64,000 nucleotides of DNA from Thermoplasmatales archaeon (GTDB lineage Archaea > Thermoplasmatota > Thermoplasmata > Thermoplasmatales > Thermoplasmataceae), in assembly GCA_016806715.1 (NCBI GenBank), contig CP060531.1, forward strand, positions 62,001-126,000, in the 5' to 3' direction. Made by a program: the position numbers and the translations under genes. Below, piece after piece: positions 1 through 64,000 of the stretch (position 1 is the first letter of the stretch; every line of letters starts with the position of its first letter). The notes under the pieces are model-generated. The model was not told the origin of the DNA. It saw only the letters and a list, made by a program, of their open reading frames with translations, and did no database searches.

Positions 1-1208
1 TCGCGTATTTTCTCCCTTGCTTTTATCACTGTCTCATTTGAAATAACGGGAATATTGGAGATCATCCTTCCATTATAGTATTCTTCTCGGTAAAGTTCGA
101 CGTTGACTTCTTTGAGCTTGCTGTAATCTGAAAGGTCAAGGGTTTTTGCACGGTTCAGAACCGTATTGGATACATTGTCAAGAGAGATTATGATCCTAGG
201 CTCGATGCTGAGGCTCTGTTTCATGATCTCAGCGTAATCTATTATTGAATGTCCAGGCACGGAATAAACAACGCCCGTACCGTTTGCGGGGTCGACAAAA
301 TCAGCTTCATAAGCCCTGACCTTTCTCCTCTCTATTGGGGTGTAGAACTCTCCTTCCAGTATCTCACGGTTATCAATGTCTCTGACAAACTTGACCCCAT
401 CAAGCTGATAGGACAGTTTTGTGAATGCTTCTGACGATACTACGAGAGGATCCCCATCGATGTCTATAATTACATATTTCCCGGAGCGGTTAATCCAGAG
501 GTTTGTTATTCCGAATATTGTTTCCGGCCTTATTGAAGCCGCCAGTAGAGTGAAGTTCTCAGACCTGAACTTTACGGCTGTAAATTCCTCTATGGATACT
601 TTGTCTATGTCTCCGTCGCTTATGTCATCCTCTCCAACGGCATTTTCTTCTGCAGGACTAAAAAGGATAGGGTATCTATCCTGGCGGATCATGCCAAGGC
701 TATCCAGTTTCAGGAACTGCCACCTGACAAAGTCCTGATAGAAGTCGTCTGCTGAGGTGAATCTTCTTGACCAGTCTATGGAATATCCCATTGAAGTGAA
801 ATCCTTCACTGTAGCTTCCGAGAAATATCTGGCTATGTTCTTTGGGTCCACCATTGTCTTGAGTATCTCGCTGGTCCTTGCCTCTGACTCATATGTTGAT
901 ATATCCCTGGTCAGTTGCGTAATGGCTTTTTGATCGCCGTTCTTAAGCCTGCTTGCCAGTGCCAAAATCGGGGTTCCGCTCTGGTGAAATCCCATTGGGA
1001 AGAGAACATTGTATCCGCTTAATCTTTTATACCTGGCTATTACATCTCCCAGCGTGTATGTTCTTCCATGTCCTACGTGTAGCGATCCGTTGGTATAAGG
1101 CCAGGGAACCGTGATGAAAAATTTTTTCCTTGCCTTATCAGGAGTTGGCTGAAATATCTTGTTTATGGACCAGGCTTCCTGCCACTTCTTTTCTGTGTTC
1201 TGGTCCAT
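1..1208 (-). CDS. leuS: Leucyl-tRNA synthetase, archaeal type (N-terminal part, cut by window edge)
   Basis: Charges tRNA-Leu with leucine in the cytoplasm. Translating the minus strand from the ATG at 1208 gives a continuous frame to the left edge (about 402 residues). The class I signature appears as HVGHG near residue 46, inside the archaeal/eukaryotic LeuRS block (VPWPYTNGSLHVGHGRTYTL), and is followed by a MGFHQSGTPI segment. The CP1 editing domain begins after about residue 200. An AGGTGA ribosome-binding site sits just upstream of the ATG. The C-terminal part, including KMSKS, lies outside the window. pdaD lies 10 bp upstream on the same strand, so the two are probably cotranscribed. 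ValRS and IleRS were considered, but the archaeal LeuRS pattern fits better. Confidence 0.93.
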   Translation of the reverse strand, partial: MDQNTEKKWQEAWSINKIFQPTPDKARKKFFITVPWPYTNGSLHVGHGRTYTLGDVIARYKRLSGYNVLFPMGFHQSGTPILALASRLKNGDQKAITQLTRDISTYESEARTSEILKTMVDPKNIARYFSEATVKDFTSMGYSIDWSRRFTSADDFYQDFVRWQFLKLDSLGMIRQDRYPILFSPAEENAVGEDDISDGDIDKVSIEEFTAVKFRSENFTLLAASIRPETIFGITNLWINRSGKYVIIDIDGDPLVVSSEAFTKLSYQLDGVKFVRDIDNREILEGEFYTPIERRKVRAYEADFVDPANGTGVVYSVPGHSIIDYAEIMKQSLSIEPRIIISLDNVSNTVLNRAKTLDLSDYSKLKEVNVELYREEYYNGRMISNIPVISNETVIKAREKIR

Positions 1209-1218
1209 ATGCGCTCAC

Positions 1219-1764
1219 CTAAACAATCAGAACCGCGGCGGCTACAGTGGTTGTCCACTCCCCGGATTTCAGTACCACTGCTGTGGAGCATATATTGCGG
1301 GTCGTGAGTATCTTATCCTCGAGGACGTACTCCTTCTTTTTGTCGTCCCATACAAGCTTGTCCATGAGCCCCATCGTGCTGGCAAGCATTTCGGCTGCAA
1401 GTTTCTCTGCATAATAACCTGCAACTTTTTCAGTCTCCCCGAAACTGTGATGCTCACTGAGGTAGCCCCATTTGCTCTGGTCCCTCGGTATGGCATAACC
1501 GATCGCAGCAGATATCATCCGGTTTAGCTCGTTTGTGGAATTCCTGGCCAGAACGGAAAACAATATCTGCCCCGGGGAGAGCAACTTTAGCCCTTCATCC
1601 CGGGAGACAGTTTCGGCGAATGGCGGGAAGATGGAGCTGATGCTTGACAGGTTATAAGGAGCTATTCCAGCATCACGTAGGGCTTCTTCAAACGATTGAA
1701 GTTGACTTTCACCACGTCCTACACCACGAGTGAAAAATATCTTTTTCGGAACCAAGGCAGACAT
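1219..1764 (-). CDS. pdaD: Pyruvoyl-dependent arginine decarboxylase
   Basis: Decarboxylates arginine to agmatine, the first step of archaeal polyamine synthesis. The product has 181 residues, the usual length. It starts with the family's [16 protein letters not shown] segment. The expected self-cleavage site is the Ser-Ser pair at residues 43-44 in ISSIFPP, where the second serine becomes the pyruvoyl group. The C-terminal half carries the acidic and glycine-rich segments of the alpha chain. It is followed 10 bp later by leuS on the same strand. Agmatine is also needed for agmatidine in archaeal tRNA-Ile, which makes a place beside a tRNA synthetase plausible but not informative. Identification is firm. 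Confidence 0.93.
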
Positions 1765-1860
1765 CAGGGTTGATCATTTTCCCTTTTAAATCCTTTTTCA
1801 TGGCATCACAGCTTTCCGCGGCTTTCTGTTAAATTTTATCGAACCAGGGAATCAGCTCGA

Positions 1861-2265
1861 TCAAATGTCAAAGATTATTCTTGCGTAGCCTTGAGTTTTG
1901 TTAATCTCCAGGTCATGATAAGTAACCGCCTTTATCACATACTCATAATTCATTCCATCACTGATCTTCATTCCGTTCAAATTAGCATTAATTTTTCCAT
2001 CTGCTACGATTGGATCAATAATTTCAAAAAAGATGACATTGTCGGAATCTATGCGTGTAACTATCAATGAAAGGAGGTTTATCAACAATTCCTCGTCTGT
2101 TCCACCCTCTATATGTACACTATCGGTAACATCTGTGCGAAACCCTGTATCCGGAAAGACCAGTTCAGAAAGGGCGTATACGGAATTGACGATAATTTCC
2201 TTGAAATCCTTGCCAAAAACAATAACTCCAACGTCACCGGTATGATCAATAATTTTAAATTTCAA
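1861..2265 (-). CDS. Archease (RtcB RNA-ligase cofactor)
   Basis: Archease speeds guanylation and turnover of the tRNA/RNA ligase RtcB. The 134-residue product has the family layout: an N-terminal DHTGDVG motif (residues 7-13, with Asp7 and Asp11 as metal ligands by analogy with DHTADIG), a central ELLINLLSLI helix, the late motif IKAVTYHDLEI and a C-terminal IFDI ending in acidic and hydrophobic residues. Length matches known archeases (about 140). No rtcB is visible in the window. The gene lies alone between pdaD and tes, all on the minus strand, with about 40 bp to tes. Confidence 0.88.
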   Translation of the reverse strand: MKFKIIDHTGDVGVIVFGKDFKEIIVNSVYALSELVFPDTGFRTDVTDSVHIEGGTDEELLINLLSLIVTRIDSDNVIFFEIIDPIVADGKINANLNGMKISDGMNYEYVIKAVTYHDLEINKTQGYARIIFDI

Positions 2266-2304
2266 TAAAAAAGATATATTGGTAAAATAAAAAATTTTGG
2301 GTAT

Positions 2305-4122
2305 TTACTGGGGTTTTTCTGAGGATATAACGGGGATCGGCTCATCAAGGTTAAGACCTATTTCATCTGTGCTGATCTTCCTTCCTATGCTTTTCTCATA
2401 GAAGTCGATTATGTTTTTCTTGTCTTCCCTTGTGTAATCCCTGAAGTACTTGTCTTTCTTGAGGATCTTGCCCGTTCTCTCTTCGTATGTCTTTGCCGGG
2501 ATAGAGTACTTCCTCTGGGTTGCATCCCTGTAAAGTTCAGGTATCACATTGAAAGCACAGAAAGGCACAACTCTTCCGTCAGGCATTGCATAGTGGATAT
2601 CGCATCTCTCAACCCTGTCAACATCGTATGTGTAAGGGTCCATGAAGTGCATGAATCCTATGAACATAGACTTGTAGTGGAAAGCCTTGAGTCCATGGTA
2701 GTCGCCCTCAGTGAACGCATTGTATACCATATCCTTCAGCTTGAAGTCCTTCGGTGCCTTCTCGTAATCAACGAATTTCTTCAACTTCAGCAGAAGTTTG
2801 GCAACAGACTCGGTCTTCTTGAGCCTCTTGTAGTTTGAGCCCTTGATCTCGTCGCCGAGTTCTCCCATGTATTCGAACATTCCCTTCACATCTATGAAGC
2901 GGGTGATTGGGGTAACCTTGTCTCCGTCCTTGAATATGTATGTACCCATTCCACAGGCGAAGTGTATGGAGAGCTTATAGGTTTCCTGACCCTTGAGCGC
3001 TTCAACAAAGTTTGATACTTTAGTTGTTGCAGGAACTGTGAAGAAATCCTCTCTTCCAATCATTCCATCGGTCTGCTGCTCAATTTTCTTGATTGCACCT
3101 GGTATTGTTACTCTCTGTTTTTCCCTCATCCTGTCAGGCATCCTGCCAACAAGGCTTACTGGCTGAAAGTTAACTGCCCTTACAACATCTATATTTGATA
3201 GCCCAAATCTTATAATGTCGCCAAGGTAGTTGTCGTTTATTCCACCAATAACAGTCGGGACAAGGACAACACCAAGCGGAGCCTTCCTGTAGTTATCAAG
3301 TGCCGCTGGGATTTCCCAGAAATTCTTTGGGTTAGACCTGGGAGTTGGCCCGTCGAAACTGGTATAGATGACGTTTGAGCCTGCTTCCCTTACTTTCTTG
3401 GGGAAATCAGGGTCGAACGCCGCCCTGATGCTGTTCGTGTTAAGCTGGATATGCTCATAGCCTTCTTCCTTTGCAATCTTGATTATGTCTATGATATCGT
3501 CTCTTATTGTTGGCTCTCCGCCGGTTATCTGGACTGCATTTGCTCCTACTGGCTTCTCGTTTCTCATTCTCCTGAGCATCATCCTTACCTGGTCCTGTGA
3601 AGGCTCATAGATAGGTTCATTCTCTTTTGCATAGAAGAAGCAGTACCAGCATGAAAGATCACAGCGGTTTGTAACAACCACGTTACCAAGTCCTGTATGG
3701 GACTTGTGTTTCACGCAAAGGCCACAGTGGGTCGGGCATATAATTTTTTCCTCAAGGAATGCAACATGCGGGTTCAGGATTTTAACACCCTTGTCCTGGA
3801 ATTTCTTTGCTTCCTGGTACATATCATAATCTTCCCAGTATTTTTCCTTGGTTACACCGTGCTCTGCACATTCCTTTATTAACTTTACCTCGCCGCCATT
3901 CTCATAAACCACGGCCGGAATCCTCATCTGATCAAATTTCTCGTCATCAACACATAGCGGGCACAGACTTTCTGTTACCCTAAGGACCATCATATCCGAT
4001 GTAATGAGATGGCCAAGACGCTGTACAAATTCATCAACAGTCTTGAATGGCGCGTTCTTGCTTATCTCGAAATCGCTTGCAAAACGAATCTCGGGATACT
4101 TATTCATCTCTTCAGTGATCAT
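2305..4122 (-). CDS. tes: Radical SAM tetraether lipid synthase (Tes/MJ0619 family)
   Basis: Family members join the phytanyl chain ends of two archaeols to make the membrane-spanning tetraethers (GDGT) that dominate Thermoplasmatales membranes. The 605-residue product has the radical SAM cluster motif C-x3-C-x2-C at Cys154, Cys158 and Cys161 (CDLSCWYC), followed by a GGEPT motif. There are extra cysteine groups before it: CPLC at 54-57 and CPTHCGLC at 129-136, in line with the several Fe-S clusters of Tes. A long C-terminal part has further cysteines. An older label for this family is MoaA-like or MJ0619 methyltransferase-like. The tetraether role is inferred from family and lineage. Confidence 0.85.
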   Translation of the reverse strand: MITEEMNKYPEIRFASDFEISKNAPFKTVDEFVQRLGHLITSDMMVLRVTESLCPLCVDDEKFDQMRIPAVVYENGGEVKLIKECAEHGVTKEKYWEDYDMYQEAKKFQDKGVKILNPHVAFLEEKIICPTHCGLCVKHKSHTGLGNVVVTNRCDLSCWYCFFYAKENEPIYEPSQDQVRMMLRRMRNEKPVGANAVQITGGEPTIRDDIIDIIKIAKEEGYEHIQLNTNSIRAAFDPDFPKKVREAGSNVIYTSFDGPTPRSNPKNFWEIPAALDNYRKAPLGVVLVPTVIGGINDNYLGDIIRFGLSNIDVVRAVNFQPVSLVGRMPDRMREKQRVTIPGAIKKIEQQTDGMIGREDFFTVPATTKVSNFVEALKGQETYKLSIHFACGMGTYIFKDGDKVTPITRFIDVKGMFEYMGELGDEIKGSNYKRLKKTESVAKLLLKLKKFVDYEKAPKDFKLKDMVYNAFTEGDYHGLKAFHYKSMFIGFMHFMDPYTYDVDRVERCDIHYAMPDGRVVPFCAFNVIPELYRDATQRKYSIPAKTYEERTGKILKKDKYFRDYTREDKKNIIDFYEKSIGRKISTDEIGLNLDEPIPVISSEKPQ

Positions 4123-4494
4123 CTTTCATTTCACCTATTGCTTTAGGGAACAACTTTACTCATATTAAAAGAATTTTGTAGGTCACTGAACTAATTAGTC
4201 TTCATGGCAATTAGCTGCCAAATATACAAAGCAGAAATTTATATATAAATAGCTCTCAAAATTAGTAACGGTTGGTAAAATTCTGTCTGGTGAATTTTAA
4301 TTGTGCCGGAATTTGCAATTCATCTCCAGCTGCTTGATAAAGCCATCCCGACATCTTAATTATAAAGTGCATAAACTGGGTATCATTACTGCAAATTTTT
4401 TCTGAATGAAAGCTACAATAATCGACTAAGTGTTCTTATTTTCAAAAATAAGCATCTTAAAAACTAAATACCACTGAGTCTATACACTGCCCGA
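4123..4494. other. Non-coding stretch upstream of tes and tRNA-Gly
   Basis: About 370 AT-rich bases with no credible gene. An A/T box (TTTATATATAAAT, around 4238-4250) could serve a transcript, and a TTTTAATATG-like box on the minus strand about 30-40 bp before tes could be its promoter. The start of the tRNA-Gly leader falls at the right end. No repeat or conserved hairpin was seen. Confidence 0.4.
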
Positions 4495-4567
4495 GCGGGT
4501 GTGGTGTAGCCTGGTAACACGCGAGCTTGCCAAGCTCGTGCCTCGGGTCCAAATCCCGGCACCCGCA
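4495..4567 (+). tRNA. tRNA-Gly(GCC)
   Basis: A full cloverleaf can be drawn. The acceptor arms GCGGGTG and CACCCGC pair perfectly, with discriminator A at 4567. The D arm contains TGTAGCCTGGTAACA. The anticodon stem is CGAGC/GCTCG around the loop TTGCCAA, which gives anticodon GCC. The T arm is CGGGT-CCAAATC-CCG-like. No intron and no encoded CCA. It faces the ArsA-like gene, whose stop lies 11 bp away on the other strand. Confidence 0.95.
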
Positions 4568-4577
4568 CTTCTGGCGA

Positions 4578-5399
4578 TCAAGAACGATCTGGTGCGTCGT
4601 GGTTTCTTGGAAGTTGCCCAATATAAGCGAGGAAGGATTTTCCGGTTATATCCCGGATAGCATCAACTATTTCCCGGCTTTTCCCTGAGATTTCTGGTAT
4701 GGTTATCCTGCATTTCTCCCTTGTATTCGACAACTCTTTGAAACGATTGCATATCCTGAAATCAATATTAAGTCGCATTGCTGAGAAGTCTTTTTCGATC
4801 TCGGCGGCTTGAAGGAGGCTGAGTTCATCGCCCGTTGTGACCAGGAAGAAATGTGCTTCCTGAAGCCTTTTCCATACATGATTGGCAAGTTCCCTCCACT
4901 GGTTTAATATGCGAATGGCATTGTTTGTTCCGAATTTTTTCTTCACCTTAAGGTAAAATTGTATATCCCTTCCAAGGTGACTGTAGAAATCCATTTCAAG
5001 GTTCAGAAGATGCATGGTTGCAGACGATGCTGCTGTATCCCACACTATAAAGTCATATTTTCCGGAGTCTGCCATATCAACCAGGTTAGAAATCATAAAT
5101 TCCTCCGCAACACCTGGCGCGCTGGAGATATGCTGTAGAATTGATCGATCCGTGTTGATAAATTCGCTGAGAACAGAATAAACGTCCTCTCCGTATTTTT
5201 CGATCCACTTCCTGCCCACTTCACTTTCAGTCAGTTCAACCACATCCAGATTATCTTTGGAACTAATAACATGCCTTAATGAGGGCATGAAGTCTGTTGA
5301 TACCACTGCTGTTCTCCAGGTCTTCGAGAGTTCTAGTGCAGAGGCTGCTGCTATGGAAGTTTTTCCCACCCCCCCTTTTCCGATAAAAGAAAGTATCAT
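4578..5399 (-). CDS. ArsA/GET3- or MinD-type P-loop ATPase
   Basis: A 273-residue P-loop ATPase of the SIMIBI class. Residues 7-14 form a deviant Walker A (GKGGVGKT) with the signature lysine. A segment equivalent to STD follows (VVSTDFMPSL), and Walker B is in YDFIVWDTAASS. The following LLNLEMDFYSHLGRD resembles the ArsA/Get3 core, but the protein is shorter than Get3 and has no visible CxxC. It could insert a metal or a membrane protein, or mature an enzyme as CooC does. No partner gene nearby helps decide. The ATG at 5399 opens directly into the P-loop strand, so the start is secure. Confidence 0.7.
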   Translation of the reverse strand: MILSFIGKGGVGKTSIAAASALELSKTWRTAVVSTDFMPSLRHVISSKDNLDVVELTESEVGRKWIEKYGEDVYSVLSEFINTDRSILQHISSAPGVAEEFMISNLVDMADSGKYDFIVWDTAASSATMHLLNLEMDFYSHLGRDIQFYLKVKKKFGTNNAIRILNQWRELANHVWKRLQEAHFFLVTTGDELSLLQAAEIEKDFSAMRLNIDFRICNRFKELSNTREKCRITIPEISGKSREIVDAIRDITGKSFLAYIGQLPRNHDAPDRS

Positions 5400-5494
5400 G
5401 TATACATATCAGTAGCGTAATTATAACACAAGACCCTGACAATTGAGTTTCTGGAATTTTCAAAAATAATATAACACAAAGTGATTATCCAGCC

Positions 5495-6325
5495 ATGGTG
5501 ACACTCAGGAACGGTGGGAGTATTGCAAGGATAGATCGGATCGGCGCATACATAGATTCTCTCCAGCTCAATGGAAAGCAAATTCTCATGAATTCCCCGG
5601 ATGGAAGGGAAACCCATGGAGGATGCGCTGTTTTGATCCCTTTCGCTAACCGGGTAAGAAATGGTACATACGTGTGGCAAGACAGGACTTACTCTCTCCC
5701 AAAAAACGATGGGCTGAACAGTATCCACGGGTTGGTGCGGCATGAGAAATGGGAGTACGCCCGGGAAGACGCGACTGATGATAATGAAACAGCCTTGAAA
5801 TTCCGGCTTGCAAGTGCCGGATATCCTTCAGTGATAGAGGTCATGAATACTTATGAAATTGGGGAGGAATTCTTTAATGTAACCACCTCAATAAAGAACG
5901 CTGGAGACAATTCATCACCCCTCGTGGTGGGTTTCCATCCATATTTCCTTTTTAACGGGAACTGGGGGCTCAGGCACAGCGAGGAATTATCCATGCTTCA
6001 CTACAGAGACAGATATTTTCCGGATGGGATAATGGAGAAGGTAGATTTCAACGATGATAAAGGAATTCAGCAGAGGACCCTGGATAGCTGTTTTCTTGGC
6101 GGTGGAGATTTGACATTTTCTGCAGGGAATTATAGCCTGAAGATTATCAGGAGGAATATGGACTACTTCGTGATTTACAACGGTCAGTTTTCCTACGGGC
6201 GATCGGTAGCAATAGAGCCCATGACTGGAGCTCCAGATGCATTCAACAACCATATCGGAGTTAAGGATCTTGCACCAGGTGATACTTTTGAATGCGGATT
6301 CAGGATAGAACTGGTTGAAGAATAG
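5495..6325 (+). CDS. Aldose 1-epimerase family protein (galactose mutarotase-like)
   Basis: Interconverts alpha and beta anomers of hexoses such as glucose or galactose. The 276-residue product has the family's beta-sandwich features: a start around a GGSIARID segment, the sugar-binding motif HGLVRHEKWE, and VVGFHPYF, whose histidine is the likely acid. A C-terminal acidic region (AIEPMTGAPDAFNN) holds the expected catalytic glutamate. It is somewhat short for GalM (about 340) and closer to the YeaD/YihR-like subgroups. It is divergent from the ArsA-like gene with about 95 bp between. Substrate is unknown. Confidence 0.8.
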   Translation: MVTLRNGGSIARIDRIGAYIDSLQLNGKQILMNSPDGRETHGGCAVLIPFANRVRNGTYVWQDRTYSLPKNDGLNSIHGLVRHEKWEYAREDATDDNETALKFRLASAGYPSVIEVMNTYEIGEEFFNVTTSIKNAGDNSSPLVVGFHPYFLFNGNWGLRHSEELSMLHYRDRYFPDGIMEKVDFNDDKGIQQRTLDSCFLGGGDLTFSAGNYSLKIIRRNMDYFVIYNGQFSYGRSVAIEPMTGAPDAFNNHIGVKDLAPGDTFECGFRIELVEE

Positions 6326-6349
6326 ATCATTTATAGTCGGTATTGCGTC

Positions 6350-7189
6350 TTATTTCCTGAACACCCGGATCGTTGAAGCCCCGTCAAAGATATAGTATGG
6401 AAATGGTTCGCTCACAGCAACATCCACTCCAAATTCCCGATAATAAGATGCAAGATTATATCCCGTTTCTGCAAATACAAGGACGGAAGTGTTGTTTTCC
6501 CTGGCCGTCTCAATTATATCCGACAGAGTGCGTGTCGCAATGACCATTCCGGTCACTATTGCCACATCCGCTTTCTTCAGGAACTCCCTGTTGTACTTGT
6601 TCCCATCAAAAACATCAACCTGGCCCTTGGTGCTTAGCAGTTCATCCTCAAGATCCGTTACGAGATATTCTGGATTGAATGACTTAGTAAGTATGGTATA
6701 GAAGGTTCCCACGTAGCCAATGTTAAGAACAACCGGAACCTTCGACTTGAGTTCAGACCTTGCCTGTTTGGCGTTAATTATCCTTGAAACTTCCCCTGCA
6801 ATTATCTCTGCTCTGTATCTAGATTTTGAAGTGGAATCCCCGCTGATCTCAACCTCCAGGTCAGGCCTTATAGTTGGTGTACCATATATGGAGTCCAGGA
6901 TCGCCACTTTCAATGGAAATGAAGTTCCACTATCCATGTCGACTTCGTCAATGCTCTTCCCGATTATTGATCGGTCTATCCCAAGAGGCTCATTGGGGGC
7001 AGCGTAACACGAACCCTGGCCGTATGTTGTCTGAACAACTATGACCTTGTAGGTAAACAATCGCTCATTCTTTGAGGGCTTGAAATTCAGATTGATTTCC
7101 CATATGCCCTTTATTGAATTATCCTTTAGCTTTCCCTCTTTCCTTGCTCTTTCAAGAAGAGCATCGTATATTCCTTCCCTATCCGCCAT
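6350..7189 (-). CDS. DUF364-like putative heavy-metal chelation protein
   Basis: A protein of about 279 residues from the ATG at 7189. The frame is open to 7285, but those first 32 residues look unlike the rest. The C-terminal half matches the Rossmann-like DUF364 family: a NIGYVGTFYTIL glycine loop, a VTDLEDE strand end, ADVAIVTGMVIATRTL and a final VLVFAETGYN segment. The N-terminal half contains QTTYGQGSCYAAPNEP. Some relatives sit with metal and cofactor genes, and the biochemical role is not settled. It converges with the aldose epimerase, 24 bp apart. Confidence 0.6.
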   Translation of the reverse strand: MADREGIYDALLERARKEGKLKDNSIKGIWEINLNFKPSKNERLFTYKVIVVQTTYGQGSCYAAPNEPLGIDRSIIGKSIDEVDMDSGTSFPLKVAILDSIYGTPTIRPDLEVEISGDSTSKSRYRAEIIAGEVSRIINAKQARSELKSKVPVVLNIGYVGTFYTILTKSFNPEYLVTDLEDELLSTKGQVDVFDGNKYNREFLKKADVAIVTGMVIATRTLSDIIETARENNTSVLVFAETGYNLASYYREFGVDVAVSEPFPYYIFDGASTIRVFRK

Positions 7190-7339
7190 AAAAGCACCAT
7201 AATTTAAACAGGCAGCTCTGGTACGCTGCTCTGCACTTAAACAAATAGCATTCCTGCATTTAATCTTTATCCGTAAATCATACATATATGCCGCTATTTT
7301 TGACTTTCACAGCAAGGTTTTAGTCAAGAAGAAAATTGT

Positions 7340-8650
7340 GTGCACATGGATACATCTTCAGTGGCAGATCAAATCCTATTCGCAGAAGGCTTTAGTGGAA
7401 ACGGGCAGCGCTACTCTTATGGTAAAACTGATCTGTGGGATGTCATAAATGAGATAGAGACCCCTTCCTATATTTATTTCATTGATATACTGAGGAATAA
7501 GGTTGAAACATTAAAAAAATTCTCAAAGTCTGTGAACTCGGCCGCAACTGAACTTTTCTATTCCGTTAAGGCTAACCCCGGGGTTCACATACTTCAAGCA
7601 GTATTGGAAAGTGGCTTGAATGTGGAGGTTTCATCTATTGGAGAACTGAAGCATGTTCTGAACATTGGTTTCACCCCCGAAAGGATCATTCTTCTCGGGC
7701 CTGCCAAGGATGAGGCACTTATAAGGAAAGCTTCAGAAATTCACATAAAAGGGGTAATTGCCGAATCCTTCAGGGAACTCGACCTTATTGAGAAACACTA
7801 TGATGGGCAGATGATCGTGATGGTAAGGCTGAACATGGAGGATGAAACCACTCAGGCATTGGAGAGCATGTCCGGGTCTGAGAGCAAATTTGGCATTGAC
7901 ATAAATAACATGAAGGAGATAATCCAGCGGTCTGGATTTGTACCGGACGGCAAGTTCGGCTTTCAGTACTACCTGGGTAGCCAGGTTCTGGACTTCCGGG
8001 AGTCCCTGAGGCTACATGAAAAAATGCTTGGTTACATGAAAAGCTTCCGGGAGCGAATATCATATATAGATCTCGGGGGAGGCTTCGGAGTTCCGATGAA
8101 TTCCCAGGATCTGCCCTTTGATTTTCAGTCTTTTTCAGTAGGATTGAACACCCTGCTCTCTAAGTACGGGTTGGCGGAAAAAACAATCTGGTTTGAGTCG
8201 GGGCGGTTCATAGTAGCGGATAGTGGAGTCTTTGTTACCAGAATCATTGACATTAAAACTGCAGGCAATGGAAGTACCATAGTCACTACGGATGGGGGAA
8301 TGAATGATTTTTTAAGGATTGCATTTCTTGGGGCAGAACACCCAATACGGCTCATCAGCCGGGAGAATTGCAGTAAGCGTAAACTAGTCACTGTATGTGG
8401 ACCACTTTGCACTCCAATAGACTGTTTCGGTAGGAATATTCCCTCTCCTGAGTGCATCAAGGAAGGTGACGTTGTCATGGTGTTCAAGACCGGTGCGTAC
8501 GGGCTAAGCATGAGCCCGATTCTCTTTTTGCTTCAAAAGACACCGGGAGAATACGCATTCAGTGAAGGAAAACTGCAGGGCAGATCTTACGCTCCACTAA
8601 GTGCTGACACCATTATGAATTTCATATACCGGCAAGGAGTGCGAAATTGA
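7340..8650 (+). CDS. PLP-dependent decarboxylase, Orn/DAP/Arg group (alanine-racemase fold)
   Basis: A fold-type III PLP enzyme of 436 residues. The PLP lysine is in FYSVKAN (about residue 76). GGGFGVPM binds the phosphate, and a C-terminal CGPLCTPIDCFG plus GDVVMVFKTGAYG give the active-site Cys and Asp/Tyr regions. This group includes diaminopimelate, ornithine, arginine and carboxynorspermidine decarboxylases, plus siderophore enzymes. The substrate cannot be read from these motifs. Translation starts at GTG 7340 or at the in-frame ATG 7346. It is divergent from the DUF364-like gene and followed by a polyprenol-kinase-like gene 50 bp on. Confidence 0.82.
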   Translation: MHMDTSSVADQILFAEGFSGNGQRYSYGKTDLWDVINEIETPSYIYFIDILRNKVETLKKFSKSVNSAATELFYSVKANPGVHILQAVLESGLNVEVSSIGELKHVLNIGFTPERIILLGPAKDEALIRKASEIHIKGVIAESFRELDLIEKHYDGQMIVMVRLNMEDETTQALESMSGSESKFGIDINNMKEIIQRSGFVPDGKFGFQYYLGSQVLDFRESLRLHEKMLGYMKSFRERISYIDLGGGFGVPMNSQDLPFDFQSFSVGLNTLLSKYGLAEKTIWFESGRFIVADSGVFVTRIIDIKTAGNGSTIVTTDGGMNDFLRIAFLGAEHPIRLISRENCSKRKLVTVCGPLCTPIDCFGRNIPSPECIKEGDVVMVFKTGAYGLSMSPILFLLQKTPGEYAFSEGKLQGRSYAPLSADTIMNFIYRQGVRN

Positions 8651-8700
8651 ATTGATCATATACAATAGATTTTTATTCGATTCTTGCTCTAACTATCAAT

Positions 8701-9645
8701 TTGATAACCTTAACTGACATCGCTCTGGTAGTTTTATCTCTTATAGCTGTTGGCGTTTCCCTTGCATACGACCCAAAACTGTTTATGAGAAAGTATGCTT
8801 TTTCCGTACCGGTACTTGCAGTAATTTTTATCGTGTACCATTCCTTCATAATTTTTCCAGTATTTGTACTATCCATCATATCAGTGTCAATGCTGTATTC
8901 TCTTCAGTTCTACCTTCCATTTGCCCTTGATTTTGCGGTAGTTCTCTATGTTCTTTTTTCGCAGGGGAAGACATACAGTGCTTCCCCTATAGACATCTCA
9001 ATCTCCCTGGCAACAATTCTCGTTATGCTGGAAGACAAGCGAATAAAGGATTTCTCTCACAACAACGATCGATCGAGAGGTATTTCCAAGGAACGCGAAA
9101 TCAACCGTGATTATGTGCAAATCGGGATTGGGATAATTGTTCTTGTTTTAGTCCTGTCGCTGGGTGTTCACGATTCTTCATGGCTCCTGACTATTGCCGT
9201 CCTTTCTCTGTACCTCTTAGGAAACTATTTTTCCAACAATGGAACAACATATCTTGGAAGTTTCCTGAACTCTCTGGAGAGGGAAAGCACGCCTCTGGGT
9301 ATAGGAGCAATATGGCTTGCTGCAGGGTTGCTGCTGGCAGTGGGCATTGTAAAAAATCTGGATATACTATCAATTATCATATTCATCCTGATGGTGGGGG
9401 ACTCCCTTGCCACAATAATAGGGTCGTCAGTGGCTTCACCGAAGCTTCCATACAATCGGCGAAAATCAGTTGCCGGATTGCTTGCTGATTTTATTCCTGC
9501 CGCAATTTTTGCATTCGTAATATTCGGATACGCTGGAATTGCTTTTGCTGCTGCGGGTTCCGTGGTTGAGAGCGCTGCCAGATACCCGTTGGATGATAAT
9601 TATATGATACCTCTTGTGCTAGTAGCGATGTCTTTTTTTGTTTAG
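8701..9645 (+). CDS. CTP-dependent dolichol/phytol-kinase-like membrane protein
   Basis: A 314-residue protein with about eight hydrophobic helices. The C-terminal part carries the polyprenol/diacylglycerol kinase pattern: a GDSLATIIGSSV motif, a basic NRRKSVAG segment and a VVESAARYPLDDNYMIPL tail that resembles the VE..IDDN..PL end of SEC59 and phytol-kinase relatives. It may phosphorylate a polyprenol lipid carrier or geranylgeraniol-type lipid in the membrane. The start is TTG at 8701 with no ribosome-binding site, so it may be leaderless. The stop overlaps the stop of the convergent GNAT gene by four bases. Confidence 0.62.
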   Translation: MITLTDIALVVLSLIAVGVSLAYDPKLFMRKYAFSVPVLAVIFIVYHSFIIFPVFVLSIISVSMLYSLQFYLPFALDFAVVLYVLFSQGKTYSASPIDISISLATILVMLEDKRIKDFSHNNDRSRGISKEREINRDYVQIGIGIIVLVLVLSLGVHDSSWLLTIAVLSLYLLGNYFSNNGTTYLGSFLNSLERESTPLGIGAIWLAAGLLLAVGIVKNLDILSIIIFILMVGDSLATIIGSSVASPKLPYNRRKSVAGLLADFIPAAIFAFVIFGYAGIAFAAAGSVVESAARYPLDDNYMIPLVLVAMSFFV

Positions 9646-10577
9646 CTCGGGGGAAGGTAGAAAAAAATCTCCTCTGGCTGGTTCAATTCGCTAAATCCCA
9701 CCGCCTTGTAAAGGCGCTTTGCATCATTGGTGTCAGAAACCCAAAGGATTGCACCAAGGTACCCAATCCTCTGCATCTCAAATAGGGATCTGGTCAGCAA
9801 CGTTTTTCCTATCCCTTTTCCCCTGAGGTCTTCCGCCAGCGATATGTCAGCAAGAAGTGGGATACCGCCGCTGGATTTCGGTCCATCGCCTGAAGTGAAT
9901 ACAATGCAACCGGAAAGCTTTTCTCCGGAGAATAGAGAGAATGAAGCCTCAGGTATTATTTTTCCGTAATCTCCATTGAAAAGTGAGCGTGCCATTTTAA
10001 GGCTCTGGTCACGTGTATAGCTGTAAAGGATTGCGTCCTCCGTGCCAAGGTACGAACGGTAATTGAATTCAGCATACATTTCAGGGGATATTTTTGAAAA
10101 TGGATATGCCAGTACAGGCTCGGGGAACGATGCAGCCTGGAATTCTCTGTTATGGAGTTCGATCTGCATACGTACCCTCCTTACCTTTTTAAAACCCGCA
10201 TCGTCCAGTACCTGTTCCCATTCTCCGGTTGCGTTGAATATCTCATTAAGCATGGGAATTTTTCTCTCCCTCGCTGCATCGGATTTTATCCATTCTGTGA
10301 GATTTTTTAACCTCTCGGCGCTGTAGTATTTTTCATCAAGGAAACCAACTGAGGCATAGAGTTGATCCTCCATATCACCTGATTCCATGAGGTATGCATA
10401 TGCTGCCACTTCCCTACCCGCGATGACGACCCTTGATCGCAAAAGATTGTTGGAGAGTTTCTCGATTATGGGTTCAAATGACTTTCTTACAGGATAACCT
10501 GGATATTTTGCTTCCAGATATCCGATATACTTCTTGAGGATAAGGTTCCAGTCAAGCTTGACGTTCTTGATCTCCAT
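9642..10577 (-). CDS. GNAT-family N-acetyltransferase (two-domain length)
   Basis: The C-terminal domain shows the acetyl-CoA binding signature R-G-K-G-I-G followed by a helix, and then a YKAVGF segment typical of GNAT motif B. The product from the ATG at 10577 has about 311 residues, roughly twice a single GNAT domain. The N-terminal half may be a second, degenerate GNAT fold, as in mycothiol-synthase-like proteins. The frame is open to 10616, but the upstream 13 residues overlap the promoter region of the malic enzyme, so the inner ATG is preferred. The substrate is unknown. Confidence 0.72.
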   Translation of the reverse strand: MEIKNVKLDWNLILKKYIGYLEAKYPGYPVRKSFEPIIEKLSNNLLRSRVVIAGREVAAYAYLMESGDMEDQLYASVGFLDEKYYSAERLKNLTEWIKSDAARERKIPMLNEIFNATGEWEQVLDDAGFKKVRRVRMQIELHNREFQAASFPEPVLAYPFSKISPEMYAEFNYRSYLGTEDAILYSYTRDQSLKMARSLFNGDYGKIIPEASFSLFSGEKLSGCIVFTSGDGPKSSGGIPLLADISLAEDLRGKGIGKTLLTRSLFEMQRIGYLGAILWVSDTNDAKRLYKAVGFSELNQPEEIFFYLPPS

Positions 10578-10666
10578 GTTCAGTAATGTAGAAGTATAAT
10601 AAATGGGTGACCTCAACTATTAGCGCAGATGTATATAACATTACCAGTAATATAGGGGTGGTTAGA

Positions 10667-12010
10667 ATGAACGATGAGGAAAGGACCCGGATGTTCGACG
10701 AATCAGCAATTCGTTTGTCCGGGCTGTATAAAGGCAAAATCAATACCGTACCCAAGGTTCCTGTTAGAGACCTGAAGGACTTCTCTATCTGGTACACTCC
10801 AGGAGTTGCCGCGGTATCACTCAAGATTGCAGCTAACCCGGAACAGTCATTTGACCTGACCGGAAGGTGGAACAGCGTTGCAATACTCACGGATGGAACA
10901 AGGGTACTCGGACTGGGGAATGTTGGACCAGAAGCGGCAATGCCGGTAATGGAGGGAAAAGCGCTCATATTCAACTATCTCGGCGGGGTCAATGCAATAC
11001 CTATACCGATGAGGGTGAAGACACAGGATGAATTCATAGCTGTCGCCAAGGCACTTGAGCCTTCATTCGGGGGGTACAACATGGAGGACATCGAGTCTCC
11101 GAAATGCTTCTTCATACTCGAAAAACTGCAGAAACTGCTCAACATACCGGTATGGCACGATGACCAGCTTGGCACAGCTTCAATTATTCTGGCTGGACTG
11201 ATAAATTCACTCAGATTAACTGGCAGGAAGGTAACGGATACCAGGGTACTTCTCATGGGCTCCGGTGCTGCAAACATAGCAACTGCTCATCTTCTTTTTG
11301 CTGCGGGATTTCCTCCCGGGAACATAATAATGGCTGATTCGAAGGGGATACTCGAGCCGGAAAGGGCCGACATTGATTCTCTTATGATCAATAACCCGTG
11401 GAAGTACCAGCTAGCTATAAACACGAACTCAGAACGCCTGAAGGGCGGCATAGAGAACGCATTCAAGGGTGCAGATGTCGTTATATCGGCTTCTAAACCC
11501 GGCCCGGATACCATCAAGAAAGAGTGGATCTCTTCAATGAACACTGACTCCATTGTATTTGCCCTAGCAAATCCGGTCCCCGAAATCTGGCCACACTCTG
11601 CAAAGGAGGCGGGGGCAAAAATTATTGCCACTGGGCGCGGTGATTTTCCTAATCAGATAAATAATAGCCTGATCTTTCCGGGCGTATTCAGGGGTGTACT
11701 TGATGCAGGAGCAAGGGGAGTCAATTTCCAGATCATGGTGGAAGCTGCAAATGAGATTGCAAACTTTGTCAAGCAGCCAACAGCTGAGCGGATAGTCCCA
11801 ACAATGGATGAATGGGAGCTTTACCCACGTGTGGCGGCTGCTGTTGCATACAAGACGGTCGAGATGAACCTTGCGAGGAAAATCGATTCGAAAAATGGGT
11901 TCCTGAAAACAGCAACCGAAATAATAGAGAGCAACAGGGATATTTATACTAAAATGATAGCAAACGGGTCGATAAAGAACTTTTTCGGAGATGATAAGAA
12001 TGGAAGATAA
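10667..12010 (+). CDS. Malic enzyme (malate dehydrogenase, oxaloacetate-decarboxylating)
   Basis: Oxidatively decarboxylates malate to pyruvate with NAD(P). About 447 residues from the ATG at 10667, which is preceded by GGGGTGG; the frame extends 20 codons further up, without support. Family motifs seen: FSIWYTPGVAAVS, TDGTRVLGLGNVGPEAAMPVMEGKA, the metal site region WHDDQLGTA, and a dinucleotide loop GSGAANIA. The sequence IFALANPVPE-like (VFALANPVPEIW) and an N-rich C-terminal part complete the fold. It supplies pyruvate and reducing power. A TATATAAC box lies about 35 bp upstream. A GNAT gene overlaps its end. Confidence 0.93.
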   Translation: MNDEERTRMFDESAIRLSGLYKGKINTVPKVPVRDLKDFSIWYTPGVAAVSLKIAANPEQSFDLTGRWNSVAILTDGTRVLGLGNVGPEAAMPVMEGKALIFNYLGGVNAIPIPMRVKTQDEFIAVAKALEPSFGGYNMEDIESPKCFFILEKLQKLLNIPVWHDDQLGTASIILAGLINSLRLTGRKVTDTRVLLMGSGAANIATAHLLFAAGFPPGNIIMADSKGILEPERADIDSLMINNPWKYQLAINTNSERLKGGIENAFKGADVVISASKPGPDTIKKEWISSMNTDSIVFALANPVPEIWPHSAKEAGAKIIATGRGDFPNQINNSLIFPGVFRGVLDAGARGVNFQIMVEAANEIANFVKQPTAERIVPTMDEWELYPRVAAAVAYKTVEMNLARKIDSKNGFLKTATEIIESNRDIYTKMIANGSIKNFFGDDKNGR

Positions 12011-12494
12011 TGTGAAAGTAAGAAGGATGAGACCAGAAGACATGGAAAGCGTCATAGATATGGTAAGAAGGTTAAAGAAAATAAATGAAGAATTTGACTC
12101 TTCGTTTATCGTCAGGGATGATATCAAGACTGAGGCAGAGAATTATCTAAACGATACCATGAAAGATCAGGAAAAATACATTCTCCTGGTTGCAGAGCTG
12201 AAGAAAAAGGTTGTAGGCATAATCAAGGTAGATGTTCTTGAGAGAATCTGCTACGAACCAAGGCACGAAGCGAGAATTGTTGAATTCTACGTTATGCCGG
12301 AGTACAGGAGGAAAAAGGTAGGTCACGCATTAATGGACGAAGTAAGCGCAATCTTGAAAAAACGTGGAATTTCATTGATTTCCGCTGAGTTTCCTTCACT
12401 GAACCTCATTGCTCTGGGATTCTACAAGAAAAATGGCTACAGGGATCTTGTAAGCATATATGGTAAACAAATTAGCGATGAGGATGAAAAGTAA
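12000..12494 (+). CDS. GNAT-family N-acetyltransferase
   Basis: A single GNAT domain of 164 residues from ATG 12000 (an in-frame ATG at 11991 is also possible). The VEFYVMPEYRRKKVGHALM segment is GNAT motif A, with R-x-x-K-V-G-H-A as the acetyl-CoA pyrophosphate loop. ALGFYKKNGY is motif B. It overlaps the last 11 bp of the malic-enzyme gene in another frame, so the two are probably cotranscribed and coupled. Its acceptor could be a protein N-terminus, a lysine or a small molecule; nothing in the context decides. Confidence 0.75.
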   Translation: MEDNVKVRRMRPEDMESVIDMVRRLKKINEEFDSSFIVRDDIKTEAENYLNDTMKDQEKYILLVAELKKKVVGIIKVDVLERICYEPRHEARIVEFYVMPEYRRKKVGHALMDEVSAILKKRGISLISAEFPSLNLIALGFYKKNGYRDLVSIYGKQISDEDEK

Positions 12495-12525
12495 GCAGCT
12501 CTAAATTTTGAACCGCAGCTCATAA

Positions 12526-13509
12526 TTGCGGTTACAGGCAATTTTGTATCCCTTTGCCCCAGAAAATGTTATTATATCACACTGCGCATTCATCCAGGTG
12601 AAACTACCTGAATTTCTGGATTCAGAACTTGTAATATTATGGGAGGGTAACAACCACATATGCCATCTTTCCAGCAGATATGGCATTAAAAGCACCTGCG
12701 AAATTTTCAGGGAGAGTAAAGGAGGAGAGATTGTATATTACCTGCCCACGGATCTGGACCAAGACAGGGAAGGAGCATTATTCCTTAAGGAATTTTCCGC
12801 TGAAAAATTTGAAGAAATGTACATAGTGAAGCGTTCTCTAGAGGATGAACGTCTATCTGTTGCTTTCTTTGATTTTGTTTCCATACCATCAGTCATTATG
12901 GTTTCGGCAAGTCTTAACTGTGGTGTTTACAGATTTGTTTTCATATTTCACGACTCGGTGATGGAAAGGGTGTCATCCACTCTGCTTGAAATATCTTCGA
13001 AGACACCGTTGAAGATAGAGTACCTTGGTAGATCTCGTGGACTCCATTACATACTAGGGAAGATTAACGAAACTGTGCCTCTGCTTGTTATGGAATCATC
13101 AGGTATAGCACCAGAATTTGAAATTACCCAGGAAAGAAATCCAATAGGAGGAAACTGGACCAGGATAGTGAAGTCAAAATTATACGATGAATCTATATTT
13201 GCGGTATACAAATCGGGGGAGATTCCTGTCTCGAACCTCGCATTGAGGGTAGCGGAGGGGATTTATGAGGCCAGGACATACAACCCGGTGGCGGAGAGTT
13301 TAGAACGAGAGGAGCGTAAACATTGGCTGGCTCACACCATGAGAATCCATAACCTTAATGGGCGCCTTCTCACAGTAACTAATATTTTTCCCGAGAGTTT
13401 TGGAAATACGCCGATTAAGATGCTTTCGGACGCTTCAGAGAAGTTTCCGGATTGGAAGATTCGTATAAACGCTTTTAGGAAATTCAACGAGAATCCCGGA
13501 ACATCTTAA
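12526..13509 (+). CDS. Unknown protein, member A of a three-paralog family
   Basis: No known domain was recognised in the 327 residues. It is clearly related to two other proteins here, at 30352-31287 and 49258-50232. Shared marks are an N-terminal C-x-(I/F)-x-V strand, a central IPSV-plus-F(H) block, an EYLGRSRG-like loop, an IYE-A-x-T-x-NPV motif and a final FPDW-x-I-x-I strand. The alternating strand and helix pattern with no membrane helix suggests a soluble sensor-like fold, possibly related to archaeal bacterio-opsin-activator-like sensors. That comparison is a guess. The frame opens with TTG at 12526; no ATG lies near, so the start is uncertain. Confidence 0.6.
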   Translation: MRLQAILYPFAPENVIISHCAFIQVKLPEFLDSELVILWEGNNHICHLSSRYGIKSTCEIFRESKGGEIVYYLPTDLDQDREGALFLKEFSAEKFEEMYIVKRSLEDERLSVAFFDFVSIPSVIMVSASLNCGVYRFVFIFHDSVMERVSSTLLEISSKTPLKIEYLGRSRGLHYILGKINETVPLLVMESSGIAPEFEITQERNPIGGNWTRIVKSKLYDESIFAVYKSGEIPVSNLALRVAEGIYEARTYNPVAESLEREERKHWLAHTMRIHNLNGRLLTVTNIFPESFGNTPIKMLSDASEKFPDWKIRINAFRKFNENPGTS

Positions 13510-13662
13510 GAACTCCTTCGCCCCTGCAGGTTAGCTGAACATTCATGAAGCTGTCATTACTCTCTGATGCATGGCGAAATAGGGCGAAATCTACACCTAT
13601 CCGCTTAACAGGTTCATTTCTATATTCGGAATCCTTATTATCTGTTTTATACTAGCTTATTC

Positions 13663-14067
13663 ATGGTACAGGCAGTAAATTCACAGAAACTCCAGAAGAT
13701 GGGTCCTTATTCACATGCTGTTATCTCTGGAGGTTTTGTTTTCCTGTCTGGACAGACTGGAAATGTCTCCGGCGCGCAAACCACATTTGAAACACAGTTT
13801 CAAAATACCGTTGAAAAAATTTCCGACATACTGAAACTTTGTGAATCATCCCTAGATTTTGTTGTTAAGTGCAATGTTTATCTCTCTGATGCCAAGAATT
13901 TTCAGAAGATGAATGAGTTATACGCAGTTCAATTCACGAAGAACCCGCCGGCCAGAACAACTCTAGTCACGGGATTTGTATCTCCTGAAGTGCTTCTTGA
14001 AATGGATGTTGTTGCGGAAATTCCGAAGCAGAAAACCAGTGCGTCCAACCAATGGCCATTCACATGA
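13663..14067 (+). CDS. RidA/YjgF/UK114-family enamine/imine deaminase
   Basis: Hydrolyses reactive enamines and imines released by PLP enzymes. The 134-residue product has the family's length and trimer-forming core. Near the N-terminus is a GPYSHAV motif, then FLSGQTG, and the catalytic arginine sits in NPPARTTLV with a C-terminal acidic residue in LLEMDVVAE. The start is ATG at 13663, after an A/T-rich stretch and with no ribosome-binding site, as expected for a leaderless archaeal gene. Confidence 0.88.
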   Translation: MVQAVNSQKLQKMGPYSHAVISGGFVFLSGQTGNVSGAQTTFETQFQNTVEKISDILKLCESSLDFVVKCNVYLSDAKNFQKMNELYAVQFTKNPPARTTLVTGFVSPEVLLEMDVVAEIPKQKTSASNQWPFT

Positions 14068-14449
14068 GATTGGGCAGCAATTACCGTAAGAACGGGCGCT
14101 TCAGTTCATAATTCAGGAAATAATAATCTAGGAAGCATTCACCAGACAGGTCCGCCGAAATTCGCTGTAGTGAACTATAAAGAGATGTGATCAAGATAAT
14201 CGACGGGAAAAATTCCCAACGGACGATGAGTATGTCAGGCGTTTCAGTACAGTGTTCATTTTCTCACAAATTACCATTTTTTTACTCACATAGTAGCGTG
14301 AAGTCCCATATTTTTCTGCAAGGCCAATAACTCATAGCTGTGAAATATGAGAAAGCTGATATTTTTAGCGAAATATTGATGGAAATGGAAAATATAGAAA
14401 CTAAAGAAGCGTTAAACGGCGGTTAGATAGGCAACAAATATCCGGTAAT
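14068..14449. other. Non-coding stretch after ridA
   Basis: About 380 bases with no open frame of note and no similarity seen to the repeats elsewhere in the window. T-rich runs near 14260-14285 could end the ridA transcript. Confidence 0.4.
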
Positions 14450-14743
14450 TCACTTCAGTCTGTGGTTGCCCTTTGGAACATAGTCGAAGAAACTCTCGAC
14501 CGTATCACCTGACGACCATTCGGAGCGAATCCTCGTCTTTTTCTCCGCCCTGCGCATTTCAGAGAGTAGTGCCTTGTTTAGTTCTCTAGCACTCTCTCCC
14601 CCCAGCACTGCACTTATTTCAAGCGCATCGGCTTTCTGGGAAACGGTTCCTGTAGTGCCGATGAATTTTTCAATCACTGTTTTGACTGCTGAAGGGTTGT
14701 CGCTGCTGACAGTTGCTTTGAGCGTAAACGGTTTGGTTGTCAA
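14450..14743 (-). CDS. Small conserved-looking protein, unknown
   Basis: A 97-residue soluble protein with no recognised domain. It begins with a beta-rich segment (FTLKATVSS), then a Val/Ile-Glu-Lys helix and an alanine/leucine-rich helix, ending in a basic and aromatic tail (EWSSGDTVESFFDYVPKGNHRLK). The composition is that of a folded alpha/beta protein and the codons look like those of its core neighbours. It is isolated on the minus strand, just left of the accessory block. Confidence 0.55.
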   Translation of the reverse strand: MTTKPFTLKATVSSDNPSAVKTVIEKFIGTTGTVSQKADALEISAVLGGESARELNKALLSEMRRAEKKTRIRSEWSSGDTVESFFDYVPKGNHRLK

Positions 14744-14845
14744 ATAATTGCCTCCCTAGGGTATAGATATGGTAGTTCATATTTAGCTATTTCCAAAATT
14801 TGGAAGGGAGCAAACAAAGAGGCCCTCTACATTATGGGATTACAT

Positions 14846-14935
14846 ATACCATTTGATACAATGAATATACTATTTTTTACACTATCCCGTGAAAAAACAC
14901 AACGCAATAGAGTATGAGCCCAACGGAATACGGGA
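14846..14935. repeat. Left copy of a tRNA-Arg(CCG)-associated direct repeat (possible att relic)
   Basis: About 85 bases that align with 20222-20310 at roughly 70 percent identity, allowing a few small gaps. Both copies begin ATACCATTT, share TATTTTT, CACTA, six A's and CAATAGAG, and end in ATGAGCCC..CGG. At the right copy GAGCCC is the 3' end of tRNA-Arg(CCG); here only about 20 bases of degraded tRNA end are left. The pair brackets a 5.4-kb accessory block. Confidence 0.6.
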
Positions 14936-15002
14936 AAACCTTCAGGAAGCACAGAAAACAGTCGGTGACCTGTATCAGCAAATACAAAGGGTGGAACAAT
15001 GA
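14889..15002 (+). CDS. Possible 37-residue peptide coupled to the next gene
   Basis: A GTG-started frame of 37 codons, charged and helical (rich in E, Q and K, ending in DLYQQIQRVEQ). Its stop overlaps the ATG of the following gene as ATGA, a hint of translational coupling. Against it: the first third lies inside the att-like repeat and no ribosome-binding site is visible. Function unknown. Confidence 0.35.
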   Translation: MKKHNAIEYEPNGIRENLQEAQKTVGDLYQQIQRVEQ

Positions 15003-15244
15003 AGAGATTTGACGAAACCGGAAACTGTCCGGCAAGATATGAGTTTGTCAATGGGTATATGCAGGGTGACCATTGGATTAAATCGTTTTGCAGGAAGATA
15101 AGGAAGTTTAGATTCTTCGCCGATCCAGAACAGCGCGAAATGAAGTTACGTGAAGAAAAGATGCAGGAATCATTGAGATTGGCTCAGGAAGCTGTCAGTT
15201 CAAGAGGAAACGATAATCCGGATTTCTCAGAGGATAAACTTTAA
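14999..15244 (+). CDS. Small unknown protein of the accessory block
   Basis: An 81-residue basic protein with three spaced aromatic and cysteine residues in its N-terminal half (CPARYEF, then SFCRKIRKFRFF) and a highly charged helical C-terminal half. No recognised domain. It follows the 37-codon frame by an ATGA overlap. It sits directly inside the left border of the accessory block, where small regulatory genes of integrated elements are often found, but nothing shows such a role here. Confidence 0.45.
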   Translation: MKRFDETGNCPARYEFVNGYMQGDHWIKSFCRKIRKFRFFADPEQREMKLREEKMQESLRLAQEAVSSRGNDNPDFSEDKL

Positions 15245-15287
15245 GGATGGAATTATCTAAAGCATATGTATGGATGATTTAGAGTAT

Positions 15288-15983
15288 CTACGAGGATCGT
15301 AAGTTTCTTATCGAAGTGACATACCTTTTCCATTCTTCAGGCTCTTGGGTTAGTGCTATGTTAGCAAGCTTACTGCCAATCATTTGCTGTTTAAGCACCA
15401 AAGCTGAATAATTTTCTCCAGGGAACAATTGCTTAACCTTGGGTTCCTTCCAGGAACTATGCTCTAATTTCATTTCCTTCATATAACTACTTTTCCACCA
15501 CTTGGGATTAAGCCAAAATGTGTGCAAATAGTGGCATTTTTGACAGATCAATACTATGTTTTTAGCTTCATGTGTTCCAATTACGGTATCCTTATATCTT
15601 GGATCTGAAAGTAGGTCATGTTTAAGGAGTTCCCTATGTCTTCCAATTAGGTGGTGAAATTCAAGGTTCTGGTAAGAACCGCACACAACACATCTACCGT
15701 TATCACGGTCATAAACCTCATTTTTAACCTTGGTAGAAAGTTCTTGGCCACCCCTTGGTTTATGGATCTTGATACCACTAAATTCTAAGGTTGCTTTGGG
15801 ATTCTCTTTAAAAGTCTTTGTAGCAAGGGCTTCGAATTTACTATAAGAGTAACCGCAATTCGAGCAGGTAACTTTAGCTTTCTTCCCTTTGCTATTGAAT
15901 GTAAACCCACAATTGGGGCATTTAACTTGCAATGAATCTTTCATTTGTTCCCCGGTCGAATTATTCCTCTCAGGCGTTTTCAT
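15288..15983 (-). CDS. HNH endonuclease with N-terminal zinc ribbon
   Basis: A 231-residue putative nuclease. Residues about 19-50 hold a zinc ribbon with two C-x2-C pairs (CPNCGF and CSNCGY). The HNH core follows: RDNGRCVVCG, then LEFHHLIGRH with the catalytic His pair, and NIVLICQKCHYLH, giving the second CxxC plus the final His. Such enzymes occur in homing, restriction and anti-phage roles. A second in-frame ATG 13 codons in has a GGGGAA upstream and could be the true start. It lies in the accessory block. Confidence 0.8.
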   Translation of the reverse strand: MKTPERNNSTGEQMKDSLQVKCPNCGFTFNSKGKKAKVTCSNCGYSYSKFEALATKTFKENPKATLEFSGIKIHKPRGGQELSTKVKNEVYDRDNGRCVVCGSYQNLEFHHLIGRHRELLKHDLLSDPRYKDTVIGTHEAKNIVLICQKCHYLHTFWLNPKWWKSSYMKEMKLEHSSWKEPKVKQLFPGENYSALVLKQQMIGSKLANIALTQEPEEWKRYVTSIRNLRSS

Positions 15984-16341
15984 TCTTTCATGCTATACCA
16001 CATATAAGGATAACCGTTAGATTGCTGTAACATGTTATAATAAAGGAAGCAAACATCAACGAAAATTTGGCAAAGTCTTTATTTTTAAATATTTGAGCAC
16101 TTTTATCGATTTCAGGAGAGAAGAAGCGGAAAGTGGATAGAATTCAATGAGAGATTACCTCGGAGTGGTTAGGTCCCCTAATTGGAAACTCTAAAGAGTA
16201 CCAAAGGAGAGTGAAAGGGCATTCAAAGGAGAAATCTGTCATTGAGATATTATCCCTGCAAAATTGAGCGTTGTTATATGATTTGAGTCGGCAATTAAAG
16301 GAGAGGTGAATTTTCGCCATAATTTGCCCAAAATTTGTTTA
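15984..16341. other. Non-coding stretch in accessory block
   Basis: About 360 AT-rich bases. A very short frame at 16147-16194 (15 codons, ending NWKL) might be the relic of a gene, but it is too short to call. No repeat copy was seen. Confidence 0.3.
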
Positions 16342-17025
16342 TCAAAAATTTTTGTCTAAATATGCCAAAAATTTGTATATCAAAATAGCGGCTACAAAAA
16401 CAACCCATGCATATGATGCATAGGAACCCAATCCTATATACGGATCAAGAAAAGGCTTTATCGTAAAAGAATTTATGGAGGCCGATATAACAGTAAGAAA
16501 GAGCTTGCTAATACCGTTCAATGAGGCACCCGAAAGGCCATCTAAATCAATATTTCCATTCCATATAATATACCCTATTCCGGCAGTTAGCAGGGGGGGG
16601 ACTGCCAAAAAATAATAATAATTACGCAGAACTATCAAGAGGGATACTATCATTGTAATTATGAAATAAGTTGACAAAAGGTAGGCGTTGCTATCATTCT
16701 TTTTAAGAGAAATCCCTAAGTAATAACCAGAAACTATAGCTATCATCACGCTCAATGCAAAAATGCCTTCAAGCTCGTTAGGGGAATTCGAAATCGCAAT
16801 TGGATTCACCCTAGAAAAACTGTAACCCCCTAGTAGTGTGGCCGCAGAAAATATTACTCCACCAAAGATTGAATTTATAATTAGAATTCTTTGTTTCCTC
16901 TTCATTTTAATATCGTCTTTTTCTTCTTCAGTCATATGTCTCAGAAATTCCCTATCACCTATACAATTAACTTCCATATAAGCTGTTTCGATGATATTGA
17001 TCTGCTCCACCAGAATTTGGAACAC
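16342..17025 (-). CDS. Multi-span membrane protein, unknown
   Basis: A 227-residue protein with a charged N-terminal tail (about 45 residues, EEEKDDIKMKRKQR just before the first helix) and about six hydrophobic helices, ending in a short YLDKNF tail. No family recognised. The start could also be one of the inner ATGs, such as residue 17 or 31. AT content is clearly higher than in the core genes, as for the other genes of this block. Confidence 0.55.
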   Translation of the reverse strand: MFQILVEQINIIETAYMEVNCIGDREFLRHMTEEEKDDIKMKRKQRILIINSIFGGVIFSAATLLGGYSFSRVNPIAISNSPNELEGIFALSVMIAIVSGYYLGISLKKNDSNAYLLSTYFIITMIVSLLIVLRNYYYFLAVPPLLTAGIGYIIWNGNIDLDGLSGASLNGISKLFLTVISASINSFTIKPFLDPYIGLGSYASYAWVVFVAAILIYKFLAYLDKNF

Positions 17026-17273
17026 TTCTCTTTAATTCTCATCTAGTGGCACCTCAACTTCTTGCTTCTCGAATCTTCCCCTGAATGCTGGATCATTTAA
17101 GAAATTCTATTCAGCTGAATACTTGGACTTCATGATGAGACAGACATGATCTGGAAAACCGCTTTTTGCATGCTCTTTATGTATCTGTTCATCTCTATAA
17201 TATTATTATCATGGTGTTCCAGTTCTGTGATGGCTCAGATCAGTCGGTATTCTACAACCATCTCTTATTGTAA

Positions 17274-17894
17274 TTATGTATTATCTGAGGCTCTGCCAAA
17301 ATTGATATTTTTGCTGATAGAAATTTTATCTAGGTCTTTATCCAACTTTATAACAAATGTTCCCTTGGTAGTTTTGAAATTCTCAGAGACTACCAAATAC
17401 TCAGCAATGAGACTGATTTGCCCTTTGATTCTTGGAATAAGTCGAGTAGAATCCAAGAATGCGCTCAGCATTAGGAAATCAGGTTGTTTTTTCATCACCC
17501 AAAAGCCATCGAATTTTCTGTATGTTTGAGGAAGAATAGATGCAAAAGGTTCGTTATATCCCCTCCATTTTAATTCAGAGGACTGCTTTATATACTCTTC
17601 TCCTGTGGCGTCATTCTTAAGACTTATTAGGAAAGCATAACAATTCCTCGCAATTCTTCTTTTATGGTTGTTCCTAACTGCTACGTGGAAAAACCGTGAT
17701 GGAGAATCCTGGTTGTCAATTCTGTCTACATCTTCAAATGCCCCGTCTATAAGGTCAAGTTCAAGCTTATCGGGAGGACGCTGTATAAGTATACCAATAA
17801 TGGCAAGTATCGTAGCAAAAACGCCTATCGCCAAGTTAATTACAGTCAGCTCAATGCCTGCCAACTCCAGACCTCCGCCGGATTGATTTACCAA
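17274..17894 (-). CDS. Single-span membrane protein with a beta-rich C-terminal domain
   Basis: 206 residues. One N-terminal hydrophobic helix (about residues 13-38, TVINLAIGVFATILAIIGIL) is followed by a soluble domain rich in strands that contains FFHVAVRNNHKRRIARNCYAF, like the immunoglobulin-type domains found in some membrane effectors. No catalytic motif was found. The repeat copy at 17990-18078 lies just upstream of its start. Confidence 0.55.
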   Translation of the reverse strand: MVNQSGGGLELAGIELTVINLAIGVFATILAIIGILIQRPPDKLELDLIDGAFEDVDRIDNQDSPSRFFHVAVRNNHKRRIARNCYAFLISLKNDATGEEYIKQSSELKWRGYNEPFASILPQTYRKFDGFWVMKKQPDFLMLSAFLDSTRLIPRIKGQISLIAEYLVVSENFKTTKGTFVIKLDKDLDKISISKNINFGRASDNT

Positions 17895-17989
17895 GTTGGT
17901 ATACTGATAAAGAATTTATTTCTTTGTCGAAGCCGCCATAGAGACTCAGTTTGATTGTATCTCCTTTCATTACTTAATGCCCAGAAAGT

Positions 17990-18078
17990 TTTGTATTTAT
18001 AAAGCATACCTCGCGTGGAACATTTCTTAAATTGTCCTGTATCAGCTGCCAGAATTACACAAAATTTGAGGTACTAAT
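17990..18078 (+). repeat. ~90-bp dispersed repeat, copy 1
   Basis: One of five imperfect copies with the shared order TTTATAAA - GG(A)ACATTTCT - CTG(G)TATC(G)GC - (ACC)AGAATTACACAAAATT - GAGGTA/GGGATA. This copy reads TATTTATAAAGCATACC, then CATTTCTTAAATTGTCCTG, then CCAGAATTACACAAAATT. It lies between the 206-residue membrane protein and the PIN-membrane gene. Confidence 0.65.
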
Positions 18079-18290
18079 GCCAACTCTAACTGATTTTCTT
18101 TTGTATACAACAATATACTTGACTGATATAATAGAAAAGTAAACAGAGATTAACTGGCACTAGTCAACGTGCATTATCATTGAAAACGTTACATCCACAG
18201 AAACAAGTATAATTGTGTAATTATGTTTTCATATTTTTATTAACAATCGATTAAATATTAAAATAAGAGACCCCTAACGGAAAGACTTGC

Positions 18291-19373
18291 TCAATCTTCA
18301 GAAAGAACCTCCTCCATTTCCACTATTGTCATTAATAACCCGATACCAACATTGAGAAAATCTTGGCCGAATACATCTTTAAAAGCAACTGCTATGTCCG
18401 TGGCTCCCCTGAATAAATTCGTCAAAACTTCCAACATCTTGCCAGCCACATTAGCCCCCCAATCGTATACCTTTTCAATGCCATCCAGCGTTTTGTCTTT
18501 GAGATCCTCTGACAATATCATTGAAACTGCAAGCCCGCCTAGAGCAAACAAAAGTACATACCAGACCCAGCTAGGTGCTTTTGCTATCAAACTTGCAAAA
18601 CCAGCTACTCCAGCAGACGTAAATGCCACAATCACCCCAAATAGCTCTACAATTGCCTTGTAAATAAGGTACAAAATCCAGTAAATGCCTTTACTTCCGA
18701 CATAAGCAGCTCCTCCAATTAGTGTAATTGAAAGTGCTCCAGACTCAGAGGTCACGATCATTTGTGCCGCTGTCCCTAGGTCAAATCTTTTAATCAAGCC
18801 ATCCCGTTCAAAGTCCTTATCTCGTGAGATTATACCTCTTACGCCTAATCCTAAGCCCACCTTTAGGAAACTTACATCATTTTTGTATTGTGCCTGAAAC
18901 TTCGTTAATCCTGCATATTCAATCTCAAATTCGGAGTCGTCAACTAGTTCAATTTTTGACAACAATTTTGTCGCCTGCGCCAAAGCAAGCTCCAGTGAGC
19001 AACCTTTAGGAAGGTCTTCTTTTATTTTTGTGAAAACCTCGTCTTTAATCGATTTAGGAGCATACAACTTCACAAACACCGACGAAAATATCCGCTCAGT
19101 TGAAGAGTATTTTCCGCTACCTACTCTGAAAGCATCCATCATGATAATGTTTGCATCAACAACAAATTCTAGCACAGCTAATGATGGATTGTCAACAGCC
19201 AATAACCTTGATACAATTTCATCTCTTACTACTTCATATACCTCAGCAGGTATTTCCCTTGCGAATCGTTCTATCTTCTTCTTGTTCTCTATAGGATCTA
19301 AGACTAATTTTTTCCAGTCCTCCGGCAAGTAATCTCTTAAATCCCGAAGCAAATCAGAAGTTTTCTTTTTCAT
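18291..19373 (-). CDS. PIN-like nuclease domain with C-terminal membrane helices
   Basis: A 360-residue protein. Residues about 65-200 resemble a PIN domain: EFVVDANIIMMDAF gives the first acidic residue and the Asn typical of PIN motif 1. The later GVRGIISRDKDFE resembles the third motif, where a D of the I-x-S-R-D-x-D-F pattern binds metal. From about residue 215 there are several hydrophobic segments, including WYVLLFALGGLAVSMIL. A membrane-bound RNase of this kind would suit a toxin or abortive defence role, an inference only. Copies of the ~90-bp repeat lie on both sides. Confidence 0.65.
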   Translation of the reverse strand: MKKKTSDLLRDLRDYLPEDWKKLVLDPIENKKKIERFAREIPAEVYEVVRDEIVSRLLAVDNPSLAVLEFVVDANIIMMDAFRVGSGKYSSTERIFSSVFVKLYAPKSIKDEVFTKIKEDLPKGCSLELALAQATKLLSKIELVDDSEFEIEYAGLTKFQAQYKNDVSFLKVGLGLGVRGIISRDKDFERDGLIKRFDLGTAAQMIVTSESGALSITLIGGAAYVGSKGIYWILYLIYKAIVELFGVIVAFTSAGVAGFASLIAKAPSWVWYVLLFALGGLAVSMILSEDLKDKTLDGIEKVYDWGANVAGKMLEVLTNLFRGATDIAVAFKDVFGQDFLNVGIGLLMTIVEMEEVLSED

Positions 19374-19451
19374 TCGGAGTTTTAAGCTAATTGTGATATT
19401 AAAATATTAGTCTCCCAAAATAGATTATCAAGCAGGAACATAGCGTCACGA

Positions 19452-19538
19452 AAGTTGTGTGTTTATAAAGGATATCTTGCCGGGCGCATTTCCCTCATTA
19501 TACTGGTATGAGCTACCAGAATTAGAGAAAATTCGAGG
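19452..19538 (+). repeat. ~90-bp dispersed repeat, copy 2
   Basis: Reads GTTTATAAAGGATATCTTGC, then GCATTTCCCTCATTA, then CTGGTATGAGCTACCAGAATTAG and GAAAATTCGAGGTGCTA. In this copy CTGGTA and TACCAG form a perfect 6-bp inverted repeat around TGAGC, so a hairpin is possible. Confidence 0.65.
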
Positions 19539-19545
19539 TGCTATT

Positions 19546-20103
19546 TTAATGCAGGAGTGATAGAAAAACGATTAAAATTCCAACAACAACTGAAGAATAG
19601 GCCCACACAATAGATTTGAATAGCTTGGTCTCCCCCTTTCCCCTTTTGTAAGAAACTAAAGCAACAAACCCTAAAATGAATCCAAAATTGGCATACAATA
19701 GTATGATTGAAGTCGCCAAATACACCGTTGAAAGAAGTAAACTGCTGCCCTGGAGAAAGTAGTAAATGAAAACATTCAAAGCAATAGTATTGGTAAAAAC
19801 CGTGACTCTTCCAACATAGTGCTTTTCAGTAACAAAACCAGCTATCAATAGTGATGCTGGGGCTAAATATTTAACTGCATATGACGGGAACAAATCCAGA
19901 AATAGAAAATTGTAGTGAAGATTTACATTATTTAACCATGAAGTTATTGTGTTGGCTATTCCAGTAGTGTTAATGCTTAAATGAATGCTTGATAAGTACT
20001 GTATTATTGAATTATAACCAGAATGAAGTAGGTTCATAAACTCCGAAAAAAGTGATTTCAGATAGCTGATTATTGCTGAAATGGAATTTGAAATATCAGG
20101 CAC
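19546..20103 (-). CDS. Multi-span membrane protein, unknown
   Basis: 185 residues with an amphipathic N-terminal part (about 85 residues with many Ser, Asn, Ile and Leu) and three or four hydrophobic helices in the C-terminal part, ending VVGILIVFLSLLH. No family recognised. It is the last gene of the AT-rich accessory block before tRNA-Arg(CCG). Repeat copy 2 lies directly at its 3' side. Confidence 0.5.
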   Translation of the reverse strand: MPDISNSISAIISYLKSLFSEFMNLLHSGYNSIIQYLSSIHLSINTTGIANTITSWLNNVNLHYNFLFLDLFPSYAVKYLAPASLLIAGFVTEKHYVGRVTVFTNTIALNVFIYYFLQGSSLLLSTVYLATSIILLYANFGFILGFVALVSYKRGKGETKLFKSIVWAYSSVVVGILIVFLSLLH

Positions 20104-20221
20104 ACTATTCTTTGTTAAAATTAAATAATATATTTAAGGTTGATCATTTTATTTGTCAATATTCACGTATTTTTATATTAATAAGTCAGTTATTTAGTAT
20201 ATAAGGAGAGATATCTCACAG

Positions 20222-20310
20222 ATACCATTTAGTACACTACAAATAGTATTTTTCACTACGTTTGAGAAAAAATAGGACACAATAGAGGATGAGCCCGCCG
20301 GGATTCGAAC
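20222..20310. repeat. Right copy of the tRNA-Arg(CCG)-associated direct repeat
   Basis: Partner of 14846-14935. The last 20 bases are the 3' end of tRNA-Arg(CCG), and the preceding ~69 bases are its downstream flank. Unlike a plain att core, the match reaches well outside the tRNA. Confidence 0.6.
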
Positions 20311-20362
20311 CCGGATCATAGGCTCCGGAGGCCTATATGATAATCCGTTACACTACGAGCCC
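20290..20362 (-). tRNA. tRNA-Arg(CCG)
   Basis: On the minus strand the acceptor arms are GGGCTCG and CGGGCTC (five Watson-Crick and two G-T pairs), with discriminator A at 20290. The anticodon stem TAGGC/GCCTA holds the loop CTCCGGA, anticodon CCG. The T arm is CCGGG-TTCGAAT-CCCGG. No intron and no encoded CCA. Its first base is also the last base of the TAG stop of the adenosine-specific kinase gene, so the tRNA must be cut from that transcript or have a promoter inside it. Confidence 0.94.
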
Positions 20363-20850
20363 TATTTTTTGTAGCCTATGTCTCTAAGGAATTTTCTCCT
20401 TGTATTTTTATCATTCTCATTCTCCACACCCAGCGGAGAGAAGCCATCAACCACTCCGACGATCCCGTTTCCATTCTTTCCATGACAGAGGAGTACCTCC
20501 ACAGGATTGGAAGTTGCCGCAAAAATGCTACCAACCTCCTGGCAGCTCTTTATGGCATTCAACACGTTTATTGGGTACAGGTTCCTGAGGATTATGAAGA
20601 AGGTGTGACCCGCAGCGAGGTTCTGTAGATTCTTAATTGCAATCTTTTCAAGTTCGTCGTCTGTTCCATCGTACCTGATCAGGCGATCTCCGGATGCCTC
20701 AGAGAAAGCCAGGCCGAATTTTGCCCCCGGTACAGCCGTCGTTATTACCTCGGTGAGGTCTTCGACCGTCTTTATAAAATGGGAGTAACCCAGAATAACA
20801 TTCGTTCCATCTGGAAATTCAAGGGGGACTGAAAATGTTTCCATGGGCAT
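20362..20850 (-). CDS. Adenosine-specific kinase family protein
   Basis: 162 residues matching the small archaeal adenosine-specific kinase family (as in Pyrobaculum). Features are an N-terminal VPLEFPDGTNVILGYSHFIKT, a GLAFSEASGDRL loop, AGHTFFII and the highly conserved SIFAATSNPVEVLL segment, followed by GIVGVVDG. It would salvage adenosine to AMP. The stop codon TAG shares its G with the first base of tRNA-Arg(CCG). It is divergent from elp3 with 84 bp between. Confidence 0.85.
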   Translation of the reverse strand: MPMETFSVPLEFPDGTNVILGYSHFIKTVEDLTEVITTAVPGAKFGLAFSEASGDRLIRYDGTDDELEKIAIKNLQNLAAGHTFFIILRNLYPINVLNAIKSCQEVGSIFAATSNPVEVLLCHGKNGNGIVGVVDGFSPLGVENENDKNTRRKFLRDIGYKK

Positions 20851-20934
20851 AGCGAGTCATCTTGCAGAAGAATTTGAACATTTTGCCATCCAGCAGTCTC
20901 AAAAACGTTAAATTCTCATTGTAATGTTGAGTAA

Positions 20935-22473
20935 GTGGATTTCTATGATGCTATAGGGGAGAAAATAAGGTCGGGGGAGGTTCACAGCAAGAGGGATCTG
21001 CAGAATCTCAAGATCAAGCTTGCCAGGGAACTTTCGCTCGATTTTATACCCAGTGACGTTGAGATCCTGAATTCCGGTAATTTTTCAGCAGACGAGAAGA
21101 ACCTTCTCAGGATCAAGAACACACGTACAATTTCAGGAGTCGCAGTCGTAGCCGCCATGACATCTCCGGACAGCTGTCCGCATGGGAAATGCCTTTACTG
21201 CCCTGGCGGGGTTGAGAACAATTCCCCCCAGTCCTATACTGGTCACGAGCCTGCGGCTCTCAGGGGTAGAAATAATAACTACGATCCATACAACCAGGTA
21301 TTCAACAGGGTGAAACAGCTCGATCTCATAGGGCACGACACAACAAAGATAGACCTCATAATAATGGGAGGAACTTTCACTGCAAGGGATCAGGCCTACC
21401 AGGAGAACTTTGTCAAGGGGTGTGTGGATGCAATGAATGGATGCATTGGCGGAGACCTTGAGGAGTCCTTACTTACCAACGAATCTGCCAGTAAGAGATG
21501 CATTGGACTGACTGTCGAGACCAAGCCGGACTGGTTCTTTGAGCGTGAAATAGACATGGCATTGAATTACGGCACAACCAAGGTGGAACTCGGCGTGCAG
21601 AACCTCTCTGATCGCATACTGAAGTTGAATATCCGGGGTCATACTCTTGAGGATGTCAGGAGGTCAACCCAGCTTTCCAGGGATGCAGGGTTGAAAATTG
21701 TGTATCACATAATGCCTGGCATGTACGGGTCAAGCTATGAGGATGACATCAGGAGCTTTGATCTCATGCTAAGTGACCCGGCTTTCAAGCCTGACATGCT
21801 CAAAATCTACCCGACCCTGGTCACCAGGGGGACTTCGCTTTACAGACTGTGGAAACTTGGCAAGTATGAACCGCTTGATACGGGGAAGGCAGTTGATCTC
21901 ATCTCCTACCTGATGGAGAAAATGCCGCCATGGATCAGGGTGCAGAGGATGCAGCGTGACATCCCCGTCAAATTCATTGAGGCAGGAGTCAAGAGAAGCG
22001 ACATCAGGAACCTGGTATCTGAAAACCTTAAAAATAAGGGAGTCCGAAGCATGGAGATCAGGGGCAGGGAGATAGCCGGGGAAAGTTATTCCGGCGACAT
22101 TGCGCTCAAGACCGTATCATATAACGCATCCGGGGGTGTAGAGCACTTCATCTCCTACGAAGATGAAAATTCCAGGATAATCGGATTCGTGAGGTTGAGG
22201 TTACCCTCAGAAAATGCCCACAGGAAGGAAATGTTGAATGCATCCATCATCAGGGAAATAAAGATCTTTGGAAACGTTGTCCCGCTCGGGAAACATGAAG
22301 AAAGGGGATGGCAGCATAGAGGGCTTGGGGCTGATCTGTTGAATGAGGCTGAAAATATAAGCATGGACAACGGAAAGCACAGGATGCTTGTCATAAGCGG
22401 CATTGGAGTCAGAAACTACTTCAGGAAACTTGGGTATGAACGGGTCGGACCATATATGGGAAAGGCGTTGTGA
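20935..22473 (+). CDS. elp3: Elp3-type tRNA uridine-34 acetyltransferase
   Basis: Carries out the first step of cm5U-type modification at wobble uridine 34. The 512-residue product has a radical SAM domain with the Elp3 cluster motif C-x4-C-x2-C in SPDSCPHGKCLYCPGG (residues about 80-90), then MGGTFTARD and YHIMPGMYGSS. The C-terminal lysine acetyltransferase domain (from about residue 370) includes RGLGADLLNEAE as the acetyl-CoA loop and a YFRKLGYE motif. Archaea use Elp3 alone, without the other Elongator subunits. The start is GTG at 20935. Confidence 0.94.
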   Translation: MDFYDAIGEKIRSGEVHSKRDLQNLKIKLARELSLDFIPSDVEILNSGNFSADEKNLLRIKNTRTISGVAVVAAMTSPDSCPHGKCLYCPGGVENNSPQSYTGHEPAALRGRNNNYDPYNQVFNRVKQLDLIGHDTTKIDLIIMGGTFTARDQAYQENFVKGCVDAMNGCIGGDLEESLLTNESASKRCIGLTVETKPDWFFEREIDMALNYGTTKVELGVQNLSDRILKLNIRGHTLEDVRRSTQLSRDAGLKIVYHIMPGMYGSSYEDDIRSFDLMLSDPAFKPDMLKIYPTLVTRGTSLYRLWKLGKYEPLDTGKAVDLISYLMEKMPPWIRVQRMQRDIPVKFIEAGVKRSDIRNLVSENLKNKGVRSMEIRGREIAGESYSGDIALKTVSYNASGGVEHFISYEDENSRIIGFVRLRLPSENAHRKEMLNASIIREIKIFGNVVPLGKHEERGWQHRGLGADLLNEAENISMDNGKHRMLVISGIGVRNYFRKLGYERVGPYMGKAL

Positions 22474-22592
22474 TCCCTCTGGCCGTAACTGTATGAGCGT
22501 GAAAGAAGGAAAGAGAGATCCATTTACCTGTTGGTGTTCAGTCAAATATAGATAGACAACACTTTTATATGCCATTGCATTGGCATTCTGCG

Positions 22593-22682
22593 ATGCTTGC
22601 AGTCTATGTCATTCTGGGGCTGGTACTGCTCTTGACTACCATATACTTATTATACACCATAGTTGGAGCTGAGAAATTTTGA
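22593..22682 (+). CDS. kdpF: KdpF-like small subunit of the Kdp potassium pump
   Basis: A 29-residue, single-helix hydrophobic peptide (VILGLVLLLTTIYLLYTIVG). Position and type match KdpF, which stabilises the KdpFABC complex in the membrane. Its TGA overlaps the TTG start of kdpA by four bases. A TTTTATAT box lies about 25-30 bp upstream, so this is probably the first gene of the operon. Confidence 0.78.
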   Translation: MLAVYVILGLVLLLTTIYLLYTIVGAEKF

Positions 22683-24457
22683 GTTATGATCCATCTGGTA
22701 TCGCTTCCCTTTCGGGGTATGGTAATTCTTTCTGGCAGATAAATAGAGTTGCCTCCGGGGTAGTGATTATCCTGATTTATCTCATTATCGTGATCATATT
22801 CGGGTACATCATTTCCGGATTTATCTCTAAGCTTTACAGGGACCAGGACAACTGGCTGACACCAATCTCCGGTCGGATTGTTAATTTTTTTGAAAAGATA
22901 TTAGGCGAGGATTCTGAGAGGCAGATGAAATTCAGGGAGTATTTCCTTACACTGCTCTTTTTCAATGCTGCTGCTGGAATTATAAGCTTTATCTTTATTT
23001 TCTACCAGAGAGACCTCCCGTTTGCCTTTGCCAACAACCACATGACTGCCAGCCTGACTTTCAATACCGTGACAAGTTTCCTGACAAACACCAATCTGCA
23101 GCACTACTCCAATCCTTTCGATCTGTCGTACTTGAGTCAGACGTTCGTCATAACCGGGTTGATGTTTCTCTCTGCTGGAACCGGTTTTGCTGCTTCAATG
23201 GCATTTATCCGCGGAATTCTTCAGGACAAGGGGACAATTGGGAATTTTTACCATGATTTTCTGGTTGCCATATTCTACCTGATCCTCCCGCTTACAGTTC
23301 TGCTTACCCTGATACTTATACTCAGCGGCATTCCGGAAACAACCCTGTCATACATAAGCGTCCAGCCAATCTTCTCCTCTATCACATACAAGGTCCCTCT
23401 CGGCTCTGTTGCCACACTTGAAGCAATCAAGAACATAGGCACAAATGGCGGCGGGTTTTATGGTGCAAACGCTGCTTTTCCTTTTGAGAATCCTAACTGG
23501 TTCACCAACATTACAGAGTTCACGTCGTTCCTGCTGATCCCTATGGGGTCAGTAATCGCGCTCGGGAAAGTCTTCGACAGCAGGAGATTCATGGTCATGC
23601 TGGTTTCAGTTTTGATGGTATTCTTTGTGTTCACAGCCTTCCTCACGTATTACGGCGAAGTGACGGGAATACCCTCACTGTCCACCTTGGGGGTGATCTA
23701 CAATGGGAATATGGTCGGCAAGGAAACTGCGATAGGGATCGCAGGTTCGTCGATCTTTAGTATTGGTGCAACCATCACTTCCACTGGGGCCGCAAATTCT
23801 ATGCTGGTTGCATATACTCCCGCAGGTCTTCTCGGGAACCTGGTCAATCTCTTGATAAATGATCCTGTCGGTGGGATAGGCACCGGAATCCTGAACATTT
23901 TCACATCAGTGATATTCACCGTATTCATCGCCTCGTTGATGGTAGGAAAACTTCCAGAGCTTATGAGCATAAAAATCGGGGCGAAGGAGATAAAATACTC
24001 CACACTGTCGCTAATCACTCACCCACTGCTCATAATTATCCCGCTGGGAATAACACTGATGATTCCGGGTATAATGGCTTCGTTCACAAATCCCAGGCCG
24101 GACGCAATTACCGAGCTTCTATACGAATTTGCAACTTCGGCCTCCAACAACGGTTCTGAGGCCGGAGGATTCCTGACCAACCAGCTTTATTTCAACATTC
24201 TTGATGGAGTTATAATGCTGCTGGGCAGATATATGATCATGGGATTCCAGTTGAAGATAGCTGATCTTTTCTCGAACAAGAAACCTAAAGTCGAGATCGG
24301 CAAGAGCATTGACACGGGTTCATTCTACTTCGGACTGATGCTACTTGGAGTTATGATACTCATTGGTCTACTCTCGTTTTTCCCAATACTGGCCCTCGGC
24401 CCCATACTTTCATGGGCCAGGGCTTTTGAGCAATCAATGTGGATGGTGATACATTGA
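22679..24457 (+). CDS. kdpA: Potassium-transporting ATPase subunit KdpA
   Basis: The channel-like subunit that selects and carries K+. It has 592 residues with ten or more hydrophobic helices and four pore-loop-like repeats. Recognisable pieces are NTVTSFLTNTNLQHY, the NIGTNGGGFYGANAAFPFENPN selectivity segment (first repeats shown in part), GSSIFSIGATITSTGAANSML and the ATSASNNGSEAGG loop. The TTG start overlaps kdpF. It overlaps kdpB by 19 bp, so the subunits are coupled. Confidence 0.96.
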   Translation: MSYDPSGIASLSGYGNSFWQINRVASGVVIILIYLIIVIIFGYIISGFISKLYRDQDNWLTPISGRIVNFFEKILGEDSERQMKFREYFLTLLFFNAAAGIISFIFIFYQRDLPFAFANNHMTASLTFNTVTSFLTNTNLQHYSNPFDLSYLSQTFVITGLMFLSAGTGFAASMAFIRGILQDKGTIGNFYHDFLVAIFYLILPLTVLLTLILILSGIPETTLSYISVQPIFSSITYKVPLGSVATLEAIKNIGTNGGGFYGANAAFPFENPNWFTNITEFTSFLLIPMGSVIALGKVFDSRRFMVMLVSVLMVFFVFTAFLTYYGEVTGIPSLSTLGVIYNGNMVGKETAIGIAGSSIFSIGATITSTGAANSMLVAYTPAGLLGNLVNLLINDPVGGIGTGILNIFTSVIFTVFIASLMVGKLPELMSIKIGAKEIKYSTLSLITHPLLIIIPLGITLMIPGIMASFTNPRPDAITELLYEFATSASNNGSEAGGFLTNQLYFNILDGVIMLLGRYMIMGFQLKIADLFSNKKPKVEIGKSIDTGSFYFGLMLLGVMILIGLLSFFPILALGPILSWARAFEQSMWMVIH

Positions 24458-26445
24458 AAGGGTACGGCGCATTGATGAAGGGGCCACTTGAGAAATTCAG
24501 GCCGGACTTCCAGGTTAAAAATCCGGTCATGTTTGTAACGGAGATCGCATTCATAATCTCGATCTTCGTTATGCTTTTCCCTTCTGCTTTCAACGCCCCG
24601 GCCGGTAAGGTATACTTCAGTTTCTACCTTGCCGTGAGCATTCTCCTCTTCCTTACCCTGTTATTTTCAAACCTGAGTACTACCATGTCTGAAGAGCAGA
24701 GCAAGTCCATAACCGAATCACTGAAAAAGATGAAGACCGAGACCATGGCTGTAAGGGTAACGGGGAACACAACAGAGACAGTATCATCAGAGGATCTCCG
24801 GTCTGGTGACACAGTCATTGTAAAGAGTGGAGAAATTATACCAAGCGACGGCGAGGTCGTTTCAGGAACAGGTTATGTCAATGAATCCAACGTTACGGGT
24901 GAGTCTAGGCCAGTACGGAAGATAGTGGGAGACAGTGTCACCGGTTCAACCAAACTGCAGACGGACGAACTTGTTGTGAAGATCACTGCAAATCCTGGCG
25001 AGACCTATATCGACAGGATGATAAGCATCGTGGAGACTGCTATTAGGGAAAAAACTCCCAATGAAATTGCTCTTTCCACCCTGCTGTCCGGATTGACTTT
25101 AATATTCCTAATGGTCACCGCATCCATTTTCGCGCTCTCCAGCTTCCTTGGCTTCAGCACAAACATCGATATACTCCTAGTGCTGCTGATTGCACTTATT
25201 CCAACAACTATAGGTGGACTGATGCCCGCAATAGGCATTGCTGCAGTCAACAAGATTTCAAAATTCAACGTGATATCAAAGTCCGGAAGGGCAGTGGAAA
25301 ACGCAGGAGACATAGACACAATAATACTTGACAAGACAGGTACAGTCACAATGGGCGACAGGGAGGCAATACAGTTCTATCCAAACTCTGGGGTGGAAGA
25401 GAAGGAATTCATAAAATATTGTGCCATGGCCTCCCTCCAGGATAACACGATGGAGGGCATGTCCATTGTCAGCCTCGCCAGGGAGAAAGGGATTGAGGTT
25501 CAACCTTCTGATATGGATAAATTTGAATTTCTTCCGTTCTCAGCAGAAACGAGGTTCAGCGGAATAAAGGGAAATGACACGTACATCTACAAGGGGGCGC
25601 TGTCGACAATGTTGAAGAATCACAGGCTTAACGATACTTTCATTGTCGCTCTGTGCAAGGAAATATCCCTGAGGGGTGGAACTGCGCTTCCGGTGGTCAA
25701 GGACGGAAAGTTCATAGGCGTGATTGAGCTAAATGATACCCTTAAGCCCGGTATAAAGCAGCGTCTGGATCTGCTCAAGAAGATGAACATACGGACAATA
25801 ATGTGTACAGGGGACGATGAGGTAACAGCATCATTTTTCACAAACCTTAGCGGGATAGATGAGTACGTTGCTAACAGCACCCCTGTTGATAAGTTCAATG
25901 TTGTCATTTCAGAAAAGGCAAAACAGAGAATGGTCGCGATGGTGGGCGATGGAACCAATGACGCACCTGCACTTGCAAAGGCAGATGTTGGGATGGCCAT
26001 GAATAAAGGAACATCCCCGGCAAAGGATGCTGCAAATATGATTGACCTGGATTCCGACCCTACGAAACTGATGGACGTCATATTCATAGGAAAGCAGATC
26101 CTGATTACAAGAGGTGCCCTCACTACCTTCAGCATTGCTAATGATGTTTCGAAGTACTTTGTGATCATTCCCGCAATGTTCTATTTTATTCCTGCGCTTG
26201 GAGCCATTAATATCCTTGGACTGGAAAACCCGCTGATCGCTATAACCTCTGCACTCATTTTCAACACAATTATCATACCCCTGATGGTTCCCATGGCCAT
26301 AAGGGGAGTCAGATACAGGCCCTCCAGCATATCGGAACTTTTCCGCAGGAACATACTGATCTATGGGGTTGGAGGCATAATATTACCATTCATAGCGATC
26401 AAGGTAATTTACGTCCTTCTCACGATTCTGGGGGTGACATGGTGA
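24439..26445 (+). CDS. kdpB: Potassium-transporting ATPase subunit KdpB
   Basis: The P-type ATPase subunit that hydrolyses ATP. In 668 residues one finds the actuator TGES motif (NVTGESRPV), the phosphorylation motif DKTGT in IILDKTGTVTMG (Asp near residue 297), the nucleotide-binding segment KGA, and the hinge GDGTNDAPALAKADVGMAMN. The membrane helices match class IA. The ATG at 24439 lies inside the end of kdpA, and the stop overlaps the start of kdpC by seven bases. Confidence 0.97.
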   Translation: MDGDTLKGYGALMKGPLEKFRPDFQVKNPVMFVTEIAFIISIFVMLFPSAFNAPAGKVYFSFYLAVSILLFLTLLFSNLSTTMSEEQSKSITESLKKMKTETMAVRVTGNTTETVSSEDLRSGDTVIVKSGEIIPSDGEVVSGTGYVNESNVTGESRPVRKIVGDSVTGSTKLQTDELVVKITANPGETYIDRMISIVETAIREKTPNEIALSTLLSGLTLIFLMVTASIFALSSFLGFSTNIDILLVLLIALIPTTIGGLMPAIGIAAVNKISKFNVISKSGRAVENAGDIDTIILDKTGTVTMGDREAIQFYPNSGVEEKEFIKYCAMASLQDNTMEGMSIVSLAREKGIEVQPSDMDKFEFLPFSAETRFSGIKGNDTYIYKGALSTMLKNHRLNDTFIVALCKEISLRGGTALPVVKDGKFIGVIELNDTLKPGIKQRLDLLKKMNIRTIMCTGDDEVTASFFTNLSGIDEYVANSTPVDKFNVVISEKAKQRMVAMVGDGTNDAPALAKADVGMAMNKGTSPAKDAANMIDLDSDPTKLMDVIFIGKQILITRGALTTFSIANDVSKYFVIIPAMFYFIPALGAINILGLENPLIAITSALIFNTIIIPLMVPMAIRGVRYRPSSISELFRRNILIYGVGGIILPFIAIKVIYVLLTILGVTW

Positions 26446-27086
26446 AGGAAAAGTCATTGGGAATGATGATACTGAAAACAACGGCGCTTGCGGTTATAGC
26501 AATGTTCATACTTGGTTTTGCATTTCCAACAATAACTGCGCTGATAACACAGGAGGTAGACCACAATTCAGCAACGGGTTCCCCTGTAGTGATTGATGGG
26601 AAGATATACGGATCCTATCTGCTTGCTGAGGCGTTCAATTCTTCAATATTCTTCCAGGCAAGGCCATCAGGTATTGGCTACAATCTCTCCGGGTCGGGCG
26701 GGCCTTCCAGCTCTATTGATAGCAATGCACTCCTCAATGAGACAAAAAGTTACCTCAAGCTCTTTGAACAGGAGAACAATCTTTCCAATGCCTCGCAGAT
26801 CCCGGAAGCGATGGTTGCATATTCCGGTTCCGGGCTTGACCCGAACATCCCTCTCCAGGGGGCAATAGATCAGATAGACCGGATTTCAGCAAACCTTTCA
26901 GCGCTTACAAATTACAGTCTTTCGTTCACTAAGGCACAGAATTTTGTTGTGAACATAACAGCATCTGACATAATGTATAACTTCCCGATATTCGGTTCGC
27001 CTTATGTAAACACAGTAACACTGAACTTTGAGATAATAAATATGCTCATGGATCGGGGGTATATCCAGCAGTCATTTCTTAACTAG
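26439..27086 (+). CDS. kdpC: Potassium-transporting ATPase subunit KdpC
   Basis: Single-span subunit that helps assembly and ATP binding. The 215 residues start with one hydrophobic helix (about 11-33), followed by an extracytoplasmic domain with the KdpC features GSYLLAEAF, FFQARPSGIGYN, SGSGLDPNI and the late PYVNTVTLN. The stop region overlaps the end of the convergent Usp gene by 15 bp. Confidence 0.94.
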   Translation: MVKEKSLGMMILKTTALAVIAMFILGFAFPTITALITQEVDHNSATGSPVVIDGKIYGSYLLAEAFNSSIFFQARPSGIGYNLSGSGGPSSSIDSNALLNETKSYLKLFEQENNLSNASQIPEAMVAYSGSGLDPNIPLQGAIDQIDRISANLSALTNYSLSFTKAQNFVVNITASDIMYNFPIFGSPYVNTVTLNFEIINMLMDRGYIQQSFLN

Positions 27087-27890
27087 GAAAACGTCCTGTT
27101 CCGTGTCCTTTATTAAAGATTTTATGGCGGCATTTATCCGGACCTTCCCGCCCGGACCGCGCCTGATCCCCAGGACTATGAGGTCGGGCTTAATCTGCCT
27201 CGAGTGAAACATTATCTCATCCTTGAATGACGTGGTCATTCCTGATTTTGTGAAATTAATTTCGGGCCCATAACTTGCAACAATCCGGTCCATGCTCTCA
27301 AACAGCATCCTGAAACCGTGAGTCCTCCTCTTGTCATATTTCCTCATGTCCACGAGAAATAGCGAGGCATTTATTGCCTTCTTCAGGTATAGGGAGAATG
27401 CGATTGCAGTCCTTGTGTTGATGTCCTCTGATATGGGGACAAGTATTCTCCTATAAGGGTACTGGTTGTTCTTGACGCTGAGATTAGCAGTTGTAGTGCC
27501 GGAATTCTTGATTACATAGTCTCCAATGCCTCCGAAAACAGAAGCTGACAGGCTTGATCGCTTCGATGTGGCTATAAAAAGAAGATCATAATTATGTGCG
27601 TGGCTTTCAGCAACTATGCCCTCCCTGACCGAATCTGCCATACGTATTCGTGGGATCACCTTTATGTTTTCATTTTTTCCATCCATGAAGGCTGATGTAA
27701 CGAGCGCTACTTTGTCGCTCCATGTGATTTCCTGCGTGGTTTCCTTCACGGTGAAAGCTGTAACCTCGGAATCATATACTCGTGCCAGATCAAACGCGAT
27801 CTGGAGAACACGCTTTGACCTGATTCCCTTCCCCATTGGAACAAGGAACTTCTGCATCCTTATGGCATAAGGGGGAGGAGCTTCTACCAT
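27072..27890 (-). CDS. Tandem universal-stress (UspA-like) protein next to kdp, KdpQ-like by position
   Basis: 272 residues with two Usp-like domains. The first begins KFLVPMGKGIRSKRVLQIAFDLA and the second YRRILVPISEDINTRTAIAFSLYL; the C-terminal half ends LIVLGIRRGPGG, like the G-x2-G-x9-G nucleotide loop of Usp. It abuts kdpFABC in convergent orientation. Haloarchaeal kdp operons end with a Usp-domain gene, kdpQ, and bacterial KdpD contains a Usp domain, so a regulatory role in potassium uptake is plausible. An inner ATG 11 codons in could be the start. Confidence 0.72.
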   Translation of the reverse strand: MVEAPPPYAIRMQKFLVPMGKGIRSKRVLQIAFDLARVYDSEVTAFTVKETTQEITWSDKVALVTSAFMDGKNENIKVIPRIRMADSVREGIVAESHAHNYDLLFIATSKRSSLSASVFGGIGDYVIKNSGTTTANLSVKNNQYPYRRILVPISEDINTRTAIAFSLYLKKAINASLFLVDMRKYDKRRTHGFRMLFESMDRIVASYGPEINFTKSGMTTSFKDEIMFHSRQIKPDLIVLGIRRGPGGKVRINAAIKSLIKDTEQDVFLVKK

Positions 27891-28080
27891 AAATATGTTA
27901 ACGGCAAGGTAAATTTAACCTTTTCTTCGAGCAGCCTGATTTTGAGTGTAACATAAGGATGCCATGGTTAAGTTTAATCCGCTGGAATACTGGTTGAATT
28001 GATCACCAGATGGAAGTATCCAATATTCATTCATGACAATTATTATCACAGAAATGGAATGATTCATATATCTATACGAG

Positions 28081-28602
28081 ATGAATATCCGTTTAGATCA
28101 GATGGAATGCATTACGATACAACAGGGTGAGATAAGGGACAACAGGACTCTTGACGATTTACTCAAAAGCGGCATTGAAGAGCTTTTTGTTGTGGACCTG
28201 GATTCCTTAAGAAGAGGTACGCCAAACCTGAAATTATATGCCAGCCTGTCAAAGTATTTTGAACTGGTCGTAATGAATTACCCGTACAGGGTTCCGGATT
28301 TAATCGACTCCTTCGTTTCCGGCGCATCGCGAGTTGTTCTAAGCAATGATGTTTCCGATAGGCTCATTCGGGAATACCTGTCGGTCTCAGACCAGCTGGT
28401 TATGAAATACAGCAATGGCAGTGCATGCAGGGCATTTTCACTCCTTGGCGGAAACATGTTCCTCTCAAACATCGAGGTCAACCTGGTTTATTCAACCCTG
28501 TACGCGTATGGTATCAGGATTCAGACTAACACCGCGATTACAAGGAAGGATTCCCAGAAGATTATACTCCTGGATCACTTTCCTGCTGATGAATTCCAGT
28601 AG
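28081..28602 (+). CDS. HisA-related half-barrel protein, unknown function
   Basis: 173 residues. The VVDLDSLRRGTPNLKLYASLS segment resembles the strand 2 region of HisA and HisF (a DLDG-type motif), and GASRVVLSNDVSDRLI resembles the GA-x-R-V phosphate loop. The protein is only about 70 percent of HisA length, and the usual C-terminal phosphate loop is not evident. No other his genes are present. It stands before pyrD on the same strand with about 100 bp between. It may be a repurposed or shortened barrel. Confidence 0.45.
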   Translation: MNIRLDQMECITIQQGEIRDNRTLDDLLKSGIEELFVVDLDSLRRGTPNLKLYASLSKYFELVVMNYPYRVPDLIDSFVSGASRVVLSNDVSDRLIREYLSVSDQLVMKYSNGSACRAFSLLGGNMFLSNIEVNLVYSTLYAYGIRIQTNTAITRKDSQKIILLDHFPADEFQ

Positions 28603-28703
28603 CAAGGTTGCATCCCGGAATATATAAACCGGACCAATACTCGGCGCATGGGTTCCTCCTAATCCTTTTATAAGTAACGATGATCTGGCCAGGGAAATAC
28701 ATA

Positions 28704-29612
28704 ATGAACAAACTTAAAACCACGGTCTCAGGCATTGAGCTCGACACCCCATTTATGCTCGCTTCTGGAATACTTGACGAAAATGGGTATACAATGAAAA
28801 GAGTCCTCCAGGAAGGGGCAGCGGCTGTGGTGACTAAATCAATAGGCTCTTCAGAAAGGAGTGGATACAGGCCACCGGTCATCGTGGAGATAGACGGGAA
28901 AAGCATGATAAATGCCATAGGGCTCGCGAACCCCGGGATAGAAAACTTCAGGGAGGAGATTGCCATTGCACTTGAGGCAGGAAAACCGGTAATAGGCAGT
29001 GTCTTTGGGTCGGATGCTGGGGAGTTTGTCAACCTGTCGAAAAAAATGGAGGAGTTCGGTGTTACGGCAGTAGAGCTCAATCTCTCCTGTCCTCACGTCA
29101 AGGGATTCGGGCAGGAAGTCGGATCGGATCCTGACCTGGTGTCAGATATAGTCAGTGAGGTTAAGAGATCAGTAAGGATACCTGTCTTTGCGAAACTCAG
29201 TCCAAACGTGAGTGACATGATAGAAATAGCAAAGGCTGCAGATAAGGCCGATGCATATGTTCTCATAAACACTGTCAAGGCGATGGCCATTGACATATAT
29301 TCACGGATGCCGGTCCTCAGCAATGCATATGGCGGCTTATCCGGTCCTTCAATTAAACCCGTCGGGGTCAGGTATGTGTACGAGGTGAAGAAGGAAACGG
29401 GAAAGGAGATCATCGGGGTAGGTGGTATCCGGACCGGAGAGGATGCACTCGAATACATAATGGCCGGTGCCTCCTGCGTGCAAGTCGGGACTGCAGTATA
29501 TTCCGATGGCAGGCAGATATTCAGCAAGCTTGCAGCTCAGGTTGGTGCGATAATGGATGCCGAGAAAATAGGGTCAGTCCGGGACATCATCGGGGTGGCG
29601 ATCCGTAATTGA
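28704..29612 (+). CDS. pyrD: Dihydroorotate dehydrogenase, class 1B catalytic subunit
   Basis: Oxidises dihydroorotate to orotate in pyrimidine synthesis, with FMN. About 302 residues from the ATG at 28704; the frame is open a further eight codons. Family marks are ASGILDENGYT, VVTKSIG, the catalytic-cysteine loop ELNLSCPHVKG, KLSPNVSD, GGLSGPSIKPVG and the phosphate-binding IIGVGGIRTGEDALE. A cysteine as active-site base is typical of class 1, and the adjacent pyrK makes it type 1B, which passes electrons to NAD. The stop overlaps the TTG start of pyrK. Confidence 0.94.
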   Translation: MNKLKTTVSGIELDTPFMLASGILDENGYTMKRVLQEGAAAVVTKSIGSSERSGYRPPVIVEIDGKSMINAIGLANPGIENFREEIAIALEAGKPVIGSVFGSDAGEFVNLSKKMEEFGVTAVELNLSCPHVKGFGQEVGSDPDLVSDIVSEVKRSVRIPVFAKLSPNVSDMIEIAKAADKADAYVLINTVKAMAIDIYSRMPVLSNAYGGLSGPSIKPVGVRYVYEVKKETGKEIIGVGGIRTGEDALEYIMAGASCVQVGTAVYSDGRQIFSKLAAQVGAIMDAEKIGSVRDIIGVAIRN

Positions 29613-30358
29613 TCCATGCCGAAGTCATTCGCATTGAAAGAAACACCCCAACGGTCAGGACGCTATACTTCAGGTGGGACTATGAGGTCAAACCCGGGCA
29701 GTTCATAATGGTGTGGGTTCCGGGAACTGGAGAAATACCAATATCGCTATCATCAATTGGTGCAGAGAAGTCCATTACTGTCAAGAGCTATGGTCCCGCT
29801 TCGGATGCAATAGTAAAACTAACGGCTGGATCCAGGTTATTCTTTCGCGGACCATATGGAAGGCAATTTTCGGTAGTGAACGGACCGATCCTGCTGGTAG
29901 GCGGTGGATCAGGGATGGCTTCGCTTAGCCCCTTGATTACAAAGAATACTGATGCAATAGTGTCTGCCAGGTCTGCGGATGAACTCCTTTTCAGCGAAAG
30001 GATTCCTGAAGGCAGGATTATCAGGGTGACTGACGATGGTTCCGCAGGAATAAAGGGTAACCCGATTAATGCGCTTGAGACCGTGGATACTGAAAAATAT
30101 GGGATGATCTACGTGTGCGGGCCGGAGATAATGCTCAAAAAGGTCTACGACTTCCTGACATTCAGGAAGGTAAGAGCTGAATTCGCTTTGGAAAGGCTGA
30201 TGAAATGCGGAGTAGGGGTGTGCGATTCATGCTCTATCGATGGAATGCAGCTTTGCAGGGATGGCTCTATATTTTCCATAGATGATCTGAAGAAAATGCC
30301 GGAATTCGGCAGGACAAAGCTGACGGAGTCTGGCAGACGGGTATTCTTCAATCATTGA
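29609..30358 (+). CDS. pyrK: Dihydroorotate dehydrogenase electron-transfer subunit
   Basis: Carries electrons from PyrD to NAD through FAD and a 2Fe-2S cluster. In 249 residues there is an FAD domain (KPGQFIMVWVPG, then PISLSSIG), an NAD loop in ILLVGGGSGMASLSPL, a VCGPEIML segment, and the C-terminal cluster site C-x4-C-x2-C-x..-C in MKCGVGVCDSCSIDG followed by LCRDG. The start is TTG, overlapping the pyrD stop by four bases. Its last bases overlap the end of the convergent paralog gene. Confidence 0.93.
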   Translation: MIHAEVIRIERNTPTVRTLYFRWDYEVKPGQFIMVWVPGTGEIPISLSSIGAEKSITVKSYGPASDAIVKLTAGSRLFFRGPYGRQFSVVNGPILLVGGGSGMASLSPLITKNTDAIVSARSADELLFSERIPEGRIIRVTDDGSAGIKGNPINALETVDTEKYGMIYVCGPEIMLKKVYDFLTFRKVRAEFALERLMKCGVGVCDSCSIDGMQLCRDGSIFSIDDLKKMPEFGRTKLTESGRRVFFNH

Positions 30359-31287
30359 GACAGGAGATCGGCGACTGGAACCACTCTTTCTATATATATG
30401 GACCAATCATGGAATTTTTCTTTCAGAGAATCTATGAGAGATATGTAAGAGTGGAGATGGCTCTCCATAGTAATAAAGGAAGAGAGCAAAACTGTTCCAT
30501 CAAACTGCTGGTTTTCTGAGAATCTTGCCAGTGATTGTGCATTAGCCATCAATGCAAATTCCTTCAGTATCGGATTGGTTGTTATGGTTTCATATATTCT
30601 CTCAGATTCACTGACTGTATTCACGCCTTCCATGGAGAAGGGTTTACCCTCTATCTGGTACAGGCCATGTAAATTCTCCTCCTCGCTTTGAAATCTGATA
30701 TACCGGCTCCAGACAAGCCCAAGCGGGTTCTCCTCAAGCAACTTGTTTGGTGCAGGAGGCCTGGAAATGAAGGAAACCGAGAAAAGCATGAAATGAGAGG
30801 AAATAATCCTCAATGAATCTGAAACACTTCTTCTCGGTCCCATGTAATTCAGGCTGATCGATAAGTTGGATCCGCCAGCGGAAATTAATTGCATCACAAT
30901 GCTGGAAATAGCCTGAAGGTCAGACCCGTGAAACTTGAAATTGAGGTTGAAAATGCCGTTCTCCATATACATTGTTTCAAAATAGACTGAATTTATCATG
31001 GCAAGCTTTGCCAGTGGAAGTATGTCGGCGACAATGTCGCTGCTCAAGAAAATGAACCAGGTCTTGTTTGAAAGCTTAGCCTGATACTTCTCAAGGAAAA
31101 TCCTGTTTTCCAGTTGCTTGCTCGCCTCCTCAGGAAGGAACAGATAGATTTCCACCTTGTTCTTCCTAATCAGCGGCATAGCCATTGCAAAGATCTGCAG
31201 TTTCCTTGACAACTGAAACATCTCCAGTGTACCGGAAACAGAGATGCTGCATTCCATGTCAAGAATTACGTTTTCTATCCTTTCCAC
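30352..31287 (-). CDS. Unknown protein, member B of a three-paralog family
   Basis: 311 residues related to 12526-13509 and 49258-50232. Shared marks are the N-terminal MECSISV, the central FKFHGSDL block, a NYMGPRRSVSD loop, IYETITTNPIL and the final FHDWSIYIERVV. It has no membrane helix and no recognised domain. It is divergent from the STAND-like ATPase gene with only 82 bp between, so the two promoters lie back to back, which suggests linked regulation. Confidence 0.6.
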   Translation of the reverse strand: MERIENVILDMECSISVSGTLEMFQLSRKLQIFAMAMPLIRKNKVEIYLFLPEEASKQLENRIFLEKYQAKLSNKTWFIFLSSDIVADILPLAKLAMINSVYFETMYMENGIFNLNFKFHGSDLQAISSIVMQLISAGGSNLSISLNYMGPRRSVSDSLRIISSHFMLFSVSFISRPPAPNKLLEENPLGLVWSRYIRFQSEEENLHGLYQIEGKPFSMEGVNTVSESERIYETITTNPILKEFALMANAQSLARFSENQQFDGTVLLSSFITMESHLHSYISLIDSLKEKFHDWSIYIERVVPVADLLSQ

Positions 31288-31369
31288 ATGCGGTCATTAT
31301 AGTAAGGGCTATAAAGATTAGTTAGCTGCGCATTAACATTTAATACCATCCATGGTTTAGTGTGATTGT

Positions 31370-33991
31370 ATGGAAAGACTAGACTCCCTACAATCAGCGT
31401 GGGAGCACATCAAGAAGTCCCTTACAGACGGGGAAGGCGGGATATCCACCCATGTTGTTTCTGGAAAATTTTCAGGAGGAAAGAGGAGGATAATCGATCA
31501 GGCGCAAACAATCGCAGTTGAGCAGGGGTACGTTGTATTCAGGTTTCCCGGGAACATAACCCAGGAATCAATGCCCTACCAGCCATTTAATTACATACTT
31601 AACACGATGTATGACACCGTGGAAGAAAGAGGAATGAACGAGATAATAAAAAAATTCACGAACTTTTTCGCAGACAATACTGGAATCAAAATACTGATAA
31701 TAATAGAAGGGATTGATCGACTTAATGCATCCAGTCAGGACCTTTTCCTGTATCTATCCAGAGTTGCATCAAGATATGGGTTTTCGTTGATAGGCACATA
31801 TAGTGAGTCAGGCGGATCCGCAAGCTATACTCCTGAGTTTAATTTCATTATTGTATCGGCCGCCGAGCCACAGATTCATATTATTAACCTGAGGGAAACA
31901 AATTATGACGATGCCAGGTTTTATGTGCAGATGATCGGCTATAAGCTCCCTGAGAATTTTATGATGGACATTTTCAGGCTTTCATCTGGAAACCTTAACA
32001 CCATTAACTATGCGCTTAGATATTATGAGGATATCGGCATAATAAATAGCAGAAAGGAATTAAACGAAGCACTTTCTAGGTTCCTTCCAGTTCCTCCGGC
32101 TATTGACGATTATTACGCAAAAAAAATCAGTGAGCTATCAGGAACAGAACTCAGGGTGGTCGGAACAATGGCAATGAGTGGTGACGAACTTGACCTGGAT
32201 ATGATATCTAGAGTTACATCTGTGTCGAAAACCGATCTCTACAAGGTCATGGAATCACTGGACAGTACAGGGATAATCTCTGTGAACAATTTCAAATACA
32301 GGATCGCGGGACGAAGAATATCCGACATAATCCGATCAAAGGTTTCTGATGTGAGGAAACTCGATATAGCCGATCAGCTAATCAACAACCCTTCATTTGG
32401 AGAACTCTCTCTGCAGACTAAACTTAACATATTCATGGAGCGCGGCCTGTATGACAGGATTAGCGAGATCATAAGGAACAACTGGAAGCAACTCATCAAT
32501 TCTTTCGTTTCGCCAGAAGACCTGATGGCTTTCCTTGATCGCGTCGGAGATAAACTTAACCCGGAAACAAGGCGATACGCTTCGCTGATCAGGTGCAATT
32601 CGCTTTATTTCGTTGGAAGGTTTGAACAGTCCCTGAAATGTTTCAGGGAAAACGATTTCTCCGATATCGCTGGAAAAGAGCCTGAACTGAGGATGGCCTC
32701 CGCGCTGATATATCTTGGGAAAAATGATGAGGCATCCATGATCATAGAACGCCTGCTTGCGGACAAGAGCCTTTCACCGGAGGAAAGAGCCATGGGGCTG
32801 GTAGCCAGGGGGTCTTATCTGCTGAGAACTAAGAGATCATCGCAGGCTCTTATCAGCGCTCACGAAGCAATGGAAATTGCAAGTGCTTACAGCGTCAACG
32901 AAGTGATGGATGAAATACTCACCACTATGGCTGCTGCCAACGCTGACATATTCAAGCTTGATAATGCAAAGAAGCTTTATAGCCAGGCACTGGACTTAGA
33001 AAGAAGAAGTGGCAAAATCCGGCAGATAAACAGGAATTTGCATGACCTTGCCATAATTGAAAGCTTCGAGGGAAATTTCCATAAAGCCATAGATATGCTC
33101 CGGGAGCTCCTTGACAATACTTATATAAACGGGGACATAGGAATACGAGCTTACGCTGTCTATAACCTGATGGATATTCTGCACATTATTGGTAATAACG
33201 CGGAATCACTATCGTACGAAAAAACTATGGAAGGCACCCTGGGAATAGTTCAGGACAACGATATCAAGTTCATTTACAACAGGTATATGGCAATATTCCA
33301 TCTGGAGGGGCTCAATTTTGATAGGGCGAAGTACTATGCAGAAAGAGCATTGGACATCTCCGAAAAGCTTGATAACCCTGATTGGAAAAGCATAGCGAAG
33401 AGCATAAAATACCTTACATCAATTAATCTGGGAAAAACCGAGGTTATTGATATGCAATATTTCCTCACTGAATTCAATTCTCTTGAGGATTTCATCCCCC
33501 TGTACCTGGGTTTCTGGTCCAATATCTTTATAATGAAATCTATGGAAAAAGAAGCAATGATAGCCATAAACACTTCTGATAAATATACGAAGGAGATGGG
33601 AGACTTTAGCAGCATGCTCACGACACAGCTCCACCGTATGATATATCAAATTTCATTCGATCTGTTTAACGAACTCGGAAAACCCGACGAGCTGCCAAAA
33701 GAAACTGGAGTTAAAAAGTATGACTATTCGATCAGGGCTTTGAATGCCGCAATGGCGCTCAAAACTGGTGACAAGACCACGTTTAAGAATGAAACGGCGA
33801 GCATAATATCTGAACTCTGGGATGGAGGAGGCATTTACAATGTAATCTTTTATCCATTTCTTATACTGGGAATGGGAATGGCAAAATTTTCAGGCAATGA
33901 GTCCATCCTGAACCTGTTCAGGGGGATTTTTGAGGGGAAAAATGTGGAGGATGGGATGAATAAAATTGCGGACTTGCTGAGAGGTGACTGA
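31370..33991 (+). CDS. STAND/MalT-like ATPase with TPR-type repeats, degenerate P-loop
   Basis: 873 residues. The N-terminal ATPase domain has a P-loop-like VVSGKFSGGKRRI (about residues 30-41), where the usual Ser/Thr after the lysine is Arg, and a Walker B-like ILIIIEGIDRLN around residue 107. A winged-helix-like segment (about 255-320) follows, then a long helical array to the end with TPR-style pairs, for example around residues 450-700. This is the layout of signalling STAND ATPases, with no DNA-binding HTH recognised at the C-terminus. Nucleotide binding may be weak. A small Cys-rich gene overlaps its end. Confidence 0.6.
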   Translation: MERLDSLQSAWEHIKKSLTDGEGGISTHVVSGKFSGGKRRIIDQAQTIAVEQGYVVFRFPGNITQESMPYQPFNYILNTMYDTVEERGMNEIIKKFTNFFADNTGIKILIIIEGIDRLNASSQDLFLYLSRVASRYGFSLIGTYSESGGSASYTPEFNFIIVSAAEPQIHIINLRETNYDDARFYVQMIGYKLPENFMMDIFRLSSGNLNTINYALRYYEDIGIINSRKELNEALSRFLPVPPAIDDYYAKKISELSGTELRVVGTMAMSGDELDLDMISRVTSVSKTDLYKVMESLDSTGIISVNNFKYRIAGRRISDIIRSKVSDVRKLDIADQLINNPSFGELSLQTKLNIFMERGLYDRISEIIRNNWKQLINSFVSPEDLMAFLDRVGDKLNPETRRYASLIRCNSLYFVGRFEQSLKCFRENDFSDIAGKEPELRMASALIYLGKNDEASMIIERLLADKSLSPEERAMGLVARGSYLLRTKRSSQALISAHEAMEIASAYSVNEVMDEILTTMAAANADIFKLDNAKKLYSQALDLERRSGKIRQINRNLHDLAIIESFEGNFHKAIDMLRELLDNTYINGDIGIRAYAVYNLMDILHIIGNNAESLSYEKTMEGTLGIVQDNDIKFIYNRYMAIFHLEGLNFDRAKYYAERALDISEKLDNPDWKSIAKSIKYLTSINLGKTEVIDMQYFLTEFNSLEDFIPLYLGFWSNIFIMKSMEKEAMIAINTSDKYTKEMGDFSSMLTTQLHRMIYQISFDLFNELGKPDELPKETGVKKYDYSIRALNAAMALKTGDKTTFKNETASIISELWDGGGIYNVIFYPFLILGMGMAKFSGNESILNLFRGIFEGKNVEDGMNKIADLLRGD

Positions 33992-34220
33992 ATTACCGAA
34001 CACGGAACTGTGCATATTTAATAATGAAGGCAAGTGTTGCATGGCTCAATCCTTCGTGTCAACCTGTACTTTATGCTTCAACTTCCTGACTCCTTACAGG
34101 CCGGAAAAAACTAGGAAAATTAAGCCGCTGTACTCTATTTTTGACTTCATAGAAGCAGAAGGTAACATGGATAACCTGTTCCCAAGTGGAAACGACGTAC
34201 AGTCAACACTTGGTTTTTGA
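33984..34220 (+). CDS. Small cysteine-rich protein, likely metal-binding
   Basis: 78 residues from a GTG that overlaps the last eight bases of the ATPase gene. Five cysteines are arranged as C..CC and C-x2-C (ELCIFNNEGKCCMAQ and STCTLCFNF), suggesting a zinc or Fe-S site. No family recognised. The coupling suggests it works with the ATPase, perhaps as its sensor or partner; this is inference. Confidence 0.5.
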   Translation: MTELPNTELCIFNNEGKCCMAQSFVSTCTLCFNFLTPYRPEKTRKIKPLYSIFDFIEAEGNMDNLFPSGNDVQSTLGF

Positions 34221-34264
34221 TCCACGACAAGATCAATTCTTTATGAAATGGAATGATCACCAAT

Positions 34265-34338
34265 GGGTCTGTGGGGTAGCCAGGATATCCTTATGGCCTT
34301 CGAAGCCGGAGACCCGGGTTCAAATCCCGGCAGACCCG
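34265..34338 (+). tRNA. tRNA-Arg(TCG), integration target
   Basis: The acceptor arms GGGTCTG and CAGACCC pair perfectly, with discriminator G at 34338. The anticodon loop CTTCGAA gives anticodon TCG. The T arm is CCGGG-TTCAAAT-CCCGG. No intron and no encoded CCA. Its last bases form the left copy of the 13-bp direct repeat found again at 46720, so this tRNA is the attachment site of the following element. Confidence 0.95.
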
Positions 34339-34339
34339 T
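34327..34339 (+). repeat. attL, 13-bp direct repeat in tRNA-Arg(TCG) 3' end
   Basis: CCGGCAGACCCGT, identical to 46720-46732. With mismatches, the similarity extends a few bases on each side (AAT before and AA after). Confidence 0.8.
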
Positions 34340-34399
34340 CAACATATATGTGCCAGAAAATAGACCCAAGTTTAAATAGTTCTTATACATGATCTAGTC

Positions 34400-35755
34400 A
34401 TGGTCTTCAAGAAGGGGCATGATGATTTTAGGAAAAATGCAGTAGAAGGGGGATACGCAAGGGACTTGATGAAGAATGAGGCCGTTAAGCTCTGGTATGA
34501 GAACCTCAGGAGGAAATCGGATCTCACTGCCGGTGTCTATCTCCGGGGCCTTAACTACTATTGCAAGAGGATGGATACGGATCCCAACCAGATACTCACG
34601 GACGCTGGCACGGATAACGGTGACAAGCTGCAAAGGGACTTCATGAAGTTTGTTTCAATCATGGAGAAGGAGGGCAAGAAGGGAGCTTACATAGTCCGAT
34701 ACAAGAAGGTTATACATTCCTGGACCAGGTTCAATGCCGTGAAATTTCACCTGATCGCCAATATCGCAAACGAGAACATTAACGAGAACGTCCAGGACGA
34801 AAGAGTGCCAACCAATGAGGAATTAGGAAAGATGCTGAGGAAAGCCGGACTGAGGGAAAGAGTGTCAATATCCATGATGGCATTCTCAGGGTTAAGGCCC
34901 CAGGTATTAGGCAACAATGAGGGCAAGGATGGCCTGAGGTTAAAGGACGTTCCCGAGATTGAGATCATGACCGGGAAAGATGGCATGCAAACAGTAAGGG
35001 CAACTAAGGACATTCTTCTTATAAATGTCAGGTTCAATCTTTCAAAAAAGAGGTTCAGGTATCACACTTTCCTTTGTGAGGAAGGCGTGCGGTATCTCTT
35101 GGAATACCTTGAAGACAGGATAAGGTCTAAAGAGGTCCTGACGGACGAATCCCCCATACTACAGTATGACCAGGAATCCAAGAGGGAGCATGAAGTCCTG
35201 GGCACGCACTACCTGACTAAGGCCATAAGGGAAGTTGTAAGGAGCACCGGTTTTGAATGGAGGCCTTATGTCTTCAGGGCATACTTCGCAACGGGCATGG
35301 ATATTGCAGAATCAAAGGGAGTGGTATCACATTCTTGGAGGCAACACTGGATGGGGCACATTGGGGATATTGAAAGCAAATACAGCACTAACAAGAAGCT
35401 CCCTGACGATATACTGGAAAGAATGAGGGAATCATACGCGAAGGCATCCAGGTTCCTTGAAACCGAGGACCGGGGGATATCAGAGAAGCAGCATGAGGAT
35501 GAGATCAATGCCGTGAAGATCATGATGCTCAAGCTGGCCGGCTATACGGACGAGGAAATAGAAAAACAGGGGATGCTTGACATGGACATATCCGATCTTG
35601 TAAAGAAGTTTGACGAAAAGAGATCCAGATCCATGAATAACGGCAATTCGCAAAAAGTGATATCATTCAAGGAAGTGGAAACATACATCGAACAGGGATG
35701 GGAATACGTGAGGGACTTCCCGGGAAACAAGGCAATAGTGAAATTGCCTTCCTGA
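34400..35755 (+). CDS. Tyrosine recombinase (integrase) of the element
   Basis: Site-specific recombinase of 451 residues that would integrate and excise the element at tRNA-Arg(TCG). The catalytic set is visible: Arg166 in FSGLRPQVL, Arg293 in RPYVFRAYF (a Tyr-x2-Arg form of the usual His-x2-Arg), His320 in HWMGHIGD and the nucleophile Tyr328 in ESKYS. The N-terminal 150 residues form the SAM-like core-binding domain. A C-terminal extension of about 120 residues is charged and helical, with an unknown role. The gene starts 61 bp after the tRNA and reads away from it. Confidence 0.92.
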   Translation: MVFKKGHDDFRKNAVEGGYARDLMKNEAVKLWYENLRRKSDLTAGVYLRGLNYYCKRMDTDPNQILTDAGTDNGDKLQRDFMKFVSIMEKEGKKGAYIVRYKKVIHSWTRFNAVKFHLIANIANENINENVQDERVPTNEELGKMLRKAGLRERVSISMMAFSGLRPQVLGNNEGKDGLRLKDVPEIEIMTGKDGMQTVRATKDILLINVRFNLSKKRFRYHTFLCEEGVRYLLEYLEDRIRSKEVLTDESPILQYDQESKREHEVLGTHYLTKAIREVVRSTGFEWRPYVFRAYFATGMDIAESKGVVSHSWRQHWMGHIGDIESKYSTNKKLPDDILERMRESYAKASRFLETEDRGISEKQHEDEINAVKIMMLKLAGYTDEEIEKQGMLDMDISDLVKKFDEKRSRSMNNGNSQKVISFKEVETYIEQGWEYVRDFPGNKAIVKLPS

Positions 35756-35809
35756 TCTTCCAGTATGCTACCATGTCTTCTATCTGAATCGGCTATCGCC
35801 TTAATTTGC

Positions 35810-35908
35810 TCACCCAAGTATTGCGTACCCTATCATTATGGTACCCACGGCAAAAAGAACGGCAACTATGACCCATCCGAGGGTGTCCTTTTTCTGGTAG
35901 TTGTCCAT
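35810..35908 (-). CDS. Single-span membrane microprotein 1
   Basis: A 32-residue frame (ATG at 35908): a polar start (MDNYQKKDTLG) and one hydrophobic helix (WVIVAVLFAVGTIMIGYAIL). The layout is the same as three further microproteins in this element. A convergent integrase end lies about 55 bp away. Function unknown; such peptides can be virion, membrane-regulator or toxin components. Confidence 0.55.
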   Translation of the reverse strand: MDNYQKKDTLGWVIVAVLFAVGTIMIGYAILG

Positions 35909-36064
35909 GTTTTTTAGATTATCATGCGCCTAATAAATATTTCTTCTCCATCTGATAGGCCGCATATGTGGTGCCCCCGGAAGGCTTTGAAATATATTAC
36001 ATACCATTTTTACAATCCTAATATTTTCAGTTTTGGTATTCCCCATGGTATTCTTGTATTCAGT

Positions 36065-36289
36065 TTAGAGGAGTTCCAGGAATTCATCCACTGTAAAACC
36101 GGCTTGTTTTATAATTGATCTGAGGGTACCCCTGTCAATTTCATCGTGATTTGGCACAACTACTTGCCTCTTCTCGTGTTTAATGATAATATGGCTTCCG
36201 GTCTGTCTTCTTACGATAAACCCGTTCTTACACAATACCTTGACAACATCTTTTCCCGAAATAACTGGGAGACTTTTGCGCTTAGGCAT
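36065..36289 (-). CDS. hicA: HicA toxin (mRNA interferase)
   Basis: Ribosome-independent RNase that cuts mRNA and tmRNA when not bound by HicB. 74 residues of the double-stranded-RNA-binding-like fold: ISGKDVVKVLCKNGF, then RRQTGSHIIIKH with the catalytic His, then VVVPNHDEIDRGTLRSIIKQAGFTVDEF, here seen in parts. The length is typical. The start overlaps the end of hicB by eight bases. The pair may keep the element in its host. Confidence 0.92.
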   Translation of the reverse strand: MPKRKSLPVISGKDVVKVLCKNGFIVRRQTGSHIIIKHEKRQVVVPNHDEIDRGTLRSIIKQAGFTVDEFLELL

Positions 36290-36491
36290 CGATTTCCACT
36301 TCTATGCCAACATCTTGTGGAATAGGTTCATTGTCTTCTCTTAAAACGTCAATGTATAGCTCTATGGCTTCTTTGGCATTTTTCAGGGCTTCTTCCCTGG
36401 TTTTTCCCTGTGTTATGCATCCAGGGAGGGCAGGTACATTAACAACAATGTATCCATCCTCTCCTTTCTCGAGGATAACAGTGTATCTCAT
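36282..36491 (-). CDS. hicB: HicB-type antitoxin
   Basis: 69 residues with the partial RNase H fold of HicB antitoxins: YTVILEKGEDGYIVVNVPALPGC, GKTREEALKNAKEAIELYI and a PIPQDVG end. No C-terminal DNA-binding domain is present, so this is the short form, as in many archaeal HicB proteins. It is encoded before hicA and overlaps it. Confidence 0.92.
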   Translation of the reverse strand: MRYTVILEKGEDGYIVVNVPALPGCITQGKTREEALKNAKEAIELYIDVLREDNEPIPQDVGIEVEIDA

Positions 36492-36744
36492 TGAGAAACC
36501 ATGTTGTACAGATGTATAAGGTTTTTTCTTGTTGGTTTTATGTCAATTTGTGGTCAACAAAATTATGGCCACAATTCCTGGCACTAATACTCCATTATAA
36601 TACTGCATTATAACCGTCAAACGCCGAATCATTCACAAACTGCGCATTACCGGTTGTCATCAGGAAAAACATAACCCAGTTTTACAGGCCCTCGAGTGTG
36701 AGATCTCGTGAGATATCAGCTGATAAAATTCGCCAATAGCCGAA
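36492..36744. other. Spacer with first copy of the microprotein 3'-side repeat
   Basis: Contains CCTCGAGTGTGAGATCTCGTGAGATATCAGCTGATAAAATTCGCCAATAGCCGAATTAGATT-like sequence at about 36690-36750, related to 36888-36958 and 37632-37709. No gene otherwise. Confidence 0.45.
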
Positions 36745-36846
36745 TTAGATTAATCCGATACCGAGAAGTATAAGAAGAAAGCCCCCAATCATCCCGGCCA
36801 GGCTTATGTATTTAATCTTGTCCACTCTGCGTTTTTCCTGATACAT
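36745..36846 (-). CDS. Single-span membrane microprotein 2
   Basis: 33 residues from ATG 36846: a basic start (MYQEKRRVDKIKY) and one glycine-rich hydrophobic helix (ISLAGMIGGFLLILLGIGLI). The basic start suggests the N-terminus stays in the cytoplasm. A longer frame upstream exists but looks non-coding. Its 3' side carries a repeat shared with microproteins 3 and 4. Confidence 0.5.
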   Translation of the reverse strand: MYQEKRRVDKIKYISLAGMIGGFLLILLGIGLI

Positions 36847-36887
36847 GGTATTACGATACCTTTCCATTATAAATGGGCTTTGATACC

Positions 36888-36958
36888 ATCCTCGAGGGTG
36901 TGCGGCTGAAGGAGATATCAGGCCCGAGATCTGATAAAATTCCGCTATCCTAGAATCA
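36888..36958. repeat. Microprotein 3'-flank repeat, copy b
   Basis: CATCCTCGAGGGTGTGCGGCTGA, then GATATCAGG, GATCTGATAAAATTCCGCTATCCTAGAATCAGA. It matches 37632-37709 closely (CATCCTCGAGGGTGTGC-GCTGAA-GAGAT..TC, then GGCTATC-AGAATCAGA) and 36690-36750 more weakly. It runs into the stop codon of microprotein 3. Confidence 0.6.
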
Positions 36959-37066
36959 GATAAGGCCTGAGAGTCCATAGACAAGTATGGCTATTGAAGC
37001 TATAAGTCCAGCAATGAGGACCGCACCAACGTACGGATTTCTTTCGTCCCCAGGGTTTTGCTTCAT
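36956..37066 (-). CDS. Single-span membrane microprotein 3
   Basis: 36 residues from ATG 37066. The polar start contains RNPYVGA and is followed by a helix ending ILVYGLSGLI. It is clearly related to microprotein 4 at 37707-37814 (shared RNPY-x-GA, GL-x-x-SIA-x-LVY-x-LSGL). The conserved protein pattern against changed DNA suggests real coding. Confidence 0.62.
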   Translation of the reverse strand: MKQNPGDERNPYVGAVLIAGLIASIAILVYGLSGLI

Positions 37067-37290
37067 AAAGATACATTAACGGAATAATATTAAATATTTC
37101 TTTTACTGAACCGACCCATAGCAAGAACTGCAATCAGCACTATGGTTCCATATTTTACGCCGTGATTATTTGGAAGTTCTGTGAATCTCCCCTATTTGTC
37201 ATAAGCAGGCTTTTGTCATATCAGTAACCATGTATCAGGAACTTCTCTGAATCTGCACAAGGGTTATATCTCATACACAGTTGACATATC

Positions 37291-37551
37291 GTGACTTATC
37301 AACCAGGTCCACAACTCAGGATCCAGAAAAGACAGCAGCAGGGCAGAGGCGAAACCGGACGCAAATACATAGAGTGCCCGAATTGCGGAAGATACTATTT
37401 GAGGTCCATGTACATTCCTGACCGCAACGGGCCCTCGATGAAATGGATCAAGATAGGCCTGTATTGTGAGGTTTGCGGAATCTCTTATACTGACAGGCAC
37501 AAGGAGATCCTCGCAGAAAGAGGGATGGACGTTTCTGATTTCCCGTTTTGA
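37291..37551 (+). CDS. Small zinc-ribbon protein of the element
   Basis: 86 residues from a GTG. Two C-x2-C pairs (CPNCGRYY and CEVCGISY), about 35 residues apart, form a likely zinc ribbon. The N-terminus is basic and glutamine-rich, the C-terminus acidic. It could bind nucleic acid or bridge proteins. It is one of only three rightward genes in the element. A TTATATCTC box lies about 25 bp upstream, in line with a leaderless transcript. Confidence 0.6.
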   Translation: MTYQPGPQLRIQKRQQQGRGETGRKYIECPNCGRYYLRSMYIPDRNGPSMKWIKIGLYCEVCGISYTDRHKEILAERGMDVSDFPF

Positions 37552-37631
37552 TGCTGCATTATTTAGATACCTTCTTCGTCATTCACCGAATCACTGGCAG
37601 AACAGCTTCTTCAGGGAACCACTTCATCATC

Positions 37632-37709
37632 AGTATCATCCTCGAGGGTGTGCAGCTGAACGAGATCTCGTGTCCCGGGTACTGGAAAAAATCGGCTATC
37701 GCAGAATCA
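37632..37709. repeat. Microprotein 3'-flank repeat, copy c
   Basis: Closest partner of 36888-36958. It runs into the stop codon of microprotein 4, so repeat plus microprotein gene look like one duplicated unit. Confidence 0.6.
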
Positions 37710-37814
37710 GAACAGGCCTGAAAGCGCATAGACTAAAAGTGCGATAGATAGTGCAAGCCCTATGAAACCGATTGCTCCGGTGTAAGGGTTCCTTTTCTGG
37801 GTATATCTAGGCAT
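37707..37814 (-). CDS. Single-span membrane microprotein 4
   Basis: 35 residues from ATG 37814: a basic start with KRNPYTGA, then the helix IGFIGLALSIALLVYALSGL. Paralog of microprotein 3. It lies upstream of a 250-bp spacer. Confidence 0.62.
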   Translation of the reverse strand: MPRYTQKRNPYTGAIGFIGLALSIALLVYALSGLF

Positions 37815-38061
37815 ACCCAATTATCCAACTCAGGTTATTAAAAATTCCTCTTGTTAAACCAGGACGTTCCTCCTGTTTTTGTCCTAGAAGATCTTCCTTT
37901 TGGGTATTTAAAGCGACGGTATCACCCCCCGGAATTCTGTCCGGATTCCGTTTCCTGGTCAGTACCCCTATACCCCTCACTCATGAGATCGGCGTATTGA
38001 AACCATGATTCATAACGTTTCGATGATTCGATCTGATAACCTGAAAAATACCTCTTTTGAT

Positions 38062-38553
38062 TCAATGAGCAGCTGTCTCTTTGATTGTGTTATGATTATC
38101 ATGGCTTACAGTCTTTTCCTTTACGTGTTTCAGGTTAGCTATTGAGCGTGGGTTCTTTCCTCTCCTGCTCTCCCTGCCATTGCTGTTGATCCACTTCTCG
38201 ACCAGTTCCTTTTCGAACTCATACTGGTCCGGCACCCTCAGTTTTGGCTTAGTTTTACAGTTATTCTTTGCCTCTGCAAACGAAGAAAACTCGCCGCCGA
38301 ATGGCATACCTGGCTTATATCCGTACCTGGCCCTGAAATCATCGGTTACGTCCTCACACGACCATGTGTCCTTTCCAACCTTGTTCTCTATTTCGGAATA
38401 CAGGGCATCTTCCCATGAGTCCTTTCCCATGTATTTGATCCTGTGGACCTCACCAGGATAATTCTCATGGCCAGATTCTACAAGATTCTGCTCAAGTTCG
38501 CTGAACGTACTGAACATCGATCCGTTATCCAGAAGTTTCCAGTTGTACTTCAT
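38062..38553 (-). CDS. Unknown soluble element protein
   Basis: 163 residues, highly charged, with no recognised family and no membrane helix. It contains tryptophan-rich pieces (YNWKLLDNG, DSWEDALYSEIE, KDTWSCEDV) and a basic C-terminal third (GRESRRGKNPRSIANLKHVKEK). It starts at ATG 38553 after a 200-bp spacer. Unusual composition, but a continuous frame with the codon style of the other element genes. Confidence 0.5.
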   Translation of the reverse strand: MKYNWKLLDNGSMFSTFSELEQNLVESGHENYPGEVHRIKYMGKDSWEDALYSEIENKVGKDTWSCEDVTDDFRARYGYKPGMPFGGEFSSFAEAKNNCKTKPKLRVPDQYEFEKELVEKWINSNGRESRRGKNPRSIANLKHVKEKTVSHDNHNTIKETAAH

Positions 38554-38761
38554 GGCTGAGCTATTCAGAAAGCGATTATTAAGGGTAATGAAGCCCCAGG
38601 ATTGTACAACCCGGAATCGGCAAAAATTCTCCAGATTATGCCCTCCTTTTCCTAACTACATAATAATAGAAATCGCCATAGCTTTATTGTGGATTTGTGG
38701 TAAAATTACCTTGAAATTCTGAATATTTATGGGCTTCCACAACCTGATTGTGGATTATGGC

Positions 38762-39175
38762 CTAAATGAAGTGTCCTTTGTCATCCCTTTCCCTTTTCTT
38801 TGCAACTTTGGATTTCAGGTTGGGAATTTCGTCAACGGTCTTGAAAGCCTTCCCGTATTCATCCGTGCATATGCACTGGCAGTCGTCATTGTACCTGCTG
38901 CAATCCTCTAAACTGTCGTAAGCATGCTTTGCTGAGGGAGAGAACCAGCATCCTCCGGAAACCAGGAAGCCCCGGTTGGTATCGGGATTGAAGAAATCAT
39001 ACTTTTTGGCATTCCCAATAGTAGCATCCTTGGAACATACGTATCGGTATGGCCCGGAATCGTATCTCTTCAGCTCCTCGAATGTATCATAAGCCTTCTT
39101 GGTTTCCTCAGCAAACCAGCAGCCCCCAAGGCCTATCAGTTTCAACCTCTCATCGGTGTCAATCCTGCCGTTCAT
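38762..39175 (-). CDS. Unknown protein with a duplicated GGCWF motif
   Basis: 137 residues made of two related halves. The first has GGCWFAEETKKAYDTFEELKRYD and then YVCSKDA, the second GGCWFSPSAKHAYDSLEDCSRYN and then CICTDEYGKAF (motif parts quoted separately). The repeated Cys-Trp-Phe and Tyr-Asp positions suggest a small domain of about 45 residues present twice, perhaps disulfide- or metal-stabilised. No known family was recognised. Confidence 0.55.
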   Translation of the reverse strand: MNGRIDTDERLKLIGLGGCWFAEETKKAYDTFEELKRYDSGPYRYVCSKDATIGNAKKYDFFNPDTNRGFLVSGGCWFSPSAKHAYDSLEDCSRYNDDCQCICTDEYGKAFKTVDEIPNLKSKVAKKRERDDKGHFI

Positions 39176-39208
39176 AATTGCATATCGCGAATAGGAAAAT
39201 AAACGTAA

Positions 39209-39445
39209 TCATCGGTTCATCCTCTTGTGGAACGCCATGATTTCAGCACTGAGGATTGAAAGCCTGTAGCTGCTTATCTTTACAACTGTACCGGTTCTTT
39301 CCGGATCAATCCCGGAATCCAGGCCTTCCAGGAGCAGGTCCACGTTTTGCTTAAGGTTGTACCACTCTGCCTTGAACTCCTTCAGGGAAAACGTGAAACC
39401 TTCAGATGCGCGTTTGCGGTTCTCTTCCGCTATCCTATCGGTCAT
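39209..39445 (-). CDS. Small unknown element protein
   Basis: 78 residues, mostly helical and charged, from the ATG at 39445, which overlaps the preceding stop as ATGA. The frame is open 12 codons further up, but the overlap pattern of this operon favours the inner start. No family recognised. It is the last member of the tightly overlapping leftward operon. Confidence 0.5.
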   Translation of the reverse strand: MTDRIAEENRKRASEGFTFSLKEFKAEWYNLKQNVDLLLEGLDSGIDPERTGTVVKISSYRLSILSAEIMAFHKRMNR

Positions 39446-39702
39446 GCGTGCACCGTTGCTATCCCCATGATCCTCTGCCACTTCCAGAAGGCCGTGGTAA
39501 TCTGGTTCTGAGAGAGCATCTTGAAATGCCTCAGCTCGAATGGCAATACTTTTTCATGGATGAAGTCAAACACCAGGAACGGTGACTCGGGATACCTGCT
39601 ATTGACGGACCTGTAGAGTTCGCAGAGCTGGATGAACTTCTCCGTTCTCCTGGTAAGTGGTTTCTGTATGAAGCGGTCCAGCGTCAAGAACTGCTGATCC
39701 AT
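39442..39702 (-). CDS. Small unknown element protein
   Basis: 86 residues, alpha-helical, basic and aromatic (RFIQKPLTRRTEKF, FWKWQRIMGI). It overlaps its neighbours by one and four bases. No family recognised. Confidence 0.5.
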   Translation of the reverse strand: MDQQFLTLDRFIQKPLTRRTEKFIQLCELYRSVNSRYPESPFLVFDFIHEKVLPFELRHFKMLSQNQITTAFWKWQRIMGIATVHA

Positions 39703-40184
39703 TACGCACCTCCGAATGCGTCAAGTGTTATAGGACCATGACTGGACGTTTCTGAAGATTTTGAGACGTTTTGGTTGATTTTATTCGATGATTTCATGCC
39801 AAGATTATGCATCGCTTTACTCTTCTCCTCTGGAGTCATGGATCCCTCAACCCTGCCACGCTTCCTGACTAACTGGATCAGGCCTGAAATTTCATGGAAC
39901 CTGAATACCGGAAAGACCAGGATGATCTCTTCATCGGAAATATTGATCTTCCGGCCAAGGATCCTGGAAAGATCTCTCCAGGTGTTCTTGTGGTCCTTGA
40001 GGTACAGTGCAAGCTCAGAATCGCTGAATTTGTATATGTGTGACGGTGTCTCGAATGCCGGAGGCCGGGACCTCGAACCCTTTACCCTGATGATCTCTGC
40101 AAATGACCTGTCGACTGTTTCACGGTAATCCTCTGTTTTTTCTATGCGGTATGGTCCAAGGTCATTCAGCCGAAACGCCGTCAT
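39702..40184 (-). CDS. Unknown element protein, possible DNA-binding helical domain
   Basis: 160 residues. The middle (WRDLSRILGRKINISDEEIILVF) reads like a helix-turn-helix-style segment but does not match a known pattern well. The C-terminal 45 residues are rich in Ser, Lys and Asn and probably disordered. The start overlaps the stop of the Sm/Hfq-like gene as ATGA. Confidence 0.45.
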   Translation of the reverse strand: MTAFRLNDLGPYRIEKTEDYRETVDRSFAEIIRVKGSRSRPPAFETPSHIYKFSDSELALYLKDHKNTWRDLSRILGRKINISDEEIILVFPVFRFHEISGLIQLVRKRGRVEGSMTPEEKSKAMHNLGMKSSNKINQNVSKSSETSSHGPITLDAFGGA

Positions 40185-40438
40185 AATACTCCCACTATGT
40201 CTATCGCGTGCTTCATGATTATGAGGATATGGCCGTTCTGGACCTCAAGAGCGATGTCATACTGGCCGAATCCCCTCAATATGCCGGACTCAATCCTTCC
40301 AGACCTCAGTGTAATGGTGACAGGTTTACCCACCTGTGCCTTCCCGAAGTTATCTATTGTTTCCTTCCCGGTGTCGTATCTTCTGGGCTTATCTCTCTTA
40401 TCCTGCCTCGAATTGTTATTTTCTCCCGGCCTGATCAT
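40181..40438 (-). CDS. Hfq/Sm-like RNA-binding protein
   Basis: 85 residues. After a disordered basic N-terminus (about 30 residues rich in N, R, K and D) comes an Sm fold: GKPVTITLRSGRIESGILRGF is the Sm1-like part with the G-x-L-x-G-F turn, and ILIIMKHAIDIV is an Sm2-like strand with the KHA(I) motif typical of bacterial Hfq. It should form a ring that binds U- or A-rich RNA. Archaeal genomes normally carry Lsm proteins with a different Sm2. An Hfq-type protein on an element suggests control of its own or host RNAs. Start overlaps the preceding stop. Confidence 0.68.
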   Translation of the reverse strand: MIRPGENNNSRQDKRDKPRRYDTGKETIDNFGKAQVGKPVTITLRSGRIESGILRGFGQYDIALEVQNGHILIIMKHAIDIVGVL

Positions 40439-40773
40439 TCCAGCTTCACCGCCATGCTTCTGCCAGCTGCCATGTTATCATATGCCTCCTGGACCCTCTC
40501 CTGGACCTGTGGGATGGTCCAGGCGTATTGTGCATGGATGCACTCAAAGGACTGGTCCTGATCGCACCATAGCCGGAGAATTCCACGGTCATCTGCTTTA
40601 GTGCGCACCGTCATGCAGCTGTCGTTTCCGGCCTCGCGTATCACAGTAACAAATTCCTTTGGTGATTCTGCTGTCTTTCCTGGCTTGCTCATAGCCCCGT
40701 TCAAATACTGTGGAGAGGTTTGGGCTTCCTTACCCTCTCCGGTTTGGGTTAGTCTTTTTAGTTCCTTTTCCAT
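40435..40773 (-). CDS. Unknown element protein with a conserved W-C-H/W domain
   Basis: 112 residues. The C-terminal half has a distinct block: GILRLWCDQDQSFECIHAQY followed by AWTIPQVQERVQEAY. A truncated relative of just this block is encoded at 59713-59859, which shows that the family spreads on more than one element. The cysteine and histidine positions could bind metal. No known family was recognised. Confidence 0.55.
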   Translation of the reverse strand: MEKELKRLTQTGEGKEAQTSPQYLNGAMSKPGKTAESPKEFVTVIREAGNDSCMTVRTKADDRGILRLWCDQDQSFECIHAQYAWTIPQVQERVQEAYDNMAAGRSMAVKLE

Positions 40774-40774
40774 A

Positions 40775-40972
40775 TTATTTCACCTCTTTGGAGGTATCAG
40801 GGCCTCCCGCGTTGATTGAAGATCCGGGAGGCCTTGACTGTGATTCCTCAAGTATTCTTTCAAGGGCCTTGAGTGCCCTGTCGTATCCCCTCGTCTGAAA
40901 GAGGTTCATCGCGGTCCGTATTCCTTCCCTGAAGCCTATCTCATACATCCTCTGGTCCTGGTCACCGGACAT
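40775..40972 (-). CDS. Small unknown element protein
   Basis: 65 residues. The first half is helical (IGFREGIRTAMNLF, then YDRALKALERILEE), the end disordered. It is packed between its neighbours with one-base gaps. No family recognised. Confidence 0.45.
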   Translation of the reverse strand: MSGDQDQRMYEIGFREGIRTAMNLFQTRGYDRALKALERILEESQSRPPGSSINAGGPDTSKEVK

Positions 40973-40973
40973 G

Positions 40974-41246
40974 TCACCTTACCTCCATGGCACGTGCAAT
41001 TCCTCTCTTCACTAACAGTAATACCAGCCTTGGGTCCAGGTAAACGATGTCCTGCCCCCTCAGATGCCAGTCCCGGTCTGTCCATGCCACATTGATATCT
41101 GAGAGAACCAGCACCAGCTGGTAGCTGTCAAACCGTGATACCGCTGGCTGAAGAGGAGAGGGAGTTAGGTACACCAGGTGATCAGAAGGAACAGTTTTTC
41201 TCTCCTGGCTGATGACGGCAAAGCGGTCCAGGGAAGACTGGATCAT
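40974..41246 (-). CDS. Small unknown element protein
   Basis: 90 residues with alternating strands and hydrophobic stretches (YQLVLVLSDINVAW, RLVLLLVKRGIARAM), so probably a compact alpha/beta fold. The start ATG overlaps the stop of the 34-residue frame as ATGA. No family recognised. Confidence 0.48.
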   Translation of the reverse strand: MIQSSLDRFAVISQERKTVPSDHLVYLTPSPLQPAVSRFDSYQLVLVLSDINVAWTDRDWHLRGQDIVYLDPRLVLLLVKRGIARAMEVR

Positions 41247-41347
41247 GGCTGATCCTCTCCTCGGTCTTCATCCGGGCCACACGTGAGCTCGATCTCGATG
41301 TCAGCGCCGGAAAATGATAGTTTCGATCCCTTGGTGTATGGCATCAT
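41243..41347 (-). CDS. Acidic 34-residue peptide in operon
   Basis: A short frame whose ATG overlaps the stop of the PolX-like gene and whose TGA overlaps the next ATG, so it fills the gap exactly. The sequence is acidic at the end (GPDEDRGED). The two ATGA junctions are the main evidence that it is translated. Confidence 0.45.
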   Translation of the reverse strand: MMPYTKGSKLSFSGADIEIELTCGPDEDRGEDQP

Positions 41348-41961
41348 GACACCTCCTGCAGAACGTCTCTTTCCTTCGGGTCCGCGTATGGCACGAAAAT
41401 GCGCCGGAAGACATCGGTCTCCTCTGGCGTGTCTATGGTAACACCGTTGCGCTCAAGATGGCCATCCCTGACCCTTACGCCATGCCCGTATCCCTGCTGC
41501 ACAAACCAGTGACTGTATTCAGCGCTTCCCGTTCGGATCAGGAATACGACCCCCCATTGCGCCGGAGGCTTGACGGCAAAAAGATCAACGGGATAATTGG
41601 AACCCTGGTAATTGTATCCGATCCGGTAATACCGCGGGCCCAGTGGATTTGCTTTCGTATCCTTCCTTGGCCTATTCCGTGTTACTATTCCCTGATCCAG
41701 CATTTCATGGATCCGGCGCTCGAGATGATCCCCGCGGGGTATCTGCTCCGGGGACGTTGCACTCAAAAAGCCAAGCGGTAACCTTGCCTGGACATCTGCC
41801 CTGGGAATCACCACGATCTCGATATCGTGCACGAAATCCCGTCCCCTCCGGACGGATCCGGCCAGCTCTGCCCTTGTTACTGCCATGCCAATATCATGGA
41901 TGAAGGACTGTCCCACTGCCCGCGCCTGGTCCAGGGGTATGGCGCTCCCTGAATTGCTCAT
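41344..41961 (-). CDS. Stand-alone PolX-type (pol beta-like) nucleotidyltransferase
   Basis: 205 residues with the nucleotidyltransferase core of family X polymerases. The G-S-x-R-R motif is at residues 35-39, followed by Asp46 and Glu48 (HDIEIVV, with Glu in the second metal position) and the third carboxylate Asp126 in YPVDLFAV. The WGVVFLIRTGSAEYSHWF segment matches the family's thumb-side motif with an R-T-G. The N-terminal lyase domain of Pol beta and the PHP domain of bacterial PolX are missing. It could repair or fill ends during replication of the element. It overlaps both neighbours. Confidence 0.82.
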   Translation of the reverse strand: MSNSGSAIPLDQARAVGQSFIHDIGMAVTRAELAGSVRRGRDFVHDIEIVVIPRADVQARLPLGFLSATSPEQIPRGDHLERRIHEMLDQGIVTRNRPRKDTKANPLGPRYYRIGYNYQGSNYPVDLFAVKPPAQWGVVFLIRTGSAEYSHWFVQQGYGHGVRVRDGHLERNGVTIDTPEETDVFRRIFVPYADPKERDVLQEVS

Positions 41962-42155
41962 AATTGCGCCTCCTTGATCGACTGGACCTCCATGACCGGG
42001 ACCTTGTAGACGGATCCGCTGTCAAGTTCCACTGCAAGGCGCTTCATGCCTATGCTTACCAGGATCCCGCGATGCGTCCGCGTTCCCGATGCCGTCCTGT
42101 ACTGGATGCTTACCATGCTGCCTTTCAGCTGCATGATCCTGGAGCGGGGGATCAT
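41958..42155 (-). CDS. Small beta-barrel-like protein (SH3/Sm-type look)
   Basis: 65 residues, almost all strands: MVSIQYRTASGTRTHRGILVSIG, then RLAVELDSGSVYKVPVMEVQSI. The spacing of glycines resembles small SH3 or Sm-type barrels, though no family can be named. It starts by an ATGA overlap with the helicase gene and ends by another into the PolX-like gene, so it may be an accessory factor of the replication set. Confidence 0.48.
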   Translation of the reverse strand: MIPRSRIMQLKGSMVSIQYRTASGTRTHRGILVSIGMKRLAVELDSGSVYKVPVMEVQSIKEAQL

Positions 42156-44251
42156 TTCTTGTCACTCCTCAGAATTGCCTCGAACGCCAGCATAGCGATA
42201 CTCTTGCTCTTGACTTGGACAAAACCCCAATCTTTCATAAGATTCATGAGGGCAGTGTGCCTTACAGGATCGCTCGGTTCGATTACCCCGATCCAGAATT
42301 TCTTATCAACCATGCCAGGTCCGGATTTAGGATCAGGATGATATTCAAGATCCGTGAGCTGCTTGACAACCAGGTAGCCAGCTTCAATGGATATGGGCTT
42401 AATGGCCTCAGCTGCGATCTCTCCTGGTTGTTCATGGTCCTTGCCCTCTGCTGAATTAACCGGGACATCGGAATTGACGGGTTCGGGTTGTGATTCTGGT
42501 CCTTTTGGTTCTGGATCGGGAGCTGAATCCATTTGCAAGTTGGAACTGCTCTTTATTTCTTGCGGAGCCTTATTTTCAGGGTTTTTAGAATCGAAATCGA
42601 CCGGTTCCAACTTGTGTGCGTGATCCTTTATACTTTTTCTCGCGGGATCGCGCGTAACGGTTAAGGACTCATGTTGGAACTGCCCGTATCCGTTTCCACG
42701 GAAGCCGTTTTCCTGGCTTTCCTGTGATTTTGTCTCGGTTCCACCTTTGAAATGATCCTGGTATTCGCCCCCTCTTTCTTCATCCTCTGGATCCTCCGAG
42801 ACAATGAGCGCGCAACCCAGAAATTCGTATCCCCCTTCCTTTCCGCGGTGATATTTTTTCTTGGGATATGTCCGTCCAAAATTTTTCTTGAATGTCTGTG
42901 CAGCAATCGGTGTTATCCCCTTTTCGCCGCACCAACTCTCGAACGCCTCGTACGCTTTATTCACTTCGACCGCTGCACCTTCTACGGGTTCGGTGCATTC
43001 GTCAATGAAATTTTCAACTGGATCCGCGAGCTTCTCCATCAACTCGATAGTTGATTCAGATGTTAACTGGCCTGGAAACACCCACCCGCGGTCAATAAGC
43101 GCGAACAACACTCTAACCAGGAGGGTTGCAATCTGGTCACTCTCCTTACTCACTATCTCCTTGTCCACGTTCGTTATTAAGCGTCCCGGCTTCTTGCTCC
43201 TGGTTACTACGGGCAACCAGCGTTCATTGGCAGCGGTATCATCAACCGGAAAAATAGGGAGATTTCCTATTACAATCCCCTTTGCTTTCGATGTACGATC
43301 CTGCGCTTCCCTGCCCTTTGGTTCCACGTTTAGTACGTCCTGTCCAAACAAATTGTTGAATACGGACCAATCTTTTACCGTGCCGCGCTTGAATTTCCTC
43401 TTCAATTCAAAATCCACGAGCACATTTTTACCCTCGATCCCCGTGAATTGAAACCTATCGGCCGTTAATATTCTGGCAAGGTTGAATGAACCAAAGCCAT
43501 GCGTAAAAATACCCTGAAGGACCCTTCCGAGCGTTCCTTTCCCTACCCTTTCACGCCCGAATATCCCCAGTACTTTATGGACTGGAAGATCCGGGTATAA
43601 GCAGTATCCAAAATACGCCAGAATCAACGGTACGTCCCGGGGGAAGAAAACCTGATTAAGCTGTGTCGTGAATAGCGGGGTATCCAGCAGTGTTATTTTC
43701 TTGTCAAGGAGGTTTGCGTTGACTTGGTACGTGTAAAATAATTCAGCGTTAAATGGTGCAAGCGTTCTCTTGCTAAGATCCAAGAGCCCGTTTTTGAACG
43801 GGATAAATCCTGGAGGGTTCATTTCACTGGCATCGGTGAATGTGGTCCGCCTGATCATTGCGAGGACTTCATTTATCTGGCTTTCCTTGGGGCCGTTGTG
43901 CAATGCACTCTCGATTCTGCCGGAAAGGTTCTGCACAAAATCGTTTCGCTGATTTCCGGGAATGGTTTCAATTTGGGCCTGCATTTCCCGGTACATCGCT
44001 ATAAAAAGTGTATGCGCGTTGGCGCGTACATATTCCTCGGCCCGCTCGTGAATCTGCTCATTGAAATACCACACTGCTTCAAGGTCCGTGTCTAATTCTT
44101 TGATTGTTTTAAATTTCCCTTTTTTAGTCAGTTCATTGTACACGTCCATTGCCCCCGGAAAGTATAAGCCCTCAGTATCGCCGTTCATAGCCGCTTCCCT
44201 GAACTTCTTTTTTGCGTCCTCTGCCGTGTCTTTGTTATCATTGTTTCCCAT
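42152..44251 (-). CDS. D5/phage P4-type superfamily 3 helicase
   Basis: Replicative helicase of 699 residues. The N-terminal region ends in the D5-like PFKNGLLDLSKRTL motif (residues about 151-164). The ATPase core has Walker A GRERVGKGT (Lys238), Walker B NVLVDFEL and the SF3 motif C in KGIVIGNLPIF, where the Asn is the sensor. A winged-helix-like segment follows (about 420-470). The last 200 residues are low-complexity, rich in E, S, P and K, then a short folded end. It directly follows the primase gene, as in many plasmids and viruses. It begins one base after the primase stop. Confidence 0.87.
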   Translation of the reverse strand: MGNNDNKDTAEDAKKKFREAAMNGDTEGLYFPGAMDVYNELTKKGKFKTIKELDTDLEAVWYFNEQIHERAEEYVRANAHTLFIAMYREMQAQIETIPGNQRNDFVQNLSGRIESALHNGPKESQINEVLAMIRRTTFTDASEMNPPGFIPFKNGLLDLSKRTLAPFNAELFYTYQVNANLLDKKITLLDTPLFTTQLNQVFFPRDVPLILAYFGYCLYPDLPVHKVLGIFGRERVGKGTLGRVLQGIFTHGFGSFNLARILTADRFQFTGIEGKNVLVDFELKRKFKRGTVKDWSVFNNLFGQDVLNVEPKGREAQDRTSKAKGIVIGNLPIFPVDDTAANERWLPVVTRSKKPGRLITNVDKEIVSKESDQIATLLVRVLFALIDRGWVFPGQLTSESTIELMEKLADPVENFIDECTEPVEGAAVEVNKAYEAFESWCGEKGITPIAAQTFKKNFGRTYPKKKYHRGKEGGYEFLGCALIVSEDPEDEERGGEYQDHFKGGTETKSQESQENGFRGNGYGQFQHESLTVTRDPARKSIKDHAHKLEPVDFDSKNPENKAPQEIKSSSNLQMDSAPDPEPKGPESQPEPVNSDVPVNSAEGKDHEQPGEIAAEAIKPISIEAGYLVVKQLTDLEYHPDPKSGPGMVDKKFWIGVIEPSDPVRHTALMNLMKDWGFVQVKSKSIAMLAFEAILRSDKK

Positions 44252-45178
44252 TTATTCGCCTCCCAGTGCCTTGACTAGTGCTTCGTAACTCAATCCATAT
44301 TCATTATGCGCGGCCGCTATAACCTTCCAGAAGAGATCACCCCTGATCTTCCCTGACGTGCTTTCCTCACAAGCAATAACGCCGGTTGAAACCGCGATCC
44401 ACTGCAATGGCCCTCCGCCGGTCCCGTGCCTGAAGCAATGCCACGCGTTCTGCTCTATGTCCACCCGAAAATTACTTCCGGTTTCGCTGCCGTGTATTGG
44501 ATGCGATCCCTGGTATGCAGACCCGATCTGCTTGAAGCGAGACACGTCGATAAGATCCTTAAGCAGCAGCGATAAGGGAGCATGTGCGCTCTTGTGCGCA
44601 GATTCAGGGGCCTTGGCCAGCTTCTCGGTTCCAACGGTAAACGGCCTGAAAACTTCCAGCAGCTCGGCCTTGGCGACAGTCACCGGAGGGACCAGGTGCA
44701 GCAGCTTACCCCCGTAAACGTTGCCATTGGGATGGATGGATCCAGGGCCGAGGTTCTGCCCTCCTTTGCCCCGGATGTATGCGCCATCGACAAGCGGAAT
44801 GTTTCCGATCGGAGCATCCTTTATCAGAAATACTTCACAATAATGTCCCGGTGTCCCCGTATTCCACTCTAAGGTATCACCAAGAGACAACGCTGCCTTC
44901 CTGATCTCTGCCGTATCGCCGTCAATAGCGCAAGACAGGCCGGATGGATGCGTTAAGCCCCAGTTCCCCCCGTTCTCAATGTGCCTGAGGACCACTTCGC
45001 TATTTACAGCATAGTTATTCCTGGATGTCCAATCAAGCTCGAGCGGGATCTTCTCATGCGCCTTGATCAGTATGGTCCTAGTCCTTGGGGCATGTTTATG
45101 CAGATGTGCCAGGGTCTTCTTGGCAATGTCGATCCTTCCTTGAGAGGAAATCCTTATTTCTCCGTTTCCATTTATCAT
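44252..45178 (-). CDS. Bifunctional primase-polymerase (PrimPol, AEP superfamily)
   Basis: Starts and copies DNA for replication of the element. About 308 residues from the ATG at 45178, which has GGGGGT nine bases upstream (a frame nine codons longer is possible). The AEP active site is in LSCAIDGDTAE (D-x-D), and the characteristic LGPGSIHPNGNVYGG follows. The C-terminal part holds IHGSETGSNFRVD and WHCFRHGTGGG, a primase-linked pattern found in archaeal and viral PrimPols. The helicase lies next to it. Confidence 0.82.
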   Translation of the reverse strand: MINGNGEIRISSQGRIDIAKKTLAHLHKHAPRTRTILIKAHEKIPLELDWTSRNNYAVNSEVVLRHIENGGNWGLTHPSGLSCAIDGDTAEIRKAALSLGDTLEWNTGTPGHYCEVFLIKDAPIGNIPLVDGAYIRGKGGQNLGPGSIHPNGNVYGGKLLHLVPPVTVAKAELLEVFRPFTVGTEKLAKAPESAHKSAHAPLSLLLKDLIDVSRFKQIGSAYQGSHPIHGSETGSNFRVDIEQNAWHCFRHGTGGGPLQWIAVSTGVIACEESTSGKIRGDLFWKVIAAAHNEYGLSYEALVKALGGE

Positions 45179-45224
45179 TGAGTTATTACCCCCTTCAGGG
45201 ACCATTGGCGTGGTCCCTTTATTT

Positions 45225-45398
45225 TCATTTTTGACTGGTCTCCTCCGCTATCTGAAGCAAACGGAGCCAGTCCCCGGCCTTAGCGAGGTAGTCCTCTCTG
45301 CTGATTATATCGGGCTGGCTTACTACCACATCCCGAAAGGGGCCGCCAATTTTCAACGCCTTTGACTTCAACGGCCTTAGATCAATCTGATCATTCAT
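45225..45398 (-). CDS. Small unknown protein in replication operon
   Basis: 57 residues from the ATG that overlaps the stop of the AbrB-type gene. A short helix-rich peptide (DVVVSQPDIISREDYLAKAG, then WLRLLQIAEETS). The open frame is longer upstream, but there it overlaps the AbrB gene in another frame. No family recognised. Confidence 0.5.
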   Translation of the reverse strand: MNDQIDLRPLKSKALKIGGPFRDVVVSQPDIISREDYLAKAGDWLRLLQIAEETSQK

Positions 45399-45586
45399 TG
45401 CTTGGCCTCCTTCTCCGGGAAAACAACTTTCAGGGACCCATCGCTCAGTAGCCTTACTGACACTGAATCGCCGCGCACGATTCTTTTTGACTTCACGAGA
45501 TAGGCCGGGATAACCAAATAGCAACTATTTCCGATCCTTCTTACCATTTCCTCTGATTCCGAAATTTCTGTTAGTACTATGTCCAT
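45395..45586 (-). CDS. AbrB/SpoVT-like DNA-binding regulator
   Basis: 63 residues with the swapped-hairpin fold of AbrB/MazE proteins: VRRIGNSCYLVIPAYLVKSKRI and GDSVSVRLLSDGSLKVVF. It is the first gene of the leftward operon, and the 129-bp gap to the rightward winged-helix gene holds the promoters of both. A role as repressor of the replication operon is a reasonable inference. Confidence 0.75.
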   Translation of the reverse strand: MDIVLTEISESEEMVRRIGNSCYLVIPAYLVKSKRIVRGDSVSVRLLSDGSLKVVFPEKEAKQ

Positions 45587-45715
45587 ACAGCCTAATGTTT
45601 TAATACAGTATAAGTGACATCTTGCTTAGACCTATGTGACGAATTTTCAAAAAACATTTGGAAATAGCTGCTCTCACCAAAATGTTTATACAGATGTGTT
45701 TATTACCATATCATC
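45587..45715. promoter_or_regulatory. Divergent control region of the element
   Basis: Between the AbrB-type gene and the winged-helix gene. TTTAATACAG (45598-45607) and TTTATACA (45682-45689) are A/T boxes suited to leftward and rightward starts. Both flanking genes encode DNA-binding proteins, which suggests mutual control. Confidence 0.45.
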
Positions 45716-46615
45716 TTGACAGGATATGAAAACAGGAAACCGAAGCTGGCCAAGGCCCAGATACTCAAGTATCTGTTTGAGATGGACGCGTTAGCGGTCC
45801 CGGTAAGCAGAGATGCAATCATACGCGGACCAGCAGGGCACGGTTCAAAAGCTATTTACCGGCACCTCGCGGATCTGGAACATGAGAAGATAATAAAGAC
45901 CACACATCCAAAAGGGGGAAAGATACTCTGCAAGCTCAACGGGGACCTCCTTTCATTAGCTAATGTGCTTGATTATTGGATCAGTGGTCCTGAGAAAATA
46001 AAAGAAGCCGTTGACCTGGCATTTGCGGAATGTTTCACCTCCCCGTTTGGTGATTTTCTCTATGCTGGCTTTAGACATTTAGGGGTTATTCATGACGGAT
46101 CGTTCCTCTCCCTAAGAACAAAAATATATGAGCTTGTAAAAAAAGGCATAAGGCCATCTTTCGACAAGGATGAGCTCGAAACGATAAACTGGGTAGCTGC
46201 GGAATTAAGGGGGCCAATGGACACGTTCTACAAACTCATGTACATGGCTCAGGTTCTGAAACTTTACGAAATGCCGGACGAAAATTTTAACACACTCGCT
46301 ATTTTTGTTTGTACGGTTCTAAATCTCGACGAGCGGCATTTCTTTGCGCGCCATGCCCAAGAAGCTGCCACAATTGGTCCTGACGCAATATTTTTATGGG
46401 GATATTCGGTGCTCTGGAGAATAGCGGAGATTTCCAGTCACATGACCGATAGGGAGAATGGAATGCATTTCCTGGGAAAAGTAACGGAGAGGGAGCAACA
46501 GGTACGCGAAATAACATGGAAGAGAGAGGGCATGCAACTATTAACAGTCGATGAATTTACAAAGTCCCGGGTCTCCCGGGTCCTCGAGCGACCCTACGAG
46601 GCATGGTCACGGTAA
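45716..46615 (+). CDS. Winged-helix protein with helical C-terminal domain
   Basis: 299 residues from a TTG (an ATG ten bases on is out of frame). Residues about 12-80 form a winged-helix pattern: QILKYLFEMDALAVPVSRDAI, KAIYRHLADLEHEKII and then a basic wing (PKGGKI). The rest is helical with conserved aromatic residues, no catalytic motif. Likely a regulator that acts on the shared control region at its 5' side. It is the outermost gene before attR. Confidence 0.62.
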   Translation: MTGYENRKPKLAKAQILKYLFEMDALAVPVSRDAIIRGPAGHGSKAIYRHLADLEHEKIIKTTHPKGGKILCKLNGDLLSLANVLDYWISGPEKIKEAVDLAFAECFTSPFGDFLYAGFRHLGVIHDGSFLSLRTKIYELVKKGIRPSFDKDELETINWVAAELRGPMDTFYKLMYMAQVLKLYEMPDENFNTLAIFVCTVLNLDERHFFARHAQEAATIGPDAIFLWGYSVLWRIAEISSHMTDRENGMHFLGKVTEREQQVREITWKREGMQLLTVDEFTKSRVSRVLERPYEAWSR

Positions 46616-46719
46616 ACGCAATGACTTTTATCTCGTAGCAAATTCGATTAATATATAATTCAGACAGGGTTAATTAGTCTATTGTGGGTCTAATGATAGG
46701 AACATACACATACTGAATA

Positions 46720-46732
46720 CCGGCAGACCCGT
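46720..46732 (+). repeat. attR, 13-bp direct repeat
   Basis: CCGGCAGACCCGT, identical to the 3' end of tRNA-Arg(TCG) at 34327. A GGGTCT at 46686 upstream of it may be part of a decayed tRNA copy, but the middle does not match. Confidence 0.78.
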
Positions 46733-46738
46733 AAATGT

Positions 46739-46951
46739 TCAGGGGATACAGACAACACATTTTTTTGCTGATATCCCGCAAAACATGATGTAGTCCAATG
46801 GAATCTTATTTTCAACTGCTTCTATTTTGAACATTTCAACTTTCGTTGAATAGGGATTCATAGGATTGAAGAACTCTTGAATATCTTTCACAATTTCCGG
46901 ATTGATAAATATACCGTCAGCATCACAATATGCAATGTATCCTTTTGGTTC
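46739..46951 (-). pseudogene. Fragment of a family B DNA polymerase (motif C region)
   Basis: A 70-codon frame between two stops with no start. It contains GYIAYCDADGIFINPE, like the YxDTDS motif C of family B polymerases (here DAD), and further on EMFKIEA...MFCGISAKK, like the GISAKRY segment that follows in viral and archaeal PolB. The upstream palm and downstream thumb are missing. It lies 6 bp outside attR, so it may be the relic of an older element at the same tRNA site. Confidence 0.5.
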
Positions 46952-47106
46952 CTATGATCCTTCACCCGGCTAAAATCTGCTTTTACATTCATTCAAGGAA
47001 GCTAATCAACCTGAATATAACGGTGATCACCCAATCTTTATCAATTGTTAAGGTAACGAAACACAATTCTCTGCTGATGCGCCACTATAATGTAATGTAA
47101 TTTATA

Positions 47107-48264
47107 ATGAATACTAACTTTAATAAGCCAGTAGATATTATATTTGCAATGAAGGATGATTCAACCAGAATCGGAATCTCAACCGTGGATGGCGCCTATA
47201 TCTTGACTTCGGAAGACAGGGTATCGTGGAATATGACTCAACCTGTCCTGAAGGGAGAAAGCGTCAACTTCATGGTAGCTTCACCTACTGGTAGGCTATT
47301 TGCGTCCACGCTGTCCGATGGCATGTTTCTCTCCGATGACGGAAAGAATTGGAAGAGGTCGAGCAGGGGTCTGACAGTTAATAAGGTCTGGAGCGTGGAG
47401 CAGGACGCTCATGATGAGGCAACAGTCTATGCTGGAACACAGTATGGGCACATGTTCAGGTCGCATAATTCAGGTAATTCGTGGGAGGAAGTAACCGGGT
47501 TATACGAAGCTCCACACAGGAATGAATGGGGCATTGACTGGGGATTCGGGACAACTGGTCTGACCGTTCATACTATTAAATCTGATCCTAACAGGAAGGG
47601 GAGGCTGTATTTAATCGCCGCCGGGAATGGGGCATACAGGTCAGATGATTCAGGGAACACGTGGGAATCCCTTCGAAAAGGTATCGTTGAAAGTTGTCCC
47701 GTGAGTTTCAAGGATGAGGGATCCGGAAAGGACAAGAAAACTGCAGCAGATTTAAGGAAGGAACATCTGCAGTCAGTGCATGTTTGTGCCCACAAGCTAG
47801 CATTATCACCCAGCAAAAAGGACGTTGTATACCAGCAGAACCACTGCGGTGTATATTCAACAAAGAATGCTGGCGATAAATGGGATGACATCAGTCCAAC
47901 AAATGAAACAAGACACGGATTTGGCATTACAGTTACAAGAGGAAGCAATGACACAATTTTCACGATTCCAGCGTACCAGACTGGGTGCAATATGAAGCAT
48001 AACTCCTGTATTCAGGGACAATTGTCTGTGATGAGATCCAAGGATGAAGGAAATACGTGGGAGCAATTAACATCAGGTTTGCCTAATAATGTGCATAACT
48101 GTGTTCTTAGGGATAGTGTAACAAGCGACGACTTGAAGAATCCAGGTGTGTATTTCGGTACCACGACAGGAGAAGTATACGCCTCGACCGATGACGGGAA
48201 CACCTGGACAGCCATCGCAAAAAATTTGGGAAGGATCCAGGGCGTGTCATACCTTAGGAATTAA
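47107..48264 (+). CDS. BNR/Asp-box beta-propeller protein
   Basis: 385 residues with at least six Asp-box (BNR) repeats of the form S-x-D-x-G-x-x-W: SDDGKNW, SHNSGNSW, SDDSGNTW, STKNAGDKW, SKDEGNTW and STDDGNTW. They are spaced as in a six- or seven-bladed propeller. A central insertion with HVCAHKL and NHCGVYS and a later CNMKHNSC adds cysteines and histidines that could bind metal. No signal peptide was seen, so it is probably cytosolic. These propellers occur in sialidases and VPS10-like proteins; the catalytic residues of sialidase are not evident. Confidence 0.75.
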   Translation: MNTNFNKPVDIIFAMKDDSTRIGISTVDGAYILTSEDRVSWNMTQPVLKGESVNFMVASPTGRLFASTLSDGMFLSDDGKNWKRSSRGLTVNKVWSVEQDAHDEATVYAGTQYGHMFRSHNSGNSWEEVTGLYEAPHRNEWGIDWGFGTTGLTVHTIKSDPNRKGRLYLIAAGNGAYRSDDSGNTWESLRKGIVESCPVSFKDEGSGKDKKTAADLRKEHLQSVHVCAHKLALSPSKKDVVYQQNHCGVYSTKNAGDKWDDISPTNETRHGFGITVTRGSNDTIFTIPAYQTGCNMKHNSCIQGQLSVMRSKDEGNTWEQLTSGLPNNVHNCVLRDSVTSDDLKNPGVYFGTTTGEVYASTDDGNTWTAIAKNLGRIQGVSYLRN

Positions 48265-48835
48265 CTTTATGCGTTCAATATTTGCAGGGCAGGATCCTCT
48301 AACAATTAAAAACCTCAAATAATTCCAGCATTATTTACTGATGGCTGCAACGATATGATTGTTAGCGTTGGTTATAATGCAAGAATCAGGAAAAGGCCAG
48401 CTCTCCCTGTTTGAGGAACCGATTTGATGGTTGTATCAAGCCCTTCAATTATTTCATTCCAAAAGCACTCAAAAACTGAGAGTGAGGGCTAATCTATCTA
48501 AATCAATACAAGTTTTCATGAAAACTGATCACTTTCCTCAGTTTAGAATGATTTACGAGGGGAAAACTAACTCGAAAGGCAGTTCCCGGATTAATTAACA
48601 GAACTGGCTGAATGGCTGAATTTGTGCAGACCAAACCAGTCGATGGTGGATTATTCACTCTTTGCATAAAATTTACTTGTAGTCGGCAAAGGATATGCCC
48701 TCATATCCTGACCAAATAAAGGACATTTTGTATGACTCAGAAAAATAATCTTCAACGTCTGCCAAGTTTTGAGGAGGATTTCAACTACCATAATAAGACC
48801 AGAATCTAAAGAACTCAGCCATATACTGCGTTCAA
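48265..48835. other. Intergenic stretch with no clear gene
   Basis: About 570 bases. A 17-codon frame at 48377-48427 (ending QLSLFEEP) looks like the tail of a lost gene. Nothing else was recognised. Confidence 0.35.
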
Positions 48836-48961
48836 TCAACTGTAATTATGCCGGCCATCTTTGTGGACAGGACACGCCCCACCAGTAAAATCACCTGGAT
48901 GTGAACTGCGTCTTACCCGCTTTCCGCAATGCAGGCATACCCAGACTTTTTCTTCAGTCAT
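48836..48961 (-). CDS. 41-residue zinc-binding protein
   Basis: A short frame from ATG 48961: VWVCLHCGKRVRRSSHPGDF, then GGACPVHKDGRHNY. The C-x2-C plus a later C-x2-H group makes a zinc site likely. The strong residue pattern argues for a real gene despite its size. It stands alone in a gene-poor stretch. Confidence 0.55.
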   Translation of the reverse strand: MTEEKVWVCLHCGKRVRRSSHPGDFTGGACPVHKDGRHNYS

Positions 48962-49257
48962 AAGTAGAGATTCAACCAGATTATTTAAGTTGAAGTATCC
49001 AGCTAGATACATGACTGTTATTTCTCATATTTTTCTAAAAGGGAGTTTACCATCGGTTTTGTTTCGTGGTCAAAGAAAATCGGATAGAGATGAATAACCC
49101 TTGCGCCAAAGGCTATTGAGAAACTCATGAATAGTAGTCGTTAATAACTAATCTAAGAGCTCGTGAATACGGTCGCAAATATCCTTTACATGTACATGCA
49201 TGCAAAGGTAATTAAGGCGTTATATATCAACGATGAAGTAAACGGCGACCTTAACCT

Positions 49258-50232
49258 ATGACAGATAAAAAACCGACAGTATTCACTTCAGAAATTGACA
49301 GGAAACTAACTATGCAGTGCGACATCAGTTTTCAGTGGAAGGATATTTCACTTGAATCTATCAGGAAGTTCGATCTTAAGGCAGTTGGATTCCTGTTCTC
49401 TAATGAGGATAAGACAGAAATTGTCTATTATTTTCCGGTCACGGTTATGAATTCCATTGAAGGAAAAAGGGCGCTTACACTTATGGGGGCCGTCAAGACA
49501 AACGAACTGTGGTCCATCAGGAAAGAAATAAATGAGCCCTTCATCAAGGACACCCTGATTCATATAATGGCTATCCCATCGGTCACCATTGACATGATAC
49601 TTTTAGATAAAAGTCTCCTGAAAGTCAGGTTTAGGTTCCACCCCCTTTTCACTGATGCAGTTTCGGATGCAGTGTTAAATGGAATAAGAGAAAGCGACGG
49701 ATTCTCTATAGAATACTTTGGGAGTTCCGGAGGACTCCTGAAGACCCTGCTTGAGATATCTTCCCTTGTGCCGCTTTCAGGTGTAGAGTTCAGCATGACT
49801 CCTGATCCTTCAATATTCTCCCCCGATACCCTCTTATTCAAGAAGCCATGGATACGCATCAGAAAGTATGACAGCGGCGATTTTAAGCTGCATCATATAT
49901 ACTATTTCCTTGACGAAGTACCCGATGATGAAAAATATGAACTGGTACTGATTTCGAAAACCGAGCACCTGTATGAAGCATACACTGTGAACCCTGTAAT
50001 CAATTATCTTGTTTCCGAATCAGAAAAACTAAGCATATTTAATGATTCCATACACAGATTCGACGGTACAATACTAAGTGGAAGAACATGGATTCCAACT
50101 TCATTCATTTCTGATTACATGAAAATTCTTGGAGTAGCCAGACTCAAATTTCCGGAGTGGAACCTGACAGTAAAATTTATCGCTTCCATAGACCAGGTTT
50201 TCTCGATGACTGAAGATAGTTTCAGCAAATAA
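49258..50232 (+). CDS. Unknown protein, member C of a three-paralog family
   Basis: 324 residues. Related to 12526-13509 and 30352-31287 through the MQCDISF start, AIPSVTIDMIL plus FRFHPLF, the EYFGSSGG loop, LYEAYTVNPVI and FPEWNLTVKF. The paralogs keep the same length and order of motifs at low identity, so this is an old family. A TTATATATC box lies about 25 bp before the ATG, suggesting a nearly leaderless transcript. No known domain was recognised. Confidence 0.62.
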   Translation: MTDKKPTVFTSEIDRKLTMQCDISFQWKDISLESIRKFDLKAVGFLFSNEDKTEIVYYFPVTVMNSIEGKRALTLMGAVKTNELWSIRKEINEPFIKDTLIHIMAIPSVTIDMILLDKSLLKVRFRFHPLFTDAVSDAVLNGIRESDGFSIEYFGSSGGLLKTLLEISSLVPLSGVEFSMTPDPSIFSPDTLLFKKPWIRIRKYDSGDFKLHHIYYFLDEVPDDEKYELVLISKTEHLYEAYTVNPVINYLVSESEKLSIFNDSIHRFDGTILSGRTWIPTSFISDYMKILGVARLKFPEWNLTVKFIASIDQVFSMTEDSFSK

Positions 50233-50409
50233 GTCGCTAACTGCGCGGATGAAGTGTGAAAACTAAGTCACCGAGTCCGGGTGCTTTATTTTATCACTAA
50301 CCTCATTTGCGGAACCGATTTGAATTCCTATCCTTGACTGCTTTTAGGGGGTCAATCACGCAAGCAGCATAATCAATCCCTGGGCTTGATAATTCATAGT
50401 TCTAATTTT

Positions 50410-50438
50410 GGTGTTCCATTTACACATTATGGAACACC
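50410..50438 (+). promoter_or_regulatory. Perfect 9-bp inverted repeat over a start codon
   Basis: GGTGTTCCA at 50410-50418 and TGGAACACC at 50430-50438, 11 bases apart. The ATG of the next small gene (50429) falls at the edge of the right arm. It could be an operator or an RNA hairpin that hides the start. Confidence 0.55.
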
Positions 50439-50650
50439 ATCACAATATGCAGGGGCAGGAAGCTGACTGTTTCCGGTCAAACATACTTGCATACATCAGC
50501 ATCAGTAGGAGAGAGCTGGCGTCGAACAACTGGAACGACCTAAATGGCGGTCTCGTAGATATAAGCCTGAAACTCAACATTGAAAATATTACGATGCACC
50601 GCAAATGCTCTGCAAAAATCATGCTAATTTCAATGAAGTTTGAGATCTAA
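50429..50650 (+). CDS. Small unknown protein behind an inverted repeat
   Basis: 73 residues from ATG 50429 (a GTG 21 bases upstream is also in frame). It starts with a His-rich MEHHHNM and continues as a strand-helix mix with two further cysteines. No family recognised. The inverted repeat at its start is the main sign of a regulated gene. Confidence 0.4.
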   Translation: MEHHHNMQGQEADCFRSNILAYISISRRELASNNWNDLNGGLVDISLKLNIENITMHRKCSAKIMLISMKFEI

Positions 50651-50869
50651 GCATTCATTGTTAACAACCTTAAACTTGGGATGGAAAGTTCTATTATAAT
50701 CTAAAATCAGCTTTTTCTGGGGTATGGGAAAGGGCATTTGAATCCGTACCACCATAGTTAATGATAAAACAATGGAATGATGGTTTGAGTACAGTCTCCG
50801 CATTAAACCCTTCTGCGCCTCTTTGTCGAAACTCAAGTTTTAAGTCTTTTGCCGATTTACTAATTCCAG

Positions 50870-52363
50870 ATGAGCTATTACGGCCAGACAGATTTTAGGA
50901 ATGATACGCAGGATAATAACTTCAGTAATCTGCTGAAATTAACTGAAAGTTACCCAGAATTTTCTGCACTGGGAAATATTTCTTATTTGACCATCCTGCT
51001 GCAATTTCTCACAGAAGCCGGTTACATTTACTTTGCCGTTATCAATATCAGAAATGCTCACATATTCTATTTATTAGTCTCTATGTCAGTTGTTCAGGGA
51101 ATTTTGGCATTAGCTGACACGTTATTTTTCAGGGAATTCTTTTACGACTTAAGTTCAAGGAAACTTGTCAGGCGAAAAAACACCGAGATGCTTACAAAAG
51201 GAATAGTTAAAATTGCATCTGGAAGCCCTTGGTCCGGTATAGCAGAGATTATGCTCTGGTCCACAGTTGTGGGTATGTGGAAGCATAAACAAAGTAACGT
51301 TATATTTTCAGATCTTCACAGAGCAATGGCCAACTCCTCAGCAATCATCCTTATGGGTACGCTTTTCTTTCTCACGCTCCACTTTCCTTCAGGGACTTTC
51401 GAATCGGCTTACCTATACTCCTTGATTGCATTTGGCGTTCTCGGTGAAGCCTTCGTACTGAAGTTTCGTTACGAGAGGGGGGCAAACCTGAAGAAGAACA
51501 CTTATTCCATACTAATTTATTCTGACTTCTACCTTGCAGTTCTGTTTCTGATGCATTTCACTGTTAACCGCTTTTATCCAGACTGGAATTTATTGCTTTT
51601 CATAGAGTTTGTATTCTTCGGTTTATTCGACTTCTTCGGCACAAGGCTTTACATTAAAAGTATGGTCGACTATAAGACAAGCGTTGGGTTTCTGCGCGTC
51701 GTCATGGGTGGCTCTGGTTTGTTGATTGGACTCTTTTTTTTAGGCGGCGATGACATTTTTGGCAAATTAATCGCGTACATGTACGGGGTGAACGTTTTTC
51801 CTCTTATTCACACTCCTGAGGCCACGGTCATTTTGTATTTTGGTATATCACTGGTGGTAGTCCTGGGGTTTCCTATTCTATCCTATATAATGCACACTTT
51901 CTTCTCCGGATACAAAGACTCAAATGAAAAAGTGGAGAGGGAACTGAATTTTGAGTATGAACCTATTTTAGATAGAGTTCGGAAAGCAGCAAAAGAATAC
52001 CGAAACAAGAAAGAGACGATAATTAAACGGCTTGAGGGGGAACTAAAATCCCTCGAAGATCTAATAACCATGTCAAAGAACAAGTGGTTTCAGGAGGGTT
52101 ATGATAAGGCAACCAAGGAATTCTCCAAAATGAAGCGGGATTTTTACAATCTGAAGCCGGAAAAAGAAGCAGATAAAAAGTTATTGGACCTGCTGTTCCA
52201 AGTTAATGCAGCCCCCAGAGACAGTGAGAAGAGAAAAGAATTCTTCAAGAAGATATATGTCAAACTTACCCGCATCTATCACCCAGACGCCAACAAGGGA
52301 GGCGATACTAACAGGATCATGCAAATCATCAACGATTACTACGAGCGACTAACGAAGTTGTGA
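50870..52363 (+). CDS. Membrane protein with C-terminal J domain
   Basis: 497 residues. The first ~345 residues hold about nine hydrophobic helices. Then comes a charged coiled-coil region (about 350-430), and at the very end a J-domain-like segment: FKKIYVKLTRIYHPDANKGG with the HPD motif (about residues 470-480), followed by the helix IMQIINDYYERL. J domains stimulate Hsp70 (DnaK). The placement at the C-terminus of a polytopic membrane protein would recruit DnaK to the inner face of the membrane. Start ATG 50870, with no ribosome-binding site. Confidence 0.7.
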   Translation: MSYYGQTDFRNDTQDNNFSNLLKLTESYPEFSALGNISYLTILLQFLTEAGYIYFAVINIRNAHIFYLLVSMSVVQGILALADTLFFREFFYDLSSRKLVRRKNTEMLTKGIVKIASGSPWSGIAEIMLWSTVVGMWKHKQSNVIFSDLHRAMANSSAIILMGTLFFLTLHFPSGTFESAYLYSLIAFGVLGEAFVLKFRYERGANLKKNTYSILIYSDFYLAVLFLMHFTVNRFYPDWNLLLFIEFVFFGLFDFFGTRLYIKSMVDYKTSVGFLRVVMGGSGLLIGLFFLGGDDIFGKLIAYMYGVNVFPLIHTPEATVILYFGISLVVVLGFPILSYIMHTFFSGYKDSNEKVERELNFEYEPILDRVRKAAKEYRNKKETIIKRLEGELKSLEDLITMSKNKWFQEGYDKATKEFSKMKRDFYNLKPEKEADKKLLDLLFQVNAAPRDSEKRKEFFKKIYVKLTRIYHPDANKGGDTNRIMQIINDYYERLTKL

Positions 52364-52640
52364 TCTTACGTTACAGTTTTTCACCGCATTTCTTGTAGTA
52401 AACCCCGTCAGATTCCTTATACATCATTTAGCTACCGCATATCATGACTTTACCGCTATGCTTTAATTTCATGCATTGCACTTCTGGATAAGCTTAGCCC
52501 GCTTGTGGTAGATGCAATCAAAGAACCAATCAAATTAGCACTATAACCTGATGAAATCCATCTCGCCACTCTCCTTTATGTCGATATTTTGTTAAAATAA
52601 CAAAATCAATTCTGAAACAGCATAGCTTCGCGAAGCCTGT

Positions 52641-52727
52641 CTATTTATAAATGATACCTTACCTGGGACATTTCTCCCATGATCCAGATATCGGCCACCA
52701 AAATTACACAAAATGCGGGATAATATC
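52641..52727 (+). repeat. ~90-bp dispersed repeat, copy 3
   Basis: CTATTTATAAATGATACCTTACCTGGGACATTTCTCCCATGATCC-type sequence followed by ATATCGGCCACCAAAATTACACAAAATGCGGGATAATATC (quoted in parts). It lies at the 3' side of the HsdR_N-like gene. Confidence 0.68.
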
Positions 52728-52850
52728 CTCGTTCTTGTATTCAAGAATGTGATCGTATGCACAGAACCTATGGTATTCTTGAAGAAGAGTAATGTAAGCT
52801 ATAAGTCGACAGGATAATTATTATTAAAATGATAGAATAGATAGTTAGAA

Positions 52851-53642
52851 CTAATGAAGGTGAAACTGCCTTTTTACCACTATAAACCTTATTTCATAGT
52901 ATAAGGCTACTATCGGAAATGCTGTGAAACAAAGTCCAGACACAATAAAAATCGGGCTAAGTATAGGAATAGTCTTTCCACCTGATCCGTTATCGATTGC
53001 TACTACTATCACAGCGAAGAAAAGAGCTAGGAGGGTGAACAAGAGGTATCTGCGCCTTTTTCTCTTGAGTTGTTCTGCTATCTTTTTACCATCTGCCATT
53101 TGTCTGTTATTTCTATCAATTTCTGCTATTATTGGCGATGTTATGGAGCTATATTTCTCGGAACTTATACTTCCAGAAATATTTGAACTCGTGTAGAGTT
53201 GTAGGAGTTCAGGAAAATATTCTTTTTTTAGTAAATCAAACATACCAGGGCTTTTGCCCAGAGACCAAGATACCAATGGTTCCTGACGGTGAGAATCCAA
53301 AATGTGAAGATCTTTTCCATTGTATAATACACCATATAAAAGCGTAGGGTCAAGCCTCAAGTAGCTAACAATCTGATTCCATGCGCTACTTCCTGGAGAT
53401 ATATCTATCCCAGGTTTCTTAGTTTCCATTGCAAATTTGTTGTTAGAACCGACGACATAGTCTACTTTCAAGACAATAGTTCCTGCTTGAATAGGAACTT
53501 CATACTGGGTATCACCTGCTGAGTTCCAACCAAGAGATTCCAAAAGCCTGCTAACAACTTTTTCTCTAAATTCTCTCTCGCTGCCAAAAACTGTCGTTGA
53601 GCCTTTTGTTAGTACTTCGATTGTTTCAGCGCTGACTGCCAT
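52851..53642 (-). CDS. HsdR_N-like nuclease domain with two membrane helices
   Basis: 263 residues. The N-terminal 130 residues match the PD-(D/E)XK fold of type I restriction HsdR_N proteins: FREKVVSRLLESLGW, YEVPIQ, VDYVVG with the catalytic Asp, and FAMETKKPG with E-x-K. Two hydrophobic helices follow (about 198-217 and 228-250). No helicase or methylase lies nearby, so it is not a classic restriction enzyme. A membrane-tethered nuclease in a defence-rich region suggests an anti-element role. Repeat copies 3 and 4 flank it. Confidence 0.72.
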   Translation of the reverse strand: MAVSAETIEVLTKGSTTVFGSEREFREKVVSRLLESLGWNSAGDTQYEVPIQAGTIVLKVDYVVGSNNKFAMETKKPGIDISPGSSAWNQIVSYLRLDPTLLYGVLYNGKDLHILDSHRQEPLVSWSLGKSPGMFDLLKKEYFPELLQLYTSSNISGSISSEKYSSITSPIIAEIDRNNRQMADGKKIAEQLKRKRRRYLLFTLLALFFAVIVVAIDNGSGGKTIPILSPIFIVSGLCFTAFPIVALYYEIRFIVVKRQFHLH

Positions 53643-53774
53643 TTCATACCCCCAGTGGTTTTATGAAGTTGGTTATGTTCCCTAAGTGGAGAAAGTATTT
53701 TAATATAAGAATTCAAGCTTTTTGTCTCACTTTTTAGGTTGCTTAACTTTCTTCATCATAGCGTTCCCGATGTT

Positions 53775-53863
53775 GTGTATTAATAAAGGAAATCTAGCTT
53801 CGAACACTTCTCTTATAATTCTGGTATCGGCTAGCTGAATTACACAAAATTCGGGATAATATC
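53775..53863 (+). repeat. ~90-bp dispersed repeat, copy 4
   Basis: TGTATTAATAAAGGAAATC, then GAACACTTCTCTTATAATT, then CTGGTATCGGCTAGCTGAATTACACAAAATTCGGGATAATATC in parts. It lies between the HsdR_N-like gene and the kinase-HD gene. Confidence 0.7.
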
Positions 53864-53904
53864 GAGTATTGGTGGTCTTGTCAAAAAAGTAAAACTCAGT
53901 AAGC

Positions 53905-56517
53905 CTAAAGTGCCTCTTTTAGGACATTCAAAAATTCATTCTTAGTGGGAAATTTCTGAAAGCTAATATCGGGATGCATGTAAAGTCTAGGGAACAATGA
54001 AGAGACCACCCCTTCTTTGTTGCCTGTCAATAGGGATTCGGGTACAATCTCTCGTGAACTGAAGGTATCCGGTTCAACAAGGTATAGCGATTTACCTAGG
54101 ACCCTTTCAGGCGGCAAATCTATAATAAATCCAATTTTTCGAGCTAGTCTTCCGTCTATACCTTTATGTGTAATTTCGTACTGGTTGAATAATAAATTGT
54201 TAAGATTATCTGTAAATTGTCTAATTTTTTCAACGCTTTGGGTTCCCGCTTTAGTAAGGTCTCGTAATTTATTGGTGATTTCTTCCACTCGTTTAATGTC
54301 TCCCTGTGGTTTCCAATAAGAACTGCTAAGTTCGAAAGCATTGTGATAATGCTTTCTTTTGAGTATATATTCAATTAAGATTTTAGCTGAATCATCTGTC
54401 AAGACTTTATACATCATGTCTAAAAATAAAATATCAGAGTACACAAGATGAAAACTCTCTGGATAGATTTTCTCCAGTTTTAAACTTGTGAAGTAACTTT
54501 GTGAGAAGACTATCTCCTTAACTTTTGCCTGCAAAGAATCAATTCCCTCTGGGCCCTCAATGATCAGTGCGTTCATCAGCATTGCTTTAAAAGAACGGAC
54601 AGTTTTATGCCAATATACTCTTTCAAACATATTCTCTCTCGCAGACATTAAACTTCTTGCAGCTAAGATACCTTTAGAAGTAACACCCAACTGTATATGG
54701 CCGGTTTGACCACTTTTATCAGGGATTATGGCGGGCCGCAAACTCAATACCAGGCGATCAACCTCAATATTCGAAGGGTAACTTAACCCTAAATTTGCTG
54801 CGTCTCTCTGGAGATAATCTAGTTTATCAGCATCTATAGAACTTGAAATTATGTTCCTAAGAATATTCACGATTAAATCGTTTGAACCTTCAGCTTCTTT
54901 GGAGGATTCGAGATACCTGTCAACTTGATCAGCTACTGTGCGCCCCCAATTTTCACTTACAAGATCATAGAGGGATCTTATTTCTTCATCGTGCTGCTCA
55001 TATCTATACTTATACAACTGTTGTGACAGAGTTTCATGCTTAAAATTGGAAAGACTTGAATCTTCTAAATCGTGCGCGTGTGGATACTGGCCTATGTCGT
55101 GAAAAAGTGCGCCCAAAGTTGCGGCTTGAACTTCTTCTATTTGGGCTAAACATCTAAAAAGAGGGTCATCTTTCTGTTCCCAAAGTGCCTTAATGTACTG
55201 AATCGAGTAATAGTATGTGCCCATGGAATGTTCTAAGCGAGAGTGTCTTGCCGAAGGATATACGTATGCTATCATCCCTAGTTGAGAAACGTTGGCGAGC
55301 CTAGAGAGAAATATATGGTTGTAAAGTTTTCTGACCCTAGTCGTAAATGGCACATCAAGTTCTCCTATTCTTATAGTCGAACCTAGTTTACTTTGCCACT
55401 CGGGCGCAATTGTTGCCAAGTTATCAATCCGTAGCTTTTGAAGATCTCTTTTCATTTCTTTCCAACAACTGTATTGCTCGAGATATTGTAATGATCGAAT
55501 CATTTCCTTGTTGAATCTATCCGGTATATTCTGAAAAGCTAGCTTATCTTCATAAGAATCCACTCCCTTTAAACGCAAGGCAATTAATTTTAGGTAGTTT
55601 ATAATATAATTTACGTCTTGATATAATTCCGCCCTAGCATCTTCTGGCTCCTTTGCCTTTTCCTTAAGGTAATTTAATGTATCCTGATAAATCAACAGAC
55701 AAGCCTCTAAGGTTCTACCGAGCGCGTATTGCTCAATTCTTAAGTAAGATATTTCTCCTTCGTTCAGGGTAAATACTGCGTCTTTTGACGCGTACTTGTG
55801 GATGAATTCTCTAAGTTTTGGTAAGGCAAAATCCCAAGTGAAGCCTATTTTATCAACTGGATCTTCTTTCAGATATATCCTATGCGAATAACCAAAATCA
55901 ACTAATTTTGGGCTATTATCCTTTACTAAAATATTTTCAGGTTTAATGTCACAGTGATATACTTCATTCTTGTGTAAATACCATAAAACATCTGCTAACT
56001 GCTCAAGGATTACACTAAAATCGTTTATATGCTTAATCACAGTATCTGGGGTCGGTTCAGATCCAATAAGTGTTTTACACCATTTCTCTAAGTCTAGGCC
56101 ACCTGGAACAAACTCTTCCACAGTAGCCAAATAATTTATCTCATCGTTCTTACAAATAAGGTCCTTCTTATCAAAAATCTGAATCAAATTAGGGTGATAG
56201 AGTGAATTAAGAATAGAGTACTCCTCTTGTAGCATTCCAACTGAATCTTTAAGAGGGCGGGATATCTTTAGAGCATATTCCTTTTTATTGGTTCTGTCAG
56301 TCATCTTTAGGACTATTCTGGAACCAGCAACTGCTATACACTCATTAACCTCATATTTATCTGCAATTATCAACTCATAAGTTTGGGTTATTAATTCCTC
56401 AATTTTGACCCGTTCCTGAACCCAAGCCTCTGAATACCCTTTCTTCTGGTATTTATCTTCTATTTTTTTCAATGTTCCTTTTAGGGAACGTTCATGGACC
56501 ATTTTTGCATCACCCAA
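53905..56517 (-). CDS. Ser/Thr protein kinase fused to SAMHD1/dGTPase-type HD phosphohydrolase
   Basis: 870 residues in two enzymatic parts. The kinase (about 50-350) has Lys84 in YALKIS, the catalytic loop HCDIKPEN (Asp190) and DFG at 207-209. The HD domain (about 400-700) has H425/H430 in RHSRLEHS, the His473-Asp474 pair in LFHDIGQYPH, SIDADKLDYLQRD around residue 562 and YWHKTVRSF, the pattern of dNTP triphosphohydrolases. The kinase could sense a trigger and switch on nucleotide depletion. It overlaps the partner gene by eight bases. AT-rich like the other accessory genes. Confidence 0.82.
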   Translation of the reverse strand: MGDAKMVHERSLKGTLKKIEDKYQKKGYSEAWVQERVKIEELITQTYELIIADKYEVNECIAVAGSRIVLKMTDRTNKKEYALKISRPLKDSVGMLQEEYSILNSLYHPNLIQIFDKKDLICKNDEINYLATVEEFVPGGLDLEKWCKTLIGSEPTPDTVIKHINDFSVILEQLADVLWYLHKNEVYHCDIKPENILVKDNSPKLVDFGYSHRIYLKEDPVDKIGFTWDFALPKLREFIHKYASKDAVFTLNEGEISYLRIEQYALGRTLEACLLIYQDTLNYLKEKAKEPEDARAELYQDVNYIINYLKLIALRLKGVDSYEDKLAFQNIPDRFNKEMIRSLQYLEQYSCWKEMKRDLQKLRIDNLATIAPEWQSKLGSTIRIGELDVPFTTRVRKLYNHIFLSRLANVSQLGMIAYVYPSARHSRLEHSMGTYYYSIQYIKALWEQKDDPLFRCLAQIEEVQAATLGALFHDIGQYPHAHDLEDSSLSNFKHETLSQQLYKYRYEQHDEEIRSLYDLVSENWGRTVADQVDRYLESSKEAEGSNDLIVNILRNIISSSIDADKLDYLQRDAANLGLSYPSNIEVDRLVLSLRPAIIPDKSGQTGHIQLGVTSKGILAARSLMSARENMFERVYWHKTVRSFKAMLMNALIIEGPEGIDSLQAKVKEIVFSQSYFTSLKLEKIYPESFHLVYSDILFLDMMYKVLTDDSAKILIEYILKRKHYHNAFELSSSYWKPQGDIKRVEEITNKLRDLTKAGTQSVEKIRQFTDNLNNLLFNQYEITHKGIDGRLARKIGFIIDLPPERVLGKSLYLVEPDTFSSREIVPESLLTGNKEGVVSSLFPRLYMHPDISFQKFPTKNEFLNVLKEAL

Positions 56518-57502
56518 TTATTATATCTTTATAGAAGCTAAGCCAGGGTTTGACAATTAAAGAATCATCGGCCCAAGCATTTCCCTTAATAATTTTTGGA
56601 CTTTGACCTTGTGCTAAGGAAACAAGTTGATGAGATTTCATTTGATTAACTAACTCTTTAGTTATGATGTTTCGGTCTTTAATTTCCTTAAAATACGGAT
56701 CCCATTTGGAAAACTTATTGTAGAAAGAATCGAGGCGCTTGAATAACTCAATGTAAGATATGCCATTTTTATTCTCCCAAAGTTTACCTAAAATCATCGC
56801 TCTTACAATCTCTACAGCTCTTAAAGGTGACCCATAAATACCATCGGAGTCATACAGAAATTTTCTAATGTGTCCTTCCACTAATTTTAGCTCTTTGGGA
56901 ATATCTGGTACACCCTTCAGTAGATCATAAAAATCACCACTTCTTGGTTCCATAACCGATGCGTCAATTGCATAACCTAAATTGATATCAAAAAGTTCAT
57001 CAAAACTCTCCAGAGTACTGGTTATATGAGGAATCCTCGAACGTGGGAAATATACGTTTAGAGAAGTTTGTTTTATGCTAACGTCCTTCAAGGTCTCCAC
57101 TGAATTAAGAAAATATTCGCCCTTGGAACCATCATAAAATGCTGAAAGAGCCGCCCCTCCTTTAATGGTCTTTCCACTTATTGTTCTTATATCTGAAATT
57201 TTCTGAGTCCCAATAACCGATTCCTGTGGAGTTGGTTTTTTCAACACGTAAACAGACGTTATGTCATCTATGCTTTTTGTCTCTCGTATACCATCTATTA
57301 TCTCGTGAGCAACAATCGGGCCATCTAGCAGTGAAAGCAAGACTATCCCTCGATCGTTAGTAACATTTGTCTCTTTCAGAAGTCTTGAAAAAAGGGATTT
57401 TGAGGCGTAGGCGTTTTTCAGAGCCAAGTCATTTGGATCAACATCTTCTACCTCCTCTCTCTGTTCATCATTTATTAATTTATGTATTCGTATCCCTCTC
57501 AA
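56510..57502 (-). CDS. Unknown partner protein of the kinase-HD operon
   Basis: 330 residues, soluble, with no firmly recognised family. The N-terminal half has GIVLLSLLDGPIVAHEIIDG and VYVLKKPTP, then GKTIKGGAALSAFYDGSKGEYF; these strand-loop pieces recall phosphoribosyltransferase-like folds but do not match one well. The C-terminal half is helical with WENKNGISYIELFKRL. It is transcribed first and overlaps the kinase-HD gene by eight bases, so the two are translated together and probably act together. Confidence 0.6.
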   Translation of the reverse strand: MRGIRIHKLINDEQREEVEDVDPNDLALKNAYASKSLFSRLLKETNVTNDRGIVLLSLLDGPIVAHEIIDGIRETKSIDDITSVYVLKKPTPQESVIGTQKISDIRTISGKTIKGGAALSAFYDGSKGEYFLNSVETLKDVSIKQTSLNVYFPRSRIPHITSTLESFDELFDINLGYAIDASVMEPRSGDFYDLLKGVPDIPKELKLVEGHIRKFLYDSDGIYGSPLRAVEIVRAMILGKLWENKNGISYIELFKRLDSFYNKFSKWDPYFKEIKDRNIITKELVNQMKSHQLVSLAQGQSPKIIKGNAWADDSLIVKPWLSFYKDIIIG

Positions 57503-57900
57503 TTAAAACCCCCCGTCCTCTCCATATAAGCATAAAATAGAATTCCAAAAAGATCTAATAGGTATCGTTTACTGAATATCACTAAAATCTACTAAGGTTC
57601 TGAAAATAAAAACTTTATCATTAGAATGTGATAATAATTTTGTAACTGAGGGAAAATAACATGTTTTAAATCTATTTGACTCTCTTCAACATTGTGTGGG
57701 TGAAAAGATTTTACGTGCTCACACGAGAGATAATGAGACATTGCGTTTTATTGGCATCATTGGGTTTACCAAAGGATATAATAACAAAGTCTCAAATTCT
57801 ATATTAATTCCAACATTTCCAGAGTAATTTAAAGTTCTTTGGCTACCAACAATAAACTGAAGAGAACCATCTATTTCAATAATACCAGTTACTTCCACAG
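57503..57900. other. Non-coding stretch upstream of the kinase-HD operon
   Basis: About 400 AT-rich bases. The first 60 should hold the leftward operon promoter. No gene recognised. Confidence 0.4.
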
Positions 57901-58050
57901 TTGATTAAAGTAGCTCATGCATCAAGGAGAGGATCTTCATTAAGGATCACCGTTCCAAAGAAGATCCAGGAAAAGTTAGGTCTAGATGAAGAGGATATCG
58001 TAGGATTCGACGAGGAATAAGGTAATATCTTCATGAGGGAAATGAAGTGA
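57901..58050 (+). pseudogene. AbrB-family antitoxin-like gene with in-frame stop
   Basis: From TTG 57901 the frame reads IKVAHASRRGSSLRITVPKK, then EKLGLDEEDIVGFDEE, the typical archaeal AbrB fold, up to a TAA at 58018. Directly after the stop the same frame continues GNIFMREMK to a TGA at 58048, which fits the final strand of the fold. The gene therefore looks cut short by a stop mutation, unless read through. No toxin gene is adjacent. Confidence 0.55.
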
Positions 58051-58069
58051 GGGGCAGTTGAAATCATCG

Positions 58070-58139
58070 CTTGAAAACACCCCTCTCATGATCTTGGTAT
58101 CGGCTACAGAAATGATACATAATTAGGGATGCTATCATC
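58070..58139 (+). repeat. ~90-bp dispersed repeat, copy 5 (partial)
   Basis: GAAAACACCCCTCTCATGATCTTGGTATCGGCTACAGAAATGATACATAATTAGGGATGCTATC-like sequence (parts). The left TTTATAAA part of the repeat is missing. It lies between the AbrB relic and the transposase relic, upstream of the kinase-HD operon. Confidence 0.55.
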
Positions 58140-58162
58140 TCCGTTGCGAGGAAGAACAGCAA

Positions 58163-58363
58163 GTGAGATCAGGAAGGTCGGAGAAGAGTAATGGAAGCGC
58201 ATACGTGAATATGGGCAGGAGATGGACTGTGAAGATATACTTCTCAGGCCTGATGAAAGTAATGGGTGGGATAATAAGGGCAAAAAGGATGGATTACTTG
58301 ATCCAAGAAATAGGCATGAAGGTGTCCTATTACAACATTATGAGGGGAAACACGATTGGTTGA
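58163..58363 (+). pseudogene. Transposase C-terminal fragment (IS4/IS5-like)
   Basis: The frame contains WTVKIYFSGLMKVMGGIIRA, then DYLIQEIGMKVSYYNIMRG. This fits the C-terminal end of DDE transposases of the IS4/IS5 group, where a VE-x-x-F-x-x-LKR-x-FG-E region is followed by K-x-x-YN. The catalytic Glu seems lost (KIYF in place of VEIFF) and the first two thirds of the gene are missing. No terminal repeats were found. Confidence 0.45.
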
Positions 58364-58406
58364 AGATGTTATGCAACACAGTTTTATCTATAAAAAAATT
58401 AATGGT

Positions 58407-59192
58407 TTATTTGCTGCCACCCTCCAGAAAATTTATTATTTTGACTCCATAATCGTTGAAGTATACGATATTTGGCTCATGCCTTTGTGCTCTGTTTCTG
58501 ATCCTAAACTCTACTTCATTTGGATCTTTGTTGTCAAAAAGAAGTAGACCAATCCCAAATAAAATGCACAAGTTTTCTAGTGCTTCAAGACCATTAGCGT
58601 CGGAGTCTTCTGGGACGGCAATATATGATCTGTGGGAAAAAAGCAAATAAGATGCAGCTTGACCAAAAGCTGTTATCAATGTATCATATCCTGTATCTAC
58701 TTTTAATTCACCGGCTACTAACTCGGGATCCTTAGGAAAGCTTGATGTGATGCTTACTCTATAATACCCGACAACATCTGGAGTACTCCATTTGTGCTGA
58801 ATTCTAGAATTTCCATAGGGTTTCGCAACCGTGCATTCAGTAAGATCGTCCCTTAGAAAATTTGCAAATTGTTCATAAAATTCCTCTTCACGGTGCCTTT
58901 TCTGCTCTGGCTTGGGTTCTTCAACATTTTTACTGCGTAAATTAGGGCTTGTTTCATACTTCTTTGCAATATAAATTCTAGGAACTTGAGAAAGTTTGTC
59001 TTTGTAATCTCTATGTTTTCTAAGGTCGGAAATCTGGGTATAAATAGTATTTAGGTTGAAACTTGGGTTCTCTTTACTTATCATATCTACAAGCTCAGAA
59101 TATCTTATACCAGATGGCCTCTCCTTAATTATTTCATAAGCTCTCTCCCTAATGCGTCTGGTTACGCCCTTAGTACTTTCTTCCAACCTCAA
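58407..59192 (-). CDS. HTH domain fused to PD-(D/E)XK nuclease-like domain
   Basis: 261 residues. Residues about 8-75 form a winged-helix-type domain (YEIIKERPSGIRYSELVDMI, then NTIYTQISDLRKH). From about 105 a nuclease-like fold follows, with STPDVVGYYRV giving the Asp and ELVAGELKVD giving E-x-K, then AFGQAASYLLFSHRSYIAVP. Proteins with this design occur in restriction and defence loci, some as sensors without cutting. It starts a leftward group whose other members lie upstream at 59275-59859. Confidence 0.65.
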   Translation of the reverse strand: MRLEESTKGVTRRIRERAYEIIKERPSGIRYSELVDMISKENPSFNLNTIYTQISDLRKHRDYKDKLSQVPRIYIAKKYETSPNLRSKNVEEPKPEQKRHREEEFYEQFANFLRDDLTECTVAKPYGNSRIQHKWSTPDVVGYYRVSITSSFPKDPELVAGELKVDTGYDTLITAFGQAASYLLFSHRSYIAVPEDSDANGLEALENLCILFGIGLLLFDNKDPNEVEFRIRNRAQRHEPNIVYFNDYGVKIINFLEGGSK

Positions 59193-59274
59193 CTCACCTC
59201 TGATATGTCTTTTATTTCTCTCACTTTCTCCGCAACAATATTGCCTCTTTCTATTAACGAAATCTTATTTGTTT

Positions 59275-59445
59275 CTATCTCTCCCACTCCACTATTACCT
59301 TGACCTTCTTAGGCTCCCTAGATCCGAATACCGATTTCTGCACATACAAAGTCCCTATGGAAGGCTCACCGGAAGCCTTCTCCTGAAACCTGAAAGTATT
59401 CTTCGTAGCCCGCTCAAACTCAAATTGAATCTCTTTTTTGCTCAT
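59275..59445 (-). CDS. Small conserved-looking 56-residue protein
   Basis: From ATG 59445, which has a GGAGTGAGGTG ribosome-binding site. Strand-rich: EIQFEFERATKNTFRFQE, then IGTLYVQKSVFG and KKVKVIVEW. Small proteins of this pattern are common in archaea and bacteria; the role is not known to me. Too short for the usual gene cutoff. Confidence 0.6.
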   Translation of the reverse strand: MSKKEIQFEFERATKNTFRFQEKASGEPSIGTLYVQKSVFGSREPKKVKVIVEWER

Positions 59446-59467
59446 TTCACCTCACTCCTTTACGTTT

Positions 59468-59716
59468 CTATTTTTCCTCCGCAACTGCACCATCTTCACA
59501 GGGTTTACTATTAATGAACCTCGCCACTCCAGCTGCCCATGCCCTCTGCTGCTCAGGAGTCTTCTTTTCAAAATAAGAATGCTCTATGATTCTCTGTATG
59601 ACATCTGGATGCTTTTCAAGGAAATGCGCGTTCATGCTCTTTTTTCCGTAGAAAACATTGTTGTCAAATTTACATTTAAAACAATCTATCTCGGTACTTC
59701 CATTCGTCTCTCTCAC
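59468..59716 (-). CDS. Small C2H2 zinc-finger-like protein
   Basis: 82 residues from a GTG that overlaps the preceding stop (GTGA). A finger with Cys-x2-Cys and His-x4-His is formed by DCFKCKFDNNVFYG and NAHFLEKHPDV. The C-terminal half is helical (PEQQRAWAAGVARFINS). Similar fingers are encoded by plasmids and viruses of archaea. It is likely a DNA- or protein-binding regulator. Confidence 0.58.
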   Translation of the reverse strand: MRETNGSTEIDCFKCKFDNNVFYGKKSMNAHFLEKHPDVIQRIIEHSYFEKKTPEQQRAWAAGVARFINSKPCEDGAVAEEK

Positions 59717-59859
59717 TCCCTTATCTTTCCGCTCCTCACATTATTCGCATACATCTCCTGAACCTGCAGAAGAAGCCATTTATACTGCACATGGATGCAC
59801 TCAAATGATTCGTCTAGTTCGCACCAGAGCCTCAGTATGCTACGTTCGTTTGGCTTGAC
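59713..59859 (-). pseudogene. Truncated relative of the element protein at 40435-40773
   Basis: A 48-codon frame without a start codon (TAG five codons upstream). It reads SILRLWCELDESFECIHVQY, then KWLLLQVQEMYANN, which matches the C-terminal half of the 112-residue element protein at about 60 percent identity. The N-terminal half is lost. It overlaps the zinc-finger gene start. It marks this locus as the remains of a related element. Confidence 0.6.
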
Positions 59860-60624
59860 GTTATATGTTGGCTATCCTGGTCTTACGCTACTATTATACC
59901 CATACATCGCACAATTTATATTATTCCTTTCCTAACTAGGAGTGAATTAAAGTGTATAAAGAAAATTCTCAAAAAAAGGAGCCATTGAGCAGAAAGAATA
60001 TAGCTGCCAGGTCAATCCTAATCCTTGTTCCGCTTATTGCTGCTGCATTCTTAATTGGCCAACTTGGCATTAGTCATTCCACTCCGATTAGACAAAATGT
60101 CAATTTATCATTTTCTCAAAATGCTAATGAAACTGTAACCCTGACTGGTGACCAAGTTAGTGCAAGTCTAGGTTCACCAATATCAAATACTCTGTCTGAC
60201 TATAACGAGATAGTCGCAAATTCTACGGGGGGCCCATATCTACCTATGATTCTCACTCAACTCACTGCCACTAACAGCAACGGAATTCCTGTGACAGTGG
60301 AAACGTATACAAATCAAACAGATGCAGAACTTGAGAAGCCTGCTACTTTTAATACCGGAAACATCATCAACGTGTTAAGTGCAACTACTACTCATTTCCC
60401 CTACATAAATTCTTTCAGAGCACAGTACGATTCTGGTTCCATGCAGCTGACTAATGGTCTCTATAATGGTTCTCTGTCGGTACAGATACTAAGCAACAAT
60501 AATTACCAAGAACAATTGCAAGAACCCCAGAAAATTATCACAAATGTTGTAAGCCCATATTATTTTGACATAAATCAATCGCTGGCCAAAGGCGCTACAA
60601 TATCAAATCAATACATGGACATTG

Positions 60625-60632
60625 ATCTATTT
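60625..60632 (+). repeat. Target-site duplication, left copy
   Basis: ATCTATTT, directly before the IS, repeated exactly at 61898-61905. Eight bases is the usual length for ISL3 elements. Confidence 0.85.
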
Positions 60633-61897
60633 GGATCTCTTGAACTCTTTGGGGGTAAGTAATATACCCTCATTCATTTACATTTCATGAATTCTGAGGA
60701 ACTGTTCAGGAGACTTCTAGGTTTAGAGGAGCCGTGGATCATTAAGGAAATAAAGTTCGATCACCAGGAAAAGAGGGTGGATATCTTCATAGATTTTCCG
60801 AAGGGATCTAGATTCCCATGCCCTGTCTGTGGAATACCATATGGAGTACACGACACTGAGGAACGCACATGGAGGCACCTGAACGTATTCCAGTATCCCA
60901 CATACGTGCATGCAAGGGAACCCAGAATAAAATGTGATCAGCATGGAAAGAAGACCGCTGATCTGCCATGGGCAAGAAAGGGATCGGGATTCTCGCTGCA
61001 CTTTGAAGCAATGGTTGTGGAGATGGGCAAAGAGATGCCGGTATCTTCAGTTGCAAGGATTGTGGGAATCAATGAGGATTCTGTCTGGAGAATCCTGAAA
61101 CATTATGTGGATGAGGCCAGGAAAGATCAGGATCTCTCTGGCATATCAGTGCTGGGAATAGACGAATTCTCCGTGGAGAAGCATCATGTCTATGTTACTC
61201 TCTTTTACGACATAAAGAACAGCAGGGTCATACACATCGAGGAGGGAAAGGATTCCGATGTTTTCATGAAGTTCATGCAGAAGAATCCATTCCTTGATGT
61301 CAGGAACATAGAGCACATCACAATGGACATGTGCCCGCCATACATATCCGGCGCTAAACGGTATTTTCCGGATTCATCAATTGTCTTCGATCACTTCCAC
61401 GTCATAAAGATGATGAATGATGCACTTGACAGGATCAGGCGTAAGGAGTCAAGGGAGAATGAAATCCTCAAACACACAAGATATGACTGGCTGAAGAATT
61501 TCAGTGATCTCTTACAAAAGGAGAGAGATCGCCTCATGTCCGTGAAATCCCTTGATCTGCAGACATCGCATGCATATCATTTCAAGATCGCCCTGCAGAG
61601 ATTATGGCAGGTCAATGCAGGCATTGCTGAATCATACCTGAGGAAATGGATATCATGGGCATCCCGATCAAGGATGCCGGATATCATCAAGCTTGGAAAG
61701 ACCATAAATCGGCATCTTGCTGGCATAATGGAAGCCATACGATCCGGAATAAATTCCGCTGTTGTTGAGGGACTGAACAACAAGATCCGGACAGCATTCA
61801 AGCGTTCTTATGGGTTCAAGGCCCATGAGTACAGGGACACGATCATCTATCTGGTGGCAGGAGGTCTGAAATTACCCCCACAATGTTGAAGAGATCC
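60633..61897 (+). mobile_element. ISL3-family insertion sequence, 1265 bp
   Basis: Complete element with imperfect terminal inverted repeats of about 27 bp: GGATCTCTTGAAC at the left end and the complement GGATCTCTTCAAC at the right, both followed by TGGGGGTAA; 22 of 27 positions match. It has one transposase gene and the 8-bp target duplication ATCTATTT. The exact duplication and intact ends point to a recent insertion. Confidence 0.9.
60687..61889 (+). CDS. ISL3-family transposase
   Basis: DDE transposase of 400 residues. The N-terminal zinc-binding part has CPVCG (about residues 45-49) and a second Cys/His pair in IKCDQHGKK. An HTH segment (VSSVARIVGINEDSVWRIL) follows. The catalytic acids are likely in LGIDEFSVEKHH, ITMDMCPPY and the late VVEGLNNKIRTAFKRSYGF, all diagnostic for ISL3. 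The full length suggests an active enzyme. The stop lies inside the right terminal repeat. Confidence 0.93.
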   Translation: MNSEELFRRLLGLEEPWIIKEIKFDHQEKRVDIFIDFPKGSRFPCPVCGIPYGVHDTEERTWRHLNVFQYPTYVHAREPRIKCDQHGKKTADLPWARKGSGFSLHFEAMVVEMGKEMPVSSVARIVGINEDSVWRILKHYVDEARKDQDLSGISVLGIDEFSVEKHHVYVTLFYDIKNSRVIHIEEGKDSDVFMKFMQKNPFLDVRNIEHITMDMCPPYISGAKRYFPDSSIVFDHFHVIKMMNDALDRIRRKESRENEILKHTRYDWLKNFSDLLQKERDRLMSVKSLDLQTSHAYHFKIALQRLWQVNAGIAESYLRKWISWASRSRMPDIIKLGKTINRHLAGIMEAIRSGINSAVVEGLNNKIRTAFKRSYGFKAHEYRDTIIYLVAGGLKLPPQC

Positions 61898-61905
61898 ATC
61901 TATTT
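61898..61905 (+). repeat. Target-site duplication, right copy
   Basis: ATCTATTT, identical to 60625-60632. Confidence 0.85.
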
Positions 61906-62463
61906 TCTCCAACAGGTCAGCAAGCCATATTTAATATGAACATTTCAAACTATGAATTTTCAGGAATATTCATCGCTAACAACCAATACCTTGAGGGGAA
62001 TCTGAGTTACAATCACTATTTAAGCATTGAAGATTTTACTTCACTCACTTTGGCATTTATAAGCTATGGTATGAATGTAAAGATCCCTTATGACTATGTG
62101 AGACAGCTTCAAGTCTCATCTACATCAACTCCCTTTTCAACTTTCAATACGACCTCAGAGAAATTATACATGACCAGCAATCAAGGAGAAACTGAGGCAG
62201 TTAACGGGAATGTCAATTTTACTGCCCCTGATATTATAACTCTTCAGGAATCTGGCTACTACCCAAATATGACGTCTAAATTGGAACTGAGTTACTATAT
62301 TCAAGCTAATGAGGCGATGGTATATAACAACGGACACTACGTCTACAATGCGACCCAGTTAAGATACGGGACTGAAGCAAGAAACTGGATGTCACTTGCA
62401 GCGGGTGCCTTTATCAGCGTTGGAATGGCAGAGTTTATTGCACTTATTAGAAAGAAAGATTAG

Positions 62464-62875
62464 CGCCAAGGAAGTAAAAATTCCACGAATAATCTAAGAT
62501 CAACCTATTCTTTTTATTTAGAAACGGTTTGAGGATAGGGTTCTAGTACGTTACAGGAAGTGACGGTCCAGATGTAACAATCATGCAATCATCTGATGGT
62601 TTTTACACGTTTTAGATGATAAAGATATCTCTGAACAACTGGAAAGCGTGGATGAGTCACCACAAGGTAAAGATATTAAAAGTGGGAAGCTTAGATCAGC
62701 ACCCAACAGAAAGGTGAAATCCTAACAATTGGGGAAGAAGACAGGAAAGAGATAAGGTAGCCAATAGAGAGATGGCCTTAAGCGATATGGAATCAAATAG
62801 GAACTACCAAGTATACTGATCATAAGACGTAAAACTTATAGACTTCCAAGAAGTGTATATTTGGAGAAGAAAAAT
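62464..62875. other. Non-coding stretch before the ubiquitin-like operon
   Basis: About 400 bases with no gene recognised. The right end holds A/T boxes (AAAACTTATAG near 62831 and GTATATTTGG near 62855) and a GGAG ribosome-binding site at 62863 for the next gene. Confidence 0.4.
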
Positions 62876-63115
62876 ATGGTCGAGACTGTGATCGTGTTTA
62901 TTGGAAAAAAGAAGATAGAATCAGGGAAGGAAACAACAGTTGGTGCCTTATTGGCACTGGCAGGTTTCTCCCCGAGTGAATATATCCTTGAGCTGAGGGA
63001 GGGTGAAGGTGGCCCTGTCATTAACAAATATACCGAGCCAACAGAAAAGTTGGAATTGAAAGAAGGGGAACATTTCACCACCAAATACATCGGGCCGATA
63101 CAGCCATCTGATTGA
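62876..63115 (+). CDS. Ubiquitin-like protein (multi-ubiquitin-domain family, single copy)
   Basis: 79 residues from ATG 62876, seven bases after GGAGAAG (a TTG at 62861 is also in frame). The beta-grasp pattern of the prokaryotic ubiquitin-like families is seen: VIVFIGKKKIESGKETTVG, then LLALAGFSPSEYILEL and LKEGEHFTTKY. It does not end in Gly-Gly (the end is GPIQPSD), so it would need trimming or would act uncut. It is followed after one base by an E2-like gene and then a JAMM-domain gene, the gene order of the bacterial ubiquitin-like conjugation operons. Confidence 0.72.
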   Translation: MVETVIVFIGKKKIESGKETTVGALLALAGFSPSEYILELREGEGGPVINKYTEPTEKLELKEGEHFTTKYIGPIQPSD

Positions 63116-63116
63116 C

Positions 63117-63482
63117 ATGTCTGATGATAACTCAGCCGAATCCTTCGAAAGTGAGGTAAAACTACGAGAATACAGTTATACAGCTACCACGGTATCTGGT
63201 AACGTCGCTTTTATTATTGAAAATTATCCAATTTTGTACGGCAAGAACTCAGGAAAGCAAATTTCAATAGGTATTGTACTGCCGAAAGATTATCCTTCTG
63301 CGGCCCCTGCTGGTATTCACATAAAGTGGCGACAGGACTTACAAAACAAACCTACAAACATTGTGAAAAGTGAGATGGGAAGTGGGTGGGAACGAATGAG
63401 CCGCGTAGTTCAGAACTGGGTCCCGGGGCGGAGAAGGGCAGAATTGTTTTTCGCTCAGGTGGATAAATGGCTGGAAGCATAG
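63117..63482 (+). CDS. E2-like (UBC-fold) protein lacking cysteine
   Basis: 121 residues. The core reads VAFIIENYPILYGK, then ISIGIVLPKDYPSAAPAGIHIKW in parts, with the LP-x-x-YP-x-x-P turn typical of UBC folds and of prokaryotic E2-type families. The protein contains no cysteine at all, so it cannot form the E2 thioester. It may be an inactive adaptor like eukaryotic UEV proteins, or the fold may only bind the ubiquitin-like partner. It starts two bases after the ubiquitin-like gene and its stop abuts the JAMM gene. Confidence 0.66.
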   Translation: MSDDNSAESFESEVKLREYSYTATTVSGNVAFIIENYPILYGKNSGKQISIGIVLPKDYPSAAPAGIHIKWRQDLQNKPTNIVKSEMGSGWERMSRVVQNWVPGRRRAELFFAQVDKWLEA

Positions 63483-64000
63483 ATGTTGGAATTCAGTATA
63501 GCAATTCCAGAAAGCTTGGAGAATCAGCTTCGTACCAAGCTTTTGGCTAATAAGGAAAATGAAGATGGCGTTTTTGCGTTTTGGAGACCAGCAAAGGGCA
63601 AGAGAAGAAAAACTGGTTTAATTGTGGATTGGCTGGCGCCACATGTAAATGAAGTACTGCACCATGGCAATATCACACTGACTACTGAATATTATACAAG
63701 AGCTCGGGAGAAAGCTCTTCAACTTAAAGCTGGCCTTGTGCTAGTACATACGCATCCATTAGGATCTGGATGGCAACTTCCATCCTCTTTCGATAAGAAA
63801 GTTGAGGGAGTTAAAATAGGCCCCGAAATAGAAGATCTCACAGGCCAGCCAATGATAGGAATGATCCTGTCAGGCGACGGAACCTGGAGCGCAAGATTTT
63901 ACTCAACGAATTTAAAAGGAAAGACCACCTTAAATGAATGTGTATCAGTAAGAATAGTGGGAAAATACCTAAAATTACATTTCAATCCATCTCTTAAGCC
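63483..64000 (+). CDS. JAB/JAMM metalloprotease-domain protein, cut by window edge
   Basis: The first 172 residues are visible. GLVLVHTHPLGSGWQ plus LPSSFD gives H-x-H-x9-S-x2-D, the zinc site of JAMM deubiquitinases, with Glu65 or so upstream as the likely fourth acidic residue. In bacterial ubiquitin-like operons this domain is often fused to, or followed by, an E1-like ThiF domain, which would lie beyond the right edge. It begins directly after the stop of the E2-like gene (TAG then ATG). Expected role: processing or release of the ubiquitin-like protein. Confidence 0.75.
   Translation, partial: MLEFSIAIPESLENQLRTKLLANKENEDGVFAFWRPAKGKRRKTGLIVDWLAPHVNEVLHHGNITLTTEYYTRAREKALQLKAGLVLVHTHPLGSGWQLPSSFDKKVEGVKIGPEIEDLTGQPMIGMILSGDGTWSARFYSTNLKGKTTLNECVSVRIVGKYLKLHFNPSLK

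Follow-up and report, generated by a model that had tools for sequence, protein, structure and literature searches.

The window analysed here is a 64,000-nucleotide stretch (G000:C1:62001-126000) of the genome (G000) of an acid-loving Thermoplasmatales archaeon, a single contig of 1.96 Mb whose Ta1207-family genes and relatives place it in the Thermoplasmata; on the minus strand of the window lie two adjoining genes, the second of which (positions 53905-56517; termed here KHD) encodes a kinase–HD fusion protein. The KHD frame comprises 870 codons without an internal stop when read from a TTG at 56517, or 865 residues when read from an ATG at 56502. The first gene of the pair (56510-57502, minus strand; termed here the partner) starts with TTG and encodes a 330-residue protein that matches no family. 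The ATG at 56502 is the likelier start of KHD, because a Shine-Dalgarno-like GGTGAT (56509-56514, minus strand), recognised by direct reading, precedes it with a spacer of 6 nucleotides and overlaps the partner's stop codon. The eight-base overlap between the two genes that had been reported for this locus therefore holds only if KHD begins at TTG 56517, whereas with ATG 56502 a gap of 7 nucleotides takes its place; either arrangement implies that the two genes are coupled, tightly so across the 7-nucleotide gap. A TATA-box-like CTTATAT (57524-57530, minus strand), also read directly, precedes the TTG of the partner by about 25 bp, a spacing that would be typical of a leaderless archaeal transcript. 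A frameshift or an assembly artefact is an unlikely source of KHD, given its 870 stop-free codons and the occurrence of a second such fusion in another genome.

The kinase domain of KHD (residues ~70-227; 55837-56310, minus strand), which was delineated using Pfam and alignments to the PDB entries for DCLK1 and DAPK, matches PF00069 over residues 69-227 (E=2.9e-19) and possesses the VAIK lysine, HxD and DFG of eukaryotic-like protein kinases, its kinase residues being K84, E98/E99, H188-C-D190, K192, N195 and D207-F-G209. A match to the 'ALG' segment of alpha-F can be discerned by eye. The domain had been described as a full Ser/Thr kinase, and this is accurate for the catalytic residues (K84, HCD and DFG) but too generous for the domain as a whole: the sequence of its glycine-rich loop (IAVAGSRI) is degenerate, an APE motif could not be seen, and the Pfam alignment covers only positions 15-160 of the 263 in the model. 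The best PADLOC matches of KHD are to the kinases PD-T4-6, MAD6 and MkoA (E-values of 1e-19 to 1e-14); those to MAD6 and PD-T4-6 reflect generic kinase similarity.

The HD domain (residues ~395-664; 54525-55333, minus strand) was delineated by its match to PF01966 (residues 427-539, E=5.2e-5), by PDB alignments and by a 29-row alignment of KHD with 28 relatives. In phmmer searches against the PDB it matches 2q14 (E 1e-21), 2hek, 2o6i (which we take to be EF1143) and chains of SAMHD1; the Pfam and PDB matches thus bear out, in coordinates and in residues, the predicted union of a kinase and a SAMHD1-type HD domain within one protein. The metal ligands H430, H473/D474 and D564 are in place when KHD is aligned with its 28 relatives and with the PDB chains, an arrangement on which the original prediction had made itself depend, and so are the catalytic dyad H482/E485 (at +9/+12 from the HD motif) and the second-shell histidine H494. 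In all, the positions conserved for metal binding and catalysis that are kept in the 29-row alignment comprise R427, H430, H473, D474, H482, E485, H494, D562, D564, D567, Y568, R571, D572, R627 and Y635, and the substrate-side residues are intact (K565, Y568, D572, R627 and Y635). The exception is the HD+4 position, at which KHD has Q477 and each of the 28 relatives has a histidine (H210 in SAMHD1). Since every conserved metal or catalytic position other than Q477 is kept, catalysis by this domain is plausible; since Q477 replaces an otherwise invariant histidine, the activity or the substrate of KHD may be altered. When the HD part alone was searched, the PADLOC dGTPase model PDLC02374 gave no match at E≤1 and the sole PADLOC match was to the HD domain of Cas3 (E 0.0034).

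The partner is, as had been predicted, a genuine orphan: no homologue was found in Pfam, PADLOC, NCBIfam, PHROGs, the PDB, 390 genomes of the phylum, plasmids or viral contigs, with no match at E≤10 in Pfam or at E≤0.1 in PADLOC, and none to an antitoxin, STAS or HTH family in the family searches. One partner-like hit within the same genome (G000:C1:1713534, E 3.4e-5) runs antisense within a dehydrogenase-like gene and is attributed to chance. AlphaFold models of the partner (from its single sequence; pLDDT 33) and of KHD (from six sequences; pLDDT 40.5) were too poor for fold comparison.

The pair is located between PyrD and Trm56, an interval of 40.5 kb here versus 12.4 kb (G001) and 11.6 kb (G003) in two genomes of the same genus, and gene-by-gene comparison with these reveals two insertions. 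The first is an integrase/D5-helicase element that extends from a tRNA-Arg at 34264 to ~48.8 kb. (Within this element, at 34264-48800 of the window, are a probable integrase at 34400 and Prim-Pol/D5-helicase genes at 42152-45205; a search over 80 kb for another copy of the tRNA 3'-end, as an att site would supply, found none.) The second is a 20-kb segment (50232-70132, past the end of the window) that carries KHD and is absent from both G001 and G003, in which other genes, amounting to 4-6 kb, occupy the site: G001 has a transposase there as well as genes resembling TnpB and a regulator, and G003 has debris and a DUF72-like gene (names assigned by eye). The GC content of KHD and its partner is 0.37, versus 0.50 for PyrD. 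In a tree of HD proteins the separate HD gene of this genome (G000:C1:1759678) groups with the genes of its own family (100/100), and KHD forms a long branch outside. Because it lies on a variable segment, differs in GC content and falls outside the housekeeping HD clade, KHD is an accessory, acquired gene. The original prediction would have been undermined by a housekeeping context; what was found instead is an accessory, island-borne distribution, which is a mark of defence systems, and a housekeeping HD paralogue that is a different gene.

Mobile elements have left traces on both sides of the pair, as had also been predicted. A remnant of a dispersed element (53754-53863) lies directly behind KHD, with sister copies at 52618-52727 and 58076-58136; this remnant is 61-110 nucleotides long and has nine matches in the genome. 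One copy lies behind each of three minus-strand units, namely the gene at 52851, the KHD pair and the gene at 58407, which look as if they were brought in as cassettes. A solo ISL3-like terminal repeat (57681-57701, plus strand) is found 180 bp upstream of the partner, and a full ISL3 element (60632-61898), the ends of which are exact and of which the genome has four identical copies, appears to split a gene, the halves of which lie at 59952-60632 and 61899-62463. The description of the flanking genes as membrane nucleases suits at most one of them: the product of 52851-53642 (minus strand) has a nuclease-like N-terminus, based on a weak HsdR_N match (E 0.044), and C-terminal membrane segments (KD19 max 2.57), whereas that of 58407-59192 (minus strand) has neither a strong membrane segment (KD19 max 1.78) nor a family match; judged by eye only, its N-terminus resembles a winged helix and it may have a PD-(D/E)XK-like core. 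Further along, a Bub-like operon begins on the plus strand (62861-63482) with a ubiquitin-like protein followed by an E2 (PF14462, E=3.8e-8) and continues beyond the window to L024:2892 (G000:C1:124861-126892 overall), where its JAB–E1 part (L024:1483-2892) has as its best match Citrobacter BubCD (9ea4, E=3.5e-19); the operon is absent from the two same-genus genomes. Bub operons are regarded as putative immune pathways for which phage protection has not yet been shown (PMC13373217). Adjoining this operon (L024:4039-5345), a gene for a zinc-ribbon protein that is weakly TIR/ThsB-like (L024:4039-4785, E 0.0076) overlaps a winged-helix-like gene.

When the two fusions were used as a profile against 293 genomes of the phylum, kinase–HD fusions were found in 2, namely the present genome and G017. 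The G017 fusion (L012:2414-5236, 940 residues) is 24.5% identical to KHD over residues 95-642 (E 2e-26) and carries further active-site changes. Both proteins are very long branches in the HD tree and they have no neighbouring gene in common, and may represent separate fusion events. Seven nucleotides past the G017 fusion is a small gene with a transmembrane segment and weak GAF similarity, which is followed by an overlapping nucleoside hydrolase gene (PF01156, E 1.5e-60). The latter is an accessory gene, being matched in only 9 of 61 genomes of the family, outside G017 mostly at ~25-31% identity (at most 31%); its product would degrade what a dNTPase releases, and the two enzymes together would make depletion harder to reverse. 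In G011:C1 the last match of a broken relative of KHD (L013:6566-10900; 59.6% identity over 57 residues and 33% over 114) runs up to the first of the ~56 repeats that make up a CRISPR array. Two HD reading frames that were considered as further fusions (806 residues in G197 and 760 in G236) show, when read, no kinase upstream of the HD part, and a kinase match in Poribacteria (L009) carries the kinase only. Plasmid and phage searches returned stand-alone HD proteins or stand-alone kinases and no fusion, and no description of a kinase–HD fusion was found in literature whose coverage mostly excludes subscription journals.

The word 'system' in the original prediction is not supported: no homologue of the partner turned up in any of the collections searched and the neighbours of the G017 fusion differ, so that no recurrent association of KHD with a partner was found. 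For the broader proposal of a candidate new defence locus, the island location and the intact metal ligands speak in its favour, the gene pair was not found to recur, and the antiviral role is suggested by context, that is, by the island, by the remnant beside a CRISPR array and by the nucleoside hydrolase.

One of the closest known systems is Clover, which consists of the CloA dGTPase, a proven antiphage effector, and the CloB nucleotidyltransferase (PMC12265719). Like the KHD pair, Clover is a two-gene unit in which an HD enzyme of the SAMHD1/Dgt superfamily is accompanied by a dedicated partner, and, judged by residue spacing, CloA and KHD appear to share the HD motif, the metal ligands and the H+9/E+12 dyad (H126/E129 in CloA, at +9/+12 from H117-D118; PMC12265719). 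CloA, however, lacks the kinase that is fused to KHD; CloB is a nucleotidyltransferase of the Pol-beta type, of which the partner, matching no family, shows no motif by eye; and the HD domain of KHD, unlike that of CloA, belongs to a COG1078-like branch. SAMHD1 shares the HD active site and is antiviral through dNTP depletion, but it has a SAM domain where KHD has a kinase, a separate CDK as its kinase, and H210 where KHD has Q477. Stand-alone defence dGTPases (Tal et al. 2022, as represented in PMC12265719) are of the same superfamily and probably catalyse the same reaction, but KHD fails the PADLOC model for them (PDLC02374) and has a fused kinase and a partner gene. PD-T4-6, MAD6 and MkoA have in common with KHD a eukaryotic-like kinase domain, to which the similarity is confined; within the part that aligns, none of them has the HD dNTPase domain that KHD carries. 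CapK–CapS immune regulators pair a GHKL kinase with a STAS-wHTH protein (PMC13373217) and are not matched either, the KHD kinase being of the Pkinase type and the partner having no STAS or HTH match. The closest full HD sequences to KHD are COG1078-like housekeeping proteins of Thermoplasmatota, which are present in nearly all relatives and which, unlike KHD, are stand-alone, kinase-free, mostly 370-515 residues long and form a conserved, separate clade. The best reading of these comparisons is that KHD would work like Clover or SAMHD1 without being either a known defence dGTPase or a member of Clover, which its fused kinase and non-nucleotidyltransferase partner argue against.

KHD is tentatively viewed, with a little less than even confidence, as an acquired, accessory dNTP triphosphohydrolase that is switched by its own kinase and that most likely acts against viruses or plasmids through dNTP depletion. 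From what is known of the family, the HD domain would cleave dNTPs to deoxynucleoside and triphosphate; the kinase, acting in cis by phosphorylation, would hold the HD domain off until infection; and the partner might be a dedicated sensor or restraint, as CloB is for CloA. In human cells, CDK phosphorylation acts in trans on SAMHD1 and controls its antiviral activity. The depletion of dNTPs is an antiviral strategy common to animals and bacteria, the central problem of which is to keep the enzyme off until infection; the solutions include two nucleotide signals in Clover and CDK phosphorylation in mammals. A natural kinase–dNTPase fusion would allow phosphorylation control to be tested on a single gene; it would also be, as far as this search could find, the first such candidate in Thermoplasmatota, the defence genes of which are little studied. 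A stronger proposal is that KHD typifies a new class of immune protein in archaea, with a eukaryotic-like kinase and a SAMHD1-like dNTPase in one polypeptide; the animal CDK–SAMHD1 circuit, which acts in trans, would then be hard-wired in cis and triggered through a sensor protein. This proposal is doubtful.

Some of the same observations would suit a stress-signalling enzyme without an antiviral role, whose kinase senses a cellular cue and whose HD domain tunes the dNTP pool, for instance during growth arrest, in a lineage-specific manner. Housekeeping roles are known for dNTPases of this superfamily, a Caulobacter enzyme among them (PMC12186491), and the KHD kinase does not belong to a type specific to defence, its PADLOC matches being generic; the patchy presence of the fusion (2/293 genomes), its variable island and the remnant beside a CRISPR array run counter to this explanation, which is judged rather unlikely. 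Judged unlikely as well is an addiction unit resembling a toxin–antitoxin pair, in which KHD would be a toxin that depletes dNTPs or phosphorylates host proteins, and the 330-residue partner its antitoxin, with no sensing of viruses. The order of the genes (small, then large), their tight coupling, the orphan status of the partner and their place among insertion-sequence remnants are all consistent with such a unit, as is the fact that each of the accessory HD proteins that viral contigs encode has a small gene (128-170 residues) before it, but 330 residues is large for an antitoxin and the partner matches no antitoxin family.

Finally, the HD domain could act on some other phosphate ester--nucleic acid, as the Cas3 HD domain does, or NTPs or a signalling nucleotide--with the kinase as a separate effector. 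That Q477 is unique among the aligned relatives, that PADLOC matches for the HD part are limited to the Cas3 HD and that the G017 fusion has additional active-site changes are in keeping with this; against it, the similarity of KHD is clearly to the 2q14/SAMHD1 branch and the substrate-side residues K565, Y568, D572, R627 and Y635 are kept; this explanation is judged quite improbable.

Two further sets of loci were encountered. Convergent to the fusion in G017:C20 (L012:6998-11840) are genes for another HD protein, a MinD-like ATPase that resembles PDC-M28B (1.6e-16), a 484-residue protein and a wHTH-methyltransferase similar to MAD2, the MTase of MADS (5e-18); the region is a possible unrecognised conflict locus. 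Viral contigs encode SAMHD1-like HD proteins that stand alone, and a gene of 128-170 residues lies directly before each of them; in the archaeal genome G197 a gene of 180 residues instead follows the HD protein (the HD and small-gene loci are L034:5484-7506, L036:2943-4947, L051:1995-3964 and L045:5067-5609). The two small proteins that were scanned have no Pfam match. A Y..GP(Y/W)S-like motif is common to three of the small proteins, two of which are 28% identical, and these genes possibly encode dedicated regulators of accessory HD enzymes.
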